A stretch of 64,000 nucleotides of DNA from Mycolicibacterium diernhoferi (GTDB lineage: Bacteria > Actinomycetota > Actinomycetes > Mycobacteriales > Mycobacteriaceae). This document shows, in pieces, positions 1 through 64,000 of the stretch. The DNA is taken from contig NZ_CP080332.1 of assembly GCF_019456655.1 (NCBI RefSeq), positions 3,906,001-3,970,000 of the forward strand, given 5' to 3'. Every line of letters begins with the position of its first letter. Position 1 is the first letter of the stretch. The notes beneath the pieces were generated by a model. The model worked only from the letters and a program-made list of their open reading frames with translations, searched no databases and was not told the origin of the DNA. The translations under genes and the position numbers were made by a program.

Positions 1-83
1 GCCGCTGCCCTTCGTAACTGAACGGCGAGCCGCGTGGACGGTGATCTCCTACGATTTCTGGTCAACAGGCGAGGTGACACGTC

Positions 84-518
84 ATGAGCTCATCGAAGCG
101 GTACAGAGGTCCGAGTCCAGCGATTCTGTTGCAGCGCGCCCTGATCGCGCTAGCCACTGCTATTCCTGTGTCAGAGCGAGCCAACCGCAAGGCTCTAAGA
201 AAGGCCGCGAGGAGAACCTGGCAACGAATCCCTCCTAGGGATCGGAGAGACATAGCCAACCACCTAAAAGAACTTGGCTATGTGGAAACCAGTGAGTTCG
301 CTCGTTTCCGCGCATACGCGTCGCCGAGGATAGCCCCACAAACTGTTGTTTCAAGGATGCAAGGGACGCCGATTCTCCGCGAGGAGCCGGAGCCGGAGCC
401 GGAGCCGAGATCAGTGAACAAGCGCGTGTTTGAGGAGGACTACCAGCCTTACCTGGGCGGTGAGAGCAATGCCTGGCAGCCCGGGCGGAGCAACCCCTAC
501 TTCCGCTGGAAGTCATAA
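84..518 (+). CDS. Hypothetical basic protein with an EP-repeat
   Basis: Function not recognised. The 144-residue product is rich in Arg in its first 75 residues and has a short Glu-Pro run (about residues 101-108) encoded by a four-unit hexamer repeat. The C-terminal third is Tyr/Pro/Asn-rich. No signal peptide or membrane segment is visible. The ATG is preceded by a GAGGTGA stretch about 7 bases upstream, a reasonable ribosome site, so I take this start. It lies at the left edge of the window in a region with mobile-element remnants and has no recognisable operon partner. It could be an island gene of unknown role; reality of the gene is likely but not certain. Confidence 0.5.
   Translation: MSSSKRYRGPSPAILLQRALIALATAIPVSERANRKALRKAARRTWQRIPPRDRRDIANHLKELGYVETSEFARFRAYASPRIAPQTVVSRMQGTPILREEPEPEPEPRSVNKRVFEEDYQPYLGGESNAWQPGRSNPYFRWKS
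384..407 (+). repeat. (GAGCCG)x4 hexamer repeat
   Basis: Four perfect in-frame copies of GAGCCG encode alternating Glu-Pro inside the hypothetical protein at the left edge. Copy number could vary by slippage without breaking the frame. Confidence 0.8.
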
Positions 519-715
519 GTTGCGGCCAAGACGCTAGTTCACGGTGACCTGGTCGACGCTGACGAAGATCCTGCACCCGCTCATCCCAGCATCGAAGCCA
601 GGGACCAGTAGCGCAGCGACCGTGCATGCATGCACCAGGGAGGAACTGCCAGAGCCAGTTTCGGACAGCCCATGAATACCGCGCATCGGGACATAAGCGC
701 TTCGCCGCTAAGTGA

Positions 716-963
716 ACCAGGCTGCCGACGTACGCCAGAGAGATTTCAATCGAGCTTGAGCTGCAGCGCGAGCGTCGAAACGCTGCTAAGTCCGCTCGCC
801 AACTGCGCGGGCTGCCGGTTGGTCGACCCAAATCGCTCGACGCTGATCAGGTCGCCCTCGCAGAGCGGATTCGCAAGTCTGGGGAATCGGTGCCGGTCAT
901 CGCTTCCGTTCTCGGAGTCAGCAGAGAGCGACGGTTTATCGAGCGCTGTCCGAGCGACAGTGA
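716..963 (+). pseudogene. Remnant of a Hin/TnpR-type serine recombinase (C-terminus)
   Basis: The frame from 716 reads as the end of a resolvase/invertase: an alpha-helical Glu/Arg-rich stretch, then 'GLPVGRPKSLDADQ', then a helix-turn-helix ending in 'VASVLGVSR'-like residues. Around 921-930 an extra AG shifts the frame. Removing it restores 'GVSRATVYRALSERQ' and a stop at 961-963, which is the normal end of the Hin-type HTH. The catalytic N-terminal domain is missing upstream, where no matching frame is present. This is a dead fragment and marks past recombinase activity in the island. Family assignment is by recognition of the 'GRP...GVSRATVYR' pattern. Confidence 0.7.
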
Positions 964-1090
964 CCAACACGTCTGGCCCAGTGCCACTTTCGCGATCGTA
1001 GGAGGTCACGAACTGGCGGCCATCGGCATCGGCCTGCTAGGTGCGCGATACCAATCCCAGATCAGCTATGGGCACCCGATTGGTGCTGGC

Positions 1091-4000
1091 CTATCCAACG
1101 AACACCACCGACACTGTGTTGCTGAAAACATTAGCGACGTAAAGCAGTCGGCCATCGGGACTGACTGCGAGCCCGAACGGATTATTGCCGACTCGAACAG
1201 TAGCGATCACGGTGTTCGTGGAAATGTCGATCACCGACACGGTGCTGCCGCCGATTTCGGGGTTGACGTAGTTGGTCACATACAGGCGGCTACCGTCGGG
1301 ACTGATTGTCAGTCCATACAGTGCGACATAGCCTTCGGCGACTGGGATAGTGGCAGTGACGGCATTCGTGGCAGCATCGATAACTGACACCGAGCCTCCG
1401 GATTCGTTTACGACATAAAGGCTGCCGCCGTTGGGTGCTACCGCCAACGCTCCCGGACCATATGTGCCGAGCGGGATGGTCGTCGATACGGAATTCGTGG
1501 CAGTGTCGATCACTGTCACCGTGCCCGAGGTTGAACCCCAATTATTTGCATTAGTAACGTAAACCAAGCTGCCGTCAGCACTGACCGCGACCCCAGTCGG
1601 TTGGTTTCCCTCCGGGTGCCCCGTCTGTTGAATGGTCGCAATGACCTTGTTCGTAGCGGTATTGATGACCGACACCTTGCCGCCAACGAAGCCTCCGGTG
1701 TCGATTGTGACGTATATCCGGCTGCCGTCCGGACTGATTGCCAGGCCCGTCGGCCAATCCGAAGCAGAACCATTGGTGACTGGTATGACCGCAATCACAG
1801 CGTTCGTAGCGGTATCGACCACTGATACTGAAGCAGCCCCCTGGACGGTGTTCATCACGTAGACGCGGCTGCCATCTGGCGCGATGACGATCCCGGCCGC
1901 ACCAGCGTCGACCGGGATGCTAGCGGTCACGGTCTGCGTAGCGGTGTCAATCACGGACACCGTGCCGCTATCGGTTCCGCCGACGACGTAGACGTAGCTG
2001 CCGTCGGGACTGGTAGCGGCATCGGTTGGGTAGGGGCCGACAGGAATGGTGGCGACGACAGTGTTCGATTCCGGGCTCGCGACCGGAACAGTGATGGTCT
2101 CGGAGATGAGCCCCCCGTGACCGTCGTCGGCAGTCACAACGAATGTGTCGGTGCTGTCGGCATTGGCGGTAATCCGTTGAACTGCCCTCGGGGTGTATAA
2201 AAACGCCCCGGTGGCAGCATCCACATCGACTGTGCCGCCATAGTTGGTTGTGGCGGGAACGCTGAAAATCAACGCATCACCATCGGGGTCAGTGATGTTG
2301 AGGTGGCCGGTCACTGCTCCTGTCGCTATGTCGATGGCATTGACGACGTAGGCAGGGCTCCCCACCGCCGTAGTAGGTGCGTTGTTGGCCGGAGCGACAG
2401 CAACGGTGACCGTGGTGCTGTGTGTGCCGCCGTGTCCGTCGGTCACGGTGACAATGAATAAATCGGTCGTCGCCGTGATGGGGGCATTGTCGGCTGCGGC
2501 GGCGTGGCGCTGGCTCGCGGCCGGGATATAGGTGAAGAACCCGTCGGGTCGAATTGAGACTGTCCCACCGCCAGCACTGTGGACCGGGCCCTCGAAGGTC
2601 ACCAGATCCCCGTCAGGGTCCGTAACCGTGACCTTTCCTGCAACCCTGCCCGTGACGGGATCTTCGTCGTCGATGGCCACTGTGACCATGGTCGGGGCGC
2701 TGTTGACGTGCCCTGCAGGAGCGATGGCTACTGTCACCGATTTGGTTGTGGTTCCACCGAATCCGTCTGTCACCGTGACCGTGAATGTTTCCTGCTTGGC
2801 CGAGATTGAGGCGTTGGGTTTCACTGCTGCGGTGCGTGCCGCTGTGGTCGGGGTGTAGGTGAACGACCCACCAGCATCGAAGGTGATCGTGCCCTTCTTC
2901 GGGCTTGCTTTGAACGCCAGCGCATCGCCGTCGGCATCGGTGGCACCCAGTGTGCCGGTGACGATCCCGGTGTTGGGGTTCGGGCTATTCACGGTAGGCG
3001 TGCCAGCCAGTGCAGGTGCCGTGTTTGCGGGAGCGATAGCAACAGTCACCAGCTTGGTCATAGAGCCGCCGTGCCCGTCCGTCACAGTGACGGTGAAACT
3101 GTCCTGTTTGACCGCTTTCGGCGCTCCCGTCATCGAGGCGGCGTGCCGGGCCGCTGTGCTCGGGGTGTAGGTGAACGCTCCCGTGGTTGGATTGGCGATC
3201 ACCGTGCCCTTTGCCGTGGCAGCCGGTGCTACATAGGTCAGCATGTCCTTGTCGGCGTCGGTGGCCTTAATGGTCCCGGTGACCACGCCGGTGGTCGTGT
3301 TGGGCTTACCGACCGTCGCCGTAACCTTTGGTGCCTTGTTGGCCGCAAGAATCGCCACCTCAACCGTTTTAGTGGCGATGCCGCCATGCCCGTCAGACAC
3401 CGAGAGGGTAATCGAATCCTTCAAATCTTGCGGACTCGCGGTGGCCGCCGACGCTGCATGCCGGGCCGCAGCGGTCGGAGTGTAAGTGAATGTTCCGGTC
3501 TTGGCGTTGACCACCACCTTGCCCTTGGCCGTGGAGGTCCCACTGAACACCAGCTTGTCCTGATCTGCGTCGGTCGCGGCGATCTTGCCGGTCGCCACAC
3601 CGGTTTTGGAGTTCGGTGTGGTGACAGTCGAGGAGGTGATCGCGGGGCCGGTGTTGGACGGGGTAATCGGCACAGTGAGCGTCTTCACTACAGTTCCGCC
3701 GTGACCGTCATTTACGGTGACGCTGAAGGTGTCAACTTTCACCGATGTCTTTGCCCCTACCGCTGCTGCGGCGTGCCGGGCTGCCTCGGTCGGGGTGTAG
3801 ATGAAAGAGCCACCAGTGCCGAAGGTGATCGCTCCCTTCTTTGGGAGGGCGTAATACGTCACGGGATCGCCATCGTCATCGACAACAGCCAGAGTGCCCG
3901 TCAACACCCCCGTCGTGGAGTCCGGGGATCCGACCATCGGGTTCGTCGCTACGGTCGGTGCGGCATTCTTCGGCGCAATTGCGACCGTCACCACCTTGTT

Positions 4001-6367
4001 TACGACACCACCGAATCCATCCGAGACATTCAAAGTAAAGGTGTCGGTCTTCGCGCTACTGGGCGCACTTGCCACCGACGCTTCATGTCGCGCCTCCACA
4101 CTGGGGGTGTAGGTAAATGCCCCAGTAACTGCATTAACCTCTACCACGCCGCCTTTCGCGCTAAATGGCGGCGCGGTGTAGGTCGGCGTGTCTTTGTCAG
4201 CATCGGTCGCGGCCGCCTTGCCAGTCACTACACCAGTCGCCGCATTCGCCTTACTGACGGAGACCTTGAGGGTCGGAGCTGTGTTCTTTGGGCCGATGAC
4301 TACCGTCACCGGGACGCTGACGGTTCCGGTCGGGCCGCCGTTGACCATCACTGTGAACGTGTCAGTCAGCACCGCCGCACCTGCGCCTGACACCGATGCG
4401 GCATGGCGTGCAGCAGCACTCGGCGTATAAGTAAAAGCACCACTGCTGTTGACGCTTACCTTGCCCTTTGCGGGGACACTGGCGGTATAGACGAGCTTCT
4501 GATTGCCAGGGTTAGTGATAGTGACCGTCCCCAACACAACGCCCGTCTTCACGTTCGGCTTACCCACCAACGCATACGCGGTGATACCGGTGTCGATGAC
4601 CGATACCGTTCCGGTGGTGTAATTCGTGACATAAGCCCGAGTACCGTTCGGGCTCAACGCCACCGCGTACAGATCAGTACCCAATGCAACGGGGGCACCG
4701 ACCGCGGCGTTGGTGGCCGTATCGATCACTGACAGGGTGCCATTACCGCTGCCGTCGCCATCACCGATATTGGTGACGTAGAGGCGGGTGCCGTCCAAAC
4801 TCGCCGTCACACCGAAGGGTGAAATACCTACCGGGATAGGAGTACCTACAGTCCGGTTGGTTGCTGTATCGATGACAGATACCGTGCCGTCCCATTGGTT
4901 GGTGACGTAGACGCGCGAGCCATTTGGGCTCACCGTCACGCTCGACGGATAGCGGCCTACTAGGACTGGGTCGCCGACGGCGGAGTTAGTTACGGTATCG
5001 ATCACCGTGACAGTGTCGGTGTAGGAATTGGTGACGTAGATGCGGGTGCCGTTCGGGCTCATTGCTATCCCAAGCGGGTGCTCTCCGAGTGGGATCGCGG
5101 CACCGAGTGTCTTGTTGGTGGCGGTATCAATCACAGACACCGTCCCGCCGTAGTAGTTGGCGACGTAGACACGTGAACCATCCGGACTCACCGCTACGCC
5201 GACAGGTCCCCGTCCCACCGAGATCGGGGCACCGACAACCTGGTTGGTGGCGGTATCGATTACGGACAGGGTGTCGCCATCGTGGTTAGTGACGTAGACA
5301 CGTGAACCATCCGGACTCACCGCTACACCGATAGGGGTCAGTCCCACTCTGATTGGCGCACCGACGATGCTGTTAGTTGCGGTGTTGATCACCGATACCG
5401 TGCCATCGTTGGAATTGGCGACGTAGACGCGGGTTCCGTTCGGAGCTACGGTTATGCCCCACGGACCATTCCCCACACGGACGGGAGCCCCGATGGCACT
5501 GGCGGGTGCGGCGGTCCTCGCCGGGCCTTCTGCCGATTCAGCGGAAGCAGTCGCAGTCAAGGCTAGGCCCCGCGCGTCTTCGACAGTGGGCGTGCTCGAA
5601 TCTCCATCCATGTCGCCGATCTCACGCCGTACCGCGGCCAATACCACCCACTCCGCCGGAGACTGCACCGGCAGACCGGTTCCCGGCGCTAGCGAAGGCG
5701 CGGCAACCGTGGCCACCACCTCAGCCTTCGCCGTACCAATGGATGCGGACACCTCGGGAACAGGATCCGAGGCGACCCGCTCGGTGGATACCGTGCTGAC
5801 AGGGGTCGCGACACTCAACGTCACTCTGCTGGTCGACAGCTTGGAGTCCGCCACCTCGTTCGCGGTCCCGGCATCGTCGATTTTCAACTCGGTCGGTGCC
5901 CGCGACGATTCGATAGCCTGTGCAGTAGCGGGCGTAACAGCTCTACGGTCAGGCTTGCGCTTGGGCGGACGCACCGACTTGATCGAGTGCGAACCAGTCG
6001 TTTTTGACGTGGACTCATCCGGTTCAGGTGGAGTTAATGGCTCTGACGTTGTCGTCGTCCCGGAACTGGGTTCATTGACCGCCGCACCCGGTGTCGAGCT
6101 GCTATCGGAACTGCTGGCGGACCCCGCTGCCGAACCTGACGGAGAGGCCGATGATGACGAGGCGTCGGTATCGCCGGTCTCCGCCCACGCCGGGACCGAA
6201 ACAACCGCCGATCCGATCCCCAACGCGACTGCCAACGCCCCGACACGACCGATGTACCTGGCTGACCCCACTGCTGCTCCCTCGGTGCGTCCTGTGCCCA
6301 CACCACTAGAGCGCTGTGGAATCGCTGTGCGAGTTATAGCAAACAATTGACGCTGACGTTGGGCCAT
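1091..6367 (-). CDS. Giant exported propeller / cadherin-like repeat protein
   Basis: The 1758-residue product has a mycobacterial export signal: a basic N-terminus, a hydrophobic core at about residues 39-60 and a likely cleavage after VPAWA (about 62). A Ser/Thr/Pro-rich linker (about 64-290) follows. Next come seven YVTN/NHL-type propeller blades (about 295-597, pattern 'VAVSPDGxxVYVxN..xxTVSVIDTATN'), eight cadherin/VCBS-like repeats of about 104 residues (598-1432, pattern 'TGxVTGTxxATDADxD' and 'GxFTYTP') and seven more blades to the C-terminus. The product is probably exported and surface-exposed. Several repeats carry acidic DxD-type sites that could bind calcium (inference). I prefer ATG 6367 to the GTG at 6406 because neither has a strong ribosome site and the ATG keeps a usual-length signal region. 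No operon partners. Substrate or ligand unknown. Confidence 0.85.
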   Translation of the reverse strand: MAQRQRQLFAITRTAIPQRSSGVGTGRTEGAAVGSARYIGRVGALAVALGIGSAVVSVPAWAETGDTDASSSSASPSGSAAGSASSSDSSSTPGAAVNEPSSGTTTTSEPLTPPEPDESTSKTTGSHSIKSVRPPKRKPDRRAVTPATAQAIESSRAPTELKIDDAGTANEVADSKLSTSRVTLSVATPVSTVSTERVASDPVPEVSASIGTAKAEVVATVAAPSLAPGTGLPVQSPAEWVVLAAVRREIGDMDGDSSTPTVEDARGLALTATASAESAEGPARTAAPASAIGAPVRVGNGPWGITVAPNGTRVYVANSNDGTVSVINTATNSIVGAPIRVGLTPIGVAVSPDGSRVYVTNHDGDTLSVIDTATNQVVGAPISVGRGPVGVAVSPDGSRVYVANYYGGTVSVIDTATNKTLGAAIPLGEHPLGIAMSPNGTRIYVTNSYTDTVTVIDTVTNSAVGDPVLVGRYPSSVTVSPNGSRVYVTNQWDGTVSVIDTATNRTVGTPIPVGISPFGVTASLDGTRLYVTNIGDGDGSGNGTLSVIDTATNAAVGAPVALGTDLYAVALSPNGTRAYVTNYTTGTVSVIDTGITAYALVGKPNVKTGVVLGTVTITNPGNQKLVYTASVPAKGKVSVNSSGAFTYTPSAAARHAASVSGAGAAVLTDTFTVMVNGGPTGTVSVPVTVVIGPKNTAPTLKVSVSKANAATGVVTGKAAATDADKDTPTYTAPPFSAKGGVVEVNAVTGAFTYTPSVEARHEASVASAPSSAKTDTFTLNVSDGFGGVVNKVVTVAIAPKNAAPTVATNPMVGSPDSTTGVLTGTLAVVDDDGDPVTYYALPKKGAITFGTGGSFIYTPTEAARHAAAAVGAKTSVKVDTFSVTVNDGHGGTVVKTLTVPITPSNTGPAITSSTVTTPNSKTGVATGKIAATDADQDKLVFSGTSTAKGKVVVNAKTGTFTYTPTAAARHAASAATASPQDLKDSITLSVSDGHGGIATKTVEVAILAANKAPKVTATVGKPNTTTGVVTGTIKATDADKDMLTYVAPAATAKGTVIANPTTGAFTYTPSTAARHAASMTGAPKAVKQDSFTVTVTDGHGGSMTKLVTVAIAPANTAPALAGTPTVNSPNPNTGIVTGTLGATDADGDALAFKASPKKGTITFDAGGSFTYTPTTAARTAAVKPNASISAKQETFTVTVTDGFGGTTTKSVTVAIAPAGHVNSAPTMVTVAIDDEDPVTGRVAGKVTVTDPDGDLVTFEGPVHSAGGGTVSIRPDGFFTYIPAASQRHAAAADNAPITATTDLFIVTVTDGHGGTHSTTVTVAVAPANNAPTTAVGSPAYVVNAIDIATGAVTGHLNITDPDGDALIFSVPATTNYGGTVDVDAATGAFLYTPRAVQRITANADSTDTFVVTADDGHGGLISETITVPVASPESNTVVATIPVGPYPTDAATSPDGSYVYVVGGTDSGTVSVIDTATQTVTASIPVDAGAAGIVIAPDGSRVYVMNTVQGAASVSVVDTATNAVIAVIPVTNGSASDWPTGLAISPDGSRIYVTIDTGGFVGGKVSVINTATNKVIATIQQTGHPEGNQPTGVAVSADGSLVYVTNANNWGSTSGTVTVIDTATNSVSTTIPLGTYGPGALAVAPNGGSLYVVNESGGSVSVIDAATNAVTATIPVAEGYVALYGLTISPDGSRLYVTNYVNPEIGGSTVSVIDISTNTVIATVRVGNNPFGLAVSPDGRLLYVANVFSNTVSVVFVG
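2070..4576 (-). repeat. Eight-unit cadherin-like coding repeat array
   Basis: Eight tandem units of about 312 bp within the surface-protein gene, each encoding a beta-sandwich-like module ending in 'VTVxDGHGGxxxKxVTVAIAP' or a close variant. Units have diverged at the DNA level, so this is a protein-domain array rather than a recent tandem duplication. Boundaries are approximate. Confidence 0.75.
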
Positions 6368-6509
6368 CGGGGCGTTTCTCGGAGAGTTCACCCGAATGGC
6401 GCACACAAGGCCGAGCCGCGCCCGCCCCTATTGCTGCAGGCTGCCGCTCTGGGAGAGCTTCGAGTTAGATCTCAGGTGACGAGGTCGTGGCGGAGGTATC
6501 CCGATTCTG

Positions 6510-6895
6510 TCAACGGACCTCGGCGAGCATTGCGGCTACAAGTTGTTGCGCGTCCGGCAGTGCCCACCCTGGGGCAGCGGGCTCCAGTCCATCTATCGAC
6601 ACTGCGTTCGGTGGCACCCGACAGGTACGTGCCTCCACCACGTTGTTTCGGCTCCCGAGCGCCTGCTGGCATGCATGCGCCCCAAACGGATTGTTAGGGG
6701 CCATCGAGATTGCGATCATGTCCCCGATCCGCTCCACATTCCCCAGGACGAAGCTGCGCCCGTTCTCATTCCCAACGACCACGCTGACATCGATATCAGG
6801 AGAGTTTGGGGAGGGCGTACTGGTCGGCCCGCCCATCTATGGCCTCACCCATGAGCTGTTCGAGAGCTGCATAGGCGTGTAAGTGTGCACTAAGA
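6510..6895 (-). pseudogene. Decayed PknH-like receptor kinase with internal deletion
   Basis: On the minus strand 6800-6880 encodes 'AYAALEQLMGEAIDGRADQ', nearly the same as the activation-loop/APE segment of the intact kinase at 9600-11435 ('[19 protein letters not shown]'). Directly after it, in another frame, 6510-6836 encodes the end of a PknH-type extracellular sensor domain ('ACQQALGSRNNVV', then 'ARTC' and a C-terminal 'LVAAMLAEVR'). The rest of the kinase lobe, membrane segment and first half of the sensor are missing. This is a remnant of a second kinase gene joined out of frame across a large deletion. The sensor part alone could make a 108-residue peptide, but without a signal sequence. 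Confidence 0.75.
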
Positions 6896-6995
6896 GTCGC
6901 GGCCGATTTCCAGCGCCCGGTCTGGCAAGCTCACGTTTGAGTTCCGGCATCTGACAGTGATGTTGCACTCGCAGTGAACCTCTGGGGCTAGATCA

Positions 6996-7709
6996 TCAGG
7001 CAGCTGCCCGACGCTGTCCCACATGCTGGCTCACTGTGATGGCTCGGACTGTCGCAGAAAACCATTTCGATCTACCTCGGGCCGTCGAGATCCGGTCAGC
7101 AGTCAGACCATCTGCGATTGCTTGAAACGTCCGTCCCTCTCGCCGTTCTGCGAGGATCCTGGCGACTACAGCGTCCGGTAGGCGAGGAACTGCGCCTAGT
7201 CTCTCACCACGAGCACGTTTGGCAGCCAGAGCATCTCGTGTCCTCTGGCTTATCAGACGCCGTTCGTATTGGGAGCCGGAAATAATGATGTTCGCGGCCA
7301 TCTCCCCCGCTGGAGTACTGGTGTCGATGTCAAGGTCGGCGAAGTGTAAAGCCCAACCCTCCCGACGGGCCGACTCCATCAGACTTGCTCCGTCGACGAC
7401 CGATCGGCTTAGACGGTCCATCTTGGCTACCAGCAGACCGGCTGCACGCTTAGACCGCACAGCATCAAGGGCAGCCAATGCTCCAGGTCTTCCTTTGAGA
7501 TTCTTGGCGCTGATGCCTTCGTCGCAGAACTCTTCAATGATCCGTAGGCCTTTGCGATCCGCATAGACTCGTGCGGTTGCACGCTGCGCTTCAATGCCTA
7601 GGCCGGAGGCAGCCTGCTCGGACGTTGACACCCGGAGATAGACGACCGCAGTGTCCGGCGGAGCCACACCTTTGGACCTTCGTTTCCCTGGAATCCCCAC
7701 ATAACGCAT
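6996..7709 (-). CDS. Small serine recombinase (resolvase/invertase family)
   Basis: This 237-residue site-specific recombinase appears complete. The N-terminal resolvase domain has the nucleophile Ser28 in 'YLRVSTSEQ', a 'GLGIEAQ' loop, and 'KMDRLSRSV' and 'ISGSQYERR' segments typical of the fold. The C-terminus (about residues 175-230) holds a short HTH DNA-binding region. I choose ATG 7709; reading frame continues upstream, but the sequence there is not recombinase-like and a perfect 26-bp inverted repeat overlaps this start. The gene abuts a truncated IS256-family transposase, so it may belong to a nested or rearranged element. The family catalyses strand exchange at short paired sites through a 5'-phosphoserine intermediate. 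Its target site is unknown. Confidence 0.85.
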   Translation of the reverse strand: MRYVGIPGKRRSKGVAPPDTAVVYLRVSTSEQAASGLGIEAQRATARVYADRKGLRIIEEFCDEGISAKNLKGRPGALAALDAVRSKRAAGLLVAKMDRLSRSVVDGASLMESARREGWALHFADLDIDTSTPAGEMAANIIISGSQYERRLISQRTRDALAAKRARGERLGAVPRLPDAVVARILAERREGRTFQAIADGLTADRISTARGRSKWFSATVRAITVSQHVGQRRAAA

Positions 7710-7733
7710 AACATTGAGGGACGTCAATGTTAT
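7708..7733. promoter_or_regulatory. 26-bp inverted repeat at the recombinase start
   Basis: ATAACATTGA and TCAATGTTAT form perfect 10-bp arms around a 6-bp spacer. The repeat overlaps the recombinase ATG. It could be an autoregulatory operator, a recombination crossover site, or a hairpin that occludes translation start. It is AT-rich compared with its surroundings. Confidence 0.6.
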
Positions 7734-7787
7734 TTCGTGGTCGTACTTCACCGTCCTTGCCGAGGCGCCGACACACTGGCCTTCAGC

Positions 7788-8095
7788 TTCCCGAAGTTTG
7801 CGACCATGCTCGGCGCGGCCAAGACTGACGTGCTCGCGTTCACCGCGTTCACACGGGCGCACTGGCAGAAGATTTGGTCGATCAACCCGATCGAGCGGCT
7901 CAACAAGGAGATCAAGCGCCGCGCTGACGGCGTCGAGATCTTCCCCAACCCGGCCGCGTTCCTACAACTGGAGACCGCGGTGGTCATCGAAGCACACGAC
8001 GAGTGGCAGATCACCCGCCGCTATCTCTCCGACGTCTCCATGGACGAGCTACGGGCTGTCATCGAGAAGAAACACGCGGCGGTAGCTACATGCCA
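7788..8095 (+). pseudogene. C-terminal fragment of an IS256-family (mutator) transposase
   Basis: The frame encodes 'AFTRAHWQKIWSINPIERLN', 'KEIKRRADGVEIFPN' and 'YLSDVSMDELRAVI', hallmark C-terminal sequence of mycobacterial IS256-family transposases. It includes the conserved 'NPIERLNKEIKRR' helix that carries the last acidic catalytic residue (Glu of the DDE triad). The first two thirds, including the two catalytic aspartates, are absent: upstream sequence runs into the recombinase start region. The frame also runs past the normal end (about 8090) into unrelated sequence. It is therefore truncated at both ends and cannot transpose. It marks an insertion or deletion event between the recombinase and the phage-like segment to the right. 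Confidence 0.85.
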
Positions 8096-8565
8096 AACGA
8101 AATCAAATCGACTAGCGTTCAACATGATTCGCGTGATTGTAATGCGTGGACCACGCCAGATCCGAAGTCCACCACTCCCCGGGACGCTATCGTCGCACAC
8201 CGTGAAGCGGTGCAGGATGGGCCAGCAGGGTGTCCGGTATTCGCCGATCACCGTCGGCGGGAGTTCGGACGGACGGCCGGGTGTTGCGAAATGCAACGCA
8301 CGCCGCAGGTCAAGCGCGAACGGATACTCGCCAGGATCAAGTATCCCGGGTGACGGGATCAGCGATTCCGTCACCCGCGCGCCGCAGCGTGGCCGTCCGC
8401 GCGATATACCGATACACCCCGCAGAGGTGTTCAAGTTTTGAACACTCACGTCCCGAGTCCGATGCATGCGCGCGATATGCGTTCCCGCCGGAGAAGTGGC
8501 ACGTCGACATAAAGTCGAACATCGAATATGACTTCTCGGTCGGTTTTTTTGCAAAATGAAGTGGC
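8096..8565. other. Gene-poor stretch with hairpins; no gene recognised
   Basis: No frame here has convincing coding character, although a minus-strand segment around 8180-8350 reads somewhat protein-like without a credible start. Two structures stand out: a 9-bp perfect stem GGGTGACGG/CCGTCACCC (8348-8376, 11-base loop) and a 19-bp palindrome GTGTTCAA-GTT-TTGAACAC (8427-8445). A T-run at 8544-8550 precedes the promoter of the next unit. Confidence 0.5.
8427..8445. promoter_or_regulatory. 19-bp palindrome, possible operator
   Basis: Perfect 8-bp arms GTGTTCAA/TTGAACAC with a 3-bp centre, about 120 bp upstream of a strong sigma-70-like promoter. The size and symmetry fit a dimeric repressor site; no cognate regulator was identified. 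Confidence 0.4.
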
Positions 8566-8593
8566 TTGACATTGTGTCGAAATGGGAAATAAT
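8566..8593 (+). promoter_or_regulatory. Strong sigma-70/SigA-like promoter
   Basis: A perfect -35 TTGACA (8566-8571), a 16-bp spacer and a -10 AATAAT (8588-8593, 5 of 6 to consensus). Such near-consensus promoters are typical of mycobacteriophage-type genes. Predicted start of transcription is near 8600. Confidence 0.65.
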
Positions 8594-8599
8594 TGCGGC

Positions 8600-8680
8600 A
8601 GTCGTTTGGATAACTGACTGCCCTCTTGGTTTATGGGCATTGCTCGACAGCCGGTCACATTGATGTGTCCGGTTTTTTTT
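8600..8680 (+). ncRNA. Candidate two-hairpin small RNA or attenuator leader
   Basis: Between the promoter and a U-tract terminator lies about 80 nt with no start codon/ribosome-site pair. It begins at a 7-bp perfect hairpin (GGCAGTC/GACTGCC, 8597-8622) and ends in the terminator hairpin. This layout fits a small RNA. The alternative is a leader in which termination controls the zinc-ribbon gene at 8725. Confidence 0.4.
8651..8680 (+). terminator. Intrinsic terminator with U8 tract
   Basis: CCGGTCACAT pairs with ATGTGTCCGG (one T-T mismatch, central bases open as loop), followed at once by eight T residues (8673-8680). A classical U-tract terminator is uncommon in mycobacteria and more common in their phages. 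Confidence 0.7.
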
Positions 8681-8724
8681 ACCCCAAATTTGGGACATAT
8701 CCGACCTGGACAAGGAGATCAGCA

Positions 8725-8988
8725 ATGAAATACGATTCAACAACGAGGCTAAGTGCCGTGAGGAAAAATACCCCTCCGAGAAGTCGCAGGCCCAAGCGCA
8801 ACTGGGCCAGATGCGGGAAATCCGGCAAGCGGCGATACCGCGACTGGAATGACGCGAAGTTAGCGTTGAAGGATGCGAGATTCGTGCGCGCCATCGCGGA
8901 AGCGGATGGGGGTGCCTGCAGATGGGATATCACGCGCCAATATTTGTGTGGCTTTTGCGAGGGCTGGCATGTTACCTCGCAACCTTAA
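8725..8988 (+). CDS. Phage-type zinc-ribbon protein
   Basis: The 87-residue product is very basic at the N-terminus and ends in 'YLCGFCEGWHVTSQP'. This resembles a widespread small phage protein that ends 'Y.CP.C.GWH.TS' and has 'KRRYR..xxA..A' near its start. The CxxC and the upstream Cys/His residues could bind zinc. The ATG has a clear AAGGAG at 8712-8717, seven bases upstream, which fixes the start. It follows the terminator at 8651-8680, so expression may depend on readthrough or a separate promoter. It belongs with the similar zinc-motif gene at 9132 as a phage-like pair. Molecular role unknown. Confidence 0.7.
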   Translation: MKYDSTTRLSAVRKNTPPRSRRPKRNWARCGKSGKRRYRDWNDAKLALKDARFVRAIAEADGGACRWDITRQYLCGFCEGWHVTSQP

Positions 8989-9131
8989 TGTCACTACCGC
9001 GGGAAATCGCGCCACTAACTAATCGGCCTCTCGTTTTTCGCATGAGATCTCGACGCTCTAAGCCGACAAGATGGCGACGGGCCCAACCCGGTGTTTGCAT
9101 TTTCGCAACACCCGACAGAAAGGAATGAGCA

Positions 9132-9440
9132 ATGAGGCAATGCCTGGTCTGCGGCCGGAAGTTCGCGGCTCCTACCACCCGCGGCCGACCACCGGAGACA
9201 TGCTCGCCGGAGCACGCCGCCGTCCGAAAGACGGTGCAGCGCACAGAGTCTCGCGATAGAGCCATCGAGCGTGGCATTTCCGATGACCACGACTTGCACG
9301 GCACGTCCACCGGGTACACCTACTACGGCTGCCGCTGCAACCGGTGCCGACGCTGGGCGCGGGAGTACAAGCAAGCCCAGCGCAAGGCACAGAAAGCCGT
9401 GGCCACATTCCTTTCCTATTCGATTCTCCTGCGTGAGTAG
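9132..9440 (+). CDS. Phage-type Cys-rich protein (HGT..GCRC..CR motif)
   Basis: The 102-residue product opens with 'MRQCLVCGRKF' (CxxC) followed by 'TCSPEHA', a short zinc-finger-like module. It then has 'HGTSTGYTYYGCRCNRCRRW', a motif seen repeatedly in small actinobacteriophage proteins. The C-terminus is a basic helix. ATG 9132 follows an AAAGGA about 10 bases upstream. It sits about 140 bp downstream of the other zinc-ribbon gene on the same strand. The Cys/His pattern suggests structural zinc binding and perhaps nucleic-acid binding. No enzymatic signature is present and I assign no function. Codon use is ordinary for the island. Confidence 0.7.
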   Translation: MRQCLVCGRKFAAPTTRGRPPETCSPEHAAVRKTVQRTESRDRAIERGISDDHDLHGTSTGYTYYGCRCNRCRRWAREYKQAQRKAQKAVATFLSYSILLRE

Positions 9441-9599
9441 GCTTGTCGACGCTTCGAGTAGATCGAGCATGGCGGACGTGGCGCTTGAACTCCTTACGCA
9501 CGCCACACGCGACACGTTTAGACTTCTACGACAACCTTTCGAGACCCTCATATGAGGTCTATTTGAAGACACCTCGCTAGTTCTGCGCAGGGCTTTGAC

Positions 9600-11435
9600 T
9601 CAACCTCCAACTCGGTTGAGCATTGCGTTGGCCAGCCTTTCCGCGTAGTCACCGGCCATTGATGGATCTGGTCGTGATGGGATCTGGCTGCCCGAGCCGA
9701 ACGGGCGCGTCGTTCCGACATCCCGGCATGTCCTGGTTTGGACCACAACGTTGTCGCGGATCCCGAGCGCCACCTGGCAAGCTGGTGTCTGGGCGTTCTC
9801 CACATTGGCCGCTGTCATATGCATGGTGAGCATTGATGTCGTCCTGGCAGGATCGCTTAGGTACCAACTAAATCCTCTCTCGTAGCCGAGATCCTCATCC
9901 ACCGATGAATCCGACGAATAGGCCGTCGGGTGACCGTCCGCGCATTCATTCCAGCGCACGTTCGATGAGTCGAGGATCGCCTGCGCTTGTTCCGCAGAGG
10001 CAAAGATCACGACGGATTGCTGCACCAGATCGTCGATATACGAGATGGTCTTACCAAGTGTCTGGTCACGGACTGCCTCGTAACCGGTACCGGCATAAAC
10101 CTGTTGCTCAGCACCGTGGAGCACCCCCACACAGGCCGACGGGTCGGCTGCATGGGTGTTGTCTGAGGTGCCTTGGGACGAATTGAGTAGTTCGACAGCT
10201 CGTCCACCAGGCGGATCACCGTCAAACACACCGTCTGTGAGGGCCGTGATGTCAGCCGGTGTCAGAAGTATCGAGTCAATCGACGACGCCGGAAACTCCG
10301 GCGGTGGCGGCGTTGTAGTTTCAAGCACTGACGAAACCTCTGGGGAGCTGGACGCAGAAGGCGGCAGAACTGGAGTACTGCCCAGATCCGATGACGACGC
10401 ATCAGAGGCCGCCCAAGGTCTCCACACCAGAATCAGTGCAGCCAGAGCAAGTGCCGCGCATAAGGACAGGACAACCGACCTGACGGTCCGCTTTGAGCGT
10501 GCCGAATTCCGACTGTGCAGTCCTAGATTCGGATCTCTCGACGGCGTAGCGGCCCGTGCGAACGCTGTCTGCGCTGACCCCGAAACCGAACCATCAGCAT
10601 TTGACCGCAGAATAAGCGAGTCCGATAGCTCCACGCACCGTGCATAACGTCGGTCAGGGTCCTTATCCAGCGCTACAGAAATGCTCTGATCCAGGCTCGC
10701 CAGACCACTGTGGATCGAGGCCAATGACGGTGGTGGAGTGTTCAAGTGCCTGCTAATGACAACCGCCGGATTGGAGTTCGGGAACAAATGCGAGCCGGTC
10801 AACAGGTGGTAGGTCGTCGCAGCGAGGGCGTACTGATCGGCACGTCCATCCATGGGCTCGCCCATGAGCTGTTCGGGTGCCGCGTAGGCCACGGTTCCAA
10901 CCGTCATGTTGGTGGTGGTAATCCCGCAGGTGTCATCGAGGGGACGGGCGATCCCGAAGTCGGCCAGAAACACTTTGGGGTCGTCGGTGTCGAGGTCAGC
11001 AACGATGATGTTGGCGGGCTTGACGTCTCGGTGCAGGAGCCCCTTCTTGTGGGCATAGTCCAGCGCCCCGGCCACGGCGGTGACTATCGGCAAGACATGA
11101 CCAACAGGCATTCCCTGCGGATATCGCTGCCCTAGTAGTTCAGCGAGGTCGGTGCCGTCGATGTAGTCCATCGCGATCCACAACTGGCCCTCATATTCAC
11201 CCCGGTCGTGGATGCCGACAATGTGGGGATGCCGTAGGCCTGATGCCAGGTCAGCTTCCCGTGTGAACCGTTCGCGGAACGACTCATCCTGCGACAGATC
11301 AGGACGAAGTACCTTCAGTGCCTCCTGACGTGGGAGACGGGGGTGTTGGACCAGGTACACCTGACCCATTCCGCCCGAGCCAAGCAGGCGCAGAACGCGG
11401 TACCCGGCGAAAGTGTCACCGATTCTCAGCGGCAT
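9600..11435 (-). CDS. PknH-like receptor Ser/Thr protein kinase
   Basis: The 611-residue protein has an intact Hanks-type kinase domain (about residues 12-270): glycine loop 'GSGGMGQV' (19-26), Lys41, catalytic Asp137 in 'LHRDVKPAN', DFG at 159-161 and an APE segment. A juxtamembrane linker is followed by one membrane helix (about 330-350), a Pro/Ser linker and an extracellular domain with four cysteines ('PSACVG', 'NECADG', 'PACQVAL', 'RTCRD'). That is the PknH sensor pattern with two disulfides. ATG 11435 puts the kinase domain at the N-terminus as usual; upstream in-frame sequence is not kinase-like. It is adjacent to, and divergent from, a lipoprotein/secreted-protein pair. A decayed sister gene lies at 6510-6895. 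Confidence 0.9.
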
Positions 11436-11634
11436 GGGGCGAATGCTACCCACTGTCACGGCAACGACCATGGGTATGAGTCCGCCAACGTCCAATTCTG
11501 AATGCTTATCGCGCAACAGCGTGCAGAGTTGCCGATACTCGTCCGAGTAGATCGACTTTTCCACTGCGATAGCGCACCGTGCGCCTAGAATTATCCCGAT
11601 TCAGGATATTTGTGGCGGGGAAAGCGAGGGCCGG

Positions 11635-12420
11635 ATGGTAGCCCGGTATGCCTTGATGCTGCTGATCTCGTTGGCGGTCGTGGGGTGCTCCAGCTCGGGC
11701 CCTAGACCAACCCAGAACTTCGAATCGGTATCCGCTACGTCGACAACGACTAATGCGTTCACCGACTGGATACCGAGCGTGTGTGCCGATCAGTCGCTTA
11801 CGCCCATGGCCAACGGAAGCATGGCGAATGCGGATGAAACCTGGTTCTGCCGTGCGTTCAACCCATCTATCAATATGGCCATTGGGGTGTACCAAGACGT
11901 CGGAGCTATGCACTCAGATCTCAACAGTGGGCTACCGGGCTACTACTTTGCGACCATTGAAGATGATTCTGGCGCGACCTGGGTGTTCGTATCCACGGCA
12001 GGGTACGGGCCAGACGATCTGGAACCCCTAAAGGACTTCGGCTTCGTTATTGACAGAGCGGGATTAGCCTCGGTTCCTCGAAGCACAGAAAGCTCGACAC
12101 CGACTACCCGGGCATCGCAGTCAACGGCGGCACGCGAGACTGTTCCTGGCATGCACTCTAATGTCACTGTCGGACAGCCCTGTTCTGACGCAATCAGGTA
12201 CGTCTATGGCCAGGACGGCGCTGGCCGAGTCTTTGTCTGTCACGTCATCTCAGGCGGACAGCAGATGATCTGGGATGGGCCTCTCGGCGGTGACCTTGTT
12301 GGGGTGAGGAAGCCTGGATCACCTTGCCCTTACACCTATGGGGCGGCTGGACCGTTCGCGCAGACGCAGAGCGGTAGGCCCATGATTTGCACTGAGGTGG
12401 GTTGGACCATCGGACCATGA
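11635..12420 (+). CDS. Putative lipoprotein, two-part
   Basis: The 261-residue product begins with a short signal and lipobox 'LAVVGC' (Cys18), so it is probably a membrane-anchored lipoprotein facing the periplasm. A first domain (about residues 40-140) and a second (about 165-261) are joined by a Ser/Thr-rich linker. Cysteines at several positions could form disulfides. I do not recognise a named family. The first half has a 'WIPSVC...W.CRA' pattern that resembles the signal-bearing protein encoded next. ATG 11635 is preceded by GCGAGGG. It overlaps the next gene by ATGA, so the two are translationally coupled. Divergent from the receptor kinase, which suggests it may act with it (inference). 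Confidence 0.75.
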   Translation: MVARYALMLLISLAVVGCSSSGPRPTQNFESVSATSTTTNAFTDWIPSVCADQSLTPMANGSMANADETWFCRAFNPSINMAIGVYQDVGAMHSDLNSGLPGYYFATIEDDSGATWVFVSTAGYGPDDLEPLKDFGFVIDRAGLASVPRSTESSTPTTRASQSTAARETVPGMHSNVTVGQPCSDAIRYVYGQDGAGRVFVCHVISGGQQMIWDGPLGGDLVGVRKPGSPCPYTYGAAGPFAQTQSGRPMICTEVGWTIGP

Positions 12421-12926
12421 CAAACCTCCCATCCCATACGATGCGCGCGCAACCAACCCTCCTTGGGCTGGCGACAGCTCTGTGCGTCTTAGCTTCGATC
12501 CCTATTGGCATTCCCAGCAGTCACGGCGAACCACGAAGGTCCGAGGTCTACGATTGGGCAGAGGCCACCTGCGGTATTCCTAGCCTGGTGCGTGACAGAA
12601 CCGCGCCACTTCGATATGTCTCAAACGATCCGGCGGGGTGCCTGAACTTCGCTGAGGATGGCTCTGTTTACGGAGTTCATACCGTGAGCCTCACCTTCGC
12701 CAACTACTACAGCCGAGACGCTCTGCGGGCGGACGTGTCGGGCATGTCACAAGCCCTCTACCCGGTGCTCGCATACGCGGTTCTCCATCATGACAACGGG
12801 ATCTGGTACCTGGCGGTCGCTCAAGCAATGCTAGAAAGACAGGACCTTGACGGTGTAGCCGCAGCGCGCGCACCAGAGGTGCTTAAACCCCTGCAGCGTT
12901 ATGGATTCGAGGTCTTCGACATCTAG
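12417..12926 (+). CDS. Secreted protein of unknown function
   Basis: The 169-residue product has a signal peptide ending near residue 36 (hydrophobic 'LLGLATALCVLASIPIG', then 'SSHGEP'). The mature domain contains two cysteines ('EATCGIP', 'AGCLNF') that could form one disulfide. The start overlaps the upstream lipoprotein stop in ATGA, so the two genes form a coupled pair. Segments such as 'ALRADVSGMSQAL' and 'LKPLQRYGFEVFDI' parallel 'AMHSDLNSGL' and 'LEPLKDFGFVID' in the lipoprotein. This suggests that the two are diverged paralogous domains. No catalytic motif is visible. No other function can be assigned. Confidence 0.75.
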   Translation: MTNLPSHTMRAQPTLLGLATALCVLASIPIGIPSSHGEPRRSEVYDWAEATCGIPSLVRDRTAPLRYVSNDPAGCLNFAEDGSVYGVHTVSLTFANYYSRDALRADVSGMSQALYPVLAYAVLHHDNGIWYLAVAQAMLERQDLDGVAAARAPEVLKPLQRYGFEVFDI

Positions 12927-12970
12927 CGGATTGCTCGCAGTCCAGTGCCAATCTTCTGTGGGCCTGCCGA

Positions 12971-13276
12971 CTACATCAACGCGCTTGCGCCCGGAGGGAC
13001 CCAGCGAACCAGCTCATCGTGGTGGTCGCAGAGGGCGCTCCAGGGCTTCCTCGTCTCGCCGAGGCCCAACCCGTTCCACCATTCGCCCCCGCTGAGCCAC
13101 CAAGTGGCCCGCTGGAACTCGGAGATGTAGGTGCGGCCATCATAGGTCCGGCACTCAATCCGCCAGCCGGTCATGTCGGTATCGCGTTCGTCGACGATCA
13201 CGAACCGATCCCCATCGTGGTCTGAGGCGTACTGGAACGGGAACGGGAACGGGAACTGTGGTGACACGGCCTTCAC
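12971..13276 (-). CDS. Small hypothetical protein with Phe-Pro repeat start
   Basis: The 101-residue frame has strong mycobacterial codon use (GC-rich third positions) and a protein-like composition with several Trp and Tyr residues ('GWRIECRTYDGRTYISEFQR'). It starts at GTG 13276. Residues 8-13 alternate Phe-Pro because of a GGAACG hexamer repeat. No signal peptide or membrane segment is visible. Convergent with the secreted protein gene. It resembles no family I can name, and the start could also be an internal codon after the repeat. Confidence 0.5.
   Translation of the reverse strand: MKAVSPQFPFPFPFQYASDHDGDRFVIVDERDTDMTGWRIECRTYDGRTYISEFQRATWWLSGGEWWNGLGLGETRKPWSALCDHHDELVRWVPPGASALM
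13234..13256 (+). repeat. (GGAACG)x3.8 hexamer repeat
   Basis: Almost four perfect copies of GGAACG, read on the minus strand as Phe-Pro repeats at the N-terminus of the hypothetical protein ending at 12971. Confidence 0.8.
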
Positions 13277-13386
13277 TGGCGGGACCCTCCGGGAGCGGGC
13301 AACACAACTACAACGACGACCTAGCGTCGGTTATTCCCCAAGGACTCCAATCCGTATCTCTACATCTGTTGTCCCACAGACCTTTT

Positions 13387-13418
13387 TATACTTTGTGAGA
13401 CTTGCGCTGTCACAGCGC
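13387..13418 (+). promoter_or_regulatory. Candidate promoter with operator for the element's plus-strand operon
   Basis: TATACT (13387-13392, 5 of 6 to the -10 consensus) is followed by the palindrome GCGCTG-TCA-CAGCGC (13404-13418) where transcription would start. No good -35 is visible. The rest of the 13277-13632 gap shows no gene. It could drive the three overlapping genes from 13633, with a leader of about 230 nt. Confidence 0.4.
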
Positions 13419-13632
13419 TGTAGGCCCTGAGCCCGCGACCTCAGCGCAGCGTTTCACACTTCCGAGAAGTCTCAGGCCGCTGGGTTGCGGCTGCGCGCAC
13501 CAGCCGTCGTCTTCTGCGCCTCCGAGACCCAAACCCTGTGAACAGGCGTCATTGCTGCCAGAAGTACTGGAGCGGTACACCCGCCAGCTCCGGTGAACGG
13601 GCCCGCCATCGTCGGTCCGCAAAGGCGGCATC

Positions 13633-13917
13633 ATGCCTCTATCCAAACTCATCAGTCGGGTGGAACTGGCCGAACAGCTTGGCATCTCGGAAAGCGGCGA
13701 GCTTCGAGGGCGTCTCCTAGACCCAGGATGGCCAGCCCATATCCGTATAGGCCAACGAGTCTTCTACCGCGAGGCCGTGGTTGAGCAGTGGCTTCAGGAC
13801 CGGGAGGCGCGCACCACGTCTCCGGGCTTCGACAGCGCGGGCACCGCCGTGCCCCATCAGCAGCTGGACCTAGCAGTCCCCAGCGACGGCCCTACCACCG
13901 ATGGCGGTGCGCTATGA
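13633..13917 (+). CDS. Excisionase-like HTH DNA-binding protein
   Basis: This 94-residue protein begins with a MerR/HTH_17-type fold: 'ISRVELAEQLGIS' as the recognition region, a wing with 'WPAHIRIGQRVFYREAVVEQWL'. This is the usual layout of helix-turn-helix excisionase-type or plasmid-type regulators. The C-terminal 30 residues are a Pro/Ser-rich tail. ATG 13633 follows AAAGGCGG. Its stop overlaps the HNH gene start in ATGA, making it the first gene of a three-gene coupled operon. A second Xis-like protein lies beside the repressor at 18080-18283, so this one is more likely a transcriptional or replication regulator of the operon. Confidence 0.75.
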   Translation: MPLSKLISRVELAEQLGISESGELRGRLLDPGWPAHIRIGQRVFYREAVVEQWLQDREARTTSPGFDSAGTAVPHQQLDLAVPSDGPTTDGGAL

Positions 13918-14357
13918 GGCTGCCATTCACCTGGGGACCAGAGTTTTTCGAGCGCAGGGACTGCAGAACCTGTGGCCAGACCAAGCTTCTATGCCAGATG
14001 GCGAAGGACTCGCGTCGCCCGACGGGCTACCGGACGCAGTGCGGGGTATGCCGACAAGGTTATGACTGGAGCCATAGCTACAAAATCCGATCACGGAAAT
14101 ACAGGCTCCCGGCCGTCGTGGAATGTTTTACACCAGCCGATCTAGTAGACCGTCACGGCGACAGGTGCGTCTACTGCCCAGACGGCGCGTTCGAGTGCAT
14201 CGACCACGTGGTCTGTGTGCGGGCCGGGGGTACCCACACGCTCGACAACGTCGTGCCCTGCTGCGTGTCCTGTAACACGGCCAAGTATTGGGTGGTAGAC
14301 CAGCCCCTAATCCGCCGCTTCGACGAGCTGCGCGCCCAGACGGTGGTGGCACCGTGA
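13914..14357 (+). CDS. HNH endonuclease
   Basis: The 147-residue protein has a zinc knuckle near the N-terminus (C17xxC20 and C43xxC46). A C-terminal HNH nuclease core follows: C85xxC88, 'IDHVV' (Asp97-His98), 'DNVVPCCVSCNTAK' (Asn112, C117xxC120, Asn121). The DH pair and the final Asn/Cys cluster are the metal-binding and catalytic parts of the fold. Short HNH proteins in phages often act with terminase to cut DNA; elsewhere they act as homing-type nickases. No terminase is present here, so packaging use would need a helper (inference). It is coupled by overlap to the genes on both sides (ATGA upstream, GTGA downstream). Confidence 0.85.
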   Translation: MRLPFTWGPEFFERRDCRTCGQTKLLCQMAKDSRRPTGYRTQCGVCRQGYDWSHSYKIRSRKYRLPAVVECFTPADLVDRHGDRCVYCPDGAFECIDHVVCVRAGGTHTLDNVVPCCVSCNTAKYWVVDQPLIRRFDELRAQTVVAP

Positions 14358-15028
14358 GCACCGATCCCTCCCTACCCAGGGCGCTGCCAGAGTGGGCCGT
14401 CGACCGGCTGATCTACGGGGTCGCCGAAGAACCGCTAACCCCGCAGGCTGTGTGGGGCACCATGCTTCGAATCGCGATGTGCGCCCAGGCCAGAGGCTGG
14501 AGCCAAGCCGATTTCATCGGAGAGGTCACCAGCTGCCAGAGGCGCAAGATCGCCAACGGTAAGCGACGGTGGGCCAGACACAAGCTGTGGGAACAGATGC
14601 TGGTCCACAACTCCTCAGAGGCTGCCGCACACCGAGCGCTGGATAAGGCCTGGCGGTGCGCTGAGGAGAACATGTTCAGTGGAGCCCTGCGGACCACCGA
14701 CGACCTCCGCTCTGACGCCGTTGAGCGGGCATACCTATGGCAGGACAGGCTGGATACCGGGCAGGATAGCTTCACCCCCACAGAGAGCGGGGTGATGCGC
14801 TACGTCGCTACCCAGACCGAACGCCGCCGCCTGACCAGAGTGACCTGCCCGGCCAGGGACGTCGCCGAGTATGCAGGAATCTCCCCGATGACGGCCTCAC
14901 GGACGTTGAAGTCACTGTCCGACAGGGGTTTTCTGGTCCGCTTCTCCAAGGGAAGAGCTGGACTGGCGGGGAATCGACGAGCGGCCATCTACAGCTTGGC
15001 TGAACCGGACGGAGAAGATCCGGCATGA
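14354..15028 (+). CDS. Winged-helix protein, possible replication or regulatory factor
   Basis: The 224-residue product starts at GTG 14354, overlapping the HNH stop. Residues about 160-215 form a winged helix ('VAEYAGISPMTASRTLKSLSDRG' over two turns, then a basic wing 'FSKGRAGLAGNRRA'). It resembles the DNA-binding part of plasmid and integrative-element proteins. The N-terminal 150 residues are helical and rich in Trp, Gln and Arg without a known enzymatic motif. It is the last gene of the operon and is followed by a hairpin. In small integrative elements such proteins are often replication initiators or partners of a primase. That is a guess here. Confidence 0.65.
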   Translation: MSTDPSLPRALPEWAVDRLIYGVAEEPLTPQAVWGTMLRIAMCAQARGWSQADFIGEVTSCQRRKIANGKRRWARHKLWEQMLVHNSSEAAAHRALDKAWRCAEENMFSGALRTTDDLRSDAVERAYLWQDRLDTGQDSFTPTESGVMRYVATQTERRRLTRVTCPARDVAEYAGISPMTASRTLKSLSDRGFLVRFSKGRAGLAGNRRAAIYSLAEPDGEDPA

Positions 15029-15217
15029 TGGGCGTATCGATGTGTAGGTGTTACATATGCATGGAAGATATTCCTAAGTACCACAATAGCTTCGGTGTCT
15101 ATCGGTCTTCCCCTCCGCTGGTTCCCCCAGGTGATATCGATCTAGGAACCCGCCATGCTCACTGCCCTAGATACCGCCATTAAAGGGCTCCAGAAGGCCC
15201 GTAGACCGACTTTCTAA

Positions 15218-15245
15218 GCCGTTTGGGGTCACACCCCTCAGCGGC
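15218..15245 (+). terminator. Possible hairpin terminator after the HNH operon
   Basis: Nested pairing GCCG...CGGC outside and GGGGT-CAC-ACCCC inside. It lies about 190 bp after the winged-helix gene stop and has no U-tract, so assignment is weak. The remaining sequence of the gap shows no gene. Confidence 0.3.
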
Positions 15246-15271
15246 AGCCGTATGGACGAACTGGGTGCCCT

Positions 15272-15618
15272 CTACTCAGGAAGCGCTGTGCACACGAGGG
15301 GAAGTGTCAGTGTGATCTCGGGGTGGGTCTTCTTCGCGGCCAGTGCCTGTGCACATTGTTGAATGGTGTTCAGCCGGTCGGCATCCTGGGTTTCCTGGGC
15401 TTGGCGGACCTCGTCGAGCTTGTCGGTGGCCACAAACACCCCGACCCCGGCGAGGATGAAGATCAGGATGCTGGCGGTGGTGAGGAACCCGGTCAGGACG
15501 TGTTGGTGCGCTTGCGCAGCACCAGGATCGCGGCCCGTTGGTGGGCGCATTGCACCTCTGCTCGGATCTGGGAGACCGGCTGAACGGCTGGGCAAGCATC
15601 GGACCACGGGCAGCTCAA
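15272..15618 (-). pseudogene. Small one-helix membrane protein split by a frameshift
   Basis: Two minus-strand frames join into one sensible protein. The first (from TTG 15618) reads 'VQPVSQIRAEVQCAHQRAAI' then 'LVLRKRTNT' and hits TGA at 15493-15495. The second, one base back, continues 'LTGFLTTASILIFILAGVGV', a membrane helix, then a soluble helix 'DKLDEVRQAQETQDADRLN' and a short Cys-containing end at 15272. The joined product would be about 115 residues with one membrane segment. It could be a true pseudogene, a sequencing error or, less likely, a programmed -1 shift. The alternative uninterrupted frame from 15700 has an unprotein-like Arg/Pro-rich N-terminus. Role unknown. Confidence 0.45.
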
Positions 15619-15799
15619 AGAAGGCCCCGTTCAGGGGTGCTCGGCAAACCCCCTGGAACGACACAGCCTCCCTGGCGACCCTCCTGAGGCACACGTACAT
15701 CGGCCCTCAGTCCCGGCGAGAAAAACCGCAGGTCACTGCCTGTGTATCCCTAATAGATAGAGATCGCTGATGACAATCGTGGTGTCGGCGGGTCAATCT

Positions 15800-17077
15800 C
15801 TAGCTCTTCCTGTCCACTTGGAGGTCGAGACCTCTGTTCCCAGCTACTTTCAGCATCGTGGCTTGGAGGTCTTCTTGATCCTCTGTCACCACGATGAAGG
15901 AGTCATGCACCGGGAGTGGGCAGCGTCCTGTCTTCTCGATCATCTGGAGCATGACTTGGATCGCCATGTCGGAGTCTGTCCGCATGAACCGGGCTCCACA
16001 GTCTGAACCGAACAGCTCTTTGATGGGTTCATGCTTCTCTGCTATTGCCTCGACAATGTACTCGGCAACGATCCTCGGCAGCTTCCCTGAACTGGATTCT
16101 ATTCCGCACAGGGTTCTATGTTCCGCATACGTACGAAGGTGATGCGTCAGAGCCTTCATGGCACTTGGAAGATCTCTGGCGTTGAGCATGATGAGGAATG
16201 CCCGCTTCACGACGTCTCGGTCGTAGCCCTCTATCTCGTAGAGGTCCCCTACCGGAATCGGCAGCCCCATTTGGGTGTATGCCATCACGGGATGCAGGCT
16301 CTTGTAATCCAACTCAACCGTGTCGCGGAGCTCCCCATCCAATTGCAGCCTCACCCACGCCCGGTGACGCCTTGGCATGTTCTGGACCGAGTCTCCCTGC
16401 AGGTAAAAGCGCCCGCCACGGTCGAAGGTACCGTTGAAGATCCTTCGTCCCCTTACGGTTCCGAACGTCTGGCCGCTCCCCACCCACACGTCGAGCGTCC
16501 CAAGACTGGTATTGATGACCTCGACTTGCACCCGCATCTTGGCGACCTCGTCGGTGTCTGAATAGTCCTTCAAGTCGGAGATATCTTCGCCGTCGAGGTC
16601 ATCCTTGCTCTTGCGCAGGACGATGGCTTCGAACCTTTCAGGTTCACCCCGTCCTTCGCGCCGTTCAACGACATCGCCGGTCAGGTTCACCAGGGCGCTG
16701 GTGGCGGTTGCAGTTGACTGCCAGCCCCGATTCGCCGAGTTGTACCAATAGCCTGTGAACGCCTTGGCGAGCCCGAGGTCGGCGAGCTGATCTACGGCCT
16801 TCGTGACGTAGTGGTAGCTGTAGTACTGGTCTGCATACCGCTTCGGAGGGTAGAAATTCTTCCTCCGGCTGTAGCGGACCCCATTCCCTGTGAGCTTGTA
16901 AACCACCAGAAGCGAACGGGCGACACTTGCGATAGACCATGGCATTTCGCCTGTCAAACCAGGCGGGAGCACGGGTCGCAGCTTCTCTAACACCGGGAAC
17001 AATTGGTCAGGACGCCAGCGCAGTTCCAACGGTACCTGCGCTCTGGCGAGCGGATTCTCTAGGCCGAAAGATGTCAC
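15800..17077 (-). CDS. Minimal family-A polymerase-like protein with N-terminal wHTH
   Basis: In the C-terminal half of this 425-residue protein three motifs occur in the order of the family-A (Pol I/T7) palm. Motif A is 'VELDYKSLHPVM' with Asp257. A motif-B-like helix is 'RDVVKRAFLIMLNA' with Arg287 and Lys291. Motif C is 'PVHDSFIV' with His391-Asp392. Before it lies 'DSDMAIQVMLQMIEKTG', like the helix that precedes motif C in Pol I. No 3'-5' or 5'-3' exonuclease is present and the fingers are very short. Residues about 45-125 look like a winged helix. Start is GTG 17077 inside a palindrome. It is probably a replicase or primase-polymerase of the integrative element (inference). Related unnamed proteins with the pattern 'RIFNG.F..GGRFY' occur in other mobile elements. 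Confidence 0.65.
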   Translation of the reverse strand: MTSFGLENPLARAQVPLELRWRPDQLFPVLEKLRPVLPPGLTGEMPWSIASVARSLLVVYKLTGNGVRYSRRKNFYPPKRYADQYYSYHYVTKAVDQLADLGLAKAFTGYWYNSANRGWQSTATATSALVNLTGDVVERREGRGEPERFEAIVLRKSKDDLDGEDISDLKDYSDTDEVAKMRVQVEVINTSLGTLDVWVGSGQTFGTVRGRRIFNGTFDRGGRFYLQGDSVQNMPRRHRAWVRLQLDGELRDTVELDYKSLHPVMAYTQMGLPIPVGDLYEIEGYDRDVVKRAFLIMLNARDLPSAMKALTHHLRTYAEHRTLCGIESSSGKLPRIVAEYIVEAIAEKHEPIKELFGSDCGARFMRTDSDMAIQVMLQMIEKTGRCPLPVHDSFIVVTEDQEDLQATMLKVAGNRGLDLQVDRKS

Positions 17078-17085
17078 CTGACATC
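17070..17085. promoter_or_regulatory. 16-bp palindrome over the polymerase-like gene start
   Basis: GATGTCA-CC-TGACATC is perfectly symmetric and covers the GTG start. It could be an operator or an RNA hairpin that hides the initiation region. The 17078-17471 gap upstream has no gene; it holds a possible minus-strand -10 near 17212-17220. Confidence 0.5.
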
Positions 17086-17471
17086 ACCAGAATCCACAAA
17101 CATGCCCCCGTGTCTACCCGAAATCCCTGTTGCACAACTAGTTAAGCTACGCACTCCATTCAACTCCGAACACTGCTCGAATGCTTGAGCCGCTCCTCGA
17201 CGACGGCGCGTATGTATAATCGGCATCTGCACAGTTGAAACTGGGCAGTCGAAACCAAGCACCGGCGGTTTCTAGTTCGGACGCCCTAAGGCCACGCAGA
17301 TTCAACGACGCTACGTACCTTGAAAAATTACGGGCGAACCAAAGATGCGCTTTGCATGAGCCCAGCACTAGGCCGATATCTAAATGCAGAAGGACTATTG
17401 GCCTTCAGCCGTACGCTCTCCCCCGGGCGTGTCGAAGGGTGGGCTCAGTCCCGTCCGGCGCTTACTCGGTT

Positions 17472-17963
17472 TCATCCGTTGTCGTCCTCGCCCTCGTCCA
17501 TATCGAACCAATCGTGCGCTGGTTCGTTTATTACGACCGTGCAGTTGGGCGGCTTCGGCCCCATCGCACCAACTGGGTATGCGTACGACGGGAGCCAGGG
17601 CACGACGTACGCGTTTTCGTCCGCAGGCTCGAAGTCCTCAGCGTCGAAGTCTGCAGGCCAACCGAGATCACCGGCCAGCTCCACAACGGGCGTACCGTCG
17701 CTATAGAAGCTGAAGGCCTTTTTAGCCTCGGCCTCAGAGCCTCCCGACGTTTCGACACTCCAGATCGTAACGAGCTTCAACCGTTGCACGCAGATTTCAA
17801 GGTCATCTAGCACAGAGTCCAGCTCTTGCTGGTCAATCCGCCCGCCCCGTTGGAGATCGCGGACGAATTGATCGATACGCCAAGCACTTAGAGTGCCCTC
17901 GGCAAGAGCGTGTTTACGGTCGTCTTCTACCTGCGCCGGAGTCCGGCCATATAGATCTTTCAT
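17472..17963 (-). CDS. Hypothetical protein with acidic C-terminus
   Basis: The 163-residue product starts at ATG 17963, preceded by AAGGA, which decides the start against the longer frame. The N-terminal half is helical and charged ('LYGRTPAQVEDDRKHALAEG', 'GGRIDQQELDSVLDDLEICV'). The C-terminal half is Asp/Glu/Pro-rich with several Trp and ends 'DMDEGEDDNG'. The acidic tail could mimic DNA or recruit a basic partner, but that is speculation. It lies between the polymerase-like gene and xis on the same strand, so it may share the Xis promoter. I do not recognise a family. Confidence 0.65.
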   Translation of the reverse strand: MKDLYGRTPAQVEDDRKHALAEGTLSAWRIDQFVRDLQRGGRIDQQELDSVLDDLEICVQRLKLVTIWSVETSGGSEAEAKKAFSFYSDGTPVVELAGDLGWPADFDAEDFEPADENAYVVPWLPSYAYPVGAMGPKPPNCTVVINEPAHDWFDMDEGEDDNG

Positions 17964-18079
17964 TTCATTCCTTAAACTGTGAGTACGTAGTTCTGTCCAA
18001 CCCCGCCCAGAGGCGGTCCGATCCTTGCAACTCAACGTGGCGCGGCGCTAGGTCAAGCCACGGATGTCGCTAACGGTAA

Positions 18080-18283
18080 CTATCGATTCCCCTCCCTTCG
18101 CTCACCTTCCTTACAACGGTGCTCTACAAGGAAGCTTTCGACGTCGTCCCACCGGTAAAGCACACGGCGACCTATCCGAATGAACGCCGGACCCGTTCCA
18201 CGCCAGCGCATCTGAGCGAGTGCGGCGGCGGTAGTTCGCAGGTAGCAGGCCACCTCGGCTGGTTGTGCGAGTGATTCCTTCAC
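18080..18283 (-). CDS. xis: Excisionase (HTH_17/MerR-like)
   Basis: The 67-residue protein is a typical mycobacterial-element excisionase. It has 'LAQPAEVACYLRTTAAALAQM' as the HTH, then 'WRGTGPAFIRIGRRVLYRWDDV' as the wing, and a basic tail. Excisionases bind beside the attachment site and steer the integrase towards excision. The gene is divergent from the XRE repressor with about 100 bp between the starts. This is the standard genetic switch layout of temperate elements. ATG 18283 keeps the full fold. The name rests on fold and context, not on a site-specific test; it could also regulate the downstream leftward genes. Confidence 0.8.
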   Translation of the reverse strand: MKESLAQPAEVACYLRTTAAALAQMRWRGTGPAFIRIGRRVLYRWDDVESFLVEHRCKEGERREGNR

Positions 18284-18352
18284 CGCCGCCTCCCATCAAA
18301 ACTGGACTCACGCAAGTCAATATTTGGTTGCTAGAGGCCAGCCTACCGCGCG

Positions 18353-18373
18353 CCGGGTTGTCTGGCAACCCGG
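18353..18373. promoter_or_regulatory. 21-bp palindrome in the xis/repressor switch region
   Basis: CCGGGTTG-TCTGG-CAACCCGG has perfect 8-bp arms. It lies between the divergent starts of xis (18283) and the XRE repressor (18388), 14 bp before the repressor ATG. It fits a repressor operator. Confidence 0.6.
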
Positions 18374-18387
18374 ATCTCGGTAGCGTT

Positions 18388-19185
18388 ATGGTCATGGTCG
18401 ACGAGACACCTGCAGAGCTGCGCGTTGTGGTCGGCAAGAACCTCAGAAGACTGCGCACAGACGCTGGCATCACCCTGAATCGGCTAGCCGTGGCCGCCCG
18501 CCACCGCGGTCTGAACTGGGCAGAATCGAGGGCGGCAGATTTCGAGCGGGGGCTGGGCTCGCCGTCTCTTCCCACCCTGATCGCCCTGTGCTGCGCGCTT
18601 CGCGACGTCGGTTGTCAATCGGCCACAATCGCCGAGCTCATCCACACCGATGGGGGCGAGATCCGGGTCAATGGCGGCTTGTGCCTGTCGGAGAGCGCAG
18701 CTGTCTCGATCTTGTGCGAGCAGATCCTGCCGCCGAAATCGGCCAGCGCAGCAGCACAACCTGGTCCTCGGCGAACCTCGGCGAGCCCTCCGACGGCACA
18801 GGGAGATTTCTCCATCCCATTCCTTCGCAGGAGCGAGGATGTGCCATCGTTCATTCTCGCCGACGTCCTGAAGCAGTTGGCGGGTCGCCGGAACCTATCC
18901 GCTCAGCAGTCGGTAGGCCGACTCTTCGAGGCGGTGACCCCAGACACTGTAAGGACGGTTCTCGCGCAGTCAGGCGCGCCAGAGCGGAAGATCGAAAAGT
19001 CACTCAATCTGTCATATGCAGAACTGGCCGTCGCATCTGCCGCGCTGTGGGGGGAGGCCTTCTCCATCCACCGCGACAAGCTTGCCGGGGAAGGAGCCAA
19101 CCGGCAGAAGCGCGGTCAAATCACACGCCGAATGAAGGAAGAGCTACTTCAAGCTCTCGGCGAGCCAGGCGCTCATGGCCGGTAG
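18388..19185 (+). CDS. XRE-type HTH repressor of the integrative element
   Basis: The 265-residue protein starts with a Cro/CI-type HTH ('VGKNLRRLRTDAGITLNRLA' followed by 'SRAADFERGLGSPSLPTL', about residues 15-65). A second region (about 145-255) contains 'LKQLAGRRNLSAQQSVGRLF' and may mediate oligomerisation or sensing. ATG 18388 was chosen; ATG 18394 is equally possible. It is divergent from xis across a palindromic site and its end overlaps the integrase start by 11 bp, so repressor and integrase are co-transcribed. It most likely maintains the integrated state by repressing the leftward genes. No catalytic Ser-Lys pair of a LexA/CI autoprotease was recognised. Confidence 0.75.
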   Translation: MVMVDETPAELRVVVGKNLRRLRTDAGITLNRLAVAARHRGLNWAESRAADFERGLGSPSLPTLIALCCALRDVGCQSATIAELIHTDGGEIRVNGGLCLSESAAVSILCEQILPPKSASAAAQPGPRRTSASPPTAQGDFSIPFLRRSEDVPSFILADVLKQLAGRRNLSAQQSVGRLFEAVTPDTVRTVLAQSGAPERKIEKSLNLSYAELAVASAALWGEAFSIHRDKLAGEGANRQKRGQITRRMKEELLQALGEPGAHGR

Positions 19186-20344
19186 GCCCCCACTGCGAAT
19201 CGGCCAGCATGGAAGGATCTCGCGGACGAAGAAGGCCAACGGCGTCTGGGTGGCGAGGTGCCGGTACCGAGATCACGACGGAGTCACTCGCACGGTCGAA
19301 CGACGTGGCCCCCTCGATGAGTTCGACCAGTACGGAAAGCTCGCTGAGGACGCGCTGATCGCCGCGCTGGCAGAGCGTCAGGCACCGGGTGTCTCCGACG
19401 CCGTGGGACCCGACACGCTGGTGATGACGCTGGTAGATGAGCACCTGCGTCGACTGGCCGAGGACGGGAGGTCAGTCGCCACGCTGGCCACCTATGCGTT
19501 CACCGCAGAGAAGCTGCGCAAGTTCGTTGGTGGTGTGCGGGTGCGCGAGGCTACCACGGCCCGGTTGGATGCCGCGCTGCGGTCGATGCGCACCGCGCAC
19601 GGCGCGACGATGGCCAAACAGTCCAAGACGATTCTGCGCGGTGGTCTCCAGCTCGCCGTCATGGCCAGCGCACTGACCGCCAACCCGGTGCGCGACGTGA
19701 ACACGATCAGGCCGAGAGCTGCACCCAAGGGCGCTGCCGCGCTGACGGCCGAGCAAGTGCGCGCTCTGCTGATTGATGTGCGGTCGTCGGACTACTGCGC
19801 TACGCGTGACCTGGCCGATCCGATCATCCTGCTGATCGCGACCGGCCTGCGCCGCTCCGAGCTCCTGGCCCTGCAATGGTCGGACTTTGATGCCGACGCG
19901 GCAACGCTGAGCGTCACCGGCAAGCTGGTCCGCGCGACTGGTTACGGTCTGCAGCGGGTCGAGGACACCAAGACGGCCGCCGGACTGCGCACTGTCGCGC
20001 TCCCCAAGTTCGCGGTCGACATGCTCACCGCCCGGCACGGCCGCGAGTACGCGGGCGAACAGGACATGATTTTCCCGGCCACCTCGGGCACCTGGCGCGA
20101 CCCGAACAACTTCGGTAAAGCATGGCGCAGTGTGCGTGAGGCGCTCGGCGTCCCCGGAGTCACCAGCCACTCATTCCGCAAGACGGTGGCGACACTGATT
20201 GACGACGGCGGCCTGTCTGCACGCATTGGTGCTGACCAGCTCGGGCACTCGAAAGTGTCAATGACGCAGGACCGGTACATGGCGCGGGGCCGGGTCCACA
20301 CCGAGGTGGCCGACCTGCTGGACCGCGCTATAAGCGATGAATAA
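19175..20344 (+). CDS. int: Tyrosine integrase
   Basis: The 389-residue phage-type integrase has an N-terminal arm-binding part (about 1-70), a SAM-like core-binding domain (about 85-170) and a C-terminal catalytic domain. Catalytic residues are Arg226 ('ATGLRRSEL'), His332 and Arg335 ('SHSFRKT'), His358 ('LGHSK') and nucleophile Tyr368 ('DRYMA'). All are present, so it should be active. It overlaps the repressor gene and ends 44 bp from the 3' end of a CAU-anticodon tRNA. That is the usual position for an integrase whose attachment core is the tRNA 3' half. The element therefore extends leftwards from the tRNA. Confidence 0.95.
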   Translation: MAGRPPLRIGQHGRISRTKKANGVWVARCRYRDHDGVTRTVERRGPLDEFDQYGKLAEDALIAALAERQAPGVSDAVGPDTLVMTLVDEHLRRLAEDGRSVATLATYAFTAEKLRKFVGGVRVREATTARLDAALRSMRTAHGATMAKQSKTILRGGLQLAVMASALTANPVRDVNTIRPRAAPKGAAALTAEQVRALLIDVRSSDYCATRDLADPIILLIATGLRRSELLALQWSDFDADAATLSVTGKLVRATGYGLQRVEDTKTAAGLRTVALPKFAVDMLTARHGREYAGEQDMIFPATSGTWRDPNNFGKAWRSVREALGVPGVTSHSFRKTVATLIDDGGLSARIGADQLGHSKVSMTQDRYMARGRVHTEVADLLDRAISDE

Positions 20345-20387
20345 ACGATGGATTGTTGCCAGCAATCTTTAGAAATACGCTCTGCAG

Positions 20388-20430
20388 TGGGGCGGGCGGG
20401 GCTCGAACCCGCGACCAAGGGATTATGAGT
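20388..20430. other. Likely attachment site (tRNA 3' half)
   Basis: The integrase stop lies next to the tRNA 3' end, and the intact tRNA shows that the element restores it. The attachment core should be within the anticodon-to-acceptor part. I searched by eye for a second copy to the left and found none, so the other junction may lie outside the window or have decayed. Confidence 0.5.
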
Positions 20431-20461
20431 CCCCGGCTCTAACCAACTGAGCTACCGCCCC
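20388..20461 (-). tRNA. tRNA with CAU anticodon (Met or Ile2)
   Basis: A full cloverleaf on the minus strand: acceptor GGGGCGG/CCGCCCC with discriminator A, D-arm GCTC/GAGC, anticodon loop CTCATAA, T-arm GCGGG/CCCGC with TTCGAGC. CCA is not encoded (followed by CTGCA). The anticodon CAU fits elongator tRNA-Met or tRNA-Ile read as AUA after lysidine modification. The 'CTTGGTCGC' after the anticodon stem resembles bacterial tRNA-Ile2. Confidence 0.9.
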
Positions 20462-20530
20462 GACGCGTAATGCGGCACCTATGTTCGCACAGCACCCCCC
20501 AGCGGCATACAACCCGGTTAGTCTCACCGG

Positions 20531-20911
20531 GTGATCAGATTCCTGCTGCGCATCGCAGTGTTCCTGGGCTCCTCGGCGATCGGCCTGCTGGTCGCCTCGT
20601 GGCTGGTGTCGGGCATGACGTTGCGCCCGCTCGGATTCCTCACCGCGGTGGTCATTTTCACCGTCGCCCAGGGCATCCTCTCCCCCTTCTTCCTCAAGAT
20701 GGCCAACCGGTACGCCTCGGCGTTCCTCGGTGGCATCGGCCTGCTCTCCACCCTGGCCGCCCTGATCCTGGCCTCGCTGTTCTCCAGCGGCATCAGCATC
20801 AGCGGCATCGGCTCGTGGATCGCGGCGACCGTCATCGTCTGGCTGGTCACCGCGATAGCCACCCTGGTGCTGCCGATGCTGGTCCTGAAGAAGAAGGCCG
20901 CTACGACCTGA
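20531..20911 (+). CDS. Four-helix phage-holin-family membrane protein
   Basis: The 126-residue product is almost entirely membrane: four hydrophobic helices at about residues 3-25, 33-52, 60-82 and 95-118, ending in a basic 'LKKKAA'. Such proteins are annotated in mycobacteria as phage holin family or mycobacterial four-TM proteins, though many have no proven lysis role. Start is GTG 20531, after a short gap from the tRNA. It lies on the chromosomal side of the attachment site, so it is probably part of the conserved backbone and not of the island. No neighbour suggests a function. Confidence 0.7.
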   Translation: MIRFLLRIAVFLGSSAIGLLVASWLVSGMTLRPLGFLTAVVIFTVAQGILSPFFLKMANRYASAFLGGIGLLSTLAALILASLFSSGISISGIGSWIAATVIVWLVTAIATLVLPMLVLKKKAATT

Positions 20912-20912
20912 G

Positions 20913-21884
20913 CTACCAGGTCCCGTCGGCCACCACATCACCACCGCCGGCGCCCAGCTTCACCACCGTGCTCGGGTCCACCGGCACGAACGGATCCTCC
21001 TTCTGGCCAAGCACATTGCCGACACTCTTGATTCTGGACAGGATCTCCGAGGCGAGCACATCCGCTTCGTCGGCGTCGTAATAGTCGAACCACGGCAACC
21101 CGGCATCCATGTAGGCCTCCCGGTCTACCGGCGTCGGCGGCGGCAGCTCCCCGGTGATCGCGTTCCACTGCTCGGCCGAGCACAGGTGCACGAACACCCG
21201 CAGCGCCGCGCTCTGGTCGTAGTCGGCCAGCGGGCGCTCATCGGAGTACACCTCCTGGCGCATCCGCCCACCGGCACCGAGCCCCATTGCCGGCCCTTCA
21301 CACGCGACCAACTCGTCGCACTCCATTATCGAGGCAGGCGAGCACTGCACCACGCGCTGCGCTTCCCGCCACCGCTCCAACGCCTCGGCCGTCAGCCCCA
21401 CTGCACGCAGCTGCACCCCACCGTGGGTCTCCTCCCCGGTCACCTGCCCCTCGACGGTCGCCCCCGACCCCAGCGGCACCGCCACGAATTGGCGGATGAA
21501 GCCCGCGCCGGCGTTGATGCCGTCCAGCCACGGCTGCGTGGGCAGCGGCACGTAGTTCTGCGGGTCCCCGGTCAGATGGTCGATCCACGGCAGCCCGCTG
21601 ACCGCACACACCTTGCCCACCCCGACCTGCAGCGCGGCCGGCTCGAAAGCGTCGAACGACAACCACATCGCCTCGCGCTGAAAGATCGGCAGCATGATGC
21701 CGCCGCGGGCCAGCCAGTCGGCCGGCGCGGTGTCCGGGTAGTCGGCGACCCGCCGCAGCGGGAACCTGCCCAGCCCCGGCGGCAGCGGATGCAGCCCGGT
21801 CTCCGGGATCCGCAGCGTCCGCTGGAACGTCACCGTCACCGAACCCAGCGTCAACCGGTCCTGGTCGATCTCCACCTGCGTCAT
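20913..21884 (-). CDS. Conserved hypothetical protein
   Basis: The 323-residue product starts at ATG 21884, which has GGAGG eight bases upstream; a longer frame upstream is not used. It contains 'MLPIFQREAMWLSFD', 'VGKVCAVSG', 'NYVPLPTQPWLDGI', 'FIRQFVAVPLGSGATVEGQV', a pattern of a large conserved actinobacterial family without a known reaction. A glycine-rich 'GAGGRMRQEVYSDERPLADY' segment follows. No signal peptide or membrane helix. It lies downstream of the TldD/PmbA genes on the same strand with 70 bp between, so it may be co-transcribed. Function unknown. Confidence 0.7.
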   Translation of the reverse strand: MTQVEIDQDRLTLGSVTVTFQRTLRIPETGLHPLPPGLGRFPLRRVADYPDTAPADWLARGGIMLPIFQREAMWLSFDAFEPAALQVGVGKVCAVSGLPWIDHLTGDPQNYVPLPTQPWLDGINAGAGFIRQFVAVPLGSGATVEGQVTGEETHGGVQLRAVGLTAEALERWREAQRVVQCSPASIMECDELVACEGPAMGLGAGGRMRQEVYSDERPLADYDQSAALRVFVHLCSAEQWNAITGELPPPTPVDREAYMDAGLPWFDYYDADEADVLASEILSRIKSVGNVLGQKEDPFVPVDPSTVVKLGAGGGDVVADGTW

Positions 21885-21954
21885 GCCAGACCTCCATCTC
21901 GACTCACTGCCGATAGGGATAGCACCCGGCACCGACAGCCAGAGGTCCGCTGAG

Positions 21955-23325
21955 CTACTGCGCCTGGCTCACCGAGGACATGTGGAAGTCGGGGATCCGC
22001 AGCGACGGCATGGTCGCCCGGGTCGCCCAGTCCCCCCACTCCCGCGGCAGCGTGGGCTCGCTGACCCCGGCCTCGGTGGCGCGGCGCAGCAGATCCAGCG
22101 GGCTCTCGTTGAACCGGAAGTTGTTCACCGCCGCGGTCACCTCGCCGTCCTCGATCAGGTACACCCCGTCGCGGGTCAGCCCGGTCAGCAGCAGCACCGC
22201 CGGGTCCACGGTGCGGATGTACCACAGCGTGGTCAGCAGCAGCCCGCGCTCGGTGGACGCGATCATGTCCGCCAGCGACGCGGTGCCACCGGTCATCAAT
22301 AGGTTGTCGGCCGGAACCGCCACCGGCGCACCGAATTCCGCGGCCGCCGCACGCGGGTAGGCCAACGCGTTGATCGTCCCGTCGCGCAGCCAGTCCACCC
22401 GGCCGACGTCGAGCCCGTTGTCGAAGATCGACACCTGCTCCGAGGACCGCGACACCGCCACGAACGGCTGGCATTCCTGGCCCGGCGCCGTGGGGTCCGA
22501 GTACATGGTCAGCCCCAGATCGGTGAGCTTCTCCCCCACCCGGGTCCCGCCCGGCGCGGACAGCGCGGTGCGGCCCTCCTGCGCACCGCGGCCGTCCATG
22601 CTCCAGCCCAGATAGATGAGCATGTCGGCGACCGTCGACGGCGGCATCAGCGTCTCGTACCGTCCCGCCGGCAGATCCACCGTGCGCTGCGCCCAGCCCA
22701 GTCGCAGCGACAACTCGTCGAGCAGGGCATCGGTGGACACGCGTGAGAAATCCGGTGTGCCCACCCCGGCCCAGGCGCTCGCGCCGTTGCGCTTGGCGTT
22801 GATCTCCACCGAACCGGTCGGTTGGGTGTAGCGGCGACGCAGCCCGGTCGAGGAGCCCAGGAACGTCGTGGACAACACGTGCCGGGCGTAGCCGTACAGC
22901 TTGTCGGCACCGCGGAAGCCGCGCACCAAACCGGTTGCCACATCGGCGAATACATCGGAACCGGTGGTGGGCACCGGGGCATCCCAGTTCGGCGGCGCAT
23001 CTCCGCCCGGCAACGCGGGCGCACTGTCGGTGGCCGCCGGCGCCGACGCGGCCGCCCGCTGGGAGGCGGCGACCAGCGCGCTGAGCGCAGCCGGGTCGAC
23101 CTCGGTGGAACTGACCGAGCCGACGTGCGCGTCCGCGCCGCGGCGCAGCACCGAGATCACCGTGGTGCTGCGGGCCTGCGATTCACCGTTGGTGGTCATT
23201 GAGTTACCGGCCCAGCGCAACGAGGCGTCGGCCCGGTCGGTGACGATGACGGTGGTCTCATCGGCTCCGCCGAGCCGGGCGGCCTCGGCCAGCACCTGGT
23301 CGACGACGTGCTGTGCGGCGATCAT
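21955..23325 (-). CDS. pmbA: Metalloprotease-related protein PmbA/TldE
   Basis: This 456-residue protein is the TldE/PmbA half of the TldD-TldE protease. It contains 'GNSMTTNGESQARSTTVISV', 'LPAGRYETLMPPSTVADML', and C-terminal 'GVYLIEDGEVTAAVNNFRFN', all family hallmarks. PmbA has no zinc motif itself and forms a heterodimer with TldD that degrades unfolded peptides; in several bacteria it matures microcins or removes leader peptides. Start ATG 23325 overlaps the tldD stop in ATGA, which both fixes the start and shows coupling. Corresponds by order to Rv2314c of M. tuberculosis (from memory). Confidence 0.9.
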   Translation of the reverse strand: MIAAQHVVDQVLAEAARLGGADETTVIVTDRADASLRWAGNSMTTNGESQARSTTVISVLRRGADAHVGSVSSTEVDPAALSALVAASQRAAASAPAATDSAPALPGGDAPPNWDAPVPTTGSDVFADVATGLVRGFRGADKLYGYARHVLSTTFLGSSTGLRRRYTQPTGSVEINAKRNGASAWAGVGTPDFSRVSTDALLDELSLRLGWAQRTVDLPAGRYETLMPPSTVADMLIYLGWSMDGRGAQEGRTALSAPGGTRVGEKLTDLGLTMYSDPTAPGQECQPFVAVSRSSEQVSIFDNGLDVGRVDWLRDGTINALAYPRAAAAEFGAPVAVPADNLLMTGGTASLADMIASTERGLLLTTLWYIRTVDPAVLLLTGLTRDGVYLIEDGEVTAAVNNFRFNESPLDLLRRATEAGVSEPTLPREWGDWATRATMPSLRIPDFHMSSVSQAQ

Positions 23326-24845
23326 CGGCCGGCCTCCGCCTGCGTGTTCAACACATTGACCCCTCGGAACAACGCCGACGGGCAGCCGTGGCTGACCGGG
23401 GCGACCTGACCGGGCTGCGCCTTGCCGCAGTTGAACGCACCCCCGAGGCGCCAGGTGGACGGCCCGCCGACGGCTTCCATCGACCCCCAGAACTCGGTGG
23501 TGGTGGCCTGATACGCGACATCGCGCAGCTGCCCGTCCAGCTTGCCGTCCCGGATCCGGAAGAACCGCTGCCCGGTGAACTGGAAGTTGTACCGCTGCAT
23601 ATCGATCGACCAACTCTTGTCGCCGACGATGTAGATGCCGTCGGACACCCGCGCGATGAGATCCGCGGTGGACAGGTCCTCGGCGCCCGGCTGCAGCGAC
23701 ACATTCGCCATCCGCTGGATCGGGACATGGTGCGGGGAGTCGGCATAGGAGCAGCCGTTGGAGCGCGCTTCCCCCAGCCGCGGCGCGAACACCCGGTCGA
23801 GCTGGTAGCCGACGAACAGTCCGTCACGCACCAGGTCCCAGCTCTGTGAACGCACCCCTTCGTCATCGAAACCAACTGTGGCCAAGCCATGTTCGACGGT
23901 GCGGTCGGCGGTCACGTTCATCACCGGCGAGCCGTACCGCATGCTGTTCAGCTTGTCCGGGGTGGCGAACGAGGTGCCGGCGTAGGCCGCCTCGTAGCCG
24001 ATGGCCCGGTCGTATTCGGTGGCGTGCCCGACGGATTCGTGGATGGTCAGCCACAGGTTCGTCGGATCGATCACCAGGTCGGTGGGCCCCGCGGTGACGC
24101 TGGGCGCCTTGACCTTTTCGGCCAGCAGCGCGGGCAGCTCGGCGAGCTCCGCACTCCAGTTCCACACGCTGTCGTCGACCACGGCCTCCCAGCCGCGGGC
24201 GGTCGGCGGGGCCAGGGTGCGCATGGTCTCGAAGGTGCCGGCCGCCGGGTCGACGGTGGTGGCCTCCAGCGACGGCTGCAGCCGCACCCGCTGCTGGGTG
24301 GTGGAGGTGCCGAAGGTGTCGGCGTAGTAGGTCTGTTCCTTGACCGCCTGCAAACTGGCGGACACATGGTCCACCCCGTCGGCCGCCAGCAGCCGCTCGG
24401 AATAGTCGGCCAGCACCGCGATCTTGTCCGCGCCGGGCACGGTGAACGGGTCGATGCGGTAGTCCGACACCCAGCTCAGATCGTCGTAGACCGGTTCGGC
24501 GGCCAGTTCGATGCGTTCGGCGTTCAACGGCGCCAGCGTGGTCGCGACCCGGACCGCGCGGCGCGCCGTCTCGGCCGCCACCGCCGGGTCCAGTTCGGCG
24601 TGCGAGGCGAAGCCCCAGGTGCCGTCGACGATCACCCGCACCGCCAGCCCGATCTCACGGTCCAGGGTGGAGGTCTCCAGCTCGCCGTCGCGCAGCTGCA
24701 CGACCTCGGTGGTGAGCCGGTGGATGCGTAGATCGGCGTAGCCGGCACCGGCCGCGCGGGCCGCCGACAGCGCGGCATCGGCCAGCGCCCGGCGGGGCAG
24801 CGCAAGGAAGTCGGGATCGACGGAACGACGTGTCACGGACCCCAC
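23322..24845 (-). CDS. tldD: Metalloprotease TldD
   Basis: The 507-residue product carries the TldD zinc motif 'HESVGHATEYDR' (HExxxH) in the middle. C-terminal elements include 'GDKSWSIDMQRYNFQFTGQ' and cysteines near the end as in the family. The protein is the catalytic subunit of the TldD/TldE peptidase, acting in the cytoplasm. It precedes pmbA with a 4-bp overlap. Start is GTG 24845; GTG 24836 is possible. A strong hairpin upstream (24863-24899) separates it from the oxidoreductase gene. Corresponds by order to Rv2315c. Confidence 0.92.
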   Translation of the reverse strand: MGSVTRRSVDPDFLALPRRALADAALSAARAAGAGYADLRIHRLTTEVVQLRDGELETSTLDREIGLAVRVIVDGTWGFASHAELDPAVAAETARRAVRVATTLAPLNAERIELAAEPVYDDLSWVSDYRIDPFTVPGADKIAVLADYSERLLAADGVDHVSASLQAVKEQTYYADTFGTSTTQQRVRLQPSLEATTVDPAAGTFETMRTLAPPTARGWEAVVDDSVWNWSAELAELPALLAEKVKAPSVTAGPTDLVIDPTNLWLTIHESVGHATEYDRAIGYEAAYAGTSFATPDKLNSMRYGSPVMNVTADRTVEHGLATVGFDDEGVRSQSWDLVRDGLFVGYQLDRVFAPRLGEARSNGCSYADSPHHVPIQRMANVSLQPGAEDLSTADLIARVSDGIYIVGDKSWSIDMQRYNFQFTGQRFFRIRDGKLDGQLRDVAYQATTTEFWGSMEAVGGPSTWRLGGAFNCGKAQPGQVAPVSHGCPSALFRGVNVLNTQAEAGR

Positions 24846-24862
24846 CGTAACGGCAGAGGTAT

Positions 24863-24899
24863 GTCGTCAGGGGCGGGTGGGTTCTCCGCCCCTGACGAC
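24863..24899. terminator. 14-bp perfect hairpin between oxidoreductase and tldD
   Basis: GTCGTCAGGGGCGG and CCGCCCCTGACGAC pair perfectly around a 9-base loop. It starts 13 bp after the oxidoreductase stop and ends before the tldD start. There is no U-tract, which is common for mycobacterial terminators. Confidence 0.75.
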
Positions 24900-24911
24900 G
24901 GGAGGAAAGCT

Positions 24912-26162
24912 TCAGCGCAGCGGGTCGAAGGCGCGCAGTGCGTCGGGCTGTTTGCCGGTGGTGATCTGCTCGGTCAGCATCCGGCCGGTGACCGGTCCGT
25001 GCGCCAGCCCCCACATGCCGTGCCCGCCGGCCACATACAGCCCGTCGGCGACCTGCCCGACCACCGGCAGACCGTCCGCGGTCACCGGACGAGGCCCGAC
25101 CCAGACATCGCTGCGTTCACTCCAGCGCGCCCCGTGCAGGAACCGGGACGCCGAATCGACGATGGAACGCACCCGGGCGGGCACCACCGGATCGTCGGGC
25201 CCGCGGAATTCCATGGTGCCCGCGACGCGCATGCCGCCGTGGTAGGGCGTGCAGGCGACCCGCACCGTGGGCAGGTAGATCGGCCCGGGCATCGGACGCT
25301 CCAGCGGCACGGTGAACGAGTAGCCGCGCCCGGCGCGCAGCGGAACCCGGACCCAGCGCCGGGCCAGATCGGGCAGCCAGGCACCGGTGGCCAGCACGAC
25401 GGCGTCGGCGGTCAGCGCCTCACCGGCGCTGGTACGCAACACCACCCGGCCGGCGGTGCTGATGTCGACGATGCGCTCGGTGCGCAGGGTGGCGCCCCGT
25501 TCGACCACCGCCCGGCCCAGGGCGGTCACGAACCGGCCCGGGTCGATGAAGCGCTGCTGCTCGACGGCCAGGGCCACCGTGGCGGTCGGGCCGGCCAGCG
25601 GCACCGCGTCGCGCAGGGCGTCCCCGGTGAGCAGCTCGGTCTGCACCGGCAGGCCGGCCCGTTCCAGGACGTCGATCTCGGCGCGCAGTTCCCGGGCTTG
25701 CGCCTCGTTCTCGAACAGGGCGGTGATCGCGGCGTCGGTGACCGGTGCGTCGACCCCGTTGGCGACGAGCACGTCGAAGGCCTCCAGGCTCTCGATGTTC
25801 AGGTCGTGGTTGCCGCGCACCACCCGCTCGACGCCGGCATGGTTGCAGTGCCGGGCGAAGGTGGCCAGGAAGCGGGCCAGCCGCAGATCCGCGCGCAGCG
25901 GAATGTGCAGCGGGGCCGCCGGATTGAACAGCGACCGCAGCCCGTACGTGAGCGTCCCGGGCTGGTTGAGCGGAATCGTCAGCGCGGGCGACACCCAGCC
26001 GGCGTTGCCCCAGGACGAGCCGGCCGCCACCCCGGCGCGGTCCACCACGGTGACCTCGACGCCGCGTTCCTGCAGGAACCACGCCGTCGACAGACCGACG
26101 ATCCCGGCTCCGACCACGATGACACTGCGCGGTCCTTCGCCGATGCGATCGACGCCGACCAT
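24912..26162 (-). CDS. FAD-dependent D-amino-acid dehydrogenase-like oxidoreductase
   Basis: The 416-residue product has an N-terminal FAD-binding Rossmann motif 'VIVVGAGIVGLSTAWFLQERG' (split over about residues 14-34) and 'SSWGNAGWVSPAL'. The C-terminal 'VTADGLPVVGQVADGLYVAGG' followed by 'HGMWGLAHGPVTGRML' is typical of the DAO/DadA family. DadA enzymes oxidise D-amino acids to keto acids and pass electrons to the respiratory chain. The exact substrate cannot be read from sequence; glycine, sarcosine or other amines are possible. Monocistronic: a hairpin follows it, and it is separated by about 130 bp from the ECF genes. ATG 26162 is preceded by GGAGG. Confidence 0.85.
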   Translation of the reverse strand: MVGVDRIGEGPRSVIVVGAGIVGLSTAWFLQERGVEVTVVDRAGVAAGSSWGNAGWVSPALTIPLNQPGTLTYGLRSLFNPAAPLHIPLRADLRLARFLATFARHCNHAGVERVVRGNHDLNIESLEAFDVLVANGVDAPVTDAAITALFENEAQARELRAEIDVLERAGLPVQTELLTGDALRDAVPLAGPTATVALAVEQQRFIDPGRFVTALGRAVVERGATLRTERIVDISTAGRVVLRTSAGEALTADAVVLATGAWLPDLARRWVRVPLRAGRGYSFTVPLERPMPGPIYLPTVRVACTPYHGGMRVAGTMEFRGPDDPVVPARVRSIVDSASRFLHGARWSERSDVWVGPRPVTADGLPVVGQVADGLYVAGGHGMWGLAHGPVTGRMLTEQITTGKQPDALRAFDPLR

Positions 26163-26289
26163 TACCTGACCTCCACCCTCGTTGCGCTGGTACTGCCACC
26201 ATCATCGACAGTGCACAACGCGACGGCGCTGCGGAACAGGCCAATCGGCCGGGTGCGGTTTGTCGGCTGCCGACAAAGCGCCGGGGCGG

Positions 26290-27111
26290 TTATGTGGTCT
26301 TGAGGAAGGTGGCCGCTTCGAGGTAGCCGGCCACCCCGCACAGCACGGCCACCAGCACCAGCACCACGTAGTCGGCGACACCCGGGCGGGCCGGGGCGGC
26401 CGCGATCTGGCCGGCGCCCCCGCGCGCGGTGATGGCGTCGCCCATCTCGTCGGCGCGCCGCAGCGACACCGTGACCGCGGCGGCCAGCAGATCGATCACC
26501 TCGGCGAACCATTGCTTGCGGCGGGCCCTGCGAGATTCTGGGCGCACCCGCGGACGCAGCCGCCGCGCCGCGTACAACACCCGGAACTCGTCGATGAGCA
26601 TCGGGAAGGCGCGCAGCGCGAGCGCCACGGTCACCGCCCAGTCATCGATCGGCAGCCGCAGGAACCGCAGCGGGCGGCCCAAACTGGAGATGGCGGGCGC
26701 GATTTCGGCGACGTTGGTGGTCCAGGACACCAGGGCGCCCAGCCCGAGCAGCACCACCGACACCGCGGTGATGCGCAGGAACTTCAGCAGACCGCCCAGT
26801 TCCAGCTCGAGCCCGCCCAGCGCGACGATCGGGGTGCCGCCGGCGAAGGCCGCCGTCACCCCGCCGAGCAGCACGATCAGCCACAGCCAGCCGGGGATGG
26901 ACGGCAGCGCACCCCGCGGGATCCGCGCGAGCATGACCGCGGCCGCCACCAGCAGGGCGACGAAGGCGATGGGCACCCAGCCGGGATAGAACATCATCAG
27001 CAACGAGAGCGCCGCCACGGTGAGGAGTTTCGTACCGGCCCAGAGCCGGTGGATGACGGTGTCGCCGGGCACCGGCCGCAGCAGCACGACGGGTCTGCGT
27101 TGTGCACTCAT
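26290..27111 (-). CDS. ECF transporter transmembrane subunit T (CbiQ family)
   Basis: The 273-residue product has five to six membrane helices and the two short cytoplasmic Arg-rich coupling motifs of EcfT ('[16 protein letters not shown]' and '[17 protein letters not shown]'). EcfT links the ATPases to a substrate-binding S component for uptake of vitamins or metals. ATG 27111 overlaps the stop of the preceding ATPase gene (ATGA), so they are translated together. It corresponds by order to Rv2325c. The S component is probably the N-terminal membrane domain of the adjacent fused protein. Substrate unknown. Confidence 0.85.
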
Positions 27112-29117
27112 GAGTTGGCTCCCGTCGCGACCGGGACCAGTGCCCCGTCGCGCAGATGCAGTGTGCGCGGGCAGAGGTCCTCCAGCCCGGCGAAATCGTG
27201 GGAGATGACCACGACGGTCAGGCCGCCGCGGCGCAACTCCTCCAGTAGGCGCAACAGTCCGCGGGCGCTGGCGGCGTCCAGGCCGGCCAGCGGCTCGTCG
27301 AGCACGATCGCGCGCGGCGAGCGGGCCAGCAGCCCGGCGAGCACCACGCGGCGCATCTGCCCGCCGGAGAGTTGATCGATGCGGCGGTCGGCCAGCGCGG
27401 CCTCCAGGCCGACGGTCGCCAGGGCCGCCTCCACCCGGGCCCGGTCCCTTGCGGGGAACCCTGCCGCCGACGCGATCTCGCGGCCGACGTGACTGCGCAT
27501 CAGTTGCAGCCGGGCCGCCTGGAAGGACAGCGCCACCCCGCCGACCTGCTGGGAGACCGGCTTCCCGTCGAGCAGGCAGGTTCCGGTGGTGGGCTCGGTC
27601 AGCCCGGCCAGGATCCAGGCCAGCGTCGACTTCCCCGACCCGTTCAGGCCGTGGATGAGCACACCGTCGCCTTCGTGCACCACCAGGTTGATGTCCCGCA
27701 GTGCGTCGTTGGCCCAGGGGGTTCCGTCGGCGTAGCGGTGGCTGACGTCGCGCAGTTCCAGCACCGGCACCTCCGAGTGCACCTCGGCGCTGGGCTCGGG
27801 CACCTCGGCGGACTGCACCATCTCCGAGCCGCCGGTCAGGTTGACCACCCGGTCGGCCGCCTCGGCTTCCTCGTTGTAGTGCGTGATGTGCACCAGCGAG
27901 GTCTGGTGCTTGCGGGTCAGCCCGCCGAGCACCGACATCAGACCCTCGCGGCTCTGCTGGTCGACCATGCTGGTGACCTCGTCGGCGATCAGCAGGGAGG
28001 GCTTGCGGGCCAGCGCGGCGGCCACCGCCAGGCGCTGCAGCTCGCCACCGGACAGGCTGCCGGTGTCGCGTTCGGCCAGCCCGTCCAGACCGACCTCGGT
28101 CAGCAGGCCGGGCACGTCGACCCGGGTGCCGGGGGGCAGTCCCCACACCACGTCGTCGGCGACCCGAGTGCCGAGCACCTGGCTCTCGGGGTGCTGCAGG
28201 ATCACCGCGGTGCCGCCCGGGGCGCCCAGCCCGACCGCGCCGGGGCGGACCACGGTGCCCTCGGTGGGTTCGCGCCCGGCGAGCAGCAGCATCAGGGTGG
28301 TCTTGCCGGATCCGTTGGCGCCGGTGATGGCCAGGTGTTCCCCCGACTGCACATCCATGCTCAGTGGACCCAGCGCGTCACGGTTGGTGCCCGGGTAGCG
28401 GAACACCACGTCGCGCAGGGCCAGCGGGACCGGAGCGACCGGCCCGTCGGTGACGACGACGTCGAGCTTGTGCACATCGGGCACCCCGAACAACCGGGAC
28501 AACACCCGCGACAGCGCCCACCAGCCGACCAGGCTGACGGCCATGATGGCGAACAGCCCGTAGCCGAAGATCAGGATCGGCCAATGCTGCAGAGCCAACC
28601 CGAAGAGCTCACGGAACTGCTCGGCGGCGGGCCGCAATTCGGGGATGTAGCTCCAGATCGCGACGGTGCCGTCGACGTTGGCGGTCATCGCGGTGAAGAC
28701 CAGCTCGCGCAGCCGGGAGGCGATCAGCAGCGCGACCACCGCCACCACGCCGAAGAGCGCGCCGGCCACCATCGATACCAGCACCACCACCGGCAGCCCG
28801 CGGCCGCGGCGTTTCACGATGCCGGTCAGCCCGCCGATGTAGGCGCAGTTGAGAACGGTCATCAGGCCGCCGAAACCGGCGATCAGGAAGGCGATCAGCG
28901 CGCCGGCGATGGTGGCCGCCAACAGCACCCGCAGCCGGTAGCGGTAGGCCAGCAAGCCCATCGGGACGGTCCCCAGCAGCGACAGCCCGGCGGCGAACGG
29001 GACGACGACGGCGATGATCGCGATGGCCGCGCACAGGGCCGCCATCACGGCGGCCTGGGCGAGCTCGTTCGGCTGCAATGACCCGGCCCGGCGTAGCGTT
29101 CTCGAACCGGGAGGCAT
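27108..29117 (-). CDS. Fused ECF transporter: membrane domain plus two ATPase domains
   Basis: The 669-residue protein has an N-terminal membrane domain (about residues 15-225, five to six helices) similar to an S component. Two ABC ATPases follow. The first has Walker A 'GANGSGKTT', signature '[10 protein letters not shown]' and Walker B 'SLLIADE'; the second has 'GLNGSGKST', '[10 protein letters not shown]' and 'AIVLDE'. It thus joins EcfS, EcfA1 and EcfA2 in one chain. Start ATG 29117 was chosen because the upstream frame is low in membrane character. It is co-transcribed with EcfT and divergent from a MarR gene across a 19-bp palindrome. Corresponds by order to Rv2326c. Substrate not predictable. 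Confidence 0.88.
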
Positions 29118-29193
29118 CACCCGATTCTGCCAGGTGGCAGGAGTACTTCGGCCGCCCGCACTGTGACGGTTCCCACGCTCCGACATTTGCGAC

Positions 29194-29212
29194 TACATAG
29201 AGACTCTATGTA
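29194..29212. promoter_or_regulatory. 19-bp perfect palindrome, probable MarR operator
   Basis: TACATAGAG-A-CTCTATGTA is perfectly symmetric. It lies between the ECF operon start (29117) and marR (29224), 11 bp before the marR GTG, as expected for an autoregulated divergent MarR switch. Confidence 0.75.
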
Positions 29213-29223
29213 CCTTGGGTCGA

Positions 29224-29679
29224 GTGAATGGCCCGGACGACACGGCGGCCCTCGGCGCCGACCTGCTGGCCGTGGTCGCGCGGATCAACCGGTTGGCCTC
29301 CCAACGCATCGAGTTGCCGCTGCCGGTCGCGCAGGCCCGACTGCTGGCGCTCATCGAAGATCGGGGCCGCACCCGCATCTCCGAGCTGGCCGCGATCGAC
29401 CACTGCTCGCAGCCGACCATGACCACCCAGGTTCGCCGCCTCGAGGACGCCGGCCTGGTCTCGCGCACCGGGGACCCCGGGGATGCCCGGGCCGTGCTCA
29501 TCACCATCACCGATGCGGGCCGCCAGACGCTGGCCCGGGTGCGCGCCGATCGCAGTGCCGCGATCAATCCCTATCTGGAACACCTCGACGACGCCGAGCG
29601 CAGCGCGCTCGTCGACGCGATCCGGGTGCTGCGTGGGCTGCTCGACGACGCCCAGTCGGTCCAGCCCGATCAGCACTGA
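29224..29679 (+). CDS. MarR-family transcriptional regulator
   Basis: The 151-residue protein has the MarR winged-helix fold: 'LLALIEDRGRTRISELAAID' followed by recognition helix 'SQPTMTTQVRRLEDAGLV' and wing 'RTGDPGDARAVLITITDAG'. Flanking helices form the dimer interface. GTG 29224 is chosen, though TTG 29215 is possible; both lie just after the palindrome, so the transcript may be nearly leaderless. It is divergent from the ECF operon and 23 bp upstream of the MFS gene, so it may control both. Corresponds by order to Rv2327. Ligand unknown. Confidence 0.85.
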   Translation: MNGPDDTAALGADLLAVVARINRLASQRIELPLPVAQARLLALIEDRGRTRISELAAIDHCSQPTMTTQVRRLEDAGLVSRTGDPGDARAVLITITDAGRQTLARVRADRSAAINPYLEHLDDAERSALVDAIRVLRGLLDDAQSVQPDQH

Positions 29680-29702
29680 CCGTAGTTAGGAGTTGGTACG
29701 CC

Positions 29703-30908
29703 ATGTGGCGTCAACCGAAAGCTGTTTGGGCCGTGGCGTTTGCCTCCGTCGTCGCCTTCATGGGCATCGGCCTGGTGGACCCCATCTTGAAACCCATCGC
29801 CGAGAACCTGGACGCCTCGCCCTCGCAGGTGTCGCTGTTGTTCACCAGCTATATGGCCGTGATGGGCGTGACCATGCTCATCACCGGGGTGGTGTCCAGC
29901 CGGATCGGGCCGAAGAACACCCTGCTGCTCGGGCTGGTGATCATCATCGCCGGGGCGGGGCTGGCCGGCATGTCCGCGACCGTGATGGAGATCGTCGGCT
30001 GGCGCGCGCTGTGGGGCCTGGGCAACGCGCTGTTCATCGCGACCGCACTGGCCACCATCGTGAACTCCGCGAAAGGCTCGGTGGCACAGGCGATCATCCT
30101 CTATGAGGCCGCGCTGGGCCTGGGCATCGCCGTCGGCCCACTGGTCGGCGGGGCGCTGGGCTCCATCTCCTGGCGGGGTCCGTTCTTCGGGGTGTCGGCG
30201 CTGATGGCTCTGGCGCTGGTCGTCACGGTGTTCCTGCTGCCGAGCACGCCGCGTCCGGCGCGGGCCACCACCCTCCTCGACCCGTTCCGGGCGTTGCGCC
30301 ACCGCGGGCTGCTGGCCGTCTCGGTCACCGCGCTGCTGTACAACTTCGGCTTCTTCACCCTGCTCGCGTTCACCCCGTTCCCGTTGGACATGTCCGCCCA
30401 CCAGATCGGGCTGATCTTCTTCGGCTGGGGTGTCGCGCTGGCCTTCACCTCGGTGGTGGTCGCCCCGCGCCTGCAGCACCGGTTCGGCACCATGCCGACG
30501 CTGCTGGTGAACCTGGTGGTGATGTCGGCGACGCTGGCCGTGATGGCGATCGGCGCCGACAGCAAGGCCGTGCTGGCCACCTCGGTGGTGGTCGCCGGAC
30601 TCTGGTGCGGCATCAACAACACGCTGATCACCGAAACGGTCATGAAGGTCTCCGAGGTCGAGCGAGCGGTGGCCTCGGCCGCCTACAGCTTCCTGCGCTT
30701 CGGTGGCGCTGCGGCGGCCCCGTGGCTGGCCGGGGTGCTGGGCGAGCAGTTCAGCGTGCACCTGCCGTACTGGGTGGGCGCGGCCGCGGTACTGGCCGGT
30801 GCCGCACTGCTGTTCACCGCCCGCAAGCACATGAGCGCTGTGGACGCCCCCGAACCCCGGGTGGACGAGTTGACCGACGAGGCCACCGCCGTCACCGTCG
30901 GGAACTGA
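29703..30908 (+). CDS. MFS transporter (drug efflux-like)
   Basis: The 401-residue protein has twelve predicted membrane helices and a drug/proton antiporter layout: motif A-like 'GVVSSRIGPKNTLLLG' between helices 2 and 3 and 'ALGLGIAVGPLVGG' (motif C) in helix 5. The latter is typical of exporters. It is probably the cargo of the preceding MarR gene, 23 bp upstream, on the same strand, which suggests an inducible efflux unit. ATG 29703 follows TAGGAG. Substrate cannot be read from sequence. Confidence 0.85.
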   Translation: MWRQPKAVWAVAFASVVAFMGIGLVDPILKPIAENLDASPSQVSLLFTSYMAVMGVTMLITGVVSSRIGPKNTLLLGLVIIIAGAGLAGMSATVMEIVGWRALWGLGNALFIATALATIVNSAKGSVAQAIILYEAALGLGIAVGPLVGGALGSISWRGPFFGVSALMALALVVTVFLLPSTPRPARATTLLDPFRALRHRGLLAVSVTALLYNFGFFTLLAFTPFPLDMSAHQIGLIFFGWGVALAFTSVVVAPRLQHRFGTMPTLLVNLVVMSATLAVMAIGADSKAVLATSVVVAGLWCGINNTLITETVMKVSEVERAVASAAYSFLRFGGAAAAPWLAGVLGEQFSVHLPYWVGAAAVLAGAALLFTARKHMSAVDAPEPRVDELTDEATAVTVGN

Positions 30909-30919
30909 GCCGACGGGCC

Positions 30920-32080
30920 CTAGGACATGGCCGCCTTGACGGCCTGGTCCACCTCGAGGTCGGCCACCGTCGCATTGGCCCGGGCGAAGGCCACCTCGAC
31001 CAGATCGGGCTCCTGCAGACCGGGCCACACCACGCACATGCCGATCGAGTCCCAGGCATCGAAGGCGAAGAACCGGTAGGCCTGCCAGGTGGCGTCGAAA
31101 CTCGGCGGGTTGCGCACCCCGTTCTCGGCCAGGGTCTCCAGGTAGAGCCGCAGGAACTCCTCCTGATGGTCGCGCCGCACATCGGTGGGCACCGAGTGGG
31201 TGAAGAAGTAGCTGATCTCCCGGATCCCGGGGCCGGAGTGGATCACCTGCCAGTCCAGCAGGCCACCGCGGCCGTCCGGCAGCGCATAGGTGTTGCCGCC
31301 GTGCGCATCTCCGTGCAGCACGGTCTGCGGGCCCTTCTCCCATTCGGCGTGCAACGCCACGTCGTTGTCGTTGACGAAGGCCGCCATGGCACGCACCGAC
31401 GGGTTGAGCTCATGCTCGGGGTTGGCCAGGATCTTGCGTCGCATGCTGCGGAACTGCCACAGCAGCAGTTTGAAGCCCGGGCGCCGGCTCTCCGGCGCGA
31501 CCCAGGACAGGTCACCGCGCAGCCGGGGGCTCTCCCAGAACGTGGCATGCAGTTGCCCCAGCGCCCGCACGATGCCCTTGGTGTAGTCGTAGTCGAGATC
31601 GTCCGGGTCTTCCGGGAATCGGGCACCCGAGGCCGCGAGATCCTCCAGCACCAGCAGATGCCGGGCGCCGTGCCCAGCGTGGCAGGCGTAGCTCTGCGGG
31701 GCGACGTCGGGCCCCAGCTCCGGACGCACCTGCTTGTAGAAGCGCACCTCGTTGACCGCCATGTCCAGCGCGGCGACCATGGTGCGGTTCTTCGCCGACA
31801 GCGGAGTGGATTTCACGAAGACACTGGCGGGCAGCCCGGCCTCCTGGCCGGCGGCATCCCATTCCAGGCCCAGCCGGCGGCGGTCGGTGGTGCCGGTGGT
31901 GCCGTCCAGCGATTGCACCCCGAGCAGCGTCGCCCCCGGCGCGCGGTCGGCGAACACCCCGGACAGCCAGGCCGCGTCGACCCCCATCGCGGAATGAGGC
32001 TTGGGCGCGGGGACCCACGGCGCCAGGGCGAGTGCGGTCTCGCCGACCGCCCGCAGCGTGCTTCCCGGCTTCAACACCAT
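30920..32080 (-). CDS. Aminoglycoside-phosphotransferase-family kinase-like protein
   Basis: The 386-residue protein has the APH/choline-kinase fold: 'VLHGDAHGGNTYALPDG' with the catalytic Asp, then 'GLLDWQVIHSGPGIREISYF' with the metal-binding Asp. The N-lobe 'ASVFVKSTPLSAKNR' carries the likely ATP-binding Lys. In mycobacteria such proteins are numerous and mostly of unknown substrate; resistance to a drug should not be assumed. Start ATG 32080 was chosen; upstream frame overlaps the divergent TetR. The divergent TetR gene, 43 bp away, probably regulates it. Confidence 0.85.
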   Translation of the reverse strand: MVLKPGSTLRAVGETALALAPWVPAPKPHSAMGVDAAWLSGVFADRAPGATLLGVQSLDGTTGTTDRRRLGLEWDAAGQEAGLPASVFVKSTPLSAKNRTMVAALDMAVNEVRFYKQVRPELGPDVAPQSYACHAGHGARHLLVLEDLAASGARFPEDPDDLDYDYTKGIVRALGQLHATFWESPRLRGDLSWVAPESRRPGFKLLLWQFRSMRRKILANPEHELNPSVRAMAAFVNDNDVALHAEWEKGPQTVLHGDAHGGNTYALPDGRGGLLDWQVIHSGPGIREISYFFTHSVPTDVRRDHQEEFLRLYLETLAENGVRNPPSFDATWQAYRFFAFDAWDSIGMCVVWPGLQEPDLVEVAFARANATVADLEVDQAVKAAMS

Positions 32081-32123
32081 CTTCGACTCCGTCCGATTGA
32101 GACCGGTGATACTGTACACGGCT

Positions 32124-32744
32124 ATGAGTCCCATTCCGGAAGCCCGAAATATCGTGGCCGGTGCCTTGTCGACACCGCCGATCGACGGGGACTCCTCCGA
32201 CTTCGCGATTCTGGAAGCGACCATTCGCTGCCTGACCCGCTACGGCATGGACCGGATGACGGTCGAGGACGTCGCCCGGGCCGCCGGCGTCGGGCGCGCC
32301 ACGGTGTTCCGGCGCTTCGAATCCAAGGACGATCTGATCCGGCAGGCATTCGCACTGGAACTGCAGCGCCTGGTCGCCGAGTTCGGCAGCAAGGGTGCGG
32401 CATTCGACGACCCCTTCGAACGGCTCGTCGAACTCACGGTCGACATGGTGCGGGTCATCCGCACCCACCCGGTGGCCCAGCGCCTCGTCGAGGACGACAA
32501 CGCCCTACCGCTGCAACGGGATCCGCGGATCTCCGCGTTCCAGCTCGCGGCGGTGCAACGACTGCTGTCCCAGACCGCCGAGGAACTCGGCGTCGAGGTC
32601 GACACCACGGTGATGGCCGAACTGCTGCTGCGGTTCTTCGCCAGCATGTGGATGACCCCGGATATCGGCGCCGGCGCCGATGACGAGGCGACCACCCGCC
32701 AGATGGTGCAGATCCTGCTGGCCCCGTTGGCCGCCCGGCGCTAA
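32124..32744 (+). CDS. TetR-family transcriptional regulator
   Basis: The 206-residue regulator has an N-terminal HTH ('MTVEDVARAAGVGRATVFRRF') and a variable ligand domain. It is divergent from the phosphotransferase gene with 43 bp between the starts, so one operator would control both. ATG 32124 is used because the upstream frame lies within the divergent gene. Its end overlaps the end of the convergent amidohydrolase by 4 bp. Ligand unknown. Confidence 0.88.
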   Translation: MSPIPEARNIVAGALSTPPIDGDSSDFAILEATIRCLTRYGMDRMTVEDVARAAGVGRATVFRRFESKDDLIRQAFALELQRLVAEFGSKGAAFDDPFERLVELTVDMVRVIRTHPVAQRLVEDDNALPLQRDPRISAFQLAAVQRLLSQTAEELGVEVDTTVMAELLLRFFASMWMTPDIGAGADDEATTRQMVQILLAPLAARR

Positions 32745-33910
32745 GCCGTCCGGGGGAAGTTCAGCATCCGACGGGCGTTGTCCTCCACGATCAGTGCGCA
32801 CTCGTCATCGGGCACCTCGGCGAGCACCTCGGTGGCCCGCTTGCGCGAGTTGGGCCAGTTGGAATCCGAATGCGGGAAATCGATTTCGAGGGTGATCCGG
32901 TCGACGCCGACGGTGTGCCGGTTGGCCAGGCCGTGCTCGTCGTCGATGAAGCACCCGTAGAAGTGCTGCCGGAACAGGTCCGAGGGCCGCGCGTCGAAGT
33001 CGATGGGCTGGTAGTAGCGATGCCGCTCCCACACGTAGTCCGACCGCTCCAGGATGTAGGGCACCCAGCCGATGCCGCCCTCGGCCAACGAGACCTGGAG
33101 GTCGGGGAACTTCTGCAGCTTGCCGGAGAACAGCAGGTCCACCGTCGTCCACATCAGGTTCGTCGAGAACAGCGTGATGGCCACCGCGAACGGGGCGTCC
33201 GGGATGGTCGGCGCCACGGACGCGGCCATCGAGGAGAAGGAGAACCCGGGCACATAGGAGCCCGAACCGAAGTGCAGCGACAGCGGCATCTTGGTCTCGC
33301 TGCACACCCGCCACAGCCCGTCCCAGTGGTCGGAGTGAAACGACGGCAGCCCCATCGGCACCGGACTGTCCGGGAACGACACCGTGCGCGCGCCCTTGGC
33401 CGCGACCCGCTCGGCCTCGGCGACGGTGGCCTCGATGTCCCACACCGGCAGGATGGCCATCGGGATGTAGCGGTCCGGCGCGGTGGCGCACCACTCGTCG
33501 ATGTAGAAGTCGTTCCAGGCCTTCACACATTGCAGGGCGAGTTCCCTGTCCTTACCGCGGAAGAAGGTGCTGCCACCGAAGCCCGGAAAGGACGGGAAGC
33601 ACAGCGCGGCCTGCACCCCGTCGAGATCCATATCGGCGATCCGGGCGACCGGGTCGTAACAGCCCGGGATCATGTCCTCGTAGCGCACCGGGTCCATGCC
33701 CCACTCCTGCGGTGGCTTACCGGCCACCGCGTTCAGGCCGATGGTCGGGAAGATCTCACCGTCGTACTTCCATAGGTGTTTGCCGTCGAGTTCGACGATC
33801 TGGGGCCCGTTCTCACGGAACTTGGCCGGCAGCCGGTCCTGCCAGACCCGGGGGTGCTCGATCAGGTGGTCGTCGACCGAGACGATCTGGTGGTGGTCCT
33901 GCAACGGCAT
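32741..33910 (-). CDS. Amidohydrolase-family metal-dependent hydrolase
   Basis: The 389-residue protein is a TIM-barrel amidohydrolase of the Amidohydro_2/decarboxylase type: 'VSVDDHLIEHPRVW' (metal His region), 'SLHFGSGSY', 'GVDRITLEIDFPHSDSNWP' with the C-terminal Asp-Phe-Pro-His motif. Members hydrolyse or decarboxylate carboxylic acids; mycobacterial relatives occur near lipid and sterol genes. ATG 33910 is at the start of the domain. It faces away from the next group of genes, with a short gap of about 65 bp to the small gene at 33977. Substrate not predictable. Confidence 0.85.
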   Translation of the reverse strand: MPLQDHHQIVSVDDHLIEHPRVWQDRLPAKFRENGPQIVELDGKHLWKYDGEIFPTIGLNAVAGKPPQEWGMDPVRYEDMIPGCYDPVARIADMDLDGVQAALCFPSFPGFGGSTFFRGKDRELALQCVKAWNDFYIDEWCATAPDRYIPMAILPVWDIEATVAEAERVAAKGARTVSFPDSPVPMGLPSFHSDHWDGLWRVCSETKMPLSLHFGSGSYVPGFSFSSMAASVAPTIPDAPFAVAITLFSTNLMWTTVDLLFSGKLQKFPDLQVSLAEGGIGWVPYILERSDYVWERHRYYQPIDFDARPSDLFRQHFYGCFIDDEHGLANRHTVGVDRITLEIDFPHSDSNWPNSRKRATEVLAEVPDDECALIVEDNARRMLNFPRTA

Positions 33911-33976
33911 GGCGCGCCTCCCCGATTCTGACAGTGAGTCTTGATTTCTGACGCCTTGTCTCACACCATATGGGAT

Positions 33977-34276
33977 GTGGATCACACCTGTCCAGACCCG
34001 GAGCCCGGGCGCGAAAAGCTCGACGAAGACGACCATGACCTGCTGACTTTCGGTGAGGTCTCCGAACGCCTGCGGGTGGAGATCGCCGCCGCCCGCACCG
34101 CGGTCACCGAGCTGGAGGCCGCCGGGGACACCGCGGGCCTGGAGAAAGCCCGCGCACGGTTGGGCGCGCTGGAAGCCGCGGTGCGCCGCAACACCGCCCA
34201 GCCCATCAACGACGCGAACTTCGAGAAGTTCTTCGGCTATCCCGGGACCGCCAAACGGAACCTGCCGCTGCAATGA
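33977..34276 (+). CDS. Small coiled-coil hypothetical protein
   Basis: The 99-residue product begins with an acidic stretch ('EKLDEDDHDLLTFGEVSERL'). A helix with heptad-like spacing follows ('RVEIAAARTAVTELEAAGDT'), and it ends with 'NFEKFFGYPGTAKRNLPLQ'. It is conserved in actinobacteria next to regulators and acyl-CoA enzymes, but its role is unknown. GTG 33977 is preferred; TTG 33941 is also in frame. It ends 9 bp before the tandem TetR gene on the same strand. Confidence 0.65.
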   Translation: MDHTCPDPEPGREKLDEDDHDLLTFGEVSERLRVEIAAARTAVTELEAAGDTAGLEKARARLGALEAAVRRNTAQPINDANFEKFFGYPGTAKRNLPLQ

Positions 34277-34285
34277 TGTGAACCG

Positions 34286-35593
34286 ATGCCCCGCGCCCAA
34301 TCCCCCGCCGAACACCTACGCCGTCCCGGCTACACCCCGGCCAACACCGCCGTGGGCCGCCGTGGGCAGCACACCCGCGACCGCATCATCGACAGCGCCG
34401 CCCGGCTGTTCGCCGCTCACGGCTTCCAGGGGACCTCGATCGACGCCATCGCCAGGGACGTCGGCGGCTCCCGCGCCACGGTGTATCAGTACTTCGCCGG
34501 CAAGGACGAGATCTTCATCGAGCTGACCCGCCGCGGCGAGCAGGCGGTGCTCGAGCACGTCGACCGGCTCCACGGCCTGGGCCCCGACGCCGACGGAGTA
34601 CGCAGCCTGCGCCGGTGGGTGCGCGACGGCGCCAAGCTCTACGACCGCTACGCGATGGTGTTCCTGGAGTTCCCCGGTGTGGGGCACGCCGCCGATCTGC
34701 CGCCCACCGACGCTGCGGCCGTCGCCGGCCGCTACACCGACCTGTTCGCCCAGCGCCTCCGGGACGCCGGTGTGGTGGGCATCGCACCGGCCGACGCCGC
34801 CGCGGCGCTGCTGCGGATCACCCACATGGTCAACCTGTACCGGCACCGCAGGATGTTCGAACTCCCCTCGGCCACAAAGACATCGGATTCGCTGGCGGTG
34901 GCCATGCAGCTGCTGCTCTTCCCCCAGACCCCGGACGAGGCCCTGACCACCGTGGTCCCGGCACGCGCCGGTGCACGACTGCACGAGGTGCCCGCGGCGG
35001 TGGCCGCGGAACCGGACCCGGATCCGTCCGCGGTGTCCCCGGTACGCCAGGACATCCTGGCCGCCGGCTCGGCGCTGTTCGCCGAACACGGCTTCGGTGA
35101 TGTCGGGATGGCCGACATCGCCGGCGCCGCCGGGGTCAGCCGCGCCACCCTGTACCGGCACTTCGCCGGCAAGGCGGAGATCTTCTCCGAGCTCACCGGC
35201 TGGACCGCACTGGAGGGTGGGCATCTGTGCACCGAACTACACGCGCTGGCCTCCCGCGGGGGCAGCGAGAAACAGCTGCGCACCTGGCTGGCCCGGTATG
35301 TGCATTTCCACCGCAACTACCGCGGGGTCATCCGGTCCTGGTACGACGGGTCGCTGGAACCAGGGCTGGCCGCGACCGTCGGGCGCGGGCTGGTCCCCTA
35401 TCGGGCCGCCGCGCTGGCGCTGGTGTCGCAGGCCAGGCTGCCCGCGAACCTCGATCCGGCGGTCGCGGCGGCCATCGTGCTGGCCGTGCTGGGCCGGATG
35501 TCCGAGCGCCCGGCCAGCTCAGACCATGAAACCGATTACGACACAGCCACTCTGATGGCGACGGTGCTGAATCGGGCGCTTCGGCTGAACTGA
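34286..35593 (+). CDS. Tandem TetR regulator with two HTH domains
   Basis: The 435-residue protein is two TetR units fused. HTH 1 (about residues 30-77) has 'TSIDAIARDVGGSRATVYQY', and HTH 2 (about 252-300) has 'VGMADIAGAAGVSRATLYRH'. Each is followed by its own ligand/dimer domain of about 150 residues. A normal TetR is about 200 residues. Fusion could allow one polypeptide to act as a pseudo-dimer or bind two half-sites of different sequence. It is encoded after the small coiled-coil gene, convergent to the P450 gene. ATG 34286 starts 9 bp after that gene. Target unknown. Confidence 0.85.
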   Translation: MPRAQSPAEHLRRPGYTPANTAVGRRGQHTRDRIIDSAARLFAAHGFQGTSIDAIARDVGGSRATVYQYFAGKDEIFIELTRRGEQAVLEHVDRLHGLGPDADGVRSLRRWVRDGAKLYDRYAMVFLEFPGVGHAADLPPTDAAAVAGRYTDLFAQRLRDAGVVGIAPADAAAALLRITHMVNLYRHRRMFELPSATKTSDSLAVAMQLLLFPQTPDEALTTVVPARAGARLHEVPAAVAAEPDPDPSAVSPVRQDILAAGSALFAEHGFGDVGMADIAGAAGVSRATLYRHFAGKAEIFSELTGWTALEGGHLCTELHALASRGGSEKQLRTWLARYVHFHRNYRGVIRSWYDGSLEPGLAATVGRGLVPYRAAALALVSQARLPANLDPAVAAAIVLAVLGRMSERPASSDHETDYDTATLMATVLNRALRLN

Positions 35594-35606
35594 CGCCGGC
35601 CCGGGT

Positions 35607-36812
35607 TCAGTCCTGCCAGGTCAGCTGCAGCGAGTCCAGCCCGAACACCTGCCCGGCATGTTCCTGCGGCTCGCCGACGACCCGGTAGTCCGGGATGCGG
35701 CGGTGCCATTCCTCCAGCATGATGATCATCTCCTGGCGGGCCAGGTGCGATCCGAGGCAGCGGTGCGGTCCGGCACCGAACGAGATGTGGCGGCTGACAC
35801 CGCGATCGAAGTCCACGGTGCGCGCGTCGGGAAAGATCGTCTCGTCGCGGCCGGCCGCCGCGAGCGGGAACGAGGCCATGTCACCGGCTTTCACCGGGCA
35901 TCCGTGGAAGTCCATGTCCTGGGTGGCTTTCCGGGCGGTCTGCACGATCGGGTAGACGCGCAGCAGTTCCTCCACCGCCCGCGGGATGATCTCCGGGTCG
36001 GCGACGATGCGGGCCCGGTCCTCCTCGTGGGTCGCCAGATGCAGCATGGCGTAGGACAGTTGGCTGGCCACGGTGTCCAGGCCGGCCATGAACAGCAGCA
36101 GCAGACAGTTCAGCAGGTCGCCTTCGCCGACCGGCTCGCCGTCGAAGTTCCAGCCCAGTGCCGCGGAGATGATGTCCTGGGCGTCGGGGTCATGGTCGGC
36201 GCGGCGCGCCGCGATCAGCGTCTGGAAGTAGGCCACCACCTGCTGCATGCCCTCGAGGCGAATCATCATGGACTCCTCGTCGGAGCCGCCCTGATGCAGC
36301 ATCTTGTCTTCCCATTCCAGGAATTCGTCGAGCCGCTCGATCGGCATACCCATGATGTCGAGGAAGATGTGCGACGGGAACACCCGGCCGACCTGCTTGA
36401 CGTACTCGCAGGAGCCCTGGCCGATGACCTGGTCGACCACCTCGGCGGCCATCCGGCGGTGCTCGTCGCGCAATGACTTCACCCGGCCGGGTGAGAAGTA
36501 CTCGGCCAGGACGTGGCGCCACTTGGCGTGGTCGGGAGGGTCCACCATGACCGGGATCCACTGATACGGCGGATTCGCGTCGGTCGGCACGATCACGCTG
36601 CTGGACCACCACTCCGGATGTTGCAGGCCTTCCAGGATGGCCGCGTAGTCGGTGAACATCCAGTAACCCTCGGCCTCGGAATTGCGGAACACCGGCCGCA
36701 TCCGGTCCTGCAGCGAGTCGATGTCGGCGTAGCCGCCCAGCGCGACACCGGTCTTGCCGGTCATGATGAATTCCTCGACCGGGCACTTGCCCACCTGCTG
36801 GTCACTTGTCAC
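35607..36812 (-). CDS. Cytochrome P450
   Basis: The 401-residue protein has all core P450 motifs: I-helix 'MAGLDTVASQL', ExxR in 'VEELLRVYPIV', and the heme-binding 'FGAGPHRCLGSHLA' with the Cys ligand. These soluble bacterial P450s hydroxylate substrates using ferredoxin electrons. No ferredoxin gene is adjacent. It overlaps the TetR gene upstream by 11 bp and forms a leftward group with TetR, CaiB and the hydratase. The group suggests hydroxylation of a CoA-linked or hydrophobic carboxylic acid. Substrate not assignable. Confidence 0.92.
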   Translation of the reverse strand: MTSDQQVGKCPVEEFIMTGKTGVALGGYADIDSLQDRMRPVFRNSEAEGYWMFTDYAAILEGLQHPEWWSSSVIVPTDANPPYQWIPVMVDPPDHAKWRHVLAEYFSPGRVKSLRDEHRRMAAEVVDQVIGQGSCEYVKQVGRVFPSHIFLDIMGMPIERLDEFLEWEDKMLHQGGSDEESMMIRLEGMQQVVAYFQTLIAARRADHDPDAQDIISAALGWNFDGEPVGEGDLLNCLLLLFMAGLDTVASQLSYAMLHLATHEEDRARIVADPEIIPRAVEELLRVYPIVQTARKATQDMDFHGCPVKAGDMASFPLAAAGRDETIFPDARTVDFDRGVSRHISFGAGPHRCLGSHLARQEMIIMLEEWHRRIPDYRVVGEPQEHAGQVFGLDSLQLTWQD

Positions 36813-37506
36813 GCGTCTGCCCCTCCTGTAGTTGCCCGGTAAGACCTTGCACCGCGGCGAGCGCGGCCGACACTGCGTTCTCGATTTCTGTTACCCGGGA
36901 GATGATTTCGCCGCCCGGACCGCGGCGGGCCTCGACCGCCGGGATGATCCACTGCCGGAACCGTTTACGCACCGCGTCCTCGGAGCGGTCCGGGCCCTCG
37001 GCGGCCAGATAGGTCTGCTCGACCAGGAATTCGATGAGATCGTCGAACTCGATGTCGGTGCGGATCTCGCCGGCCCGCATGCCTTCCCGGACCACCTCTC
37101 CCATGGCGCCGACAGCGGCCTCGTGCACCCGCGGATCATGCGCGGTCGCCGAGTATTCGGTGATCATCGCGGCGATCGACACATCGGTCGGCAGTTCGCG
37201 TGCGGAGTAGATCAGGGCCACTTCGAGTTTGGAGAACACTCCGGTTTCGGCGGCCATCAGCTGCTGCACCGCGTCGATGTAGCGCTGGGCGCGGCGGATC
37301 GCCACCAGCACCACGACATCGGAGAGGCTGCCCAGCCGGCGGAACGCGGTGGCCCGGGACACCCCGGCGCGTTTGGCGATGGCCGCCATCTGCAGGCCAC
37401 CGGTGCCGTTGGCGATCAGCTCTTCCTCGGCGGCGGCGATCAACCGGACCTTGACGTGGTCGTCGTTGGCGTCCTCGCCGAACGCGGCGGGCATGACGAT
37501 GCTCAC
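36802..37506 (-). CDS. TetR-family transcriptional regulator
   Basis: The 234-residue regulator begins at GTG 37506 (ATG 37494 possible), overlapping the CaiB gene stop by GTGA. The HTH 'LQMAAIAKRAGVSRATAFRR' is canonical, and the C-terminal domain is helical, including 'DIEFDDLIEFLVEQTYLA'. It overlaps the P450 start by 11 bp, so it is co-transcribed with CaiB and P450. It probably controls this cluster. Ligand unknown, perhaps a CoA ester. Confidence 0.85.
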   Translation of the reverse strand: MSIVMPAAFGEDANDDHVKVRLIAAAEEELIANGTGGLQMAAIAKRAGVSRATAFRRLGSLSDVVVLVAIRRAQRYIDAVQQLMAAETGVFSKLEVALIYSARELPTDVSIAAMITEYSATAHDPRVHEAAVGAMGEVVREGMRAGEIRTDIEFDDLIEFLVEQTYLAAEGPDRSEDAVRKRFRQWIIPAVEARRGPGGEIISRVTEIENAVSAALAAVQGLTGQLQEGQTRDK

Positions 37507-38684
37507 GAGATGGCCCCGGCGAACTTGAGCTCGGTCAGCGCGTCCTCGTCGAAACCGATCTCCCGCAACACATCCTCGGTGTGCTCGGCGACCGACGGGG
37601 CCCGGCCCAGCCGCAACCGGCCGTCGTCGAACTTCACCGGGTTGGCCACCAGTCGCTGGGTGCCGCCGCGCGCGTCGACCACCTCGGCGATCCGCCCGTT
37701 GGCGATCAGCGCTTCGTCGTTGCCGACCTCCCAGCCGTCCTGCACCGGTGCCCACGCCCCGGTGCCCGGTTCCAGCAGTCGGCAGCATTCGGCGAAGCTG
37801 CGGGCGGCGATGGCGGTGGCGACGATGCCGACCGCCTCGTCGATGTGCTCGGCCAACGTGTCCGGTGCGGTGAAGCGCGGGTCGAAGGCGCAATCGTCGC
37901 GGCCCATCAGCCGGCAGAACTCGGGCCAGTGCCGGGCCGGCTGCGACATCGCCAGCGTGATGAACCGTCCGTCGGCGGTGCGGTAGCCACCGACGAGCGG
38001 ATTGCCCAGCGACTGCGGGCGGGTGTCGAGTTTGGGGAGCGGCCCGCCGGCCGCCAGCGCGGAGTTGACGGTGAACTGATTGGCCCAGGCGCCGACGGCC
38101 AGCAGCGAGACGTCGAGCACCGAGGGTTCGCCGGTGGCCCGGCGCCCGTACAGCGCCGCCGCCACCCCGCCGGCGACGGCCAGGGCGGCGACGTTGTCGC
38201 CGTAGCCGCTCGACGGTGTGGGGGCGGCGTGGCCGGCGTCGGGTGCGGTGAGGCCGTCGGCGCTGCCGCCGCGGGCCCAGAATGCGGTGGCCTCGTCGGC
38301 GCCGCGGTCCCGGTCGGGTCCGGCGGTGCCGCACCCGCTGCCGGTGACGTAGATGATGCCCGGGTTGACCCGGCGGACCTCGTCGAGGTCGATGCGCAGT
38401 TTCGCGCAGGCCGCCGCCGGGTGGTCGGTCAGGAAGACGTCGCTACGGCGGATGAGTTCCTCCAGCACCGGACGCGCCTCGGCCATCCCCAAACCCAGTC
38501 CGATGCTGCGCTTTCCACGGTTGGGAGCCGCCACGACCGGGCCCGGCGCGGGCCGGCCGTCACCGTCCGGGGTGTCCACCTTGATGACGTCGGCACCCCA
38601 GTCGGCGAGGACCGCGCCCGCGGACGCGACGTTGGCGGACCGGGCGACCTCGAGTACCCGCACGCCGTGCAATGGCCGGTCCAT
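37503..38684 (-). CDS. CaiB/BaiF-type CoA-transferase (type III)
   Basis: The 393-residue protein has the class III CoA-transferase fold: 'GVRVLEVARSANVASAGAVLADWGADVIKVD' over residues 5-35 (shown in parts 'LADWGADVIKVD'), 'RGKRSIGLGLG' and 'YVTGSGCGTAGPDRDRGADE'. These enzymes move CoA between carboxylic acids. ATG 38684 has GGAGGTG upstream; the longer frame is not used. It overlaps the TetR start by 4 bp. The group with P450 and hydratase suggests activation of an acid by CoA exchange. The usual catalytic Asp position could not be confirmed by eye. Confidence 0.85.
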   Translation of the reverse strand: MDRPLHGVRVLEVARSANVASAGAVLADWGADVIKVDTPDGDGRPAPGPVVAAPNRGKRSIGLGLGMAEARPVLEELIRRSDVFLTDHPAAACAKLRIDLDEVRRVNPGIIYVTGSGCGTAGPDRDRGADEATAFWARGGSADGLTAPDAGHAAPTPSSGYGDNVAALAVAGGVAAALYGRRATGEPSVLDVSLLAVGAWANQFTVNSALAAGGPLPKLDTRPQSLGNPLVGGYRTADGRFITLAMSQPARHWPEFCRLMGRDDCAFDPRFTAPDTLAEHIDEAVGIVATAIAARSFAECCRLLEPGTGAWAPVQDGWEVGNDEALIANGRIAEVVDARGGTQRLVANPVKFDDGRLRLGRAPSVAEHTEDVLREIGFDEDALTELKFAGAIS

Positions 38685-38829
38685 CGGTCGGGACACCTCC
38701 TCGGGCGGTTGTGATGCGCAGCACATCCTGCAACTGTCTGGGCGCGACAGTATCAGGATGAGACGCCGACCGGAGACGTGAATCACAACTTTGGTGCGGC
38801 GAGATCGGCGGACCCGTCACCCGCCGTCG

Positions 38830-40116
38830 TTATTCGCCGTGCAACCGACGCAACTCCGCGCCGACCTTCCCGCCGATCCGGGACGCCACCGCCGCGCCCC
38901 GGCGGCGCAGTTCGGCATCGGGCACCGGCAGCACCACCGCACCGGTCTGCCGGGACGGCAGCAACACCCTGGCGGTGCCGCTGGTGCTCACCTCACCGCG
39001 CTGGTTGGTGGCCGCGACCTCCAACTCCAGGACGTCCTCGGCGCCGGCACCCCTGCCGACGACCTTGCCGGTGCAGTTGTGGATGTCGCCGTGGAAGTTG
39101 AAACTGCGGGTCTGGACGTCCATCTCGACCAGCCATCCGTCGTCGCCGATCCAGTTGGTCAGCAGGTGGGTCACCCAGGACGCCCGCATCTGGCCGTAGT
39201 CGTACGGCGCCGGGATGCCCAAGGCCTTGGCCCGCTCGGGGTCCCAGTGCAGCCGCTGCACCACGTCGGGGACCCCGTACTCGTCGGGCACATAGAAGCC
39301 CGGCATCCGGGTCCGGGACTGGTGCGCGTACTTCAGCGGGCCGAGACCGTAACCGCCCCAACCCCATCCCATGTGCATGCTGATGATGTCGACAACGGTG
39401 AGCGGACCCTTCATCACCGGCGGCAACTCCGTGCCGACGGCGACGTCCTCCCACCACTGCGGCTCGGCGCCCCGGCGCACCTCGGCCTCATACGCCGCCT
39501 CGACCTCGGCGAGTTCCTCGGGGGTCCAGTGCTGGCGTTCGATGTGTGCGTTCTTGCCGGCCTTCTTGGAACCGTGCCGCTCGGCGTTGATGTAGGACTC
39601 GTCGCGGGTGGCGATCGGGTTGCCGTCGATGTCGACGTAGAGGTGCCGGTAGGTCTCCTTGACCGAGCGGCCGCCGGAGAACGAGCTCTCCTTGACCTGG
39701 ACATCCTGGGTGTAACTCTCCATCAGCACCGGGCGTCCCGCGTAGATGGGTTGGTACCAGGTCCATTTCACGCCGGAGTAGTACTTTCCGGTGCCGCGGA
39801 ACAGCCCCTTGAACAGCTTCTTGCGTTCCGGATCGGTGAATCGGGGGGTCTGGTCGATGCCGGTGCTGATCGGGAACGTCGGCGGGGCGATCTGGCCGTG
39901 CCAGCGAGTGGTGGCCCCGTATGCCGGATCGTGGAACAGCGGGTTGTCATCGCCGCAACCGAAGGCGAAGTGGCTGATGCCGTCCTGGGAGGGGACGTGG
40001 TTCCACAGTTCGCCGCTCTTGTTGACCGGGATGCCGATCTGCGCGCGAGCCCGCTCGATGTCCTCGTCGGTGATCCGGCCCTCGATGGCGGCACTGGTGT
40101 CGTTGGTGGCAGTCAT
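38830..40116 (-). CDS. Double hot-dog MaoC/FAS1-type dehydratase
   Basis: The 428-residue protein has two hot-dog domains. The first (about residues 10-165) has 'HFAFGCGDDNPLFHDPAYGA', the FAS1_DH-like hydratase motif with catalytic Asp and His. The second (about 215-395) includes 'YDYGQMRASWVTHLLTNWIG' and the MaoC-like 'VLELEVAATNQRGEVSTSG'. It probably hydrates an enoyl-CoA in beta-oxidation of an unusual acyl chain. ATG 40116 is followed by an acidic N-terminus. It lies upstream of CaiB with 145 bp between, on the same strand. Confidence 0.8.
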   Translation of the reverse strand: MTATNDTSAAIEGRITDEDIERARAQIGIPVNKSGELWNHVPSQDGISHFAFGCGDDNPLFHDPAYGATTRWHGQIAPPTFPISTGIDQTPRFTDPERKKLFKGLFRGTGKYYSGVKWTWYQPIYAGRPVLMESYTQDVQVKESSFSGGRSVKETYRHLYVDIDGNPIATRDESYINAERHGSKKAGKNAHIERQHWTPEELAEVEAAYEAEVRRGAEPQWWEDVAVGTELPPVMKGPLTVVDIISMHMGWGWGGYGLGPLKYAHQSRTRMPGFYVPDEYGVPDVVQRLHWDPERAKALGIPAPYDYGQMRASWVTHLLTNWIGDDGWLVEMDVQTRSFNFHGDIHNCTGKVVGRGAGAEDVLELEVAATNQRGEVSTSGTARVLLPSRQTGAVVLPVPDAELRRRGAAVASRIGGKVGAELRRLHGE

Positions 40117-40125
40117 GTTTCGCTC

Positions 40126-40178
40126 CTAGAACTTCAACATCGCCCCGGCGTCGACCGTGAACGCGCTGCCCGGGTGCG
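40126..40178 (-). pseudogene. C-terminal remnant of a short-chain dehydrogenase
   Basis: In the 40117-40426 gap the minus strand reads 'AFTVDAGAMLKF' before a TAG at 40126-40128. That matches the last residues of mycobacterial SDR enzymes ('..TVDGGAMLKF'). No upstream SDR sequence remains; the rest of the gap shows no gene. Confidence 0.5.
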
Positions 40179-40426
40179 CAGCAACGGGCGACTCAGTGAT
40201 ACTCGGAACATATCAGAAGTCTCACCGGTCTTGCCGGTGGTGTCGCGCCTGACTCCCGTGACGGCGACAACGCGCAGCGGTGCGGGGTTTCGCACGTATG
40301 AAATGGGGACTCCCATGGCCCGGGTCCGAGCGCGCGGCCGCACCCAGTTTCCTCATCGGGCGCCGCCGGCGAGCCGAGTATGATTCCGCGGCAGTGTCAT
40401 TCGCGCAGAATCGGCGGTGCCAAAGC

Positions 40427-41158
40427 TCAGGTGACGGCCACGCCGATCAGCGATCCCACCCCGTAGGTCGCCGCGATCGCGACGAAGCCGAACGCCAACT
40501 GGCGCAACCCGCCGAGCAGACGCGAGCGCCGGGTGAAGCCGGCGGCCAACGCACCGGCGATCAGCAGTCCGACTCCGCCACAGGCCAGCCCTGCCCACAG
40601 CGATTCGAAGCCGAGCAGGTACGGGATCAGCGGGATGATCGCCCCGATCGCGAACATCAGGAACGACGACCCGGCCGCCACCCAGGGCGACGGCTTCTCC
40701 CGCGGATCCACCCCGAGTTCCTGCACCAGGTGGAAGTTCAGCGCGCGACTTTCGTCCCGGTGGATCTCCGTGCTCGCCGTGGATGCGGTCTGCGGCGTCA
40801 TTCCCATCTCGACGAGCATCGCCTCCAATTCGGCGCGTTCGGCCGTCGGGTCCGTGCGGAACGAGCGACGCTCGACCTTGACCTCCGAGTCGATCTGCTC
40901 ATTGGCGGTGGTCACCGAGGTGTATTCACCCAAGGCCATGGAGAACGCCCCGGCCAGCAGCCCGGCGACACCGGCCAGCACCACGGCCTGTGCGCTGGCA
41001 CCGGCGGCCACACCGGCGATCAGGGCGGTATTGCTGACCAACCCGTCCATCGCCCCGAAGGTGGCCGCGCGCAGCCACCCTCCCGTGACGTCGGCGTGAC
41101 GATGGTCGACAACATGGGGCAGACCGGTGGGTGACACCGGTTCGGGCCGCTCGCTCAT
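40427..41158 (-). CDS. VIT1/CCC1-family membrane protein
   Basis: The 243-residue protein belongs to the VIT1/CCC1 iron/manganese transporter family. It has the hallmark 'ATFGAMDGLVSNTALIAGVA', followed by 'GAFSMALGEYTSV', a cytoplasmic Glu-rich helical segment (about residues 90-150), and two to three C-terminal membrane helices. Five membrane helices in total fit the family. ATG 41158 starts the gene. It is divergent from the acyl-CoA oxidase-type gene. I saw no convincing iron box in the 80-bp gap between them, so iron control is not supported. Confidence 0.85.
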   Translation of the reverse strand: MSERPEPVSPTGLPHVVDHRHADVTGGWLRAATFGAMDGLVSNTALIAGVAAGASAQAVVLAGVAGLLAGAFSMALGEYTSVTTANEQIDSEVKVERRSFRTDPTAERAELEAMLVEMGMTPQTASTASTEIHRDESRALNFHLVQELGVDPREKPSPWVAAGSSFLMFAIGAIIPLIPYLLGFESLWAGLACGGVGLLIAGALAAGFTRRSRLLGGLRQLAFGFVAIAATYGVGSLIGVAVT

Positions 41159-41239
41159 GATCGTGATTCAACGCCCTGCGCTGCGCACGGTTCTAGTCAG
41201 GTTTACCTACCTGGGCGGTGGGGCACGTTACCGTCCACT

Positions 41240-43228
41240 ATGACCACAACTGCTGAGACCACCACAGCTGAACATCTCCGCAATTCGCTCGACGGTCGCT
41301 GGCGCGACGTGAAGAACAAGGTCCGGGCCGAACTCTCCGGTGAGGTCTTCCGTCCGCACTACACCCCCAACACCGTCATCGCCCGCACCAAGGTCGGCGA
41401 ACAACTCAAGATCATGGCGGCCCGTGGCGCGGCCGAGGACGGCTTCAAGAAGGAGCACGGCGGTAACGGTGACGTCGGCGCCGCCGTCACCCAGATCGAG
41501 ATGCTCGCCATGAGCGATCTGTCGTTGATGGTGAAAGCCGGTGTGCAGTGGGGCCTGTTCGGTGGGGCCATCGAGAACCTGGGCACCGAACGCCACCACC
41601 AGGCCTACGTGCGCAAGATCATCAACCTGGAACTGCTGGGCTGCTTCGCCATGACCGAGACCGGTCACGGCAGTGACGTGCAGTCGCTGGAGACCACCGC
41701 CACCTACGACCCGGCGACGTGTGAGTTCATCATCGACTCCCCCACCCCGTCGTCGCGCAAGGACTACATCGGCGGCGCCGCCGAAACCGCCCGCGTCGCA
41801 GCGGTGTTCGCGCAACTGATCACCCCGGACGGAGAACGCCACGGGGTGCACTGCTTCGTCGTCCCGATCCGCGACGAGGAGGGCAACGATCTGCCCGGCG
41901 TCACCACCTCGGACTGTCACTACAAGGGCGGGCTGCCCGGGGTGGACAACGGGCGCATCCAATTCGACCAGGTCCGTATCCCGCGGGAGAACCTGCTCAA
42001 CAAGTACGCCGACGTCGCCGAGGACGGCACCTACTCCTCGCCCATCGAGAACGTCGGCCGGCGGTTCTTCACCATGCTCGGCACGCTGATCCGGGGCCGG
42101 GTCACCGTCGGCGGCAGCGCCGCGGCGGCGGCCCGCGTCGCCCTCGACATCGCGGTTCGGTACGCGTTGGAGCGCAGGCAGTTCGAGGCGCCGGGTGATG
42201 ACAAGGAAGTGCTGATCATGGACTACCTGGTGCATCAGCGCCGGCTGCTCCCGCTGGTCGCGAAGTCCTACGCGCTGCAGTTCGCGCAGAACGAGCTGGT
42301 GGCCAAATGCCATGAGCTGCAGACCTCGGAGAACCCCGACCCCGAGGAGCAGCGCGAGCTGGAAGCCCGGGCCGCCGGACTGAAGGCCGCCAACACCTGG
42401 CACGCCACCCGCGCCATCCAGGAGGCCCGCGAAGCCTGTGGGGGTGCGGGCTATCTGGCCGAGAACCGGCTGATCGCCCTGAAGGCCGACACCGACGTGT
42501 TCACCACCTTCGAGGGTGACAACCACGTGCTGACCCAGCTGGTGGCCAAGGAAATGCTGACCGCCTACGCCGACGACATCAAGGGCATGAGCCCGGTGGA
42601 GTGGGTGCGGTTCGCGGCGAACTTCGCCGGCGAGCGGGTGCTCAAGCGCACCGCCGCGCAGACGATCATGCAGACCATCCTGGACACCCGCGAGGACAAC
42701 GAGGAGGAGGGCTCACTGTTCAACCGCGGCACCCAGGTGCAGATGTTCGAGGACCGCGAGGAGTACATGCTGGCGTCGGTGGCGCGGCGGCTGCAGAGCA
42801 AGGCCAAGGAGATGTCCGCGTTCGACGCGTTCAACGCGGTGCAAGACCACGTGCTGCACACCGCCCGGGCGCACATCGACCGGGTCATCCTGGAGGCGTT
42901 CGTGGCCGGCATCGACGCGTGTGAAGACGAGAAGGCCCGCGAGATCCTCGCCATGGTGTGCGACCTGTACGCGCTGTCGGTGATCGAAGAGGACAAGGCC
43001 TGGTTCATCGAGCACCGGTTCATCTCGACCGAGCGCGCCAAGGCCGTCACCCGCGGCCTCAACGACCGCTGCCGCCGGCTGCGCCCGCACGCCGAGTTGC
43101 TGGTCGACGGGTTCGGCATCCCCGAGCAGCTGCGCTACGCGGAGATGCTGCATCCCGAGCACATCCCCGACGCCGACGAGCACCAGGAGCAGGACGCCAT
43201 GGCGTCGGGCACCATCGAGCCGAAGTAG
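41240..43228 (+). CDS. Acyl-CoA oxidase-type acyl-CoA dehydrogenase
   Basis: The 662-residue protein is about 250 residues longer than ordinary acyl-CoA dehydrogenases and has the layout of acyl-CoA oxidases. It has 'GCFAMTETGHGSDVQSLETT' (FAD/substrate contact), 'GVHCFVVPIRDEEG', 'ACGGAGYLAENRL' with 'FEGDNHVL', then a second C-terminal helical domain (about 450-640). The enzyme introduces the double bond in acyl-CoA. Whether electrons go to oxygen or to ETF cannot be told. ATG 41240 is divergent from the VIT gene. Fits the lipid-catabolic neighbourhood. Confidence 0.88.
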   Translation: MTTTAETTTAEHLRNSLDGRWRDVKNKVRAELSGEVFRPHYTPNTVIARTKVGEQLKIMAARGAAEDGFKKEHGGNGDVGAAVTQIEMLAMSDLSLMVKAGVQWGLFGGAIENLGTERHHQAYVRKIINLELLGCFAMTETGHGSDVQSLETTATYDPATCEFIIDSPTPSSRKDYIGGAAETARVAAVFAQLITPDGERHGVHCFVVPIRDEEGNDLPGVTTSDCHYKGGLPGVDNGRIQFDQVRIPRENLLNKYADVAEDGTYSSPIENVGRRFFTMLGTLIRGRVTVGGSAAAAARVALDIAVRYALERRQFEAPGDDKEVLIMDYLVHQRRLLPLVAKSYALQFAQNELVAKCHELQTSENPDPEEQRELEARAAGLKAANTWHATRAIQEAREACGGAGYLAENRLIALKADTDVFTTFEGDNHVLTQLVAKEMLTAYADDIKGMSPVEWVRFAANFAGERVLKRTAAQTIMQTILDTREDNEEEGSLFNRGTQVQMFEDREEYMLASVARRLQSKAKEMSAFDAFNAVQDHVLHTARAHIDRVILEAFVAGIDACEDEKAREILAMVCDLYALSVIEEDKAWFIEHRFISTERAKAVTRGLNDRCRRLRPHAELLVDGFGIPEQLRYAEMLHPEHIPDADEHQEQDAMASGTIEPK

Positions 43229-43231
43229 GGG

Positions 43232-43717
43232 TCAGGGGGTGGGCGTCGGGATCGGGTCCAGCGACTCCAGCGCGCCGTCCTCGCCGATCTGGAAGCGCAC
43301 CTGTCCGATCCCGGTCGGGCAGCACGGCTTGTCCTCGCCCTTGCGCCACTGGTAGGTCACCGTCGCGATGTTCTCGCCCAGCGGCACCACGGTGGTGTAC
43401 GGGCGCGGCCGCGGCGTCGGCGGGCCCAGCGGGTTGTCGCGGTCGAAGAACAGCACCTGCACGGCCGAGTCGGGGGCGTCATCGCCGGTGCCGATCGTCA
43501 CCCAGTGCAGGCGGCAGTCACCGGTGTGCCCACGCGAGACCTCGGTCCACCCCTCACCGACGGCCTGGATGGCGGTCTTGACGGTCTCGGCGGTCGGGGT
43601 GTCCTCGACCGGGCAGTCCGAACTGGACTGCGGACCCGAGTTCGGCGGGCTCCAGCCGCAGGAGGCGAGCAGGATCGTGAGAGCAGCGAGGGCCGGAGCA
43701 ATCCGCATGAACCGCAT
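43232..43717 (-). CDS. LppP/LprE-family lipoprotein
   Basis: The 161-residue product has a lipobox 'LTILLASC' (Cys20), so it is a predicted membrane-anchored lipoprotein. The mature part contains 'GDCRLHWVTIG', 'VQVLFFDRDNPLGPPTP' and 'VTYQWRKGEDKPCCPTG', hallmarks of the mycobacterial LppP/LprE family of unknown function. ATG 43717 was chosen; the internal ATG 43708 would also keep the signal. It is convergent with the oxidase gene (3 bp apart) and divergent from the cutinase gene. Confidence 0.85.
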   Translation of the reverse strand: MRFMRIAPALAALTILLASCGWSPPNSGPQSSSDCPVEDTPTAETVKTAIQAVGEGWTEVSRGHTGDCRLHWVTIGTGDDAPDSAVQVLFFDRDNPLGPPTPRPRPYTTVVPLGENIATVTYQWRKGEDKPCCPTGIGQVRFQIGEDGALESLDPIPTPTP

Positions 43718-43808
43718 GGTTGCGAGCTTACGGAGGAAAAACCGTGCCGCCCCGGGCGGACTCGCCGCTCCGCCATGCGCAGCGAATACCGCAGGTAGCA
43801 TCGACCGC

Positions 43809-44486
43809 ATGCGATTTCGCCGTTTACGCCGGTTGACCGTCGGGTTGGGCGCCGCCGGGGCACTTGCCGCCTCGACGCTGGCAACCGGTGTTTCCCCGGT
43901 CGCCTCCGCCCAGCCCTGCCCCGACGCCGAGGTGATCTTCGCCCGCGGCACCGACGAGCCGCCGGGCGTCGGCATGACCGGCCAGGCGTTCGTCGACGCC
44001 CTGCGCGGGCACCTGCCGGGTAAGAACATCGGCGTGTACCCGGTGAACTATCCGGCCACCGGTGATTTCGGGAACCCCGCGGTCTTCCCGTCCACGATGT
44101 TCGCCGGTGCCGCCGATGCCGGCGCCCGGGTTCGGTCGATGGCGGCGAACTGCCCGAACACCAAGCTGCTGCTCGGCGGGTTCTCCCAGGGGGCCGCGGT
44201 GGCCGCCTATGTCACCACGTCCGACATCCCCGCCGACGTGCACGACCACGTCGCCGGGGTGGTGCTGTTCGGCAAACCGACCGCCGCCCTGCTGAACGGA
44301 TTCGGCGCCCCGGCCGCGAACATCTCCCCGCTCTACAACGGGAAATCACTGGATCTGTGCGCACCCGGGGACAGCATCTGCGACGGCTCGCCCGGGTCGC
44401 TGCTCGCGTCGCTGGCGCACGCCCTGTATCCGCTCAACGGCCTGGTCGGTTCGGCGGCGGCGTCGGCCGCGGGCCGGCTGGCGTAG
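43809..44486 (+). CDS. Secreted cutinase-family esterase
   Basis: The 225-residue protein has a signal peptide ending near 'VASAQP' (about residue 35). The cutinase core follows: 'AEVIFARGTDEPPGVG', nucleophile in 'GGFSQGAAV', a second part with 'APGDSICDGS' (catalytic Asp) and 'LAHALYPL' (catalytic His). Conserved cysteines ('QPCPDAE', 'ANCPNT', 'DLCAPGD', 'SICDGS') form the two disulfides. Mycobacterial cutinases cleave lipid or polyester esters outside the cell. ATG 43809 begins the signal. It lies alone between the lipoprotein gene and tRNA-Asn. Confidence 0.92.
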   Translation: MRFRRLRRLTVGLGAAGALAASTLATGVSPVASAQPCPDAEVIFARGTDEPPGVGMTGQAFVDALRGHLPGKNIGVYPVNYPATGDFGNPAVFPSTMFAGAADAGARVRSMAANCPNTKLLLGGFSQGAAVAAYVTTSDIPADVHDHVAGVVLFGKPTAALLNGFGAPAANISPLYNGKSLDLCAPGDSICDGSPGSLLASLAHALYPLNGLVGSAAASAAGRLA

Positions 44487-44544
44487 CCGGAAGGCCTGCC
44501 CAGAAAGCACTCAAGGCCAACGCTTTCGCGCTGACCTTGTGTTG

Positions 44545-44617
44545 CTCCCCCGGATGGACTCGAACCATCAACCGTCCGATTAACAGTCGGAAGCTCTGCC
44601 AATTGAGCTACAGGGGA
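44545..44617 (-). tRNA. tRNA-Asn (GUU)
   Basis: Full cloverleaf on the minus strand: acceptor TCCCCTG/CGGGGGA with one G-T pair, anticodon loop CTGTTAA, T-loop TTCGAGT and discriminator G. CCA is not encoded. The anticodon GUU gives asparagine. Confidence 0.93.
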
Positions 44618-44760
44618 ATGAACCGGAACAGACTCTAGCGCATGGACCGCGCCACCCTCGAATCGCCTGGTAGATGCCGTCGCCAGCCACCGATCGGCGC
44701 GCACCGGGGTGTATGAGGCAGGATGGTGAGCGTCCTGTCTGTCGTCGTGAGGGGAGCCCA

Positions 44761-45036
44761 GTGTTCCGGTTGGTCTTCGTACTTGGGGTCGGCTACGTGC
44801 TGGGCGCGAAAGCGGGCCGGCACCGCTACGAGCAGATCTCCGCGACCTATCGCACGCTGACCGAGAACCCGGCCACCAAGGCCGTGATCGACGCCGGGCG
44901 CCGCAAGGTGGCCGACCGGGTGTCACCCGATCCGGCGATGGTGCGATTGACGGCGATCGACGCCGAGACGTCCGTGCTGCAGCCCGAACAGCCCGACGTG
45001 CAGACGCCGGGGCAGCAGAACCCGAAGATGCGCTAG
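44761..45036 (+). CDS. Small one-helix membrane-associated protein
   Basis: The 91-residue product starts at GTG 44761, preceded by GAGGGGAG, which decides the start. One N-terminal hydrophobic helix ('LVFVLGVGYVLGAKAG') is followed by a soluble basic/acidic region 'RYEQISATYRTLTENPATKA' and a Gln/Pro-rich tail. This resembles the YtxH-like small proteins common in mycobacteria. It is convergent with the small secreted protein gene. Role unknown. Confidence 0.8.
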   Translation: MFRLVFVLGVGYVLGAKAGRHRYEQISATYRTLTENPATKAVIDAGRRKVADRVSPDPAMVRLTAIDAETSVLQPEQPDVQTPGQQNPKMR

Positions 45037-45038
45037 CG

Positions 45039-45329
45039 CTAGCCCAGCGGGATGCTGGTGTTCCAGCTGTTGCCGGGGAAGATCGGCGAGGTGCAGAACC
45101 CGCCGTTGCAGATCCCGGCACCCGGGGTGCCGACGGCCATGCCATTACCGTTCGAGTAGGACAGGCAGTTGCCGTCTTCCTTGTTGCCGAACCAGGCCAG
45201 GCAGGCCGGACCGGCCTGCACCACCGACTCGGCGGGCGTGGCCGAGAACGCCAGCACCGGGGCCGCGACGGCCGCTGCGAAGGCGCCGACCACAATGAAC
45301 CTGCGCTTCTGATCGCTCAGAGATGCCAC
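45039..45329 (-). CDS. Small secreted Cys-containing protein
   Basis: The 96-residue product has a signal peptide with a likely cleavage around residues 28-34 ('VLAFSATPAESV'). The mature domain holds four cysteines ('PACLAWF', 'GNCLSYS', 'GICNGG', 'FCTSP'), probably two disulfides. This is a conserved mycobacterial secreted family without known function. ATG 45329 is followed by a basic 'DQKRRF'. It is on the same strand as dnaG but separated from it by about 55 bp; it lies downstream of dnaG. Confidence 0.8.
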   Translation of the reverse strand: MASLSDQKRRFIVVGAFAAAVAAPVLAFSATPAESVVQAGPACLAWFGNKEDGNCLSYSNGNGMAVGTPGAGICNGGFCTSPIFPGNSWNTSIPLG

Positions 45330-45383
45330 GGGCGTGCCTTTCTAGACAATTAGCTGCATCCCACCATAACGGTTGGGTCGCGG

Positions 45384-47330
45384 TCATGCAGACAAGTCGT
45401 CGCCGCTGGCCTGTTCCAGCAGGCTGCGGCGGTAGGTCTCCATCGCCACCAGGTCGCCGAACAGTGCGTGATATTCGTCGCTGTTGTCCACCGGGGACAT
45501 CCGCTGCAGCTTCGACTTGACCTCGGCGATCTGCCGGCCGATCGCCACCTCCTGCAACCGGGCGATCACCCCGGAGATGTAGCGGGCCAGCTTCTCGTCG
45601 TCCTCGATGCGGATGGCGTCCACCCCGAGTTCGTTGATCAGGTTGGCCGCGTCCGGTGAGCCGGCCCGCTCGCGGACCGTTTCGATCCACTGCCCGCCGG
45701 ACAATCCCGCGGACACGCCGCCAGCGGCGGCGATGGCGGTGCGCACCGCCGCATAGCCGGGATGAGTGAAGTTCTCCACCTCCAGGCTGTCGAACACCGG
45801 CCCGGCCAGCCCCGGGTACTGCAGGGCCGCCTTCAGCGCCTCGCGCTGTGGACGCAGGATCGGATCGCGCGGGTCGGGCCGCGCCACCGTGGACTGCGGT
45901 CGCGGCGCCGTCGCGGCGTTCTGGCGCCGGTTCGCGATGGACGAGCCCCGGCCGGTCTTGCCGCCCTTGCGTCCGGCCTCCTCGCGGACCCGGCCGAGGA
46001 CCTGGCCGACGTCCTGCCAGCCGACCCAGCCGGCGAGCTGGCGGGCATACTCGTCGCGCAGCGTCGGGTCCTTGATCCGGGCCACCATCGGCACGCACCG
46101 GCGCAGGGCGGCCACCCGGCCCTCGGCGCTGTCCAGGTTGTGGTCGGTCAGGGCGGTGCGGATGGCGAACTCGAACAGCGGCGCGCGCCGGGCCACCAGG
46201 TCGCGCAGCGCGCCGTCACCGGAGCGCAGCCGCAGATCACAGGGGTCCATACCGTCGGCGGCCACCGCCACGAACGACTGCCCGGCCAGGTTCTGCTCAC
46301 CCTCCAAGGCCTTGACGGCGGCGGCCCGGCCCGCGGCGTCGCCGTCGAAGACGTAGATCAGCTCACCGCGAAAGAAGTTGTCGTCCATCATGAGTCGGCG
46401 CAGCATCGACAGGTGCTCGTCACCGAACGCGGTGCCGCACGCGGCCACCGCAGTGGTCACCCCGGCCTGGTGCATGGCCATCACGTCGGTGTAGCCCTCC
46501 ACCACGACGGCCTGATGCGCCTTGGCGATGTCACGTTTGGCCAGGTCCAGCCCGAACAGCACGTTGGACTTCTTGTACAGCACCGTTTCCGGGGTGTTGA
46601 CGTACTTGGCTTCCATGTGGTCGTCGTCGAAGAGCCGGCGCGCCCCGAACCCGATGGTCTCCCCCGACGACACCCGGATCGGCCACAGCAGCCGGCGGTG
46701 GAAACGGTCCATCGGGCCGCGTTTGCCCTCCCGGCTCAGCCCCGCAGCCTCCAACTCCTTGAACTCGAAACCCTTGCGCAGCAAGTGTTTCGTGAGGGTG
46801 TCCCAGCCCGACGGCGCGTAACCGCAACCGAATTTGGCGGCCACCTCCCCGTCGAAGTTGCGTTCGATCAGGTACTGACGGGCCGGTGCCGCCTCCTCGG
46901 AGCGCAGCGCCTCGGCGTAGAACTCCTGGGCTGCGGCGTTGGCGGCGATCAGCCGGCTGCGGCTGCCCCGGTCGCGCTGCACGTTGGTGGCCGCACCGCC
47001 GGTGTAGGTGACGGTATAGCCGACCTTGTCGGCCAGCAGCTCGACCGCCTCCACGAAGGTGACGTGCTCGATCTTCTGCAGGAAGGCGTAGACGTCGCCG
47101 CCCTCACCGCAGCCGAAGCAGTGGAAGTGCCCGTGGTTGGGCCGCACGTGGAAGGACGGTGACTTCTCGTCGTGGAACGGGCACAACCCCTTGAGTGAGT
47201 CCACTCCGGCGCGACGCAGCTGCACGTAATCGCCCACGACGTCTTCGATGCGGACGCGTTCCCGGATGGCGGCGATGTCACGATCCGGGATGCGGCCGCG
47301 CCCACCCCGTGTCGCTTCGATTCCGGCCAT
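45384..47330 (-). CDS. dnaG: DNA primase
   Basis: The 648-residue primase makes RNA primers at the replication fork. It has a CHC2 zinc finger ('CPFHDEKSPSFHV' and 'HCFGCGEGGD'). The RNA polymerase core follows with the TOPRIM motif 'VVVEGYTDVMAMHQAG' and 'YVFDGDAAGRAA', and a C-terminal helicase-binding domain ends the protein. ATG 47330 is 21 bp from the dgt stop, so both are likely co-transcribed. The order dgt-dnaG matches mycobacterial Rv2344c-Rv2343c. Confidence 0.96.
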   Translation of the reverse strand: MAGIEATRGGRGRIPDRDIAAIRERVRIEDVVGDYVQLRRAGVDSLKGLCPFHDEKSPSFHVRPNHGHFHCFGCGEGGDVYAFLQKIEHVTFVEAVELLADKVGYTVTYTGGAATNVQRDRGSRSRLIAANAAAQEFYAEALRSEEAAPARQYLIERNFDGEVAAKFGCGYAPSGWDTLTKHLLRKGFEFKELEAAGLSREGKRGPMDRFHRRLLWPIRVSSGETIGFGARRLFDDDHMEAKYVNTPETVLYKKSNVLFGLDLAKRDIAKAHQAVVVEGYTDVMAMHQAGVTTAVAACGTAFGDEHLSMLRRLMMDDNFFRGELIYVFDGDAAGRAAAVKALEGEQNLAGQSFVAVAADGMDPCDLRLRSGDGALRDLVARRAPLFEFAIRTALTDHNLDSAEGRVAALRRCVPMVARIKDPTLRDEYARQLAGWVGWQDVGQVLGRVREEAGRKGGKTGRGSSIANRRQNAATAPRPQSTVARPDPRDPILRPQREALKAALQYPGLAGPVFDSLEVENFTHPGYAAVRTAIAAAGGVSAGLSGGQWIETVRERAGSPDAANLINELGVDAIRIEDDEKLARYISGVIARLQEVAIGRQIAEVKSKLQRMSPVDNSDEYHALFGDLVAMETYRRSLLEQASGDDLSA

Positions 47331-47350
47331 CCGGGCAGTCTATCGGCCCG

Positions 47351-48679
47351 TCACAGAGGCCGAGGGGAGCGCACTTCGTGCACGCGTTCCAACCTCGACT
47401 CGGTGTAGGACGCGATCTGGTCGATCACCACCCGCAGCCGGGTGCCGTCGTCGGTGGCCTCGGCGAACTCGAGCGCGAACTGCGGATCCAGACCGCTGGG
47501 GGCCTGTGCCCACAGCGCGAGCGCGACCTCCCGGATCAGGGTGCGCTGGTCGGCCTGAACCTGCAGGTGACGGTGGTCGGACATGATGAACTGCAGGGCC
47601 AGCATCTTGAGCACCGCCACCTCGGCGCGCACCAGCGGCGGCACCTCCAGGCTCGCGTTGAAGCGCCGCAGCGGGCCGGGGCCGGCGACGGCGCGGGTCT
47701 GCGAGATGGCCGCATTGGCGAAGCGCCCGACGAACTCGCTGGTCAGATTCTTCAGGGCGACCGAGGCCGTCAAGGTGCCGTCGTATTTGCCGACCGCCTG
47801 CACGACCGGCATCCGGGACAGCCGCAGTGAGGCCTCCAACAGCTCGTCGTGGCTGATCGCCGGGAACGCCCTGGCGCCGAGTTCGGCCAGCGCGTCGGCG
47901 GCGTCGGTGTCGCCCAGCACCCGCAGGTCGATGCGCCCGGAGATGACACCGTCCTCGACGTCGTGCACCGAGTAGGCGACATCGTCGGCCCAGTCCATCA
48001 CCTGGGCCTCCAGGCAGGGGCGCCCGGCCGGCGCCCCTTCGCGCAGCCAGCCGGCCGCGACGGCGTCCTCGGTGTAGAAGCCGAACTTCTTCGGGTTCTC
48101 CGCCCGGGTCCACGGATACTTGGTGACCGCGTCCAGCGCCGCCCGGGTCAGGTTCAGCCCTGCCGAACGGCCGTCGCCGTCAAGCACTTTGGGCTCCAGG
48201 CGGGTGAGGATCCGCAGGTTCTGGGCGTTGCCCTCGAATCCGCCGAAGGCTTCGGCGATCTCGTTGAGGGCCCGTTCCCCGTTGTGCCCGTAGGGCGGAT
48301 GGCCGATGTCGTGGGCCAGACCGGCGAGGTCGACCAGGTCCGGATCACAGCCCAGCCCGACGGCCATGCCCCGGCCGATCTGAGCGACCTCCAGCGAATG
48401 GGTGAGCCGGGTGCGCGGGGTGTCGCCGTGCCGCGGTCCGACCACCTGGGTCTTGTCGGCGAGCCGGCGCAGCGCCGCGGAATGCAGCACCCGCGCCCGG
48501 TCCCGGGCGAACGCGGTGCGGTGCTCGCTGTCGGCGCCCGTCGGCTGTATCCCACCCAGCCCGGCACCCTTCGGCGACTCCGGCACCAGCCGCTGCCGGT
48601 CGAAGTCGTCGTAGGAGTCGTATACGTCGCGTTGTGTTGCCACCGCCGCACAGTCTGCCAGCAGCGGCGCAGGCGTCAT
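47351..48679 (-). CDS. dgt: Deoxyguanosinetriphosphate triphosphohydrolase-like protein
   Basis: The 442-residue HD-domain enzyme has '[18 protein letters not shown]', '[19 protein letters not shown]' and a later '[17 protein letters not shown]', the metal-binding His/Asp residues of the dGTPase family. Such enzymes hydrolyse dNTPs to nucleoside and triphosphate and limit the dNTP pool. ATG 48679 is used; a GTG about 12 codons later is possible. It precedes dnaG and is divergent from the TPM-domain gene. Confidence 0.93.
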
Positions 48680-48740
48680 GACATGACACCGTTTGAATAT
48701 GACCGCGTCACGTGGTCTCCGCGTTCACTAGATTGGCGGC

Positions 48741-50747
48741 ATGCGTATCGCCCGTCTGCTCAGTGTGGTGCTCGCGGTTCTGACCGCCGGCCTGCTGGTC
48801 GCGCCGACCTCGGCGGCCCAGCCGCCGTTCCGGCTGCCCGGTTACGTGGTGGACCAGGCGGGTGCGCTCACCGGTCCGCAGGCCGACCGGGTCAACCAGG
48901 CCGTCAACACCCTCTACAACGACCGCCGGGTCCGGTTGTGGGTGGTCTACGTGGATTCCTTCTCCGGGCAGGCCGCCACGGACTGGGCCCGGGCCACCAT
49001 GCGGACCAGCGATTTCGACAGTCAGGACGCGCTGCTGGCGGTGGCCACCGCCGACCGCGCGTACGCGCTGCTGGTGCCGACGGCCGCGGCCGGCAAGGTG
49101 GACGTGGACGCACTGCGCCGCAACAAGGTCGAACCGGCCCTGCGCGAGGGCCGGTGGGCCGATGCGGCGATCGCCGCGGCCGACGGCCTCAACGGCGCCG
49201 GTTCGTCGTCGGGATCGGCTGACGGCGAACTGAACTGGGCCGGGGTCCTGGCGATGCTCGGCGTCATCCTGCTGGGGGTGGCCGCGCTGCTGCTGTGGTC
49301 GCGCCGGCGCAAGCGCAAGCGCCGGGAGGCCGACTTCGCCGCCGCGCAGCGCGTCGACCCGTCCGATCCGAGCGCGCTGGCCGCGGTCCCGCTGGATGCC
49401 CTCGACGAACTGTCGCGCTCCATCGTCGTCGAGGTCGACAACGCGGTGCGCACCAGCGAGAACGAATTGGCGCTGGCCGTCGAGGAATTCGGCGAGCAGG
49501 ACACCGCGCCGTTCCGCGCCGCGGTCACCGCCGCCAAGAAGACGCTGACCCAGGCGTTCAACGTGCGCCAGATCCTCGACGACGCGGTGCCCGAGACCCC
49601 GCAGCAGCGCCGGGATCTGCTGACCCGGGTGATCGTGGCCGCGGCCAAGGCCGACCGCGAACTCGACGCCCAGCGCGAGGCCTTCGCCAAGCTGCGCGAT
49701 CTGGTCATCAATGCACCCAGCCGGCTCGACTCGCTGACCCAGCAGATGGTCGACCTGACCGCACGGGTGGCTCCGGCCGAGCAGATGCTGGCCGGCCTGC
49801 ATCAGCAGTTCGCCGCCACCGCACTGCATTCGGTGACCGACAATGTGGAGACCGCCAAGCACCGCTTGGCGTTCGCCGATCAGAACATCACCAACGCCCG
49901 CACCCTGGTGGCCCGTCCGGCCGGCAGTCAGGCCGGGTTGGTCGATTCGATCCGGGCGGCCGAGTCCGCGCTGGGTCAGGCCCGGACCATGCTGGACGGG
50001 GTGGACAGTGCCGCCACTGACATCAACCGGGCGATCGCGACGTTGCCGGACGAGATCACCGACATCCAGAACGGGATCAAGGCCGCCGATGCGCAACTGG
50101 CCCGGGGCGGGATCGCCGAGGCCGACGCGTTGCGGTCTGCCCGGGACGCCGCGGCCCGCGCGGTGGCCGAGGCCCAGAGCAACGGCAGCACCGATCCGCT
50201 GGGCGCCTTCACCGCGCTCACCCAGGCCGACGCCGACCTGGACCGCTTGCTGGCCAATGTCGAGGAGGAACGCGAGGCCGCCGAGCGGTTGCGCCGCGCG
50301 TACGAGCAGGCGTTGTTCACCGCGCAGTCCCGGGTGCGCGGCGTCTCCGATTTCATCGACACCCGCCGCGGCAGCATCGGCCCGGAGGCGCGTACCCGGC
50401 TCGCCGAGGCGGTCCGTCAGCTGCAGGCGGCCCAGGACAAGCAGGCCACCAACATCAGCGAGGCGATCGCGCACGCCAACGGGGCGGCGATGCTCGCCGG
50501 GCAGGCGCAGCAGATCGCCAACAGTGATGTCGCCCGGGCACAGCGGCAGTACAACAACTACGGCGGCTTCGGCGGCGGCGGCTCGAATACCGGTGCGATG
50601 CTGGGCGGCATCCTCATCGGCAACATCCTGTCCGGGGCGCTGCGCGGCGGCATCGGAGGCAGCATCGGTGGCGGCGGCTGGAGTTCGCCGACGTTCGGCG
50701 GTTCCGGTGGCGGCGGCGGTTTCAGCGGCGGCGGCGGCCGCTTCTGA
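48741..50747 (+). CDS. TPM-domain membrane protein with coiled coil and Gly-rich tail
   Basis: The 668-residue protein has a signal peptide (about 1-25), a TPM domain (about 30-150, 'VDQAGALTGPQADRVNQAV' near its start) and one membrane helix (about 168-188). A basic 'RRRKRKRREADF' and a long helical, coiled-coil region (200-600) follow. The last 60 residues are mostly Gly with 'GGSNTGAMLGGILIGNILS'. TPM domains act in photosystem repair elsewhere and in unknown envelope roles here. It corresponds by order to Rv2345. A -10-like TAGATT lies 12 bp before the ATG. Unknown function. Confidence 0.85.
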   Translation: MRIARLLSVVLAVLTAGLLVAPTSAAQPPFRLPGYVVDQAGALTGPQADRVNQAVNTLYNDRRVRLWVVYVDSFSGQAATDWARATMRTSDFDSQDALLAVATADRAYALLVPTAAAGKVDVDALRRNKVEPALREGRWADAAIAAADGLNGAGSSSGSADGELNWAGVLAMLGVILLGVAALLLWSRRRKRKRREADFAAAQRVDPSDPSALAAVPLDALDELSRSIVVEVDNAVRTSENELALAVEEFGEQDTAPFRAAVTAAKKTLTQAFNVRQILDDAVPETPQQRRDLLTRVIVAAAKADRELDAQREAFAKLRDLVINAPSRLDSLTQQMVDLTARVAPAEQMLAGLHQQFAATALHSVTDNVETAKHRLAFADQNITNARTLVARPAGSQAGLVDSIRAAESALGQARTMLDGVDSAATDINRAIATLPDEITDIQNGIKAADAQLARGGIAEADALRSARDAAARAVAEAQSNGSTDPLGAFTALTQADADLDRLLANVEEEREAAERLRRAYEQALFTAQSRVRGVSDFIDTRRGSIGPEARTRLAEAVRQLQAAQDKQATNISEAIAHANGAAMLAGQAQQIANSDVARAQRQYNNYGGFGGGGSNTGAMLGGILIGNILSGALRGGIGGSIGGGGWSSPTFGGSGGGGGFSGGGGRF

Positions 50748-50768
50748 ATCCTGTTGCCGCCGACGGGT

Positions 50769-51269
50769 TCAGCCGGCGTCGACCGAGAGGTACTCGGTGA
50801 GTTTGTCCAGCTGGGCCTTGTAGCCCATCTTCATGCCGAACGCGGCCATCTTGGCCTTGTCCCCGATCTGGGTGATGGTGACGTCCAGGGTGAGCGTGGT
50901 CCGGCCGTCCTGCTCGGTGAGCGTGATGTCGTTGGTGTGCTGGATCGTCGAGGTGGATTCCTCACCGGCGGTCCAGGAACGCGCGTCGTAGGTCATCCGG
51001 GTGACCGGGTCGACCCGGGTGAAGACGCCCGCCATCGGCCATCTGGTGCCCGCGTACTTGCCCATGCCGGCGCCCGCCTCCATGACCACGTAGATCTCCC
51101 CGTCCACGCGCGCGTCGACGCGGCATTCCGGAACGGTGGTGTTCTTCGGTCCCCACCAGGCCTTGATCGCCTCGGCCTGGGTCCAGGCGTCCCATACCGC
51201 CGCGATCGGCGCGTTGTAGGTGCGCTCCAGGGAGAACTCTTTCTTCTTCTTGAACAGCTGCAGAATCAT
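50769..51269 (-). CDS. SRPBCC/AHSA1-domain protein
   Basis: The 166-residue protein has the START-like AHSA1 fold: 'YNAPIAAVWDAWTQAEAIKAWWG' over residues 19-41 (key part 'VWDAWTQAEAIKAWWG'), and 'TLTEQDGRTTLTLDVTI'. The family binds hydrophobic ligands. It is encoded 4 bp after an ArsR regulator, a very common pair in actinobacteria. ATG 51269 fits this spacing. Ligand unknown. Confidence 0.88.
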   Translation of the reverse strand: MILQLFKKKKEFSLERTYNAPIAAVWDAWTQAEAIKAWWGPKNTTVPECRVDARVDGEIYVVMEAGAGMGKYAGTRWPMAGVFTRVDPVTRMTYDARSWTAGEESTSTIQHTNDITLTEQDGRTTLTLDVTITQIGDKAKMAAFGMKMGYKAQLDKLTEYLSVDAG

Positions 51270-51273
51270 CGGG

Positions 51274-51591
51274 TTACTCCTCGTGTGCCGTCGAATTCAG
51301 GTACTCGCCGAGATTGTCGAGCCGGTCCTCCCACAACCGTTCGAAGGATTCGGCCCACCGGCCGATGTCCTCGAACGGTGCGGCCTCGAGTTGATAAATG
51401 CGCTGACGCGCCTGGGCATGGCTGCTGACGATCCCCGAATCACCAAGCACCCGAAGGTGTTTGGACACCTGCGGTTGCCGGATTCCGAGCGCCTCGGCGA
51501 TCGCGCCGACCGACAGCGGCCCTGCCCTGAGCAGATCCACGATCCGCAGGCGGCTCGGCTCCCCCAGTGCCACGAACACCGCCGCCTGCAT
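51274..51591 (-). CDS. ArsR-family transcriptional regulator
   Basis: The 105-residue protein has the ArsR winged helix ('LGEPSRLRIVDLLRAGPLSV', 'IRQPQVSKHLRVLGDSGIVS'). It lacks the cysteines that bind metals in SmtB/ArsR sensors. It is therefore probably of the non-metal type that is paired with AHSA1 proteins. ATG 51591 is chosen over GTG 51600 because AGGGTGG precedes it. Operon with the AHSA1 gene. Confidence 0.88.
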   Translation of the reverse strand: MQAAVFVALGEPSRLRIVDLLRAGPLSVGAIAEALGIRQPQVSKHLRVLGDSGIVSSHAQARQRIYQLEAAPFEDIGRWAESFERLWEDRLDNLGEYLNSTAHEE

Positions 51592-51601
51592 GGCAGCCAC
51601 C

Positions 51602-51868
51602 CTAGGCCGACAGACGTATTCCCGTCAAGGAATATATTTCCACTGCTCGCGAGCGTATGTCATCGTCGGGCTCGGCGGCCGAATACACCCCGGGCCAGAC
51701 CTTGAGCAGCTCGCCGGTCCGGATCTCGGCGTCAAGGCGGCTGCGACTCAACACGTTCGGCAACTGGGCGGTGGTGGCCACCCCGCGCTGACCCGACTGG
51801 GGACAGCGTTTCCGCCGGCGAGCGTGCGTGAACTCGCCTACCGCAGCGGCGTGTCGGCCAACAGACAC
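51602..51868 (-). pseudogene. Truncated AbiEi-like antitoxin-type fragment
   Basis: The 88-residue frame contains 'GVATTAQLPNVLSRSRLDAE' and 'TGELLKVWPGVYSAAEPDDD', the N-terminal winged-helix of AbiEi-type (type IV antitoxin-like) or DUF559-type proteins of mycobacteria. Full members continue for 200 residues or more; here the frame stops. It starts inside a repeat-like hairpin and has no toxin gene beside it. It is probably a remnant, not a functional gene. Confidence 0.5.
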
Positions 51869-51878
51869 GCACGCTCGC
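51818..51878. terminator. Alternative hairpins downstream of glyS
   Basis: GCGAGCGTGCGTG (51818-51830) and CACGCACGCTCGC (51866-51878) are perfect 13-bp arms. Inside, GCGTGTC (51849-51855) pairs with GACACGC (51864-51870), which excludes part of the outer stem. It lies 10 bp after the glyS stop and could end its transcript; it also resembles an intergenic repeat. Confidence 0.55.
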
Positions 51879-51887
51879 GGGGATGGA

Positions 51888-53285
51888 CTAGCAGCCCTTG
51901 AGCCGGACCGCGAGGTAGTTGGACACCTCCGAGATCGCCACCCGCTCCTGGGTCATGGCGTCGCGCTCGCGGATGGTGACCGCATGGTCCTCCAGCGAGT
52001 CGAAGTCCAGCGTGACGCAGAACGGCGTACCGATCTCGTCCTGGCGCCGGTAGCGCCGCCCGATCGCACCGGCGTCGTCGAACTCGACGTTCCAGCTCTG
52101 GCGCAACTCGGCAGCCAGATCCTTCGCCTTGGGCGACAGGTCGGCATGCCGGGACAGCGGCAGCACCGCCGCCTTGACCGGGGCCAGCCGCGGGTCCAGC
52201 TTGAGCACGGTGCGCTTGTCCACCCCGCCCTTGGCGTTCGGCGCCTCGTCCTCGGTGTAGGCGTCCACCAGGAAGGCCATCAGCGAACGGGTCAGACCGG
52301 CAGCCGGCTCGATCACATACGGCACGTAACGGGTGTCGCCGGCCTGATCGTAGAACGACAGGTCGACACCGGAATGCTTTGCGTGCGTGGACAGGTCGAA
52401 GTTGGTCCGGTTGGCGATGCCCTCCAGCTCACCCCACGGGTTGCCGGCGAAACCGAACTTGTACTCGATGTCGACGGTGCCGTCGGAGTAGTGCGACAGC
52501 TTCTCCTTGGGATGGTCGTACAGGCGCAGGTTGTCCCGGTCGATGCCGAGGTCGACGTACCACTGCAGCCGGGTCTCGATCCAGTACTTGTGCCACTCCG
52601 GCGCGGTCGACGGCTCGACGAAGAACTCCATCTCCATCTGCTCGAACTCGCGGGTGCGGAAGATGAAGTTGCCCGGGGTGATCTCGTTGCGGAAGCTCTT
52701 GCCGATCTGGCCGATCCCGAACGGCGGCTTCTTGCGCGCCGTGGTGACCACGTTGGCGAAGTTGACGAAGATGCCCTGCGCGGTCTCCGGGCGCAGGTAG
52801 TGCAGGCCGTCCTCGGACTCGATGGGCCCGAGGTAGGTCTTGAGCATCATGTTGAAGTCGCGGGGCTCGGTCCACTGGCCCTTGGTGCCGCAGTCCGGGC
52901 AGACGATCTCGTCCATGGACACCGAGTCCGGATCGATGACCGTGTCGCGCGTGCTCTTCTTCTCCGCGTACGCCTCCTGCATGTGGTCCTGGCGGTGGCG
53001 CTTGTGGCAGTTCAGGCATTCGACGAGCGGGTCGTTGAAGACCTCGACGTGACCGGAGGCGACCCACACCTGGCGCGGCAGGATGATCGCCGAATCCAGA
53101 CCCACCACATCGTCGCGACTGGTGACCACCGAGCGCCACCACTGCTTCTTGATGTTCTCCTTGAGCTCCACCCCGAGTGGGCCGTAGTCCCAGGCAGACT
53201 TGGTACCGCCGTAGATCTCGCCCGATTGGAAGACCAGGCCACGGCGTTTCGCCAGGTTTGCAACGGTGTCGATGATGGATGCCAC
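51888..53285 (-). CDS. glyS: Glycyl-tRNA synthetase
   Basis: The 465-residue homodimeric-type class II synthetase has motif 2 region '[20 protein letters not shown]', '[18 protein letters not shown]', and '[18 protein letters not shown]' (motif 3). It has the zinc-like '[13 protein letters not shown]' and '[10 protein letters not shown]' near the N-terminus. It charges tRNA-Gly. GTG 53285 begins the conserved '[16 protein letters not shown]'. Corresponds by order to Rv2357c. A hairpin follows it. Confidence 0.95.
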
Positions 53286-53356
53286 GGGTCAACAGCGTAG
53301 CGATGAGACCGCCGCCACCCCACCTCGGGACCTGCCCGGCAAGCCGCCGGCAAGAG

Positions 53357-53410
53357 ATTGACATGCGCGGACGTGCATGTAATCTGACTCAATAATGAAA
53401 ACCATTTCCA
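53357..53410 (+). promoter_or_regulatory. smtB-zur promoter with palindrome and Zur-box-like site
   Basis: TTGACA (53358-53363) is followed by a palindrome ACATGC-N8-GCATGT (53361-53380) that overlaps the promoter, and by TGTAAT (53378-53383). The segment TGAAAACCATTTCCA (53396-53410) over the start codon is a near-palindrome like mycobacterial Zur boxes. In M. tuberculosis SmtB represses this operon and zinc relieves it. Confidence 0.55.
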
Positions 53411-53748
53411 GTACCGGTCACGAGCACGGGCATGCCGGCGAGCCGTTCCCCGAGCTGCCGCCGCGGGAACTCCTGGACACCACCGGGGACCTGCTGCGCG
53501 CGCTGGCCGCGCCGCTGCGCATCGCCATCGTGCTGGCGCTACGCGAGTCGCAACGCTGTGTGCACGAGCTCGTCGATGCCCTCGATGTTCCCCAGCCGCT
53601 GGTCAGCCAGCATCTGCGGATCCTCAAATCGGCCGGCGTGGTCGCCGGGGAGCGCAGCGGCCGCGAGGTGATGTACCGCCTCGTCGACCATCACCTCGCC
53701 GAGATCGTGATGGCCGCGGTGACGCACGCGTCGGAGGACCACGCGTGA
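53395..53748 (+). CDS. smtB: Zinc-responsive ArsR/SmtB repressor
   Basis: The 117-residue ArsR-family protein has a His-rich N-terminus ('GHEHGHAGEPF'), the HTH 'VPQPLVSQHLRILKSAGVVA', and a C-terminal helix with 'DHHLAEIVMAAVTHASEDH'. Its Asp/His pattern is the alpha-5 zinc site of SmtB/CzrA. It is the first gene of the smtB-zur pair (Rv2358-Rv2359 in M. tuberculosis). ATG 53395 lies a few bases after the likely transcription start, so the message may be almost leaderless. Confidence 0.9.
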   Translation: MKTISSTGHEHGHAGEPFPELPPRELLDTTGDLLRALAAPLRIAIVLALRESQRCVHELVDALDVPQPLVSQHLRILKSAGVVAGERSGREVMYRLVDHHLAEIVMAAVTHASEDHA

Positions 53749-53754
53749 CGCCCC

Positions 53755-53779
53755 GGCGAGAAGCGAAGCGAGATCGCAC
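53755..53779 (+). repeat. Recurring intercistronic motif, copy 1
   Basis: GCGAGAAGCGAAGCGAGATC and its continuation CGC lie just before the zur ATG. A near-identical copy lies at 59951-59976 and a diverged one at 63812-63837, each upstream of a start codon. Confidence 0.6.
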
Positions 53780-54172
53780 ATGACCCCCGTCGTACGGGCG
53801 ACGCGGCAACGCGCCGCCATCTCGGCGCTGCTGGAGGACATCGCCGACTTCCGGTCGGCGCAGGAACTGCACGACGAGCTACGCAAACGTGGCGAGGGCA
53901 TCGGCCTGACCACCGTCTACCGCACGCTGCAGTCGATGGCCGCCGCCGGTCAGGTCGACACCCTGCGCACCGACACCGGTGAATCGGTGTACCGGCGGTG
54001 CTCGGCGCACCATCACCATCACCTGGTGTGCCGGATCTGCGGCAGCACCGTGGAGATCGACGGCGGCGCCGCGGAGGCATGGGCCGACGAGACCGCCGCC
54101 GAGCACGGGTTCACCGACATCTCCCACACCTTCGAGATCTTCGGCGTGTGCGGCGGGTGCGGCGTCAACTGA
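53780..54172 (+). CDS. zur: Zinc uptake regulator Zur (FurB)
   Basis: The 130-residue Fur-family repressor has the N-terminal HTH 'GIGLTTVYRTLQSMAAAGQV', the metal-binding 'CSAHHHHHLVCRICG' and a second CxxC near the C-terminus ('CGGCG'), which forms the structural zinc site. With zinc bound it represses uptake genes. It is 31 bp after smtB on the same strand. Its end overlaps the end of the convergent NUDIX gene by 8 bp. Corresponds to Rv2359. Confidence 0.95.
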   Translation: MTPVVRATRQRAAISALLEDIADFRSAQELHDELRKRGEGIGLTTVYRTLQSMAAAGQVDTLRTDTGESVYRRCSAHHHHHLVCRICGSTVEIDGGAAEAWADETAAEHGFTDISHTFEIFGVCGGCGVN

Positions 54173-54557
54173 CGCGCGCGTACTCCAGCACCACGCCGAC
54201 GGTCAGCGGGGCGAGTTCGATGTCGCCGGGGTCATGCGGGTCCACCCAGGCCATCTCGACGATCTCCGCACCGAGGCGGGGCGGGCCGTCCAGTTCCACC
54301 GCGAACAGGTCCGCGGCGACCCGATGCCCGGGTTCGTTGGCCGCCGCCGCATCGTGATGCCCGAGCGGGTGGGCGGACGTGATCGCCGCGCCGAGTTCCT
54401 CACGGACTTCCCGGTGCAGCGCCTCCAGCGGGCTCTCCCCCGCCTCGAACTTCCCGCCCGGCTGCATGAAGGCCGTGGTGTCGCGCTTGCGGACCACGAG
54501 CACATGGTTGCGGTCATCGAGGACGACGGCCGCGACGATGCGGATGACCGGGGTCAC
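54165..54557 (-). CDS. NUDIX hydrolase
   Basis: The 130-residue protein has a full Nudix box: 'GGKFEAGESPLEALHREVRE' followed by 'ELGA', with the metal-binding Glu residues. The first strand 'IRIVAAVVLDDRNHVLVVRK' is typical. Members remove nucleotides such as oxidised dNTPs or ADP-sugars; the substrate is not predictable. It is convergent with zur, overlapping by 8 bp, and overlaps the start side of the hypothetical gene upstream by 4 bp (ATGA), so it shares the uppS operon. Confidence 0.9.
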   Translation of the reverse strand: MTPVIRIVAAVVLDDRNHVLVVRKRDTTAFMQPGGKFEAGESPLEALHREVREELGAAITSAHPLGHHDAAAANEPGHRVAADLFAVELDGPPRLGAEIVEMAWVDPHDPGDIELAPLTVGVVLEYARVS

Positions 54558-54940
54558 GACGTCAGCGTGCGCCGCACATCGGCGCCGGTGGCCAGCACCA
54601 TCATGATCAGCGTGCCCAGCGCCTCATCGGACAGGCCCGAACCGGGAAAGTTGTAGCGCAGCAGCACATCTGCGGTGCTGTTGTCCTTCTCCGCGAGGGA
54701 CACCGTGCCCAGCAGGGTGCCCCGGGTGTGCTCGGCGACCGTCACACGCAGCGCCTCGTCCAGCGGCAGATCCCAGGCCAGGATCTGGTTCAGCGAGACC
54801 AGCTCCAGGCCCTCGGCGACACCGACCACCCGCAGCGAGGCGAAGGTGCCGTCGTGATGCACGGTCAGCGCCCCGTCGTCCTCACGGGTGACCGGCAACA
54901 ACGCCTCGGCGACCGCGACCAACCTGTCCTGGAGGGACAT
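54554..54940 (-). CDS. YbjN-type conserved hypothetical protein
   Basis: The 128-residue protein has 'LTVHHDGTFASLRVVGVAEG', 'LVSLNQILAWDLPLDEAL' and 'LLRYNFPGSGLSDEALGTLI', which match a small conserved actinobacterial family with a YbjN-like fold. No catalytic residues are evident. ATG 54940 overlaps the uppS stop (ATGA), and its own stop overlaps the NUDIX start, so it is part of recO-uppS-ybjN-nudix. Corresponds by order to Rv2360c. Role unknown. Confidence 0.8.
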   Translation of the reverse strand: MSLQDRLVAVAEALLPVTREDDGALTVHHDGTFASLRVVGVAEGLELVSLNQILAWDLPLDEALRVTVAEHTRGTLLGTVSLAEKDNSTADVLLRYNFPGSGLSDEALGTLIMMVLATGADVRRTLTS

Positions 54941-55824
54941 CAGGCCCTGCCGAACCGGCGGTTGCGGTTGACGTACTCCTCGCAGGCCGCCCACAGGTCG
55001 CGGCGGTCGTAGTCGGGCCACAGTTTGTCCTGGAAGACGTACTCGGCGTAGGCCGCCTGCCAGATCAGGAAGTTGCTGGCCCGCTGCTCCCCCGAGGTCC
55101 GGATGAACAGGTCCACATCCGGAATGTCGCTGCGGTGCAGGTGTTTGGCGAAGGACGCCTCGGTGATCCGGGACGGGTTGATCTTGCCGTCGGCGGCCTC
55201 CTGGGCGAGAGCCTTGGCGGCCTCCACGATCTCGGTGCGCCCGCCGTAGTTCACGCAGTAGTTGACGGTGATGACGTCGTTGCCGACGGTCATCTGCTCG
55301 GCGATGTCGAACTCCTTGATGACGCTGCTCCACATCCGCGGGCGCGAACCCACCCAGCGCATGTTGACGCCCATGGCATCCAGATTCTCCCGGCGCCGAC
55401 GCACCACCTCGCGGTTGAAGCCCATCAGGAAGCGCACCTCTTCGGTGCTGCGCTTCCAGTTCTCGGTGGAGAACGCGTACACGCTCAGGTGCTTGATGCC
55501 CAGTTCGATGGCGCCGCACGTGATGTCGATCAGGACGGCCTCGCCCATCTTGTGGCCCTCGGTGCGGCCGAGCCCGCGCTGGGTGGCCCACCGGCCGTTG
55601 CCGTCCATCACCACCGCGACGTGGTTGGGCACCTGGTCGGCGGGGATCTGCGGGGGCACCGCCTTCGACGGGTGCTGCGGAGGCCGGGAGAACCTGCCGT
55701 TCGTGTGCGGCGGCAATTCGGGGAACACCACCGGCCACGTCGAGACGTCCGGAAAGACCGGGTAGTCCTCAGGCGCCGGCGGCAGCTGTGGGTACGTATC
55801 CTTCTTGCCCCGCTTGGTTGCCAT
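54940..55824 (-). CDS. uppS: Decaprenyl/undecaprenyl diphosphate synthase (cis-prenyltransferase)
   Basis: The 294-residue protein has all cis-prenyltransferase motifs: '[16 protein letters not shown]' with the catalytic Asp, '[10 protein letters not shown]', '[12 protein letters not shown]', and '[15 protein letters not shown]'. It builds the long-chain lipid carrier for cell wall synthesis. ATG 55824 gives a mycobacterial N-terminal extension of about 70 residues. It overlaps the end of recO by 56 bp. Corresponds to Rv2361c. Confidence 0.95.
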
Positions 55825-56614
55825 GGGCAATATCCTGCACGACCCCTTCCACCCCCCGCTCAACGGCCGCGCTATCAACCCGGTACGCCCGCTCGACCAG
55901 CGGCAATGTCCGCAGCTTGCGTTCCAGGTGCCACTGCAGGTGCGCGGCCACCAGCCCACTGGCCTGACTGCGGTGCGAGGAGGTGGACGCCTCGGCGAAC
56001 TCCCAGTCCCCATCGTTCAGGGCGCTCATCAGCGCCAGCACCCCCTGCGGCGGTGTCATCGACCCGGACGGCCGGCAGTGCACGCACACGCTGCCCCCGG
56101 CGGCGACGTGGAAGGCCCGGTGCGGGCCGGGAGCCGCGCAGCGGGCACATGCGGTCAGTGCCGGCGCCCAGCCCGCGATCCCCATCGCGCGCAGCAGATA
56201 GGAGTCCAGGACCAGTTCGCGTGGACGACGTCCCGCGGCCACCGCGCGCAGCGCCGCCACCGTGAGGCTGTGCAGTTCGGGCACCGGGGCGTGCTCCTCG
56301 CCGGCGACCCGCTCGGCGGTCTCCAGCACCGCGCACGCGCTGGTGTAGCGGCCGTAGTCGCAGACGATGTCCACGGCGAACGCGTCGATGGACTGCACCT
56401 GGGTGACGATGTCCAGATTGCGCCCGGGATGCAGCTGAACGTCGATGTGAGCGAAAGGCTCCAGCCGGGCGCCGAACTTGCTGCGGGTGCGGCGCACGCC
56501 CTTGGCCACGGCGCGCACGACACCGTTCTCCCGGGTGAGCAGAGTCACGATCCGGTCGGCCTCGCCGAGCTTGTGCTGGCGCAGCACGACGGCTCGATCC
56601 CGGTACAACCGCAT
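55769..56614 (-). CDS. recO: DNA repair protein RecO
   Basis: The 281-residue RecO has the OB-fold N-terminus ('[20 protein letters not shown]', '[16 protein letters not shown]') and a zinc finger in the C-terminal half ('[10 protein letters not shown]' and 'CVHCRPSG'). It loads RecA on SSB-coated gaps with RecR. ATG 56614 is correct because the conserved 'RDRAVVLRQ' starts four residues after it. It overlaps uppS by 56 bp and is divergent from amiA2. Corresponds to Rv2362c. Confidence 0.95.
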
Positions 56615-56680
56615 CGGTCCAGTGTCGCACCGGTGACCGACATCAAGCGATTCGCAACGCCGGATATCCTCGACCCCAGA

Positions 56681-58138
56681 ATGGTTCCCACCCCAGAATT
56701 CCCCACCCGCATGGCTGCCTCTGCAAGATTCCCCACCCTGACCCAGTTGCAGTACCGGCTCAGAAGTGGCGCCACGACGTCCGATGAACTGGTACGCCGG
56801 TCCCTGAAAGCCATCGAGGCCAGCCAGCCCACCCTGAACGCCTTCCGGGTGGTGCTCACCGAACGGGCGCTCGCCGACGCCGCCGAGGCCGACCGCAAAC
56901 GAGCTGCCGGACAACACCTTCCGCTGTTGGGCATCCCGATCGCGGTCAAGGACGATGTCGATGTGGCCGGGGTGCCCACCCGCTTCGGCACCGATGGTGA
57001 GCTCCCCGCCGCGACCGCCGACGCCGAGGTGGTGCGGCGACTGCGGGCCGCCGGTGCGGTGATCGTCGGCAAGACCAACACCTGCGAACTCGGTCAGTGG
57101 CCGTTCACCAGCGGCCCCGGCTTCGGCCACACCCGAAACCCGTGGTCACGTGAGCACAGCCCCGGCGGGTCGTCGGGCGGCAGCGCCGCCGCGGTGGCGG
57201 CCGGCCTGGTGACCGCCGCGATCGGATCCGACGGCGCGGGCAGCGTCCGGATCCCGGCGGCCTGGACCCATCTGGTCGGCATCAAACCGCAGCGCGGCCG
57301 CATCTCGACCTGGCCGCTGCCCGAGGCCTTCAACGGCATCACCGTCAACGGCGTGCTGGCCCGCACCGTCACCGACGCGGCGATCGTGCTCGACGCCGCC
57401 TCCGGCAATGCCGACGGTGATCTGCACAAGCCGGAGCCGGTGCGGGTGTCCGAGCACGTCGGCCGCGCCCCCGGCCCGCTGCGCGTCGCGATGTCCACCG
57501 CCTTTCCCTTCAACCTCTTCCGTTCCACGCTGCACCCGGAGATCGCCGCGGCGCTGCGGCGGGTGGGCGGTCAACTCGAACAACTCGGGCACACCGTGAC
57601 CGAGGCCGACCCGGACTACGGCCTGCGGATGTCCTGGAACTTCCTGGCCCGTTCCACCTCGGGGCTGGTGGAGTGGCAACACCGACTCGGGCCCGGGGTG
57701 GCGCTGGACAGACGCACCGTGAGCAACATCCGGACCGGCTGGCTGCTGTCCCAGCACACCCTGCGCAAGGCCCGCGCCGCCGAGGCGCGGGCCCGGCGTC
57801 GGGTCGGCTGGATCTTCAACATCGCCGACGTGGTGCTGGCACCGACCACGGCGCTGCCCCCGCCCCGGGTCGACGAGTACGACGAGCGCGGGCCGATGGC
57901 CACCGACCGGGCCATGATCAGGGCCTGCCCGGTGACCTGGCCGTGGAACCTGCTGGGCTGGCCCTCGATCAACATCCCGGCCGGCTTCACCGCCGACGGC
58001 CTGCCGATCGGGGTGCAGCTGATGGGCCCGGCCGACAGCGAACCGATGCTCATCTCGCTGGCCGCCGCGCTGGAGGCGGTGAACGGCTGGGGGGTCAAGC
58101 AGCCGGATCCCTGGTGGGACGCCGACGCCCTGACGTAA
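56681..58138 (+). CDS. amiA2: Amidase (amidase-signature family)
   Basis: The 485-residue protein has the amidase signature: 'IPIAVKDDVDVAGVPT' with catalytic Lys, 'SPGGSSGGSAAAVAAGLV' (cis-Ser), and 'GSDGAGSVRIPAAW' with the nucleophile Ser. Such enzymes hydrolyse amides to acids and ammonia; the substrate is unknown. ATG 56681 is used; ATG 56711 is equally good. A -10-like TATCCT lies 15 bp before it. Corresponds to Rv2363 (amiA2), divergent from recO. Confidence 0.9.
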   Translation: MVPTPEFPTRMAASARFPTLTQLQYRLRSGATTSDELVRRSLKAIEASQPTLNAFRVVLTERALADAAEADRKRAAGQHLPLLGIPIAVKDDVDVAGVPTRFGTDGELPAATADAEVVRRLRAAGAVIVGKTNTCELGQWPFTSGPGFGHTRNPWSREHSPGGSSGGSAAAVAAGLVTAAIGSDGAGSVRIPAAWTHLVGIKPQRGRISTWPLPEAFNGITVNGVLARTVTDAAIVLDAASGNADGDLHKPEPVRVSEHVGRAPGPLRVAMSTAFPFNLFRSTLHPEIAAALRRVGGQLEQLGHTVTEADPDYGLRMSWNFLARSTSGLVEWQHRLGPGVALDRRTVSNIRTGWLLSQHTLRKARAAEARARRRVGWIFNIADVVLAPTTALPPPRVDEYDERGPMATDRAMIRACPVTWPWNLLGWPSINIPAGFTADGLPIGVQLMGPADSEPMLISLAAALEAVNGWGVKQPDPWWDADALT

Positions 58139-58149
58139 GGTCACCGGCT

Positions 58150-58698
58150 ATGAACAACGTCCGCCGTTGCGTCACCGCCTTTGCTGTCCTCGCCCTGCCC
58201 GCCGGGGCGGTAGTGACCGCGCCCGGGGCCAACGCGGACAACCGGCGGCTCAACAACAGCGTGGTCGCCAACGTGTACACGATGCAGCACAAGGCCGGCT
58301 GCGACACCGACATCAAGGTCAACCCGAAGCTGCGCCTGGCCGCGCAGTGGCACACCAACGATGTGCTGCACAACCGCGCGCTCAACGGGGATATCGGCTC
58401 GGACGGCACCACGGTCGCCGACCGGGCCCGCAACGCCGGATACGCCGGCGCGGTCGCCGAGACCGTCGCGATCAACCCGGCGCTGGCGATCAGCGGCATC
58501 GAGCTGATCAATCAGTGGTTCCACCGGCCCGACTACCACGCGATCATGTCCGACTGCTCGAACGTGGACATCGGCGTGTGGTCGGAGAGCATGCTGGACC
58601 GCACCGTGGTGGTCGCGGTGTACGGCAAGGGCGACGGCGAACCGCCGGTGCCCTCGAACATCCGCGATTTCGGCCAGGTCCCCGGCTGGACGCCGTAG
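58150..58698 (+). CDS. Secreted CAP/SCP-domain protein
   Basis: The 182-residue protein has a signal peptide ending near 'GANADN' (about residue 30). The mature CAP-like domain begins 'LNNSVVANVYTMQHKAGC' and contains 'KLRLAAQWHTNDVL', 'YAGAVAETVAINPAL' and 'DIGVWSESMLDRTVVVAVYG'. Like CAP proteins it has conserved His/Glu residues and a Cys pair. It is 11 bp after amiA2 on the same strand, so the two may be co-transcribed. Function in mycobacteria unknown. Confidence 0.8.
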   Translation: MNNVRRCVTAFAVLALPAGAVVTAPGANADNRRLNNSVVANVYTMQHKAGCDTDIKVNPKLRLAAQWHTNDVLHNRALNGDIGSDGTTVADRARNAGYAGAVAETVAINPALAISGIELINQWFHRPDYHAIMSDCSNVDIGVWSESMLDRTVVVAVYGKGDGEPPVPSNIRDFGQVPGWTP

Positions 58699-58713
58699 AC
58701 CTTCCCGATCGGC

Positions 58714-59616
58714 TCAGAACCCCAAGCGGCCCAACTGTTTCGGGTCGCGCTGCCAGTTCTTGGCGATCTTGACCCGTAGATCCAGATAGACCTTGGTGCC
58801 CAGCAGCTTCTCGATCTGGGTGCGCGCCGCGGTGCCCACCTCACGCAACCGGGCGCCGCCCTTGCCGATCACGATGCCCTTCTGGCTGTCGCGTTCGACG
58901 TAGAGGATCGCGCGCACATCGATGAGGTCGTCGCGACCTTCCCGATCTTCGACATCCTCGATGACGACGGCCAGCGAGTGCGGCAGCTCGTCGCGCACCC
59001 CTTCCAGGGCGGCCTCGCGGATCAGCTCGGCCATCAGTACTTCCTCGGGCTCGTCGGTGAGCTCGCCGTCGGGGTAATACGCCGGGCCGGGCGGCAGATT
59101 GGCCACCAGCACCTTGGTCAGCACATCGAGTTGCTCACCGGCAGTGGCCGAGACCGGCACGATCTCGGCGTCCGGGCCGACCAGCTCACTGACGGCCATC
59201 AGCTGGCGGGCGACCCGCTCCTTGCCCACCTTGTCGATCTTGGTGACGATGGCGATCAGCTTGGTCCGGGGCGCCACAGCCCGGATCTGCTCGTAGATCC
59301 ACCGGTCACCGGGCCCGATGTTCTCGTCGGCCGGGATGCAGAAACCGATCACGTCCACCTCGGAGTAGGTGTCCTTGACCAGGTCGTTGAGCCGCTGCCC
59401 GAGCAGCGTCCGCGGGCGGTGCAGGCCGGGGGTGTCGACCAGGATGATCTGGAAGTCCTCGCGGTGCACGATGCCGCGGATGGTGTGCCGGGTGGTCTGC
59501 GGGCGATTCGAGGTGATGGCGACCTTCTGCCCCACCAGCGCATTCGTCAGCGTCGACTTGCCGGTGTTGGGCCGGCCGACGAAACACACGAAACCGGACC
59601 GGAATTCGTCACTCAT
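58714..59616 (-). CDS. era: GTPase Era
   Basis: The 300-residue protein has the G1 'GRPNTGKSTLTNALVG', G3 'DTPGLHRPRTLLG' and G4 'VTKIDKVGK' motifs, and a C-terminal KH domain ('GIVIGKGGARLREVGTAART'). Era binds 16S rRNA and is needed for 30S assembly. It is part of the leftward operon phoH-ybeY-corC-like-cdd-like-era. Convergent with the CAP gene. Corresponds to Rv2364c. Confidence 0.97.
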   Translation of the reverse strand: MSDEFRSGFVCFVGRPNTGKSTLTNALVGQKVAITSNRPQTTRHTIRGIVHREDFQIILVDTPGLHRPRTLLGQRLNDLVKDTYSEVDVIGFCIPADENIGPGDRWIYEQIRAVAPRTKLIAIVTKIDKVGKERVARQLMAVSELVGPDAEIVPVSATAGEQLDVLTKVLVANLPPGPAYYPDGELTDEPEEVLMAELIREAALEGVRDELPHSLAVVIEDVEDREGRDDLIDVRAILYVERDSQKGIVIGKGGARLREVGTAARTQIEKLLGTKVYLDLRVKIAKNWQRDPKQLGRLGF

Positions 59617-59635
59617 CGGGTCACCCCGCGGCCGG

Positions 59636-59950
59636 TCACAGCGCGTTCCCGGCGCGGTCGGTGACGATGACCGTGGCGTCCGGGGACAGCTCGGTCACCG
59701 CGGCGACCCCGTCGTCCACCGCCGACCCGCCGACCAGCACCGCCGACTCCAGCCCCTCGGCGCCGCTGGACACCGCCGCGGCGACGGCGGCCTGCAGCGC
59801 GGTCAGGCTCAGCGCGGCGAGCCCCACCGGGGCCCCGGCGTAGGTGCGTCCGTCCAGATCACGCACCGCCGCACCCTCGGTGGCCTCCGCGCGGCCCATC
59901 GCGCCGCGGGCCAGCGTCACCAGCTTGGCGTCCTCATCGGACAGGCTCAT
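59636..59950 (-). CDS. Cytidine-deaminase-like protein without zinc ligands
   Basis: The 104-residue protein follows the fold of small cytidine deaminases ('MSLSDEDAKLVTLARGAMGR', 'LSLTALQAAVAAAVSSGAEG', 'ATVIVTDRAGNAL'). It lacks the zinc motifs (H/C)AE and PCxxC, so it is not expected to deaminate. It occurs between the corC-like gene and era in mycobacteria (Rv2365c position). ATG 59950 is preceded by a copy of the recurring intercistronic motif. Function unknown. Confidence 0.75.
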   Translation of the reverse strand: MSLSDEDAKLVTLARGAMGRAEATEGAAVRDLDGRTYAGAPVGLAALSLTALQAAVAAAVSSGAEGLESAVLVGGSAVDDGVAAVTELSPDATVIVTDRAGNAL

Positions 59951-59976
59951 ACGCGATCCCGCTTCGCTTCTCGCTC
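59951..59976 (-). repeat. Recurring intercistronic motif, copy 2
   Basis: On the minus strand GAGCGAGAAGCGAAGCGGGA and its continuation TCGCGT lie just before the start of the cytidine-deaminase-like gene. It differs from the copy before zur at only one base in the shared 22-bp core. Confidence 0.6.
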
Positions 59977-59981
59977 GGTTC

Positions 59982-61268
59982 TCATGCGTCCTCCTCGGGT
60001 GGTGGTTCCGGGCCGATCAACACGGTGCCGACGCGCACCCGGCCCCGATGGTCGGGGCCGCCCTCGGCCTTCAACCGTAATCCGTTCCAGCTGACCTGGG
60101 CGCCGGGCAGCGGCACCCGGCCCAGTTCGTGGGCCAGCAGTCCGCCGACGGTGTCGACCTCAAGGTCCTCGTCGATCTCCAGGTCCTCGTACAGCTCGGT
60201 CAGGTCCGCGATGGGCACCCGCGCGGACACCCGGAAGCGGTTGTTCCCCAGCACTTCCCAGGGGGCCACCTCGTCGGCGTCGTACTCGTCGTTGATCTCG
60301 CCGACGATCTCTTCGAGCACATCCTCGATGGTGACCAGGCCCGCGATGGCGCCGTACTCGTCGACCAGCAGGGCCATGTGGTTGCGGTCGCGCTGCATCT
60401 CGCGCAGCAGCATGTCCAGCGGCTTGGAGTCCGGGACGAACACCGCCGGCCGCATGACCTCACCGACCCGGGTCTCGGTGCGCCCGCTCTCGGTGCGGGT
60501 CTGCAGCACCAGGTCTTTGAGGTAGACCACGCCGACGACGTCGTCGACGTTCTCGCCGATCACCGGCAGCCGGGAGTGCCCGCTGCGCACCGCCAGCGAC
60601 AGCGCCTGACCGGCCGTCTTGTTGCTCTCGATCCACACCATCTCGGTACGCGGCACCATCACCTCGCGGGCCGGGGTGTCACCGAGTTCGAAGACCGACT
60701 GGATCATCCGGCGCTCGTCGTCGGCCACCACCCCGCGCTGCTGGGCCAGGTCGACCACCTCGCGCAGCTCGATCTCGGAGGCGAACGGCCCGTTGCGGAA
60801 CCCGCGGCCCGGGGTCAGGGCGTTACCGATCAACACCAGCAGCCGGCTGACCGGGGTGAGCAGCACCGAGATCGCGTGCAGCGGAACCGCGGCGGCCAAC
60901 GCGATGGTGTAGGCGTTCTGCCGTCCCACCGTGCGCGGGCCCACCCCGATGACGACGAAGCTGATCACCACCATGATGGCCGCGGCGGCGAACAGCCCCC
61001 AGGACACGCCCAGGTAGCCGTCCAGATAGGACACCAGCAGGACGGTCGCGCTCACCTCGCACGTGATGCGCAGCAGCACAACGAGGTTGATGTAGCGGGG
61101 ACGGTCGGCCAGTACGCGGGCCAGCCGGATGGCGCCGGGCCGCTCATCGCGGACCATCTCTTCCACCCGGGCCAGCGAGGCGGTGCTGATCGCGGCATCG
61201 ACCGCCGCGAAGAGCCCACCGAGGCCGATGAGGACGATTGCGCCGAGCAGCGGAGCGAGGCCGGTCAC
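59982..61268 (-). CDS. CNNM/CorC-HlyC family CBS-domain membrane protein
   Basis: The 428-residue protein has an N-terminal DUF21/CNNM domain with four membrane helices (1-150). A pair of CBS domains follows (about 200-320, '[19 protein letters not shown]' and '[20 protein letters not shown]') and a C-terminal CorC/HlyC domain ('[20 protein letters not shown]'). Such proteins are linked to magnesium and cobalt transport. GTG 61268 overlaps the ybeY stop (GTGA), so they are coupled. Corresponds to Rv2366c. Confidence 0.92.
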
Positions 61269-61801
61269 TGTTGGTCGAAATATCGCGACTTGTCGAGCAG
61301 TCGGCGATCCTTCTCGTTCTGCAGGTCCTGGCGGTAGGCCTGGACCTGGTCGGCCACCCACTCCTCGAGGAGACGGCGCTGCAAGGCGAACATCTCCTTC
61401 TCCTCGTCCGGTTCGGCGTGGTCGTAGCCCAGCAGGTGCAGCACACCGTGCACGGTGAGCAGGGCGAGTTCCTGCCCCAGCGAATGTCCGGCCTTCTCAG
61501 CCTGTTTCGCGGCGAACGCGGGGCACAGCACGATGTCGCCGAGCATCGAGGGGCCGGGCTCGGCCGCGTCCGGGCGGCCACCGGGCTCCAACTCGTCCAT
61601 CGGGAAGCTCATCACGTCGGTGGGGCCGGGCAGGTCCATCCACCGCATGTGCAGATCGGCCATCGCGGGCTCGTCGAGCAGCACCATGGACAGTTCGGCG
61701 GCCGGGTTGACGTTCATCTGGGCGATGGCGAACTTGGCCACGCTGATCAGTTCCTGTTCGGAGACGTCCATCCCCGACTCGTTGGAAACCTCAATGCTCA
61801 T
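61265..61801 (-). CDS. ybeY: Endoribonuclease YbeY
   Basis: The 178-residue protein has the zinc motif '[20 protein letters not shown]' (HGxLHLxGYDH) and the '[14 protein letters not shown]' strand. YbeY matures 16S rRNA and takes part in 70S quality control. ATG 61801 begins the conserved '[10 protein letters not shown]'. Its upstream region is the second copy of a 65-bp tandem duplication. Corresponds to Rv2367c. Confidence 0.96.
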
Positions 61802-61802
61802 G

Positions 61803-61932
61803 CGACTCCCTCGCAGGCTCGGGTCCCGCATGTCATCTCTTTATTCGCTCCGCAAGCGTCGCTCATCCGACTCCCTCGCAGGCTCGGGTCCCGCATGTCA
61901 TCTCTTTATTCGCTCCGCAAGCGTCGCTCATC
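61803..61932. repeat. Perfect 65-bp tandem duplication between phoH and ybeY
   Basis: Two identical 65-bp units (61803-61867 and 61868-61932) lie between the phoH and ybeY genes. On the coding strand each unit starts with ATGAGC, and a third ATGAGC is the ybeY start. The phoH stop falls in the first unit on that strand. Confidence 0.95.
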
Positions 61933-62968
61933 GCCGGGACCGTCCCCCCGAGGAGCGGCGCTGTGCGCGGTTGTACAGGTCTGGTTGATCCTCATGGCGC
62001 GAGTAGGCGTCCACGATCTGCGAGACCAGCCGGTGGCGCACCACGTCGGCGCTGGTGAGCTCCGAGAAGTGGATGTCCTCGATACCGTCGAGGATGTCCG
62101 AGGCCGCCCGCAGACCGGAATGAGCGCCGCCGGGCAGGTCGACCTGGGTGACGTCGCCGGTGACGACCATCTTGGAACCGAATCCCAGCCGGGTCAGGAA
62201 CATCTTCATCTGTTCGGGCGTGGTGTTCTGCGCCTCGTCCAGGATGATGAAGGCGTCGTTGAGGCTGCGGCCCCGCATGAACGCCAGCGGCGCCACCTCG
62301 ATCACGCCGGCGGCCAGCAGGTTCGGGATGGCGGTGGGATCCATCATGTCGTGCAGCGCGTCATACAGCGGCCGCAGGTAGGGATCGATCTTCTCGGTCA
62401 GGGTGCCGGGCAGAAAGCCAAGGCGCTCACCGGCTTCCACCGCGGGGCGGGTCAGGATGATCCGGTTGACCTCTTTGGCCTGCAGCGCGGCGACGGCCTT
62501 GGCCATGGCCAGATAGGTCTTGCCGGTACCGGCCGGGCCGATGCCGAAAACGATGGTGTGCGCGTCGATGGCGTCGACGTAGCGCTTCTGGTTGAGCGTC
62601 TTGGGCCGGATCGTCTTACCGCGCCGGGACAGGATGTCCAGGGTGAGCACCTCGGCGGGCGATGCGTCGGCCGCACCGGTCAGCATGGCGACGCTGCGGC
62701 GCACGGCATCGGGATTGAGCGGCTGACCGCGGGAGATCACCGCGACCAGTTCGGTGACCACACGCTCGGCCTGCGCCACATCGGCGGACTCGCCACTGAA
62801 GGTGACGGCGTTGCCGCGTACATGGATGTCGGCAGTGAGCAGTTCTTCCAGCACACGCAGGTTCTCATCGGCCGAGCCGAGCAGGCCCACGATGCTGTCG
62901 GGCGGAACAGTGATGCTGCTTCGTACCGGTCCGGATAACGGGCCAGCGGTCGTCTCGCGGGGCGTCAC
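61928..62968 (-). CDS. phoH: PhoH-family ATPase
   Basis: The 346-residue protein has an N-terminal KH-like region. The PhoH ATPase domain follows: Walker A 'GPAGTGKTYLAMAKAV', Walker B 'DAFIILDEAQNTTPEQ', and 'FGSKMVVTGDVTQVDLPGG'. PhoH proteins are ATPases that act on RNA and are linked to YbeY in many genomes. Start is GTG 62968. Its stop lies in the 65-bp duplication. Corresponds to Rv2368c (phoH1). Confidence 0.95.
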   Translation of the reverse strand: MTPRETTAGPLSGPVRSSITVPPDSIVGLLGSADENLRVLEELLTADIHVRGNAVTFSGESADVAQAERVVTELVAVISRGQPLNPDAVRRSVAMLTGAADASPAEVLTLDILSRRGKTIRPKTLNQKRYVDAIDAHTIVFGIGPAGTGKTYLAMAKAVAALQAKEVNRIILTRPAVEAGERLGFLPGTLTEKIDPYLRPLYDALHDMMDPTAIPNLLAAGVIEVAPLAFMRGRSLNDAFIILDEAQNTTPEQMKMFLTRLGFGSKMVVTGDVTQVDLPGGAHSGLRAASDILDGIEDIHFSELTSADVVRHRLVSQIVDAYSRHEDQPDLYNRAQRRSSGGRSRR

Positions 62969-63048
62969 GTGGGGTTTCGTGCCTGCTTTCTTGTGCTCTG
63001 CTTATGGTGCGCCCCAGTTTACCGCTGGTCACCGGGCTGTCCCAACGG

Positions 63049-63810
63049 TCAGTTGCCGGCGTCCTGCCCACCGGTGTCGACATCCCAACGGCTCGACAGC
63101 ACGCCGATCGCCCCGAGCGCGACCGCCGCGGCCGTCGAGGTGCGCAGCACGGACGGGCCGAGCCGGACCGCACGGGCCCCCGCGCCGGTCAGCGCGGCCA
63201 GCTCCTGCTCCGAGATCCCGCCCTCCGGACCGACGACCAGCAGCACCGATTCCGCATCCGCAACACCCGCCTCGGCGAGCGGGACCGTGGCCGACTCGTG
63301 CAGCACCAGGGTCAGCGCGGCCGGCACCCGGGCCAGCAGGTCGGTGGTGGACACCAGCCCCCCGACCTCGGGGATGTGCGGGCGCCGGGACTGCCGGGCC
63401 GCCGACCGGGCCACCGCCTCCCAGCGCCGCAGGCCCTTGTCGACCTTGGCCGCCGACTCCCAGCGCGCCACACACCGGTGGGCCTGCCAGGCGAGGAAGG
63501 CGTCGGCACCGGCCTCGGTGGCCAGCTCGATCGCCAGTTCGGAGCGTTCGGATTTGGGCAGGGCCTGCACGATGGTGACGGCCGGCGACGGGCGGGGCAC
63601 CGTCCGCACCGACAACACCCGGGCCGTCAGCCGGCCCTTGACCGCCTCCTCGACGACGACGTGCGCGACGGTCCCGGCGCCGTCGCTGAGGTCGAGTTCC
63701 TCGCCGACCCGGGTCCGCCGCACGGTCGCGGCGTGGTGCCCCTCGTCACCGTCGACGACGGCCGTGCCGCCCACACCGGGCAGGGACTCCACGTAGAACA
63801 GACTTCTCAC
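63049..63810 (-). CDS. rsmE: 16S rRNA m3U1498 methyltransferase
   Basis: The 253-residue SPOUT methyltransferase has an N-terminal PUA-like domain ('[20 protein letters not shown]'). The knotted C-terminal domain has '[20 protein letters not shown]' and '[20 protein letters not shown]', the SAM-binding knot. It methylates U1498 of 16S rRNA. GTG 63810 is preceded by a diverged copy of the recurring motif. Corresponds to Rv2372c, downstream of dnaJ2. Confidence 0.95.
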
Positions 63811-63811
63811 G

Positions 63812-63837
63812 CGCGGTCCCGCTGCGCGTCTCGCTGG
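63812..63837 (-). repeat. Recurring intercistronic motif, copy 3 (diverged)
   Basis: On the minus strand GCGAGACGCGCAGCGGGACC and its continuation GCG lie just before the rsmE GTG. It matches the copy at 59951-59976 at about 20 of 23 bases. Confidence 0.45.
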
Positions 63838-63848
63838 GCCATCGGGAA

Positions 63849-64000
63849 CTAGCGGCCGGAGAACGTCTCACGCAGCCGGCTGAACAGTCCCCCGTTGGCC
63901 GCCCCCGCGTTGTTGCGGCTGGACTTCACCTCGGCGACATCGCGCGGGCGGTGTTCCTTGAGCTTGCGCAGCAGTTCGGTATCGGTGCTGTCCAGGCGGG
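63849..64000 (-). CDS. dnaJ: Chaperone DnaJ, C-terminal part (runs off the window)
   Basis: The visible part is the last 49 or so residues and the stop. It reads '[20 protein letters not shown]' and '[13 protein letters not shown]', the usual C-terminus of mycobacterial DnaJ2, encoded just before rsmE (Rv2373c-Rv2372c order). The J-domain and zinc region lie beyond the window. It is the co-chaperone of DnaK. The recurring motif lies between its stop and rsmE. Confidence 0.85.

Follow-up and report, generated by a model that had tools for sequence, protein, structure and literature searches.

The window, a stretch of 64,000 nucleotides from Mycolicibacterium diernhoferi (contig NZ_CP080332.1), contains on its minus strand an open reading frame, here called POL, which begins with a GTG codon and encodes 425 amino acids without an internal stop. 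The intact frame agrees with the size of about 425 residues given in a preliminary description of the locus. The neighboring genes and the parts of the protein are collected in Table 1, together with two islands of another genome.

Table 1. Features of the POL locus and of two related islands. Positions are those of the window, except in the last two rows, which refer to loci L033 and L027.
Feature	Position	Strand	Basis
Small helix-turn-helix ORF	13633..13917	+	HTH_17 E 0.015, below cut-off
HNH endonuclease; start probably ATG at 13914 (by eye)	13788..14357	+	phrog_1035 7.7e-14
246-aa ORF, C-terminal winged-helix-like part, weakly like replication initiators	14288..15028	+	phrog_27344 0.0021
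POL, TV-Pol/divPolA2-like, winged-helix-like domain and minimal family-A polymerase core	15800..17077	-	phrog_4756 E 5.5e-61, predicted fold, alignment
POL polymerase core (palm and short fingers), residues 148-425	15803..16636	-	predicted structure
POL motif C, residues 389-394 (PVHDSF), catalytic D392	15896..15913	-	alignment
POL helix before motif C, residues 361-372 (GARFMRTDSDMA), D368	15962..15997	-	alignment
POL motif B (O-helix), residues 287-300, R287, K291; N299 at Pol I Tyr766 position	16178..16219	-	alignment, model
POL motif A, residues 255-262 (ELDYKSLH), catalytic D257; H262 at Pol I Glu710 position	16292..16315	-	alignment
POL motif before motif A, residues 219-239 (DRGGRFYLQGDSVQNMPRRHR), R223 invariant	16361..16423	-	alignment
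POL N-terminal winged-helix-like domain, residues 21-142	16652..17017	-	structure comparison
187-aa ORF between xis and POL	17472..18035	-	Pfam/PHROGs scan
Excisionase-like (xis-like) helix-turn-helix protein	18080..18283	-	HTH_17 2.9e-5 (just under cut-off), phrog_66 4.8e-5
Repressor-like helix-turn-helix protein; probably starts downstream of 18265	18265..19185	+	HTH_31 4.7e-6
Tyrosine integrase	19175..20344	+	Phage_integrase 7.1e-19, phrog_1 3.2e-52
tRNA-Met, likely integration site	20387..20461	-	tRNA search
L033 island	6679-20033		
L027 island	5711-20338		

The following observations make it likely that POL is carried by an integrative element, as had been proposed. The integrase gene, which is accompanied by xis-like and repressor-like genes, ends 42 bases from tRNA-Met, and the GC content, 0.56-0.66 to the left of the tRNA gene, rises to 0.69-0.74 over the 5 kb on the right. 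The low GC content (0.56-0.63) continues for at least 10 kb to the left beyond the window. In a locus of the same genus (G401), POL, xis-like, repressor-like and integrase genes follow in the order of the window; the xis-like protein beside POL there is 67% identical to that of the window over 55 residues, and the repressor-like protein adjoining POL is a 36% identical copy. The 246-aa ORF resembles a stretch beside POL in G472/L023, with 38% identity over 89 residues. No helicase and no capsid gene was recognized beside POL in the window.

Partial copies of tRNA-Met, 36 to 52 bp long and 84-98% identical, are found in 10 of 30 related genomes (six of the genus and four of the order), and their presence suggests that this tRNA gene is a used and common integration site. 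The left end of the element was not found in the window, in the 30 kb to its left or in the whole genome: within the window there is no 14-base repeat of the tRNA stretch that could be attL, the 30 kb contain weak short matches only, and the matches in the whole genome are weak or short, most of them being taken for other tRNA genes. The seven related genomes that were compared yielded no empty site, since they do not share the left side.

The low-GC island also contains other genes. Positions 9600-11564 encode a PknH-like serine/threonine kinase, and kinases 41-66% identical to it are encoded near POL in G300, L025, L021 and L023/G472. Mycobacteria encode many such kinases, and the kinase near POL could be either recurrent cargo or there by chance. 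Positions 6996-7862 contain a serine resolvase gene, and a protein of 1771 residues, which has bacterial Ig/cadherin-like repeats as well as matches to beta-propellers, is encoded at positions 1091-6406. The segment 7760-8191 matches, at 82% identity and in inverted orientation, DNA located about 1.5 kb from the tRNA-Met in a different genome of the genus.

The three motifs of the Pol I/T7 palm that had been picked out by eye are present at the residues claimed: VELDYKSLHP with Asp257, RDVVKRAFLIMLNA with Arg287 and Lys291, and PVHDSFIV with Asp392. They were followed in an alignment of 187 sequences, some of them nearly identical (e.g. P0124 and ICP1 ORF100), comprising 102 from alignment A3 (POL of the window included), 75 ORFs from genome contigs, from which the 5 of 80 shorter than 350 residues had been left out, and 10 from phages or plasmids. 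R223 and H391 are present in all 187 sequences, D257 and K291 in 186, and R287 and D392 in 185, and because of this near-invariance the motifs are not due to chance. D278, which is kept in 174 of the 187, is a candidate for the conserved fingers Asp of the TV-Pol family of polymerases. A further motif, DRGGRFYLQGDSVQNMPRR, which the preliminary description did not contain, lies upstream of motif A. In a weak hmmsearch match it is aligned with TGRLSSTEPNLQNIP of a Pol I of the same genus, and the same match pairs VELDYKSLH with TADYSQIE and the HDS of motif C with HDE. This alignment places H262 and N299 at the positions of Glu710 and Tyr766 of Pol I, numbered as in the E. coli enzyme. The canonical Glu and Tyr are replaced by H262 in 181 and by N299 in 182 of the 187 sequences. 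The relative from phage Barba31A has Trp at the position of H262. In a diverged relative on a Neorhizobium plasmid (L007, 5425-6768), Phe replaces both His262 and Asn299, and residues around D368-S369 are altered; because of these changes, this copy may be decaying or functionally changed.

The predicted structure of POL contains a palm like that of the family-A polymerases, as anticipated. In the model, the Asp of motif A is near the end of strand E249-258, R287 and K291 share helix H287-299, and H391-D392 is situated between strands 388-390 and 393-397, which is the arrangement of a family-A palm. R223 is within strand 217-226, which is preceded by strand 210-215, and helices 127-136 and 176-192 are candidate thumb helices. 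The N-terminal domain is probably a winged helix, as first described, since it resembles winged helices in the structure comparison. The absence of an exonuclease also holds, with no nuclease family matched in Pfam and the two folds occupying residues 21-142 and 148-425. The structural neighbors of POL include DNA polymerases and mitochondrial RNA polymerase, the Barba31A protein (BFVD A0A4P8NBL2, E 1.5e-19) and the DNA replication protein of the Zamilon virophage (E 5.1e-4).

By sequence alone the link between POL and Pol I is not significant, which counts against the explanation preferred below. Profile searches, which had been proposed as a check on the family-A assignment, gave no significant polymerase match. 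POL has no match in Pfam (E up to 10) or NCBIfam (E up to 1), and searches of PDB sequences returned weak matches with no polymerase among them. In PHROGs, residues 65-410 match phrog_4756, an entry without a function label. Alignment by hhalign of the POL family profile with T7 RNA polymerase, T7 DNA polymerase, six of the 12 Pol I proteins of the same order and a Pol I profile did not reach significance, the polymerases scoring about 20-24 and the best of 150 decoys 29.9. The six Pol I alignments cover the segment that extends from TxxGR to motif A, those of T7 RNA polymerase and the Pol I profile fall on motif C, and that of T7 DNA polymerase lies elsewhere. When 197 proteins were searched by hmmsearch at maximum sensitivity, the A3 profile listed 17 with E up to 5, among them 10 of the 14 Pol I proteins, which are relatives of each other (best E 0.06); the A2 profile listed nine, with just two of the 14. 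T7 RNA polymerase and T7 DNA polymerase were listed by neither profile.

An alternative is that POL is a small single-subunit RNA polymerase, which would transcribe genes of the element or phage or make RNA primers. Such an identity of POL is improbable. The Asp of DxxGR is kept in just 75 of the 187 sequences, and the position of N299, which we take to be that of Tyr639 in T7 RNA polymerase, is occupied by Asn rather than Tyr. The winged-helix resemblance of residues 21-142 in the structural match list may point away from an RNA polymerase as well, although a T7-type N-terminal promoter domain could be missing from such a list and still be present, and the available text of Yutin et al. (PMC11348598) describes the N-terminal domain of the phage proteins divPolA2 as unrelated to those of the PolA-related RNA polymerases.

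A protein search identified 791 relatives of POL among 8000 scored candidates, and a profile search 526 among 7996. By tblastn (E up to 1e-3), POL is present in 278 of 50,697 phage records, of which 138 are from Vibrio phages, 114 from Rheinheimera phages (Barba names among them), 14 from Aeromonas phages and the remainder from others, ICP1 ORF100 being included; among 72,556 plasmid records, 3 contain it. A scan for one conserved motif in one genome per species (84,980 species) produced 183 matches, among them 167 loci with a relative; the hosts of the best 80 are Actinobacteria, alpha-, beta-, gamma- and deltaproteobacteria, a myxobacterium and Lentisphaerae. A scan of viral contigs with the single POL protein found no relative. 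Within its own genus, POL is found in 6 of 198 genomes, its own included, and being rare and patchy it is therefore distributed as expected for a mobile gene. In a family search of 296 genomes of the phylum, three had matches, namely its own genome and two with weak partial matches (E about 3e-4) that are treated as unproven. Two genomes of the genus (L125 and L126) contain, besides Pol I, extra frames of 450-474 residues with PF00476 matches, which are other short family-A polymerases, perhaps of prophages.

The surroundings of POL were compared in the best 80 of the 167 loci, two of which had no POL ORF in the clustering. In raw counts within 10 kb of POL, one integrase cluster is common to 49 of the 80 loci, a serine-resolvase cluster (named by eye) occurs in 22, and the next, of large serine recombinases (by eye), in 8. 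PHROGs confirmed the members of the integrase cluster in L033 and L027. In at least 24 of the 48 loci carrying both genes, the integrase is no more than 1.4 kb from POL; three further distances are artefacts of overlapping calls. A Pfam scan that took in 136 of the 171 neighboring ORFs, leaving out mostly shorter ones, matched 122 families, 97 of them in one protein each. Among the 25 families listed, which include all those with two or more members, there is no primase, replicative helicase or initiator.

Proximity to the integrase would also suit an accessory DNA polymerase that depends on primers and does not begin synthesis itself, serving to fill gaps or repair DNA while the element is excised or integrated or a phage replicates. 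Barba31A encodes its POL relative beside a regular polymerase and a primase; the available text of Yutin et al. (PMC11348598) reports variable neighborhoods and names repair as an option; and CCPol, an A-family polymerase of a mobile element, when alone extends primers and does not prime, according to the available part of PMC7581432. Gap filling, however, needs no fused DNA-binding domain, and POL is the sole recurrent polymerase-like gene seen in the elements and packaging islands. An accessory role is thus unlikely.

The packaging islands are two related islands of about 14 kb (L033 and L027), about 50 kb apart in one Xanthobacteraceae MAG, with POL proteins 77% identical. In L033 (10 ORFs scanned), genes for an integrase, an xis/AlpA-like protein, an unmatched ORF, a topoisomerase-like protein, POL and a TerS-like protein are followed by those for the portal, protease, capsid, head-tail adaptor, TerL and head closure. 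Further downstream there are 13 ORFs that reach 120 aa or more, and the six that were scanned matched no family of tail or lysis proteins; one HNH-like ORF and host-like genes, e.g. an acyl-CoA-ligase-like ORF (by eye), are present. L027 has the same order and, in addition, a ParB-like gene and a weak tail-fiber match after TerL; its TerS-like ORF contains a weak match to a P-like helicase loader (E 1.4e-4), and a ValRS-like ORF (by eye) lies further on. POL is the sole polymerase recognized in either island. Both are candidate capsid-forming satellites of alphaproteobacteria. The cf-PICIs and PICMIs are small integrated islands with an integrase, an AlpA-like regulator and a replication gene, as L033 and L027 are, and cf-PICIs carry their own capsid genes, as the two islands do. 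Capsid-forming satellites measure about 14 kb on average, according to the available part of PMC10803314. To judge from the genes, L033 and L027 have POL where satellites usually have a primase.

POL cannot be taken for the main replicase of lytic phages because Barba31A, the one lytic phage whose genes were read, has its own polymerase and primase, and likewise 110 barbaviruses in the available text of Yutin et al. (PMC11348598). In the records listed, POL occupies one or two places in large lytic phages, and in some of them a homing endonuclease adjoins it; methyltransferase and AbiE genes lie near it on plasmid pTElox9, and restriction-modification-like genes (by eye) in three loci. A conflict gene, which disturbs the replication of rival phages or satellites and does not copy its own element, might keep such company. 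POL has no PADLOC match at E up to 0.01, however, and the integrase association and the position in packaging islands fit replication better; a conflict gene is very improbable.

By combining the computed fold, the conserved catalytic residues, the lack of a recognized nuclease domain and the recombinase neighbors, it is possible to propose that POL is, on balance probably, a primase-polymerase of the TV-Pol type with a fused winged-helix-like domain, which starts the replication of its element. The integrase and excisionase would release the element from the chromosome. The winged helix would then bind the DNA of the element or a single-stranded template near an origin, and the exonuclease-free palm would make a primer or short strand there, as CCPol does together with its partner MP. 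Host enzymes would subsequently complete the replication of the element. Several findings count against this proposal: 1) the ParB-like gene and the weak helicase-loader match of L027; 2) the many Pfam families represented by a single protein near POL; 3) the need of CCPol for a separate priming partner, by analogy; 4) the lack of conservation in POL of the residues linked to dNTP choice in CCPol (Glu710 and Phe762); 5) the separate polymerase and primase of Barba31A. The functional guess of the preliminary description, a self-contained replicase or primase-polymerase, agrees with the published TV-Pol prediction (PMC2579912).

The proposal could be carried further. POL might be a single-chain primase-polymerase in which the winged helix acts in cis as MP does for CCPol, so as to select an origin and allow de novo priming, the His262/Asn299 pair replaces the Glu/Tyr sugar gate and chains start with ribonucleotides. 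A class of phage satellites and actinobacterial islands might then have POL as their entire replication module, in place of the usual AEP primase-helicase. This extended version is doubtful. The A-family polymerases are textbook enzymes that are unable to start a chain. The fused winged helix and the altered sugar gate raise the question of whether a 425-residue relative of Pol I primes alone, and with which sugar. The TV-Pol branch with a fused N-terminal domain spans actinobacterial islands, proteobacterial elements and many lytic phages, and POL could account for the copying of small islands that have no recognizable replication gene.

No TV-Pol other than CCPol-MP has been assayed, according to the available parts of PMC7581432 and PMC10061031. 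It is an A-family polymerase that primes DNA de novo in vitro only with its partner MP (PMC7581432), which was later predicted to be an OB fold (PMC10061031). As far as these accounts extend, CCPol-MP and PolA-SSB resemble POL in being mobile-element A-family polymerases with a DNA-binding partner, and the Glu that usually follows the Asp of motif C is changed in both CCPol and POL, the CCPol residue being our reading. CCPol works with a separate OB-fold partner and a helicase, whereas POL has a fused winged-helix-like domain, and CCPol keeps the equivalents of Glu710 and Phe762 (available part of PMC7581432), where POL has His262 and mostly Asn or Leu at position 295.

POL is a homolog of divPolA2, a group of proteins from Rheinheimera phages (Yutin et al. 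2024, PMC11348598). Barba31A gp041 is presumably the divPolA2 of these authors, identified by homology and not by accession. In the available text of that paper, divPolA2 shares with POL the palm, the lack of an exonuclease and the DNA polymerase and mitochondrial RNA polymerase structural neighbors; it has no homologous thumb, occurs in Barba and related phages, and is suggested to act in repair or as an RNA polymerase. The same text regards it as a gene of phages, detects no similarity for its N-terminal domain and draws no connection to TV-Pols or bacterial islands. In the open papers, supplements aside, neither the union of divPolA2 with recombinase-linked bacterial elements nor actinobacterial islands, a winged-helix reading, the His/Asn pair or packaging islands with POL were found in print. 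The actinobacterial members, the winged-helix reading, the conserved His262/Asn299 pair and the packaging islands are thus apparently new.

The TV-Pols were described by Iyer, Abhiman and Aravind (2008, PMC2579912) as proteins of 400-600 aa with a minimal superfamily-A core, found in mobile elements with an integrase or resolvase and predicted to be both primase and polymerase; a subset has an uncharacterized N-terminal domain. Their list includes the Microcystis phage Ma-LMM01, and a Sputnik protein, related to the Zamilon protein mentioned above, is also counted as a TV-Pol. The best match of the POL profiles among the 197 proteins is MAP_030 of Ma-LMM01 (E 1.3e-3 and 6.4e-4), linked to that list by the phage and not by a gene identifier. 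MAP_030 adjoins a transposase and keeps D-x4-H and K-x7-N, with Val at the position of R287 and His-Glu aligned at motif C. The TV-Pol N-terminal domain was predicted to be all-helical, whereas that of POL is winged-helix-like, and the lineages named in the main text of PMC2579912 are without the Actinobacteria in which POL is found. POL equals the TV-Pols in size and in the order and identity of its motifs: the invariant Arg before the palm (187 of 187), the RxxxK of the fingers and the two catalytic Asp residues of the palm. It equals them also in the lack of a linked nuclease and in its integrase (49 of 80) or resolvase-like (22 of 80) neighbors, both raw counts. By these features, POL fits into the TV-Pol family on its recombinase-associated branch (PMC2579912) and is not a new kind of polymerase.
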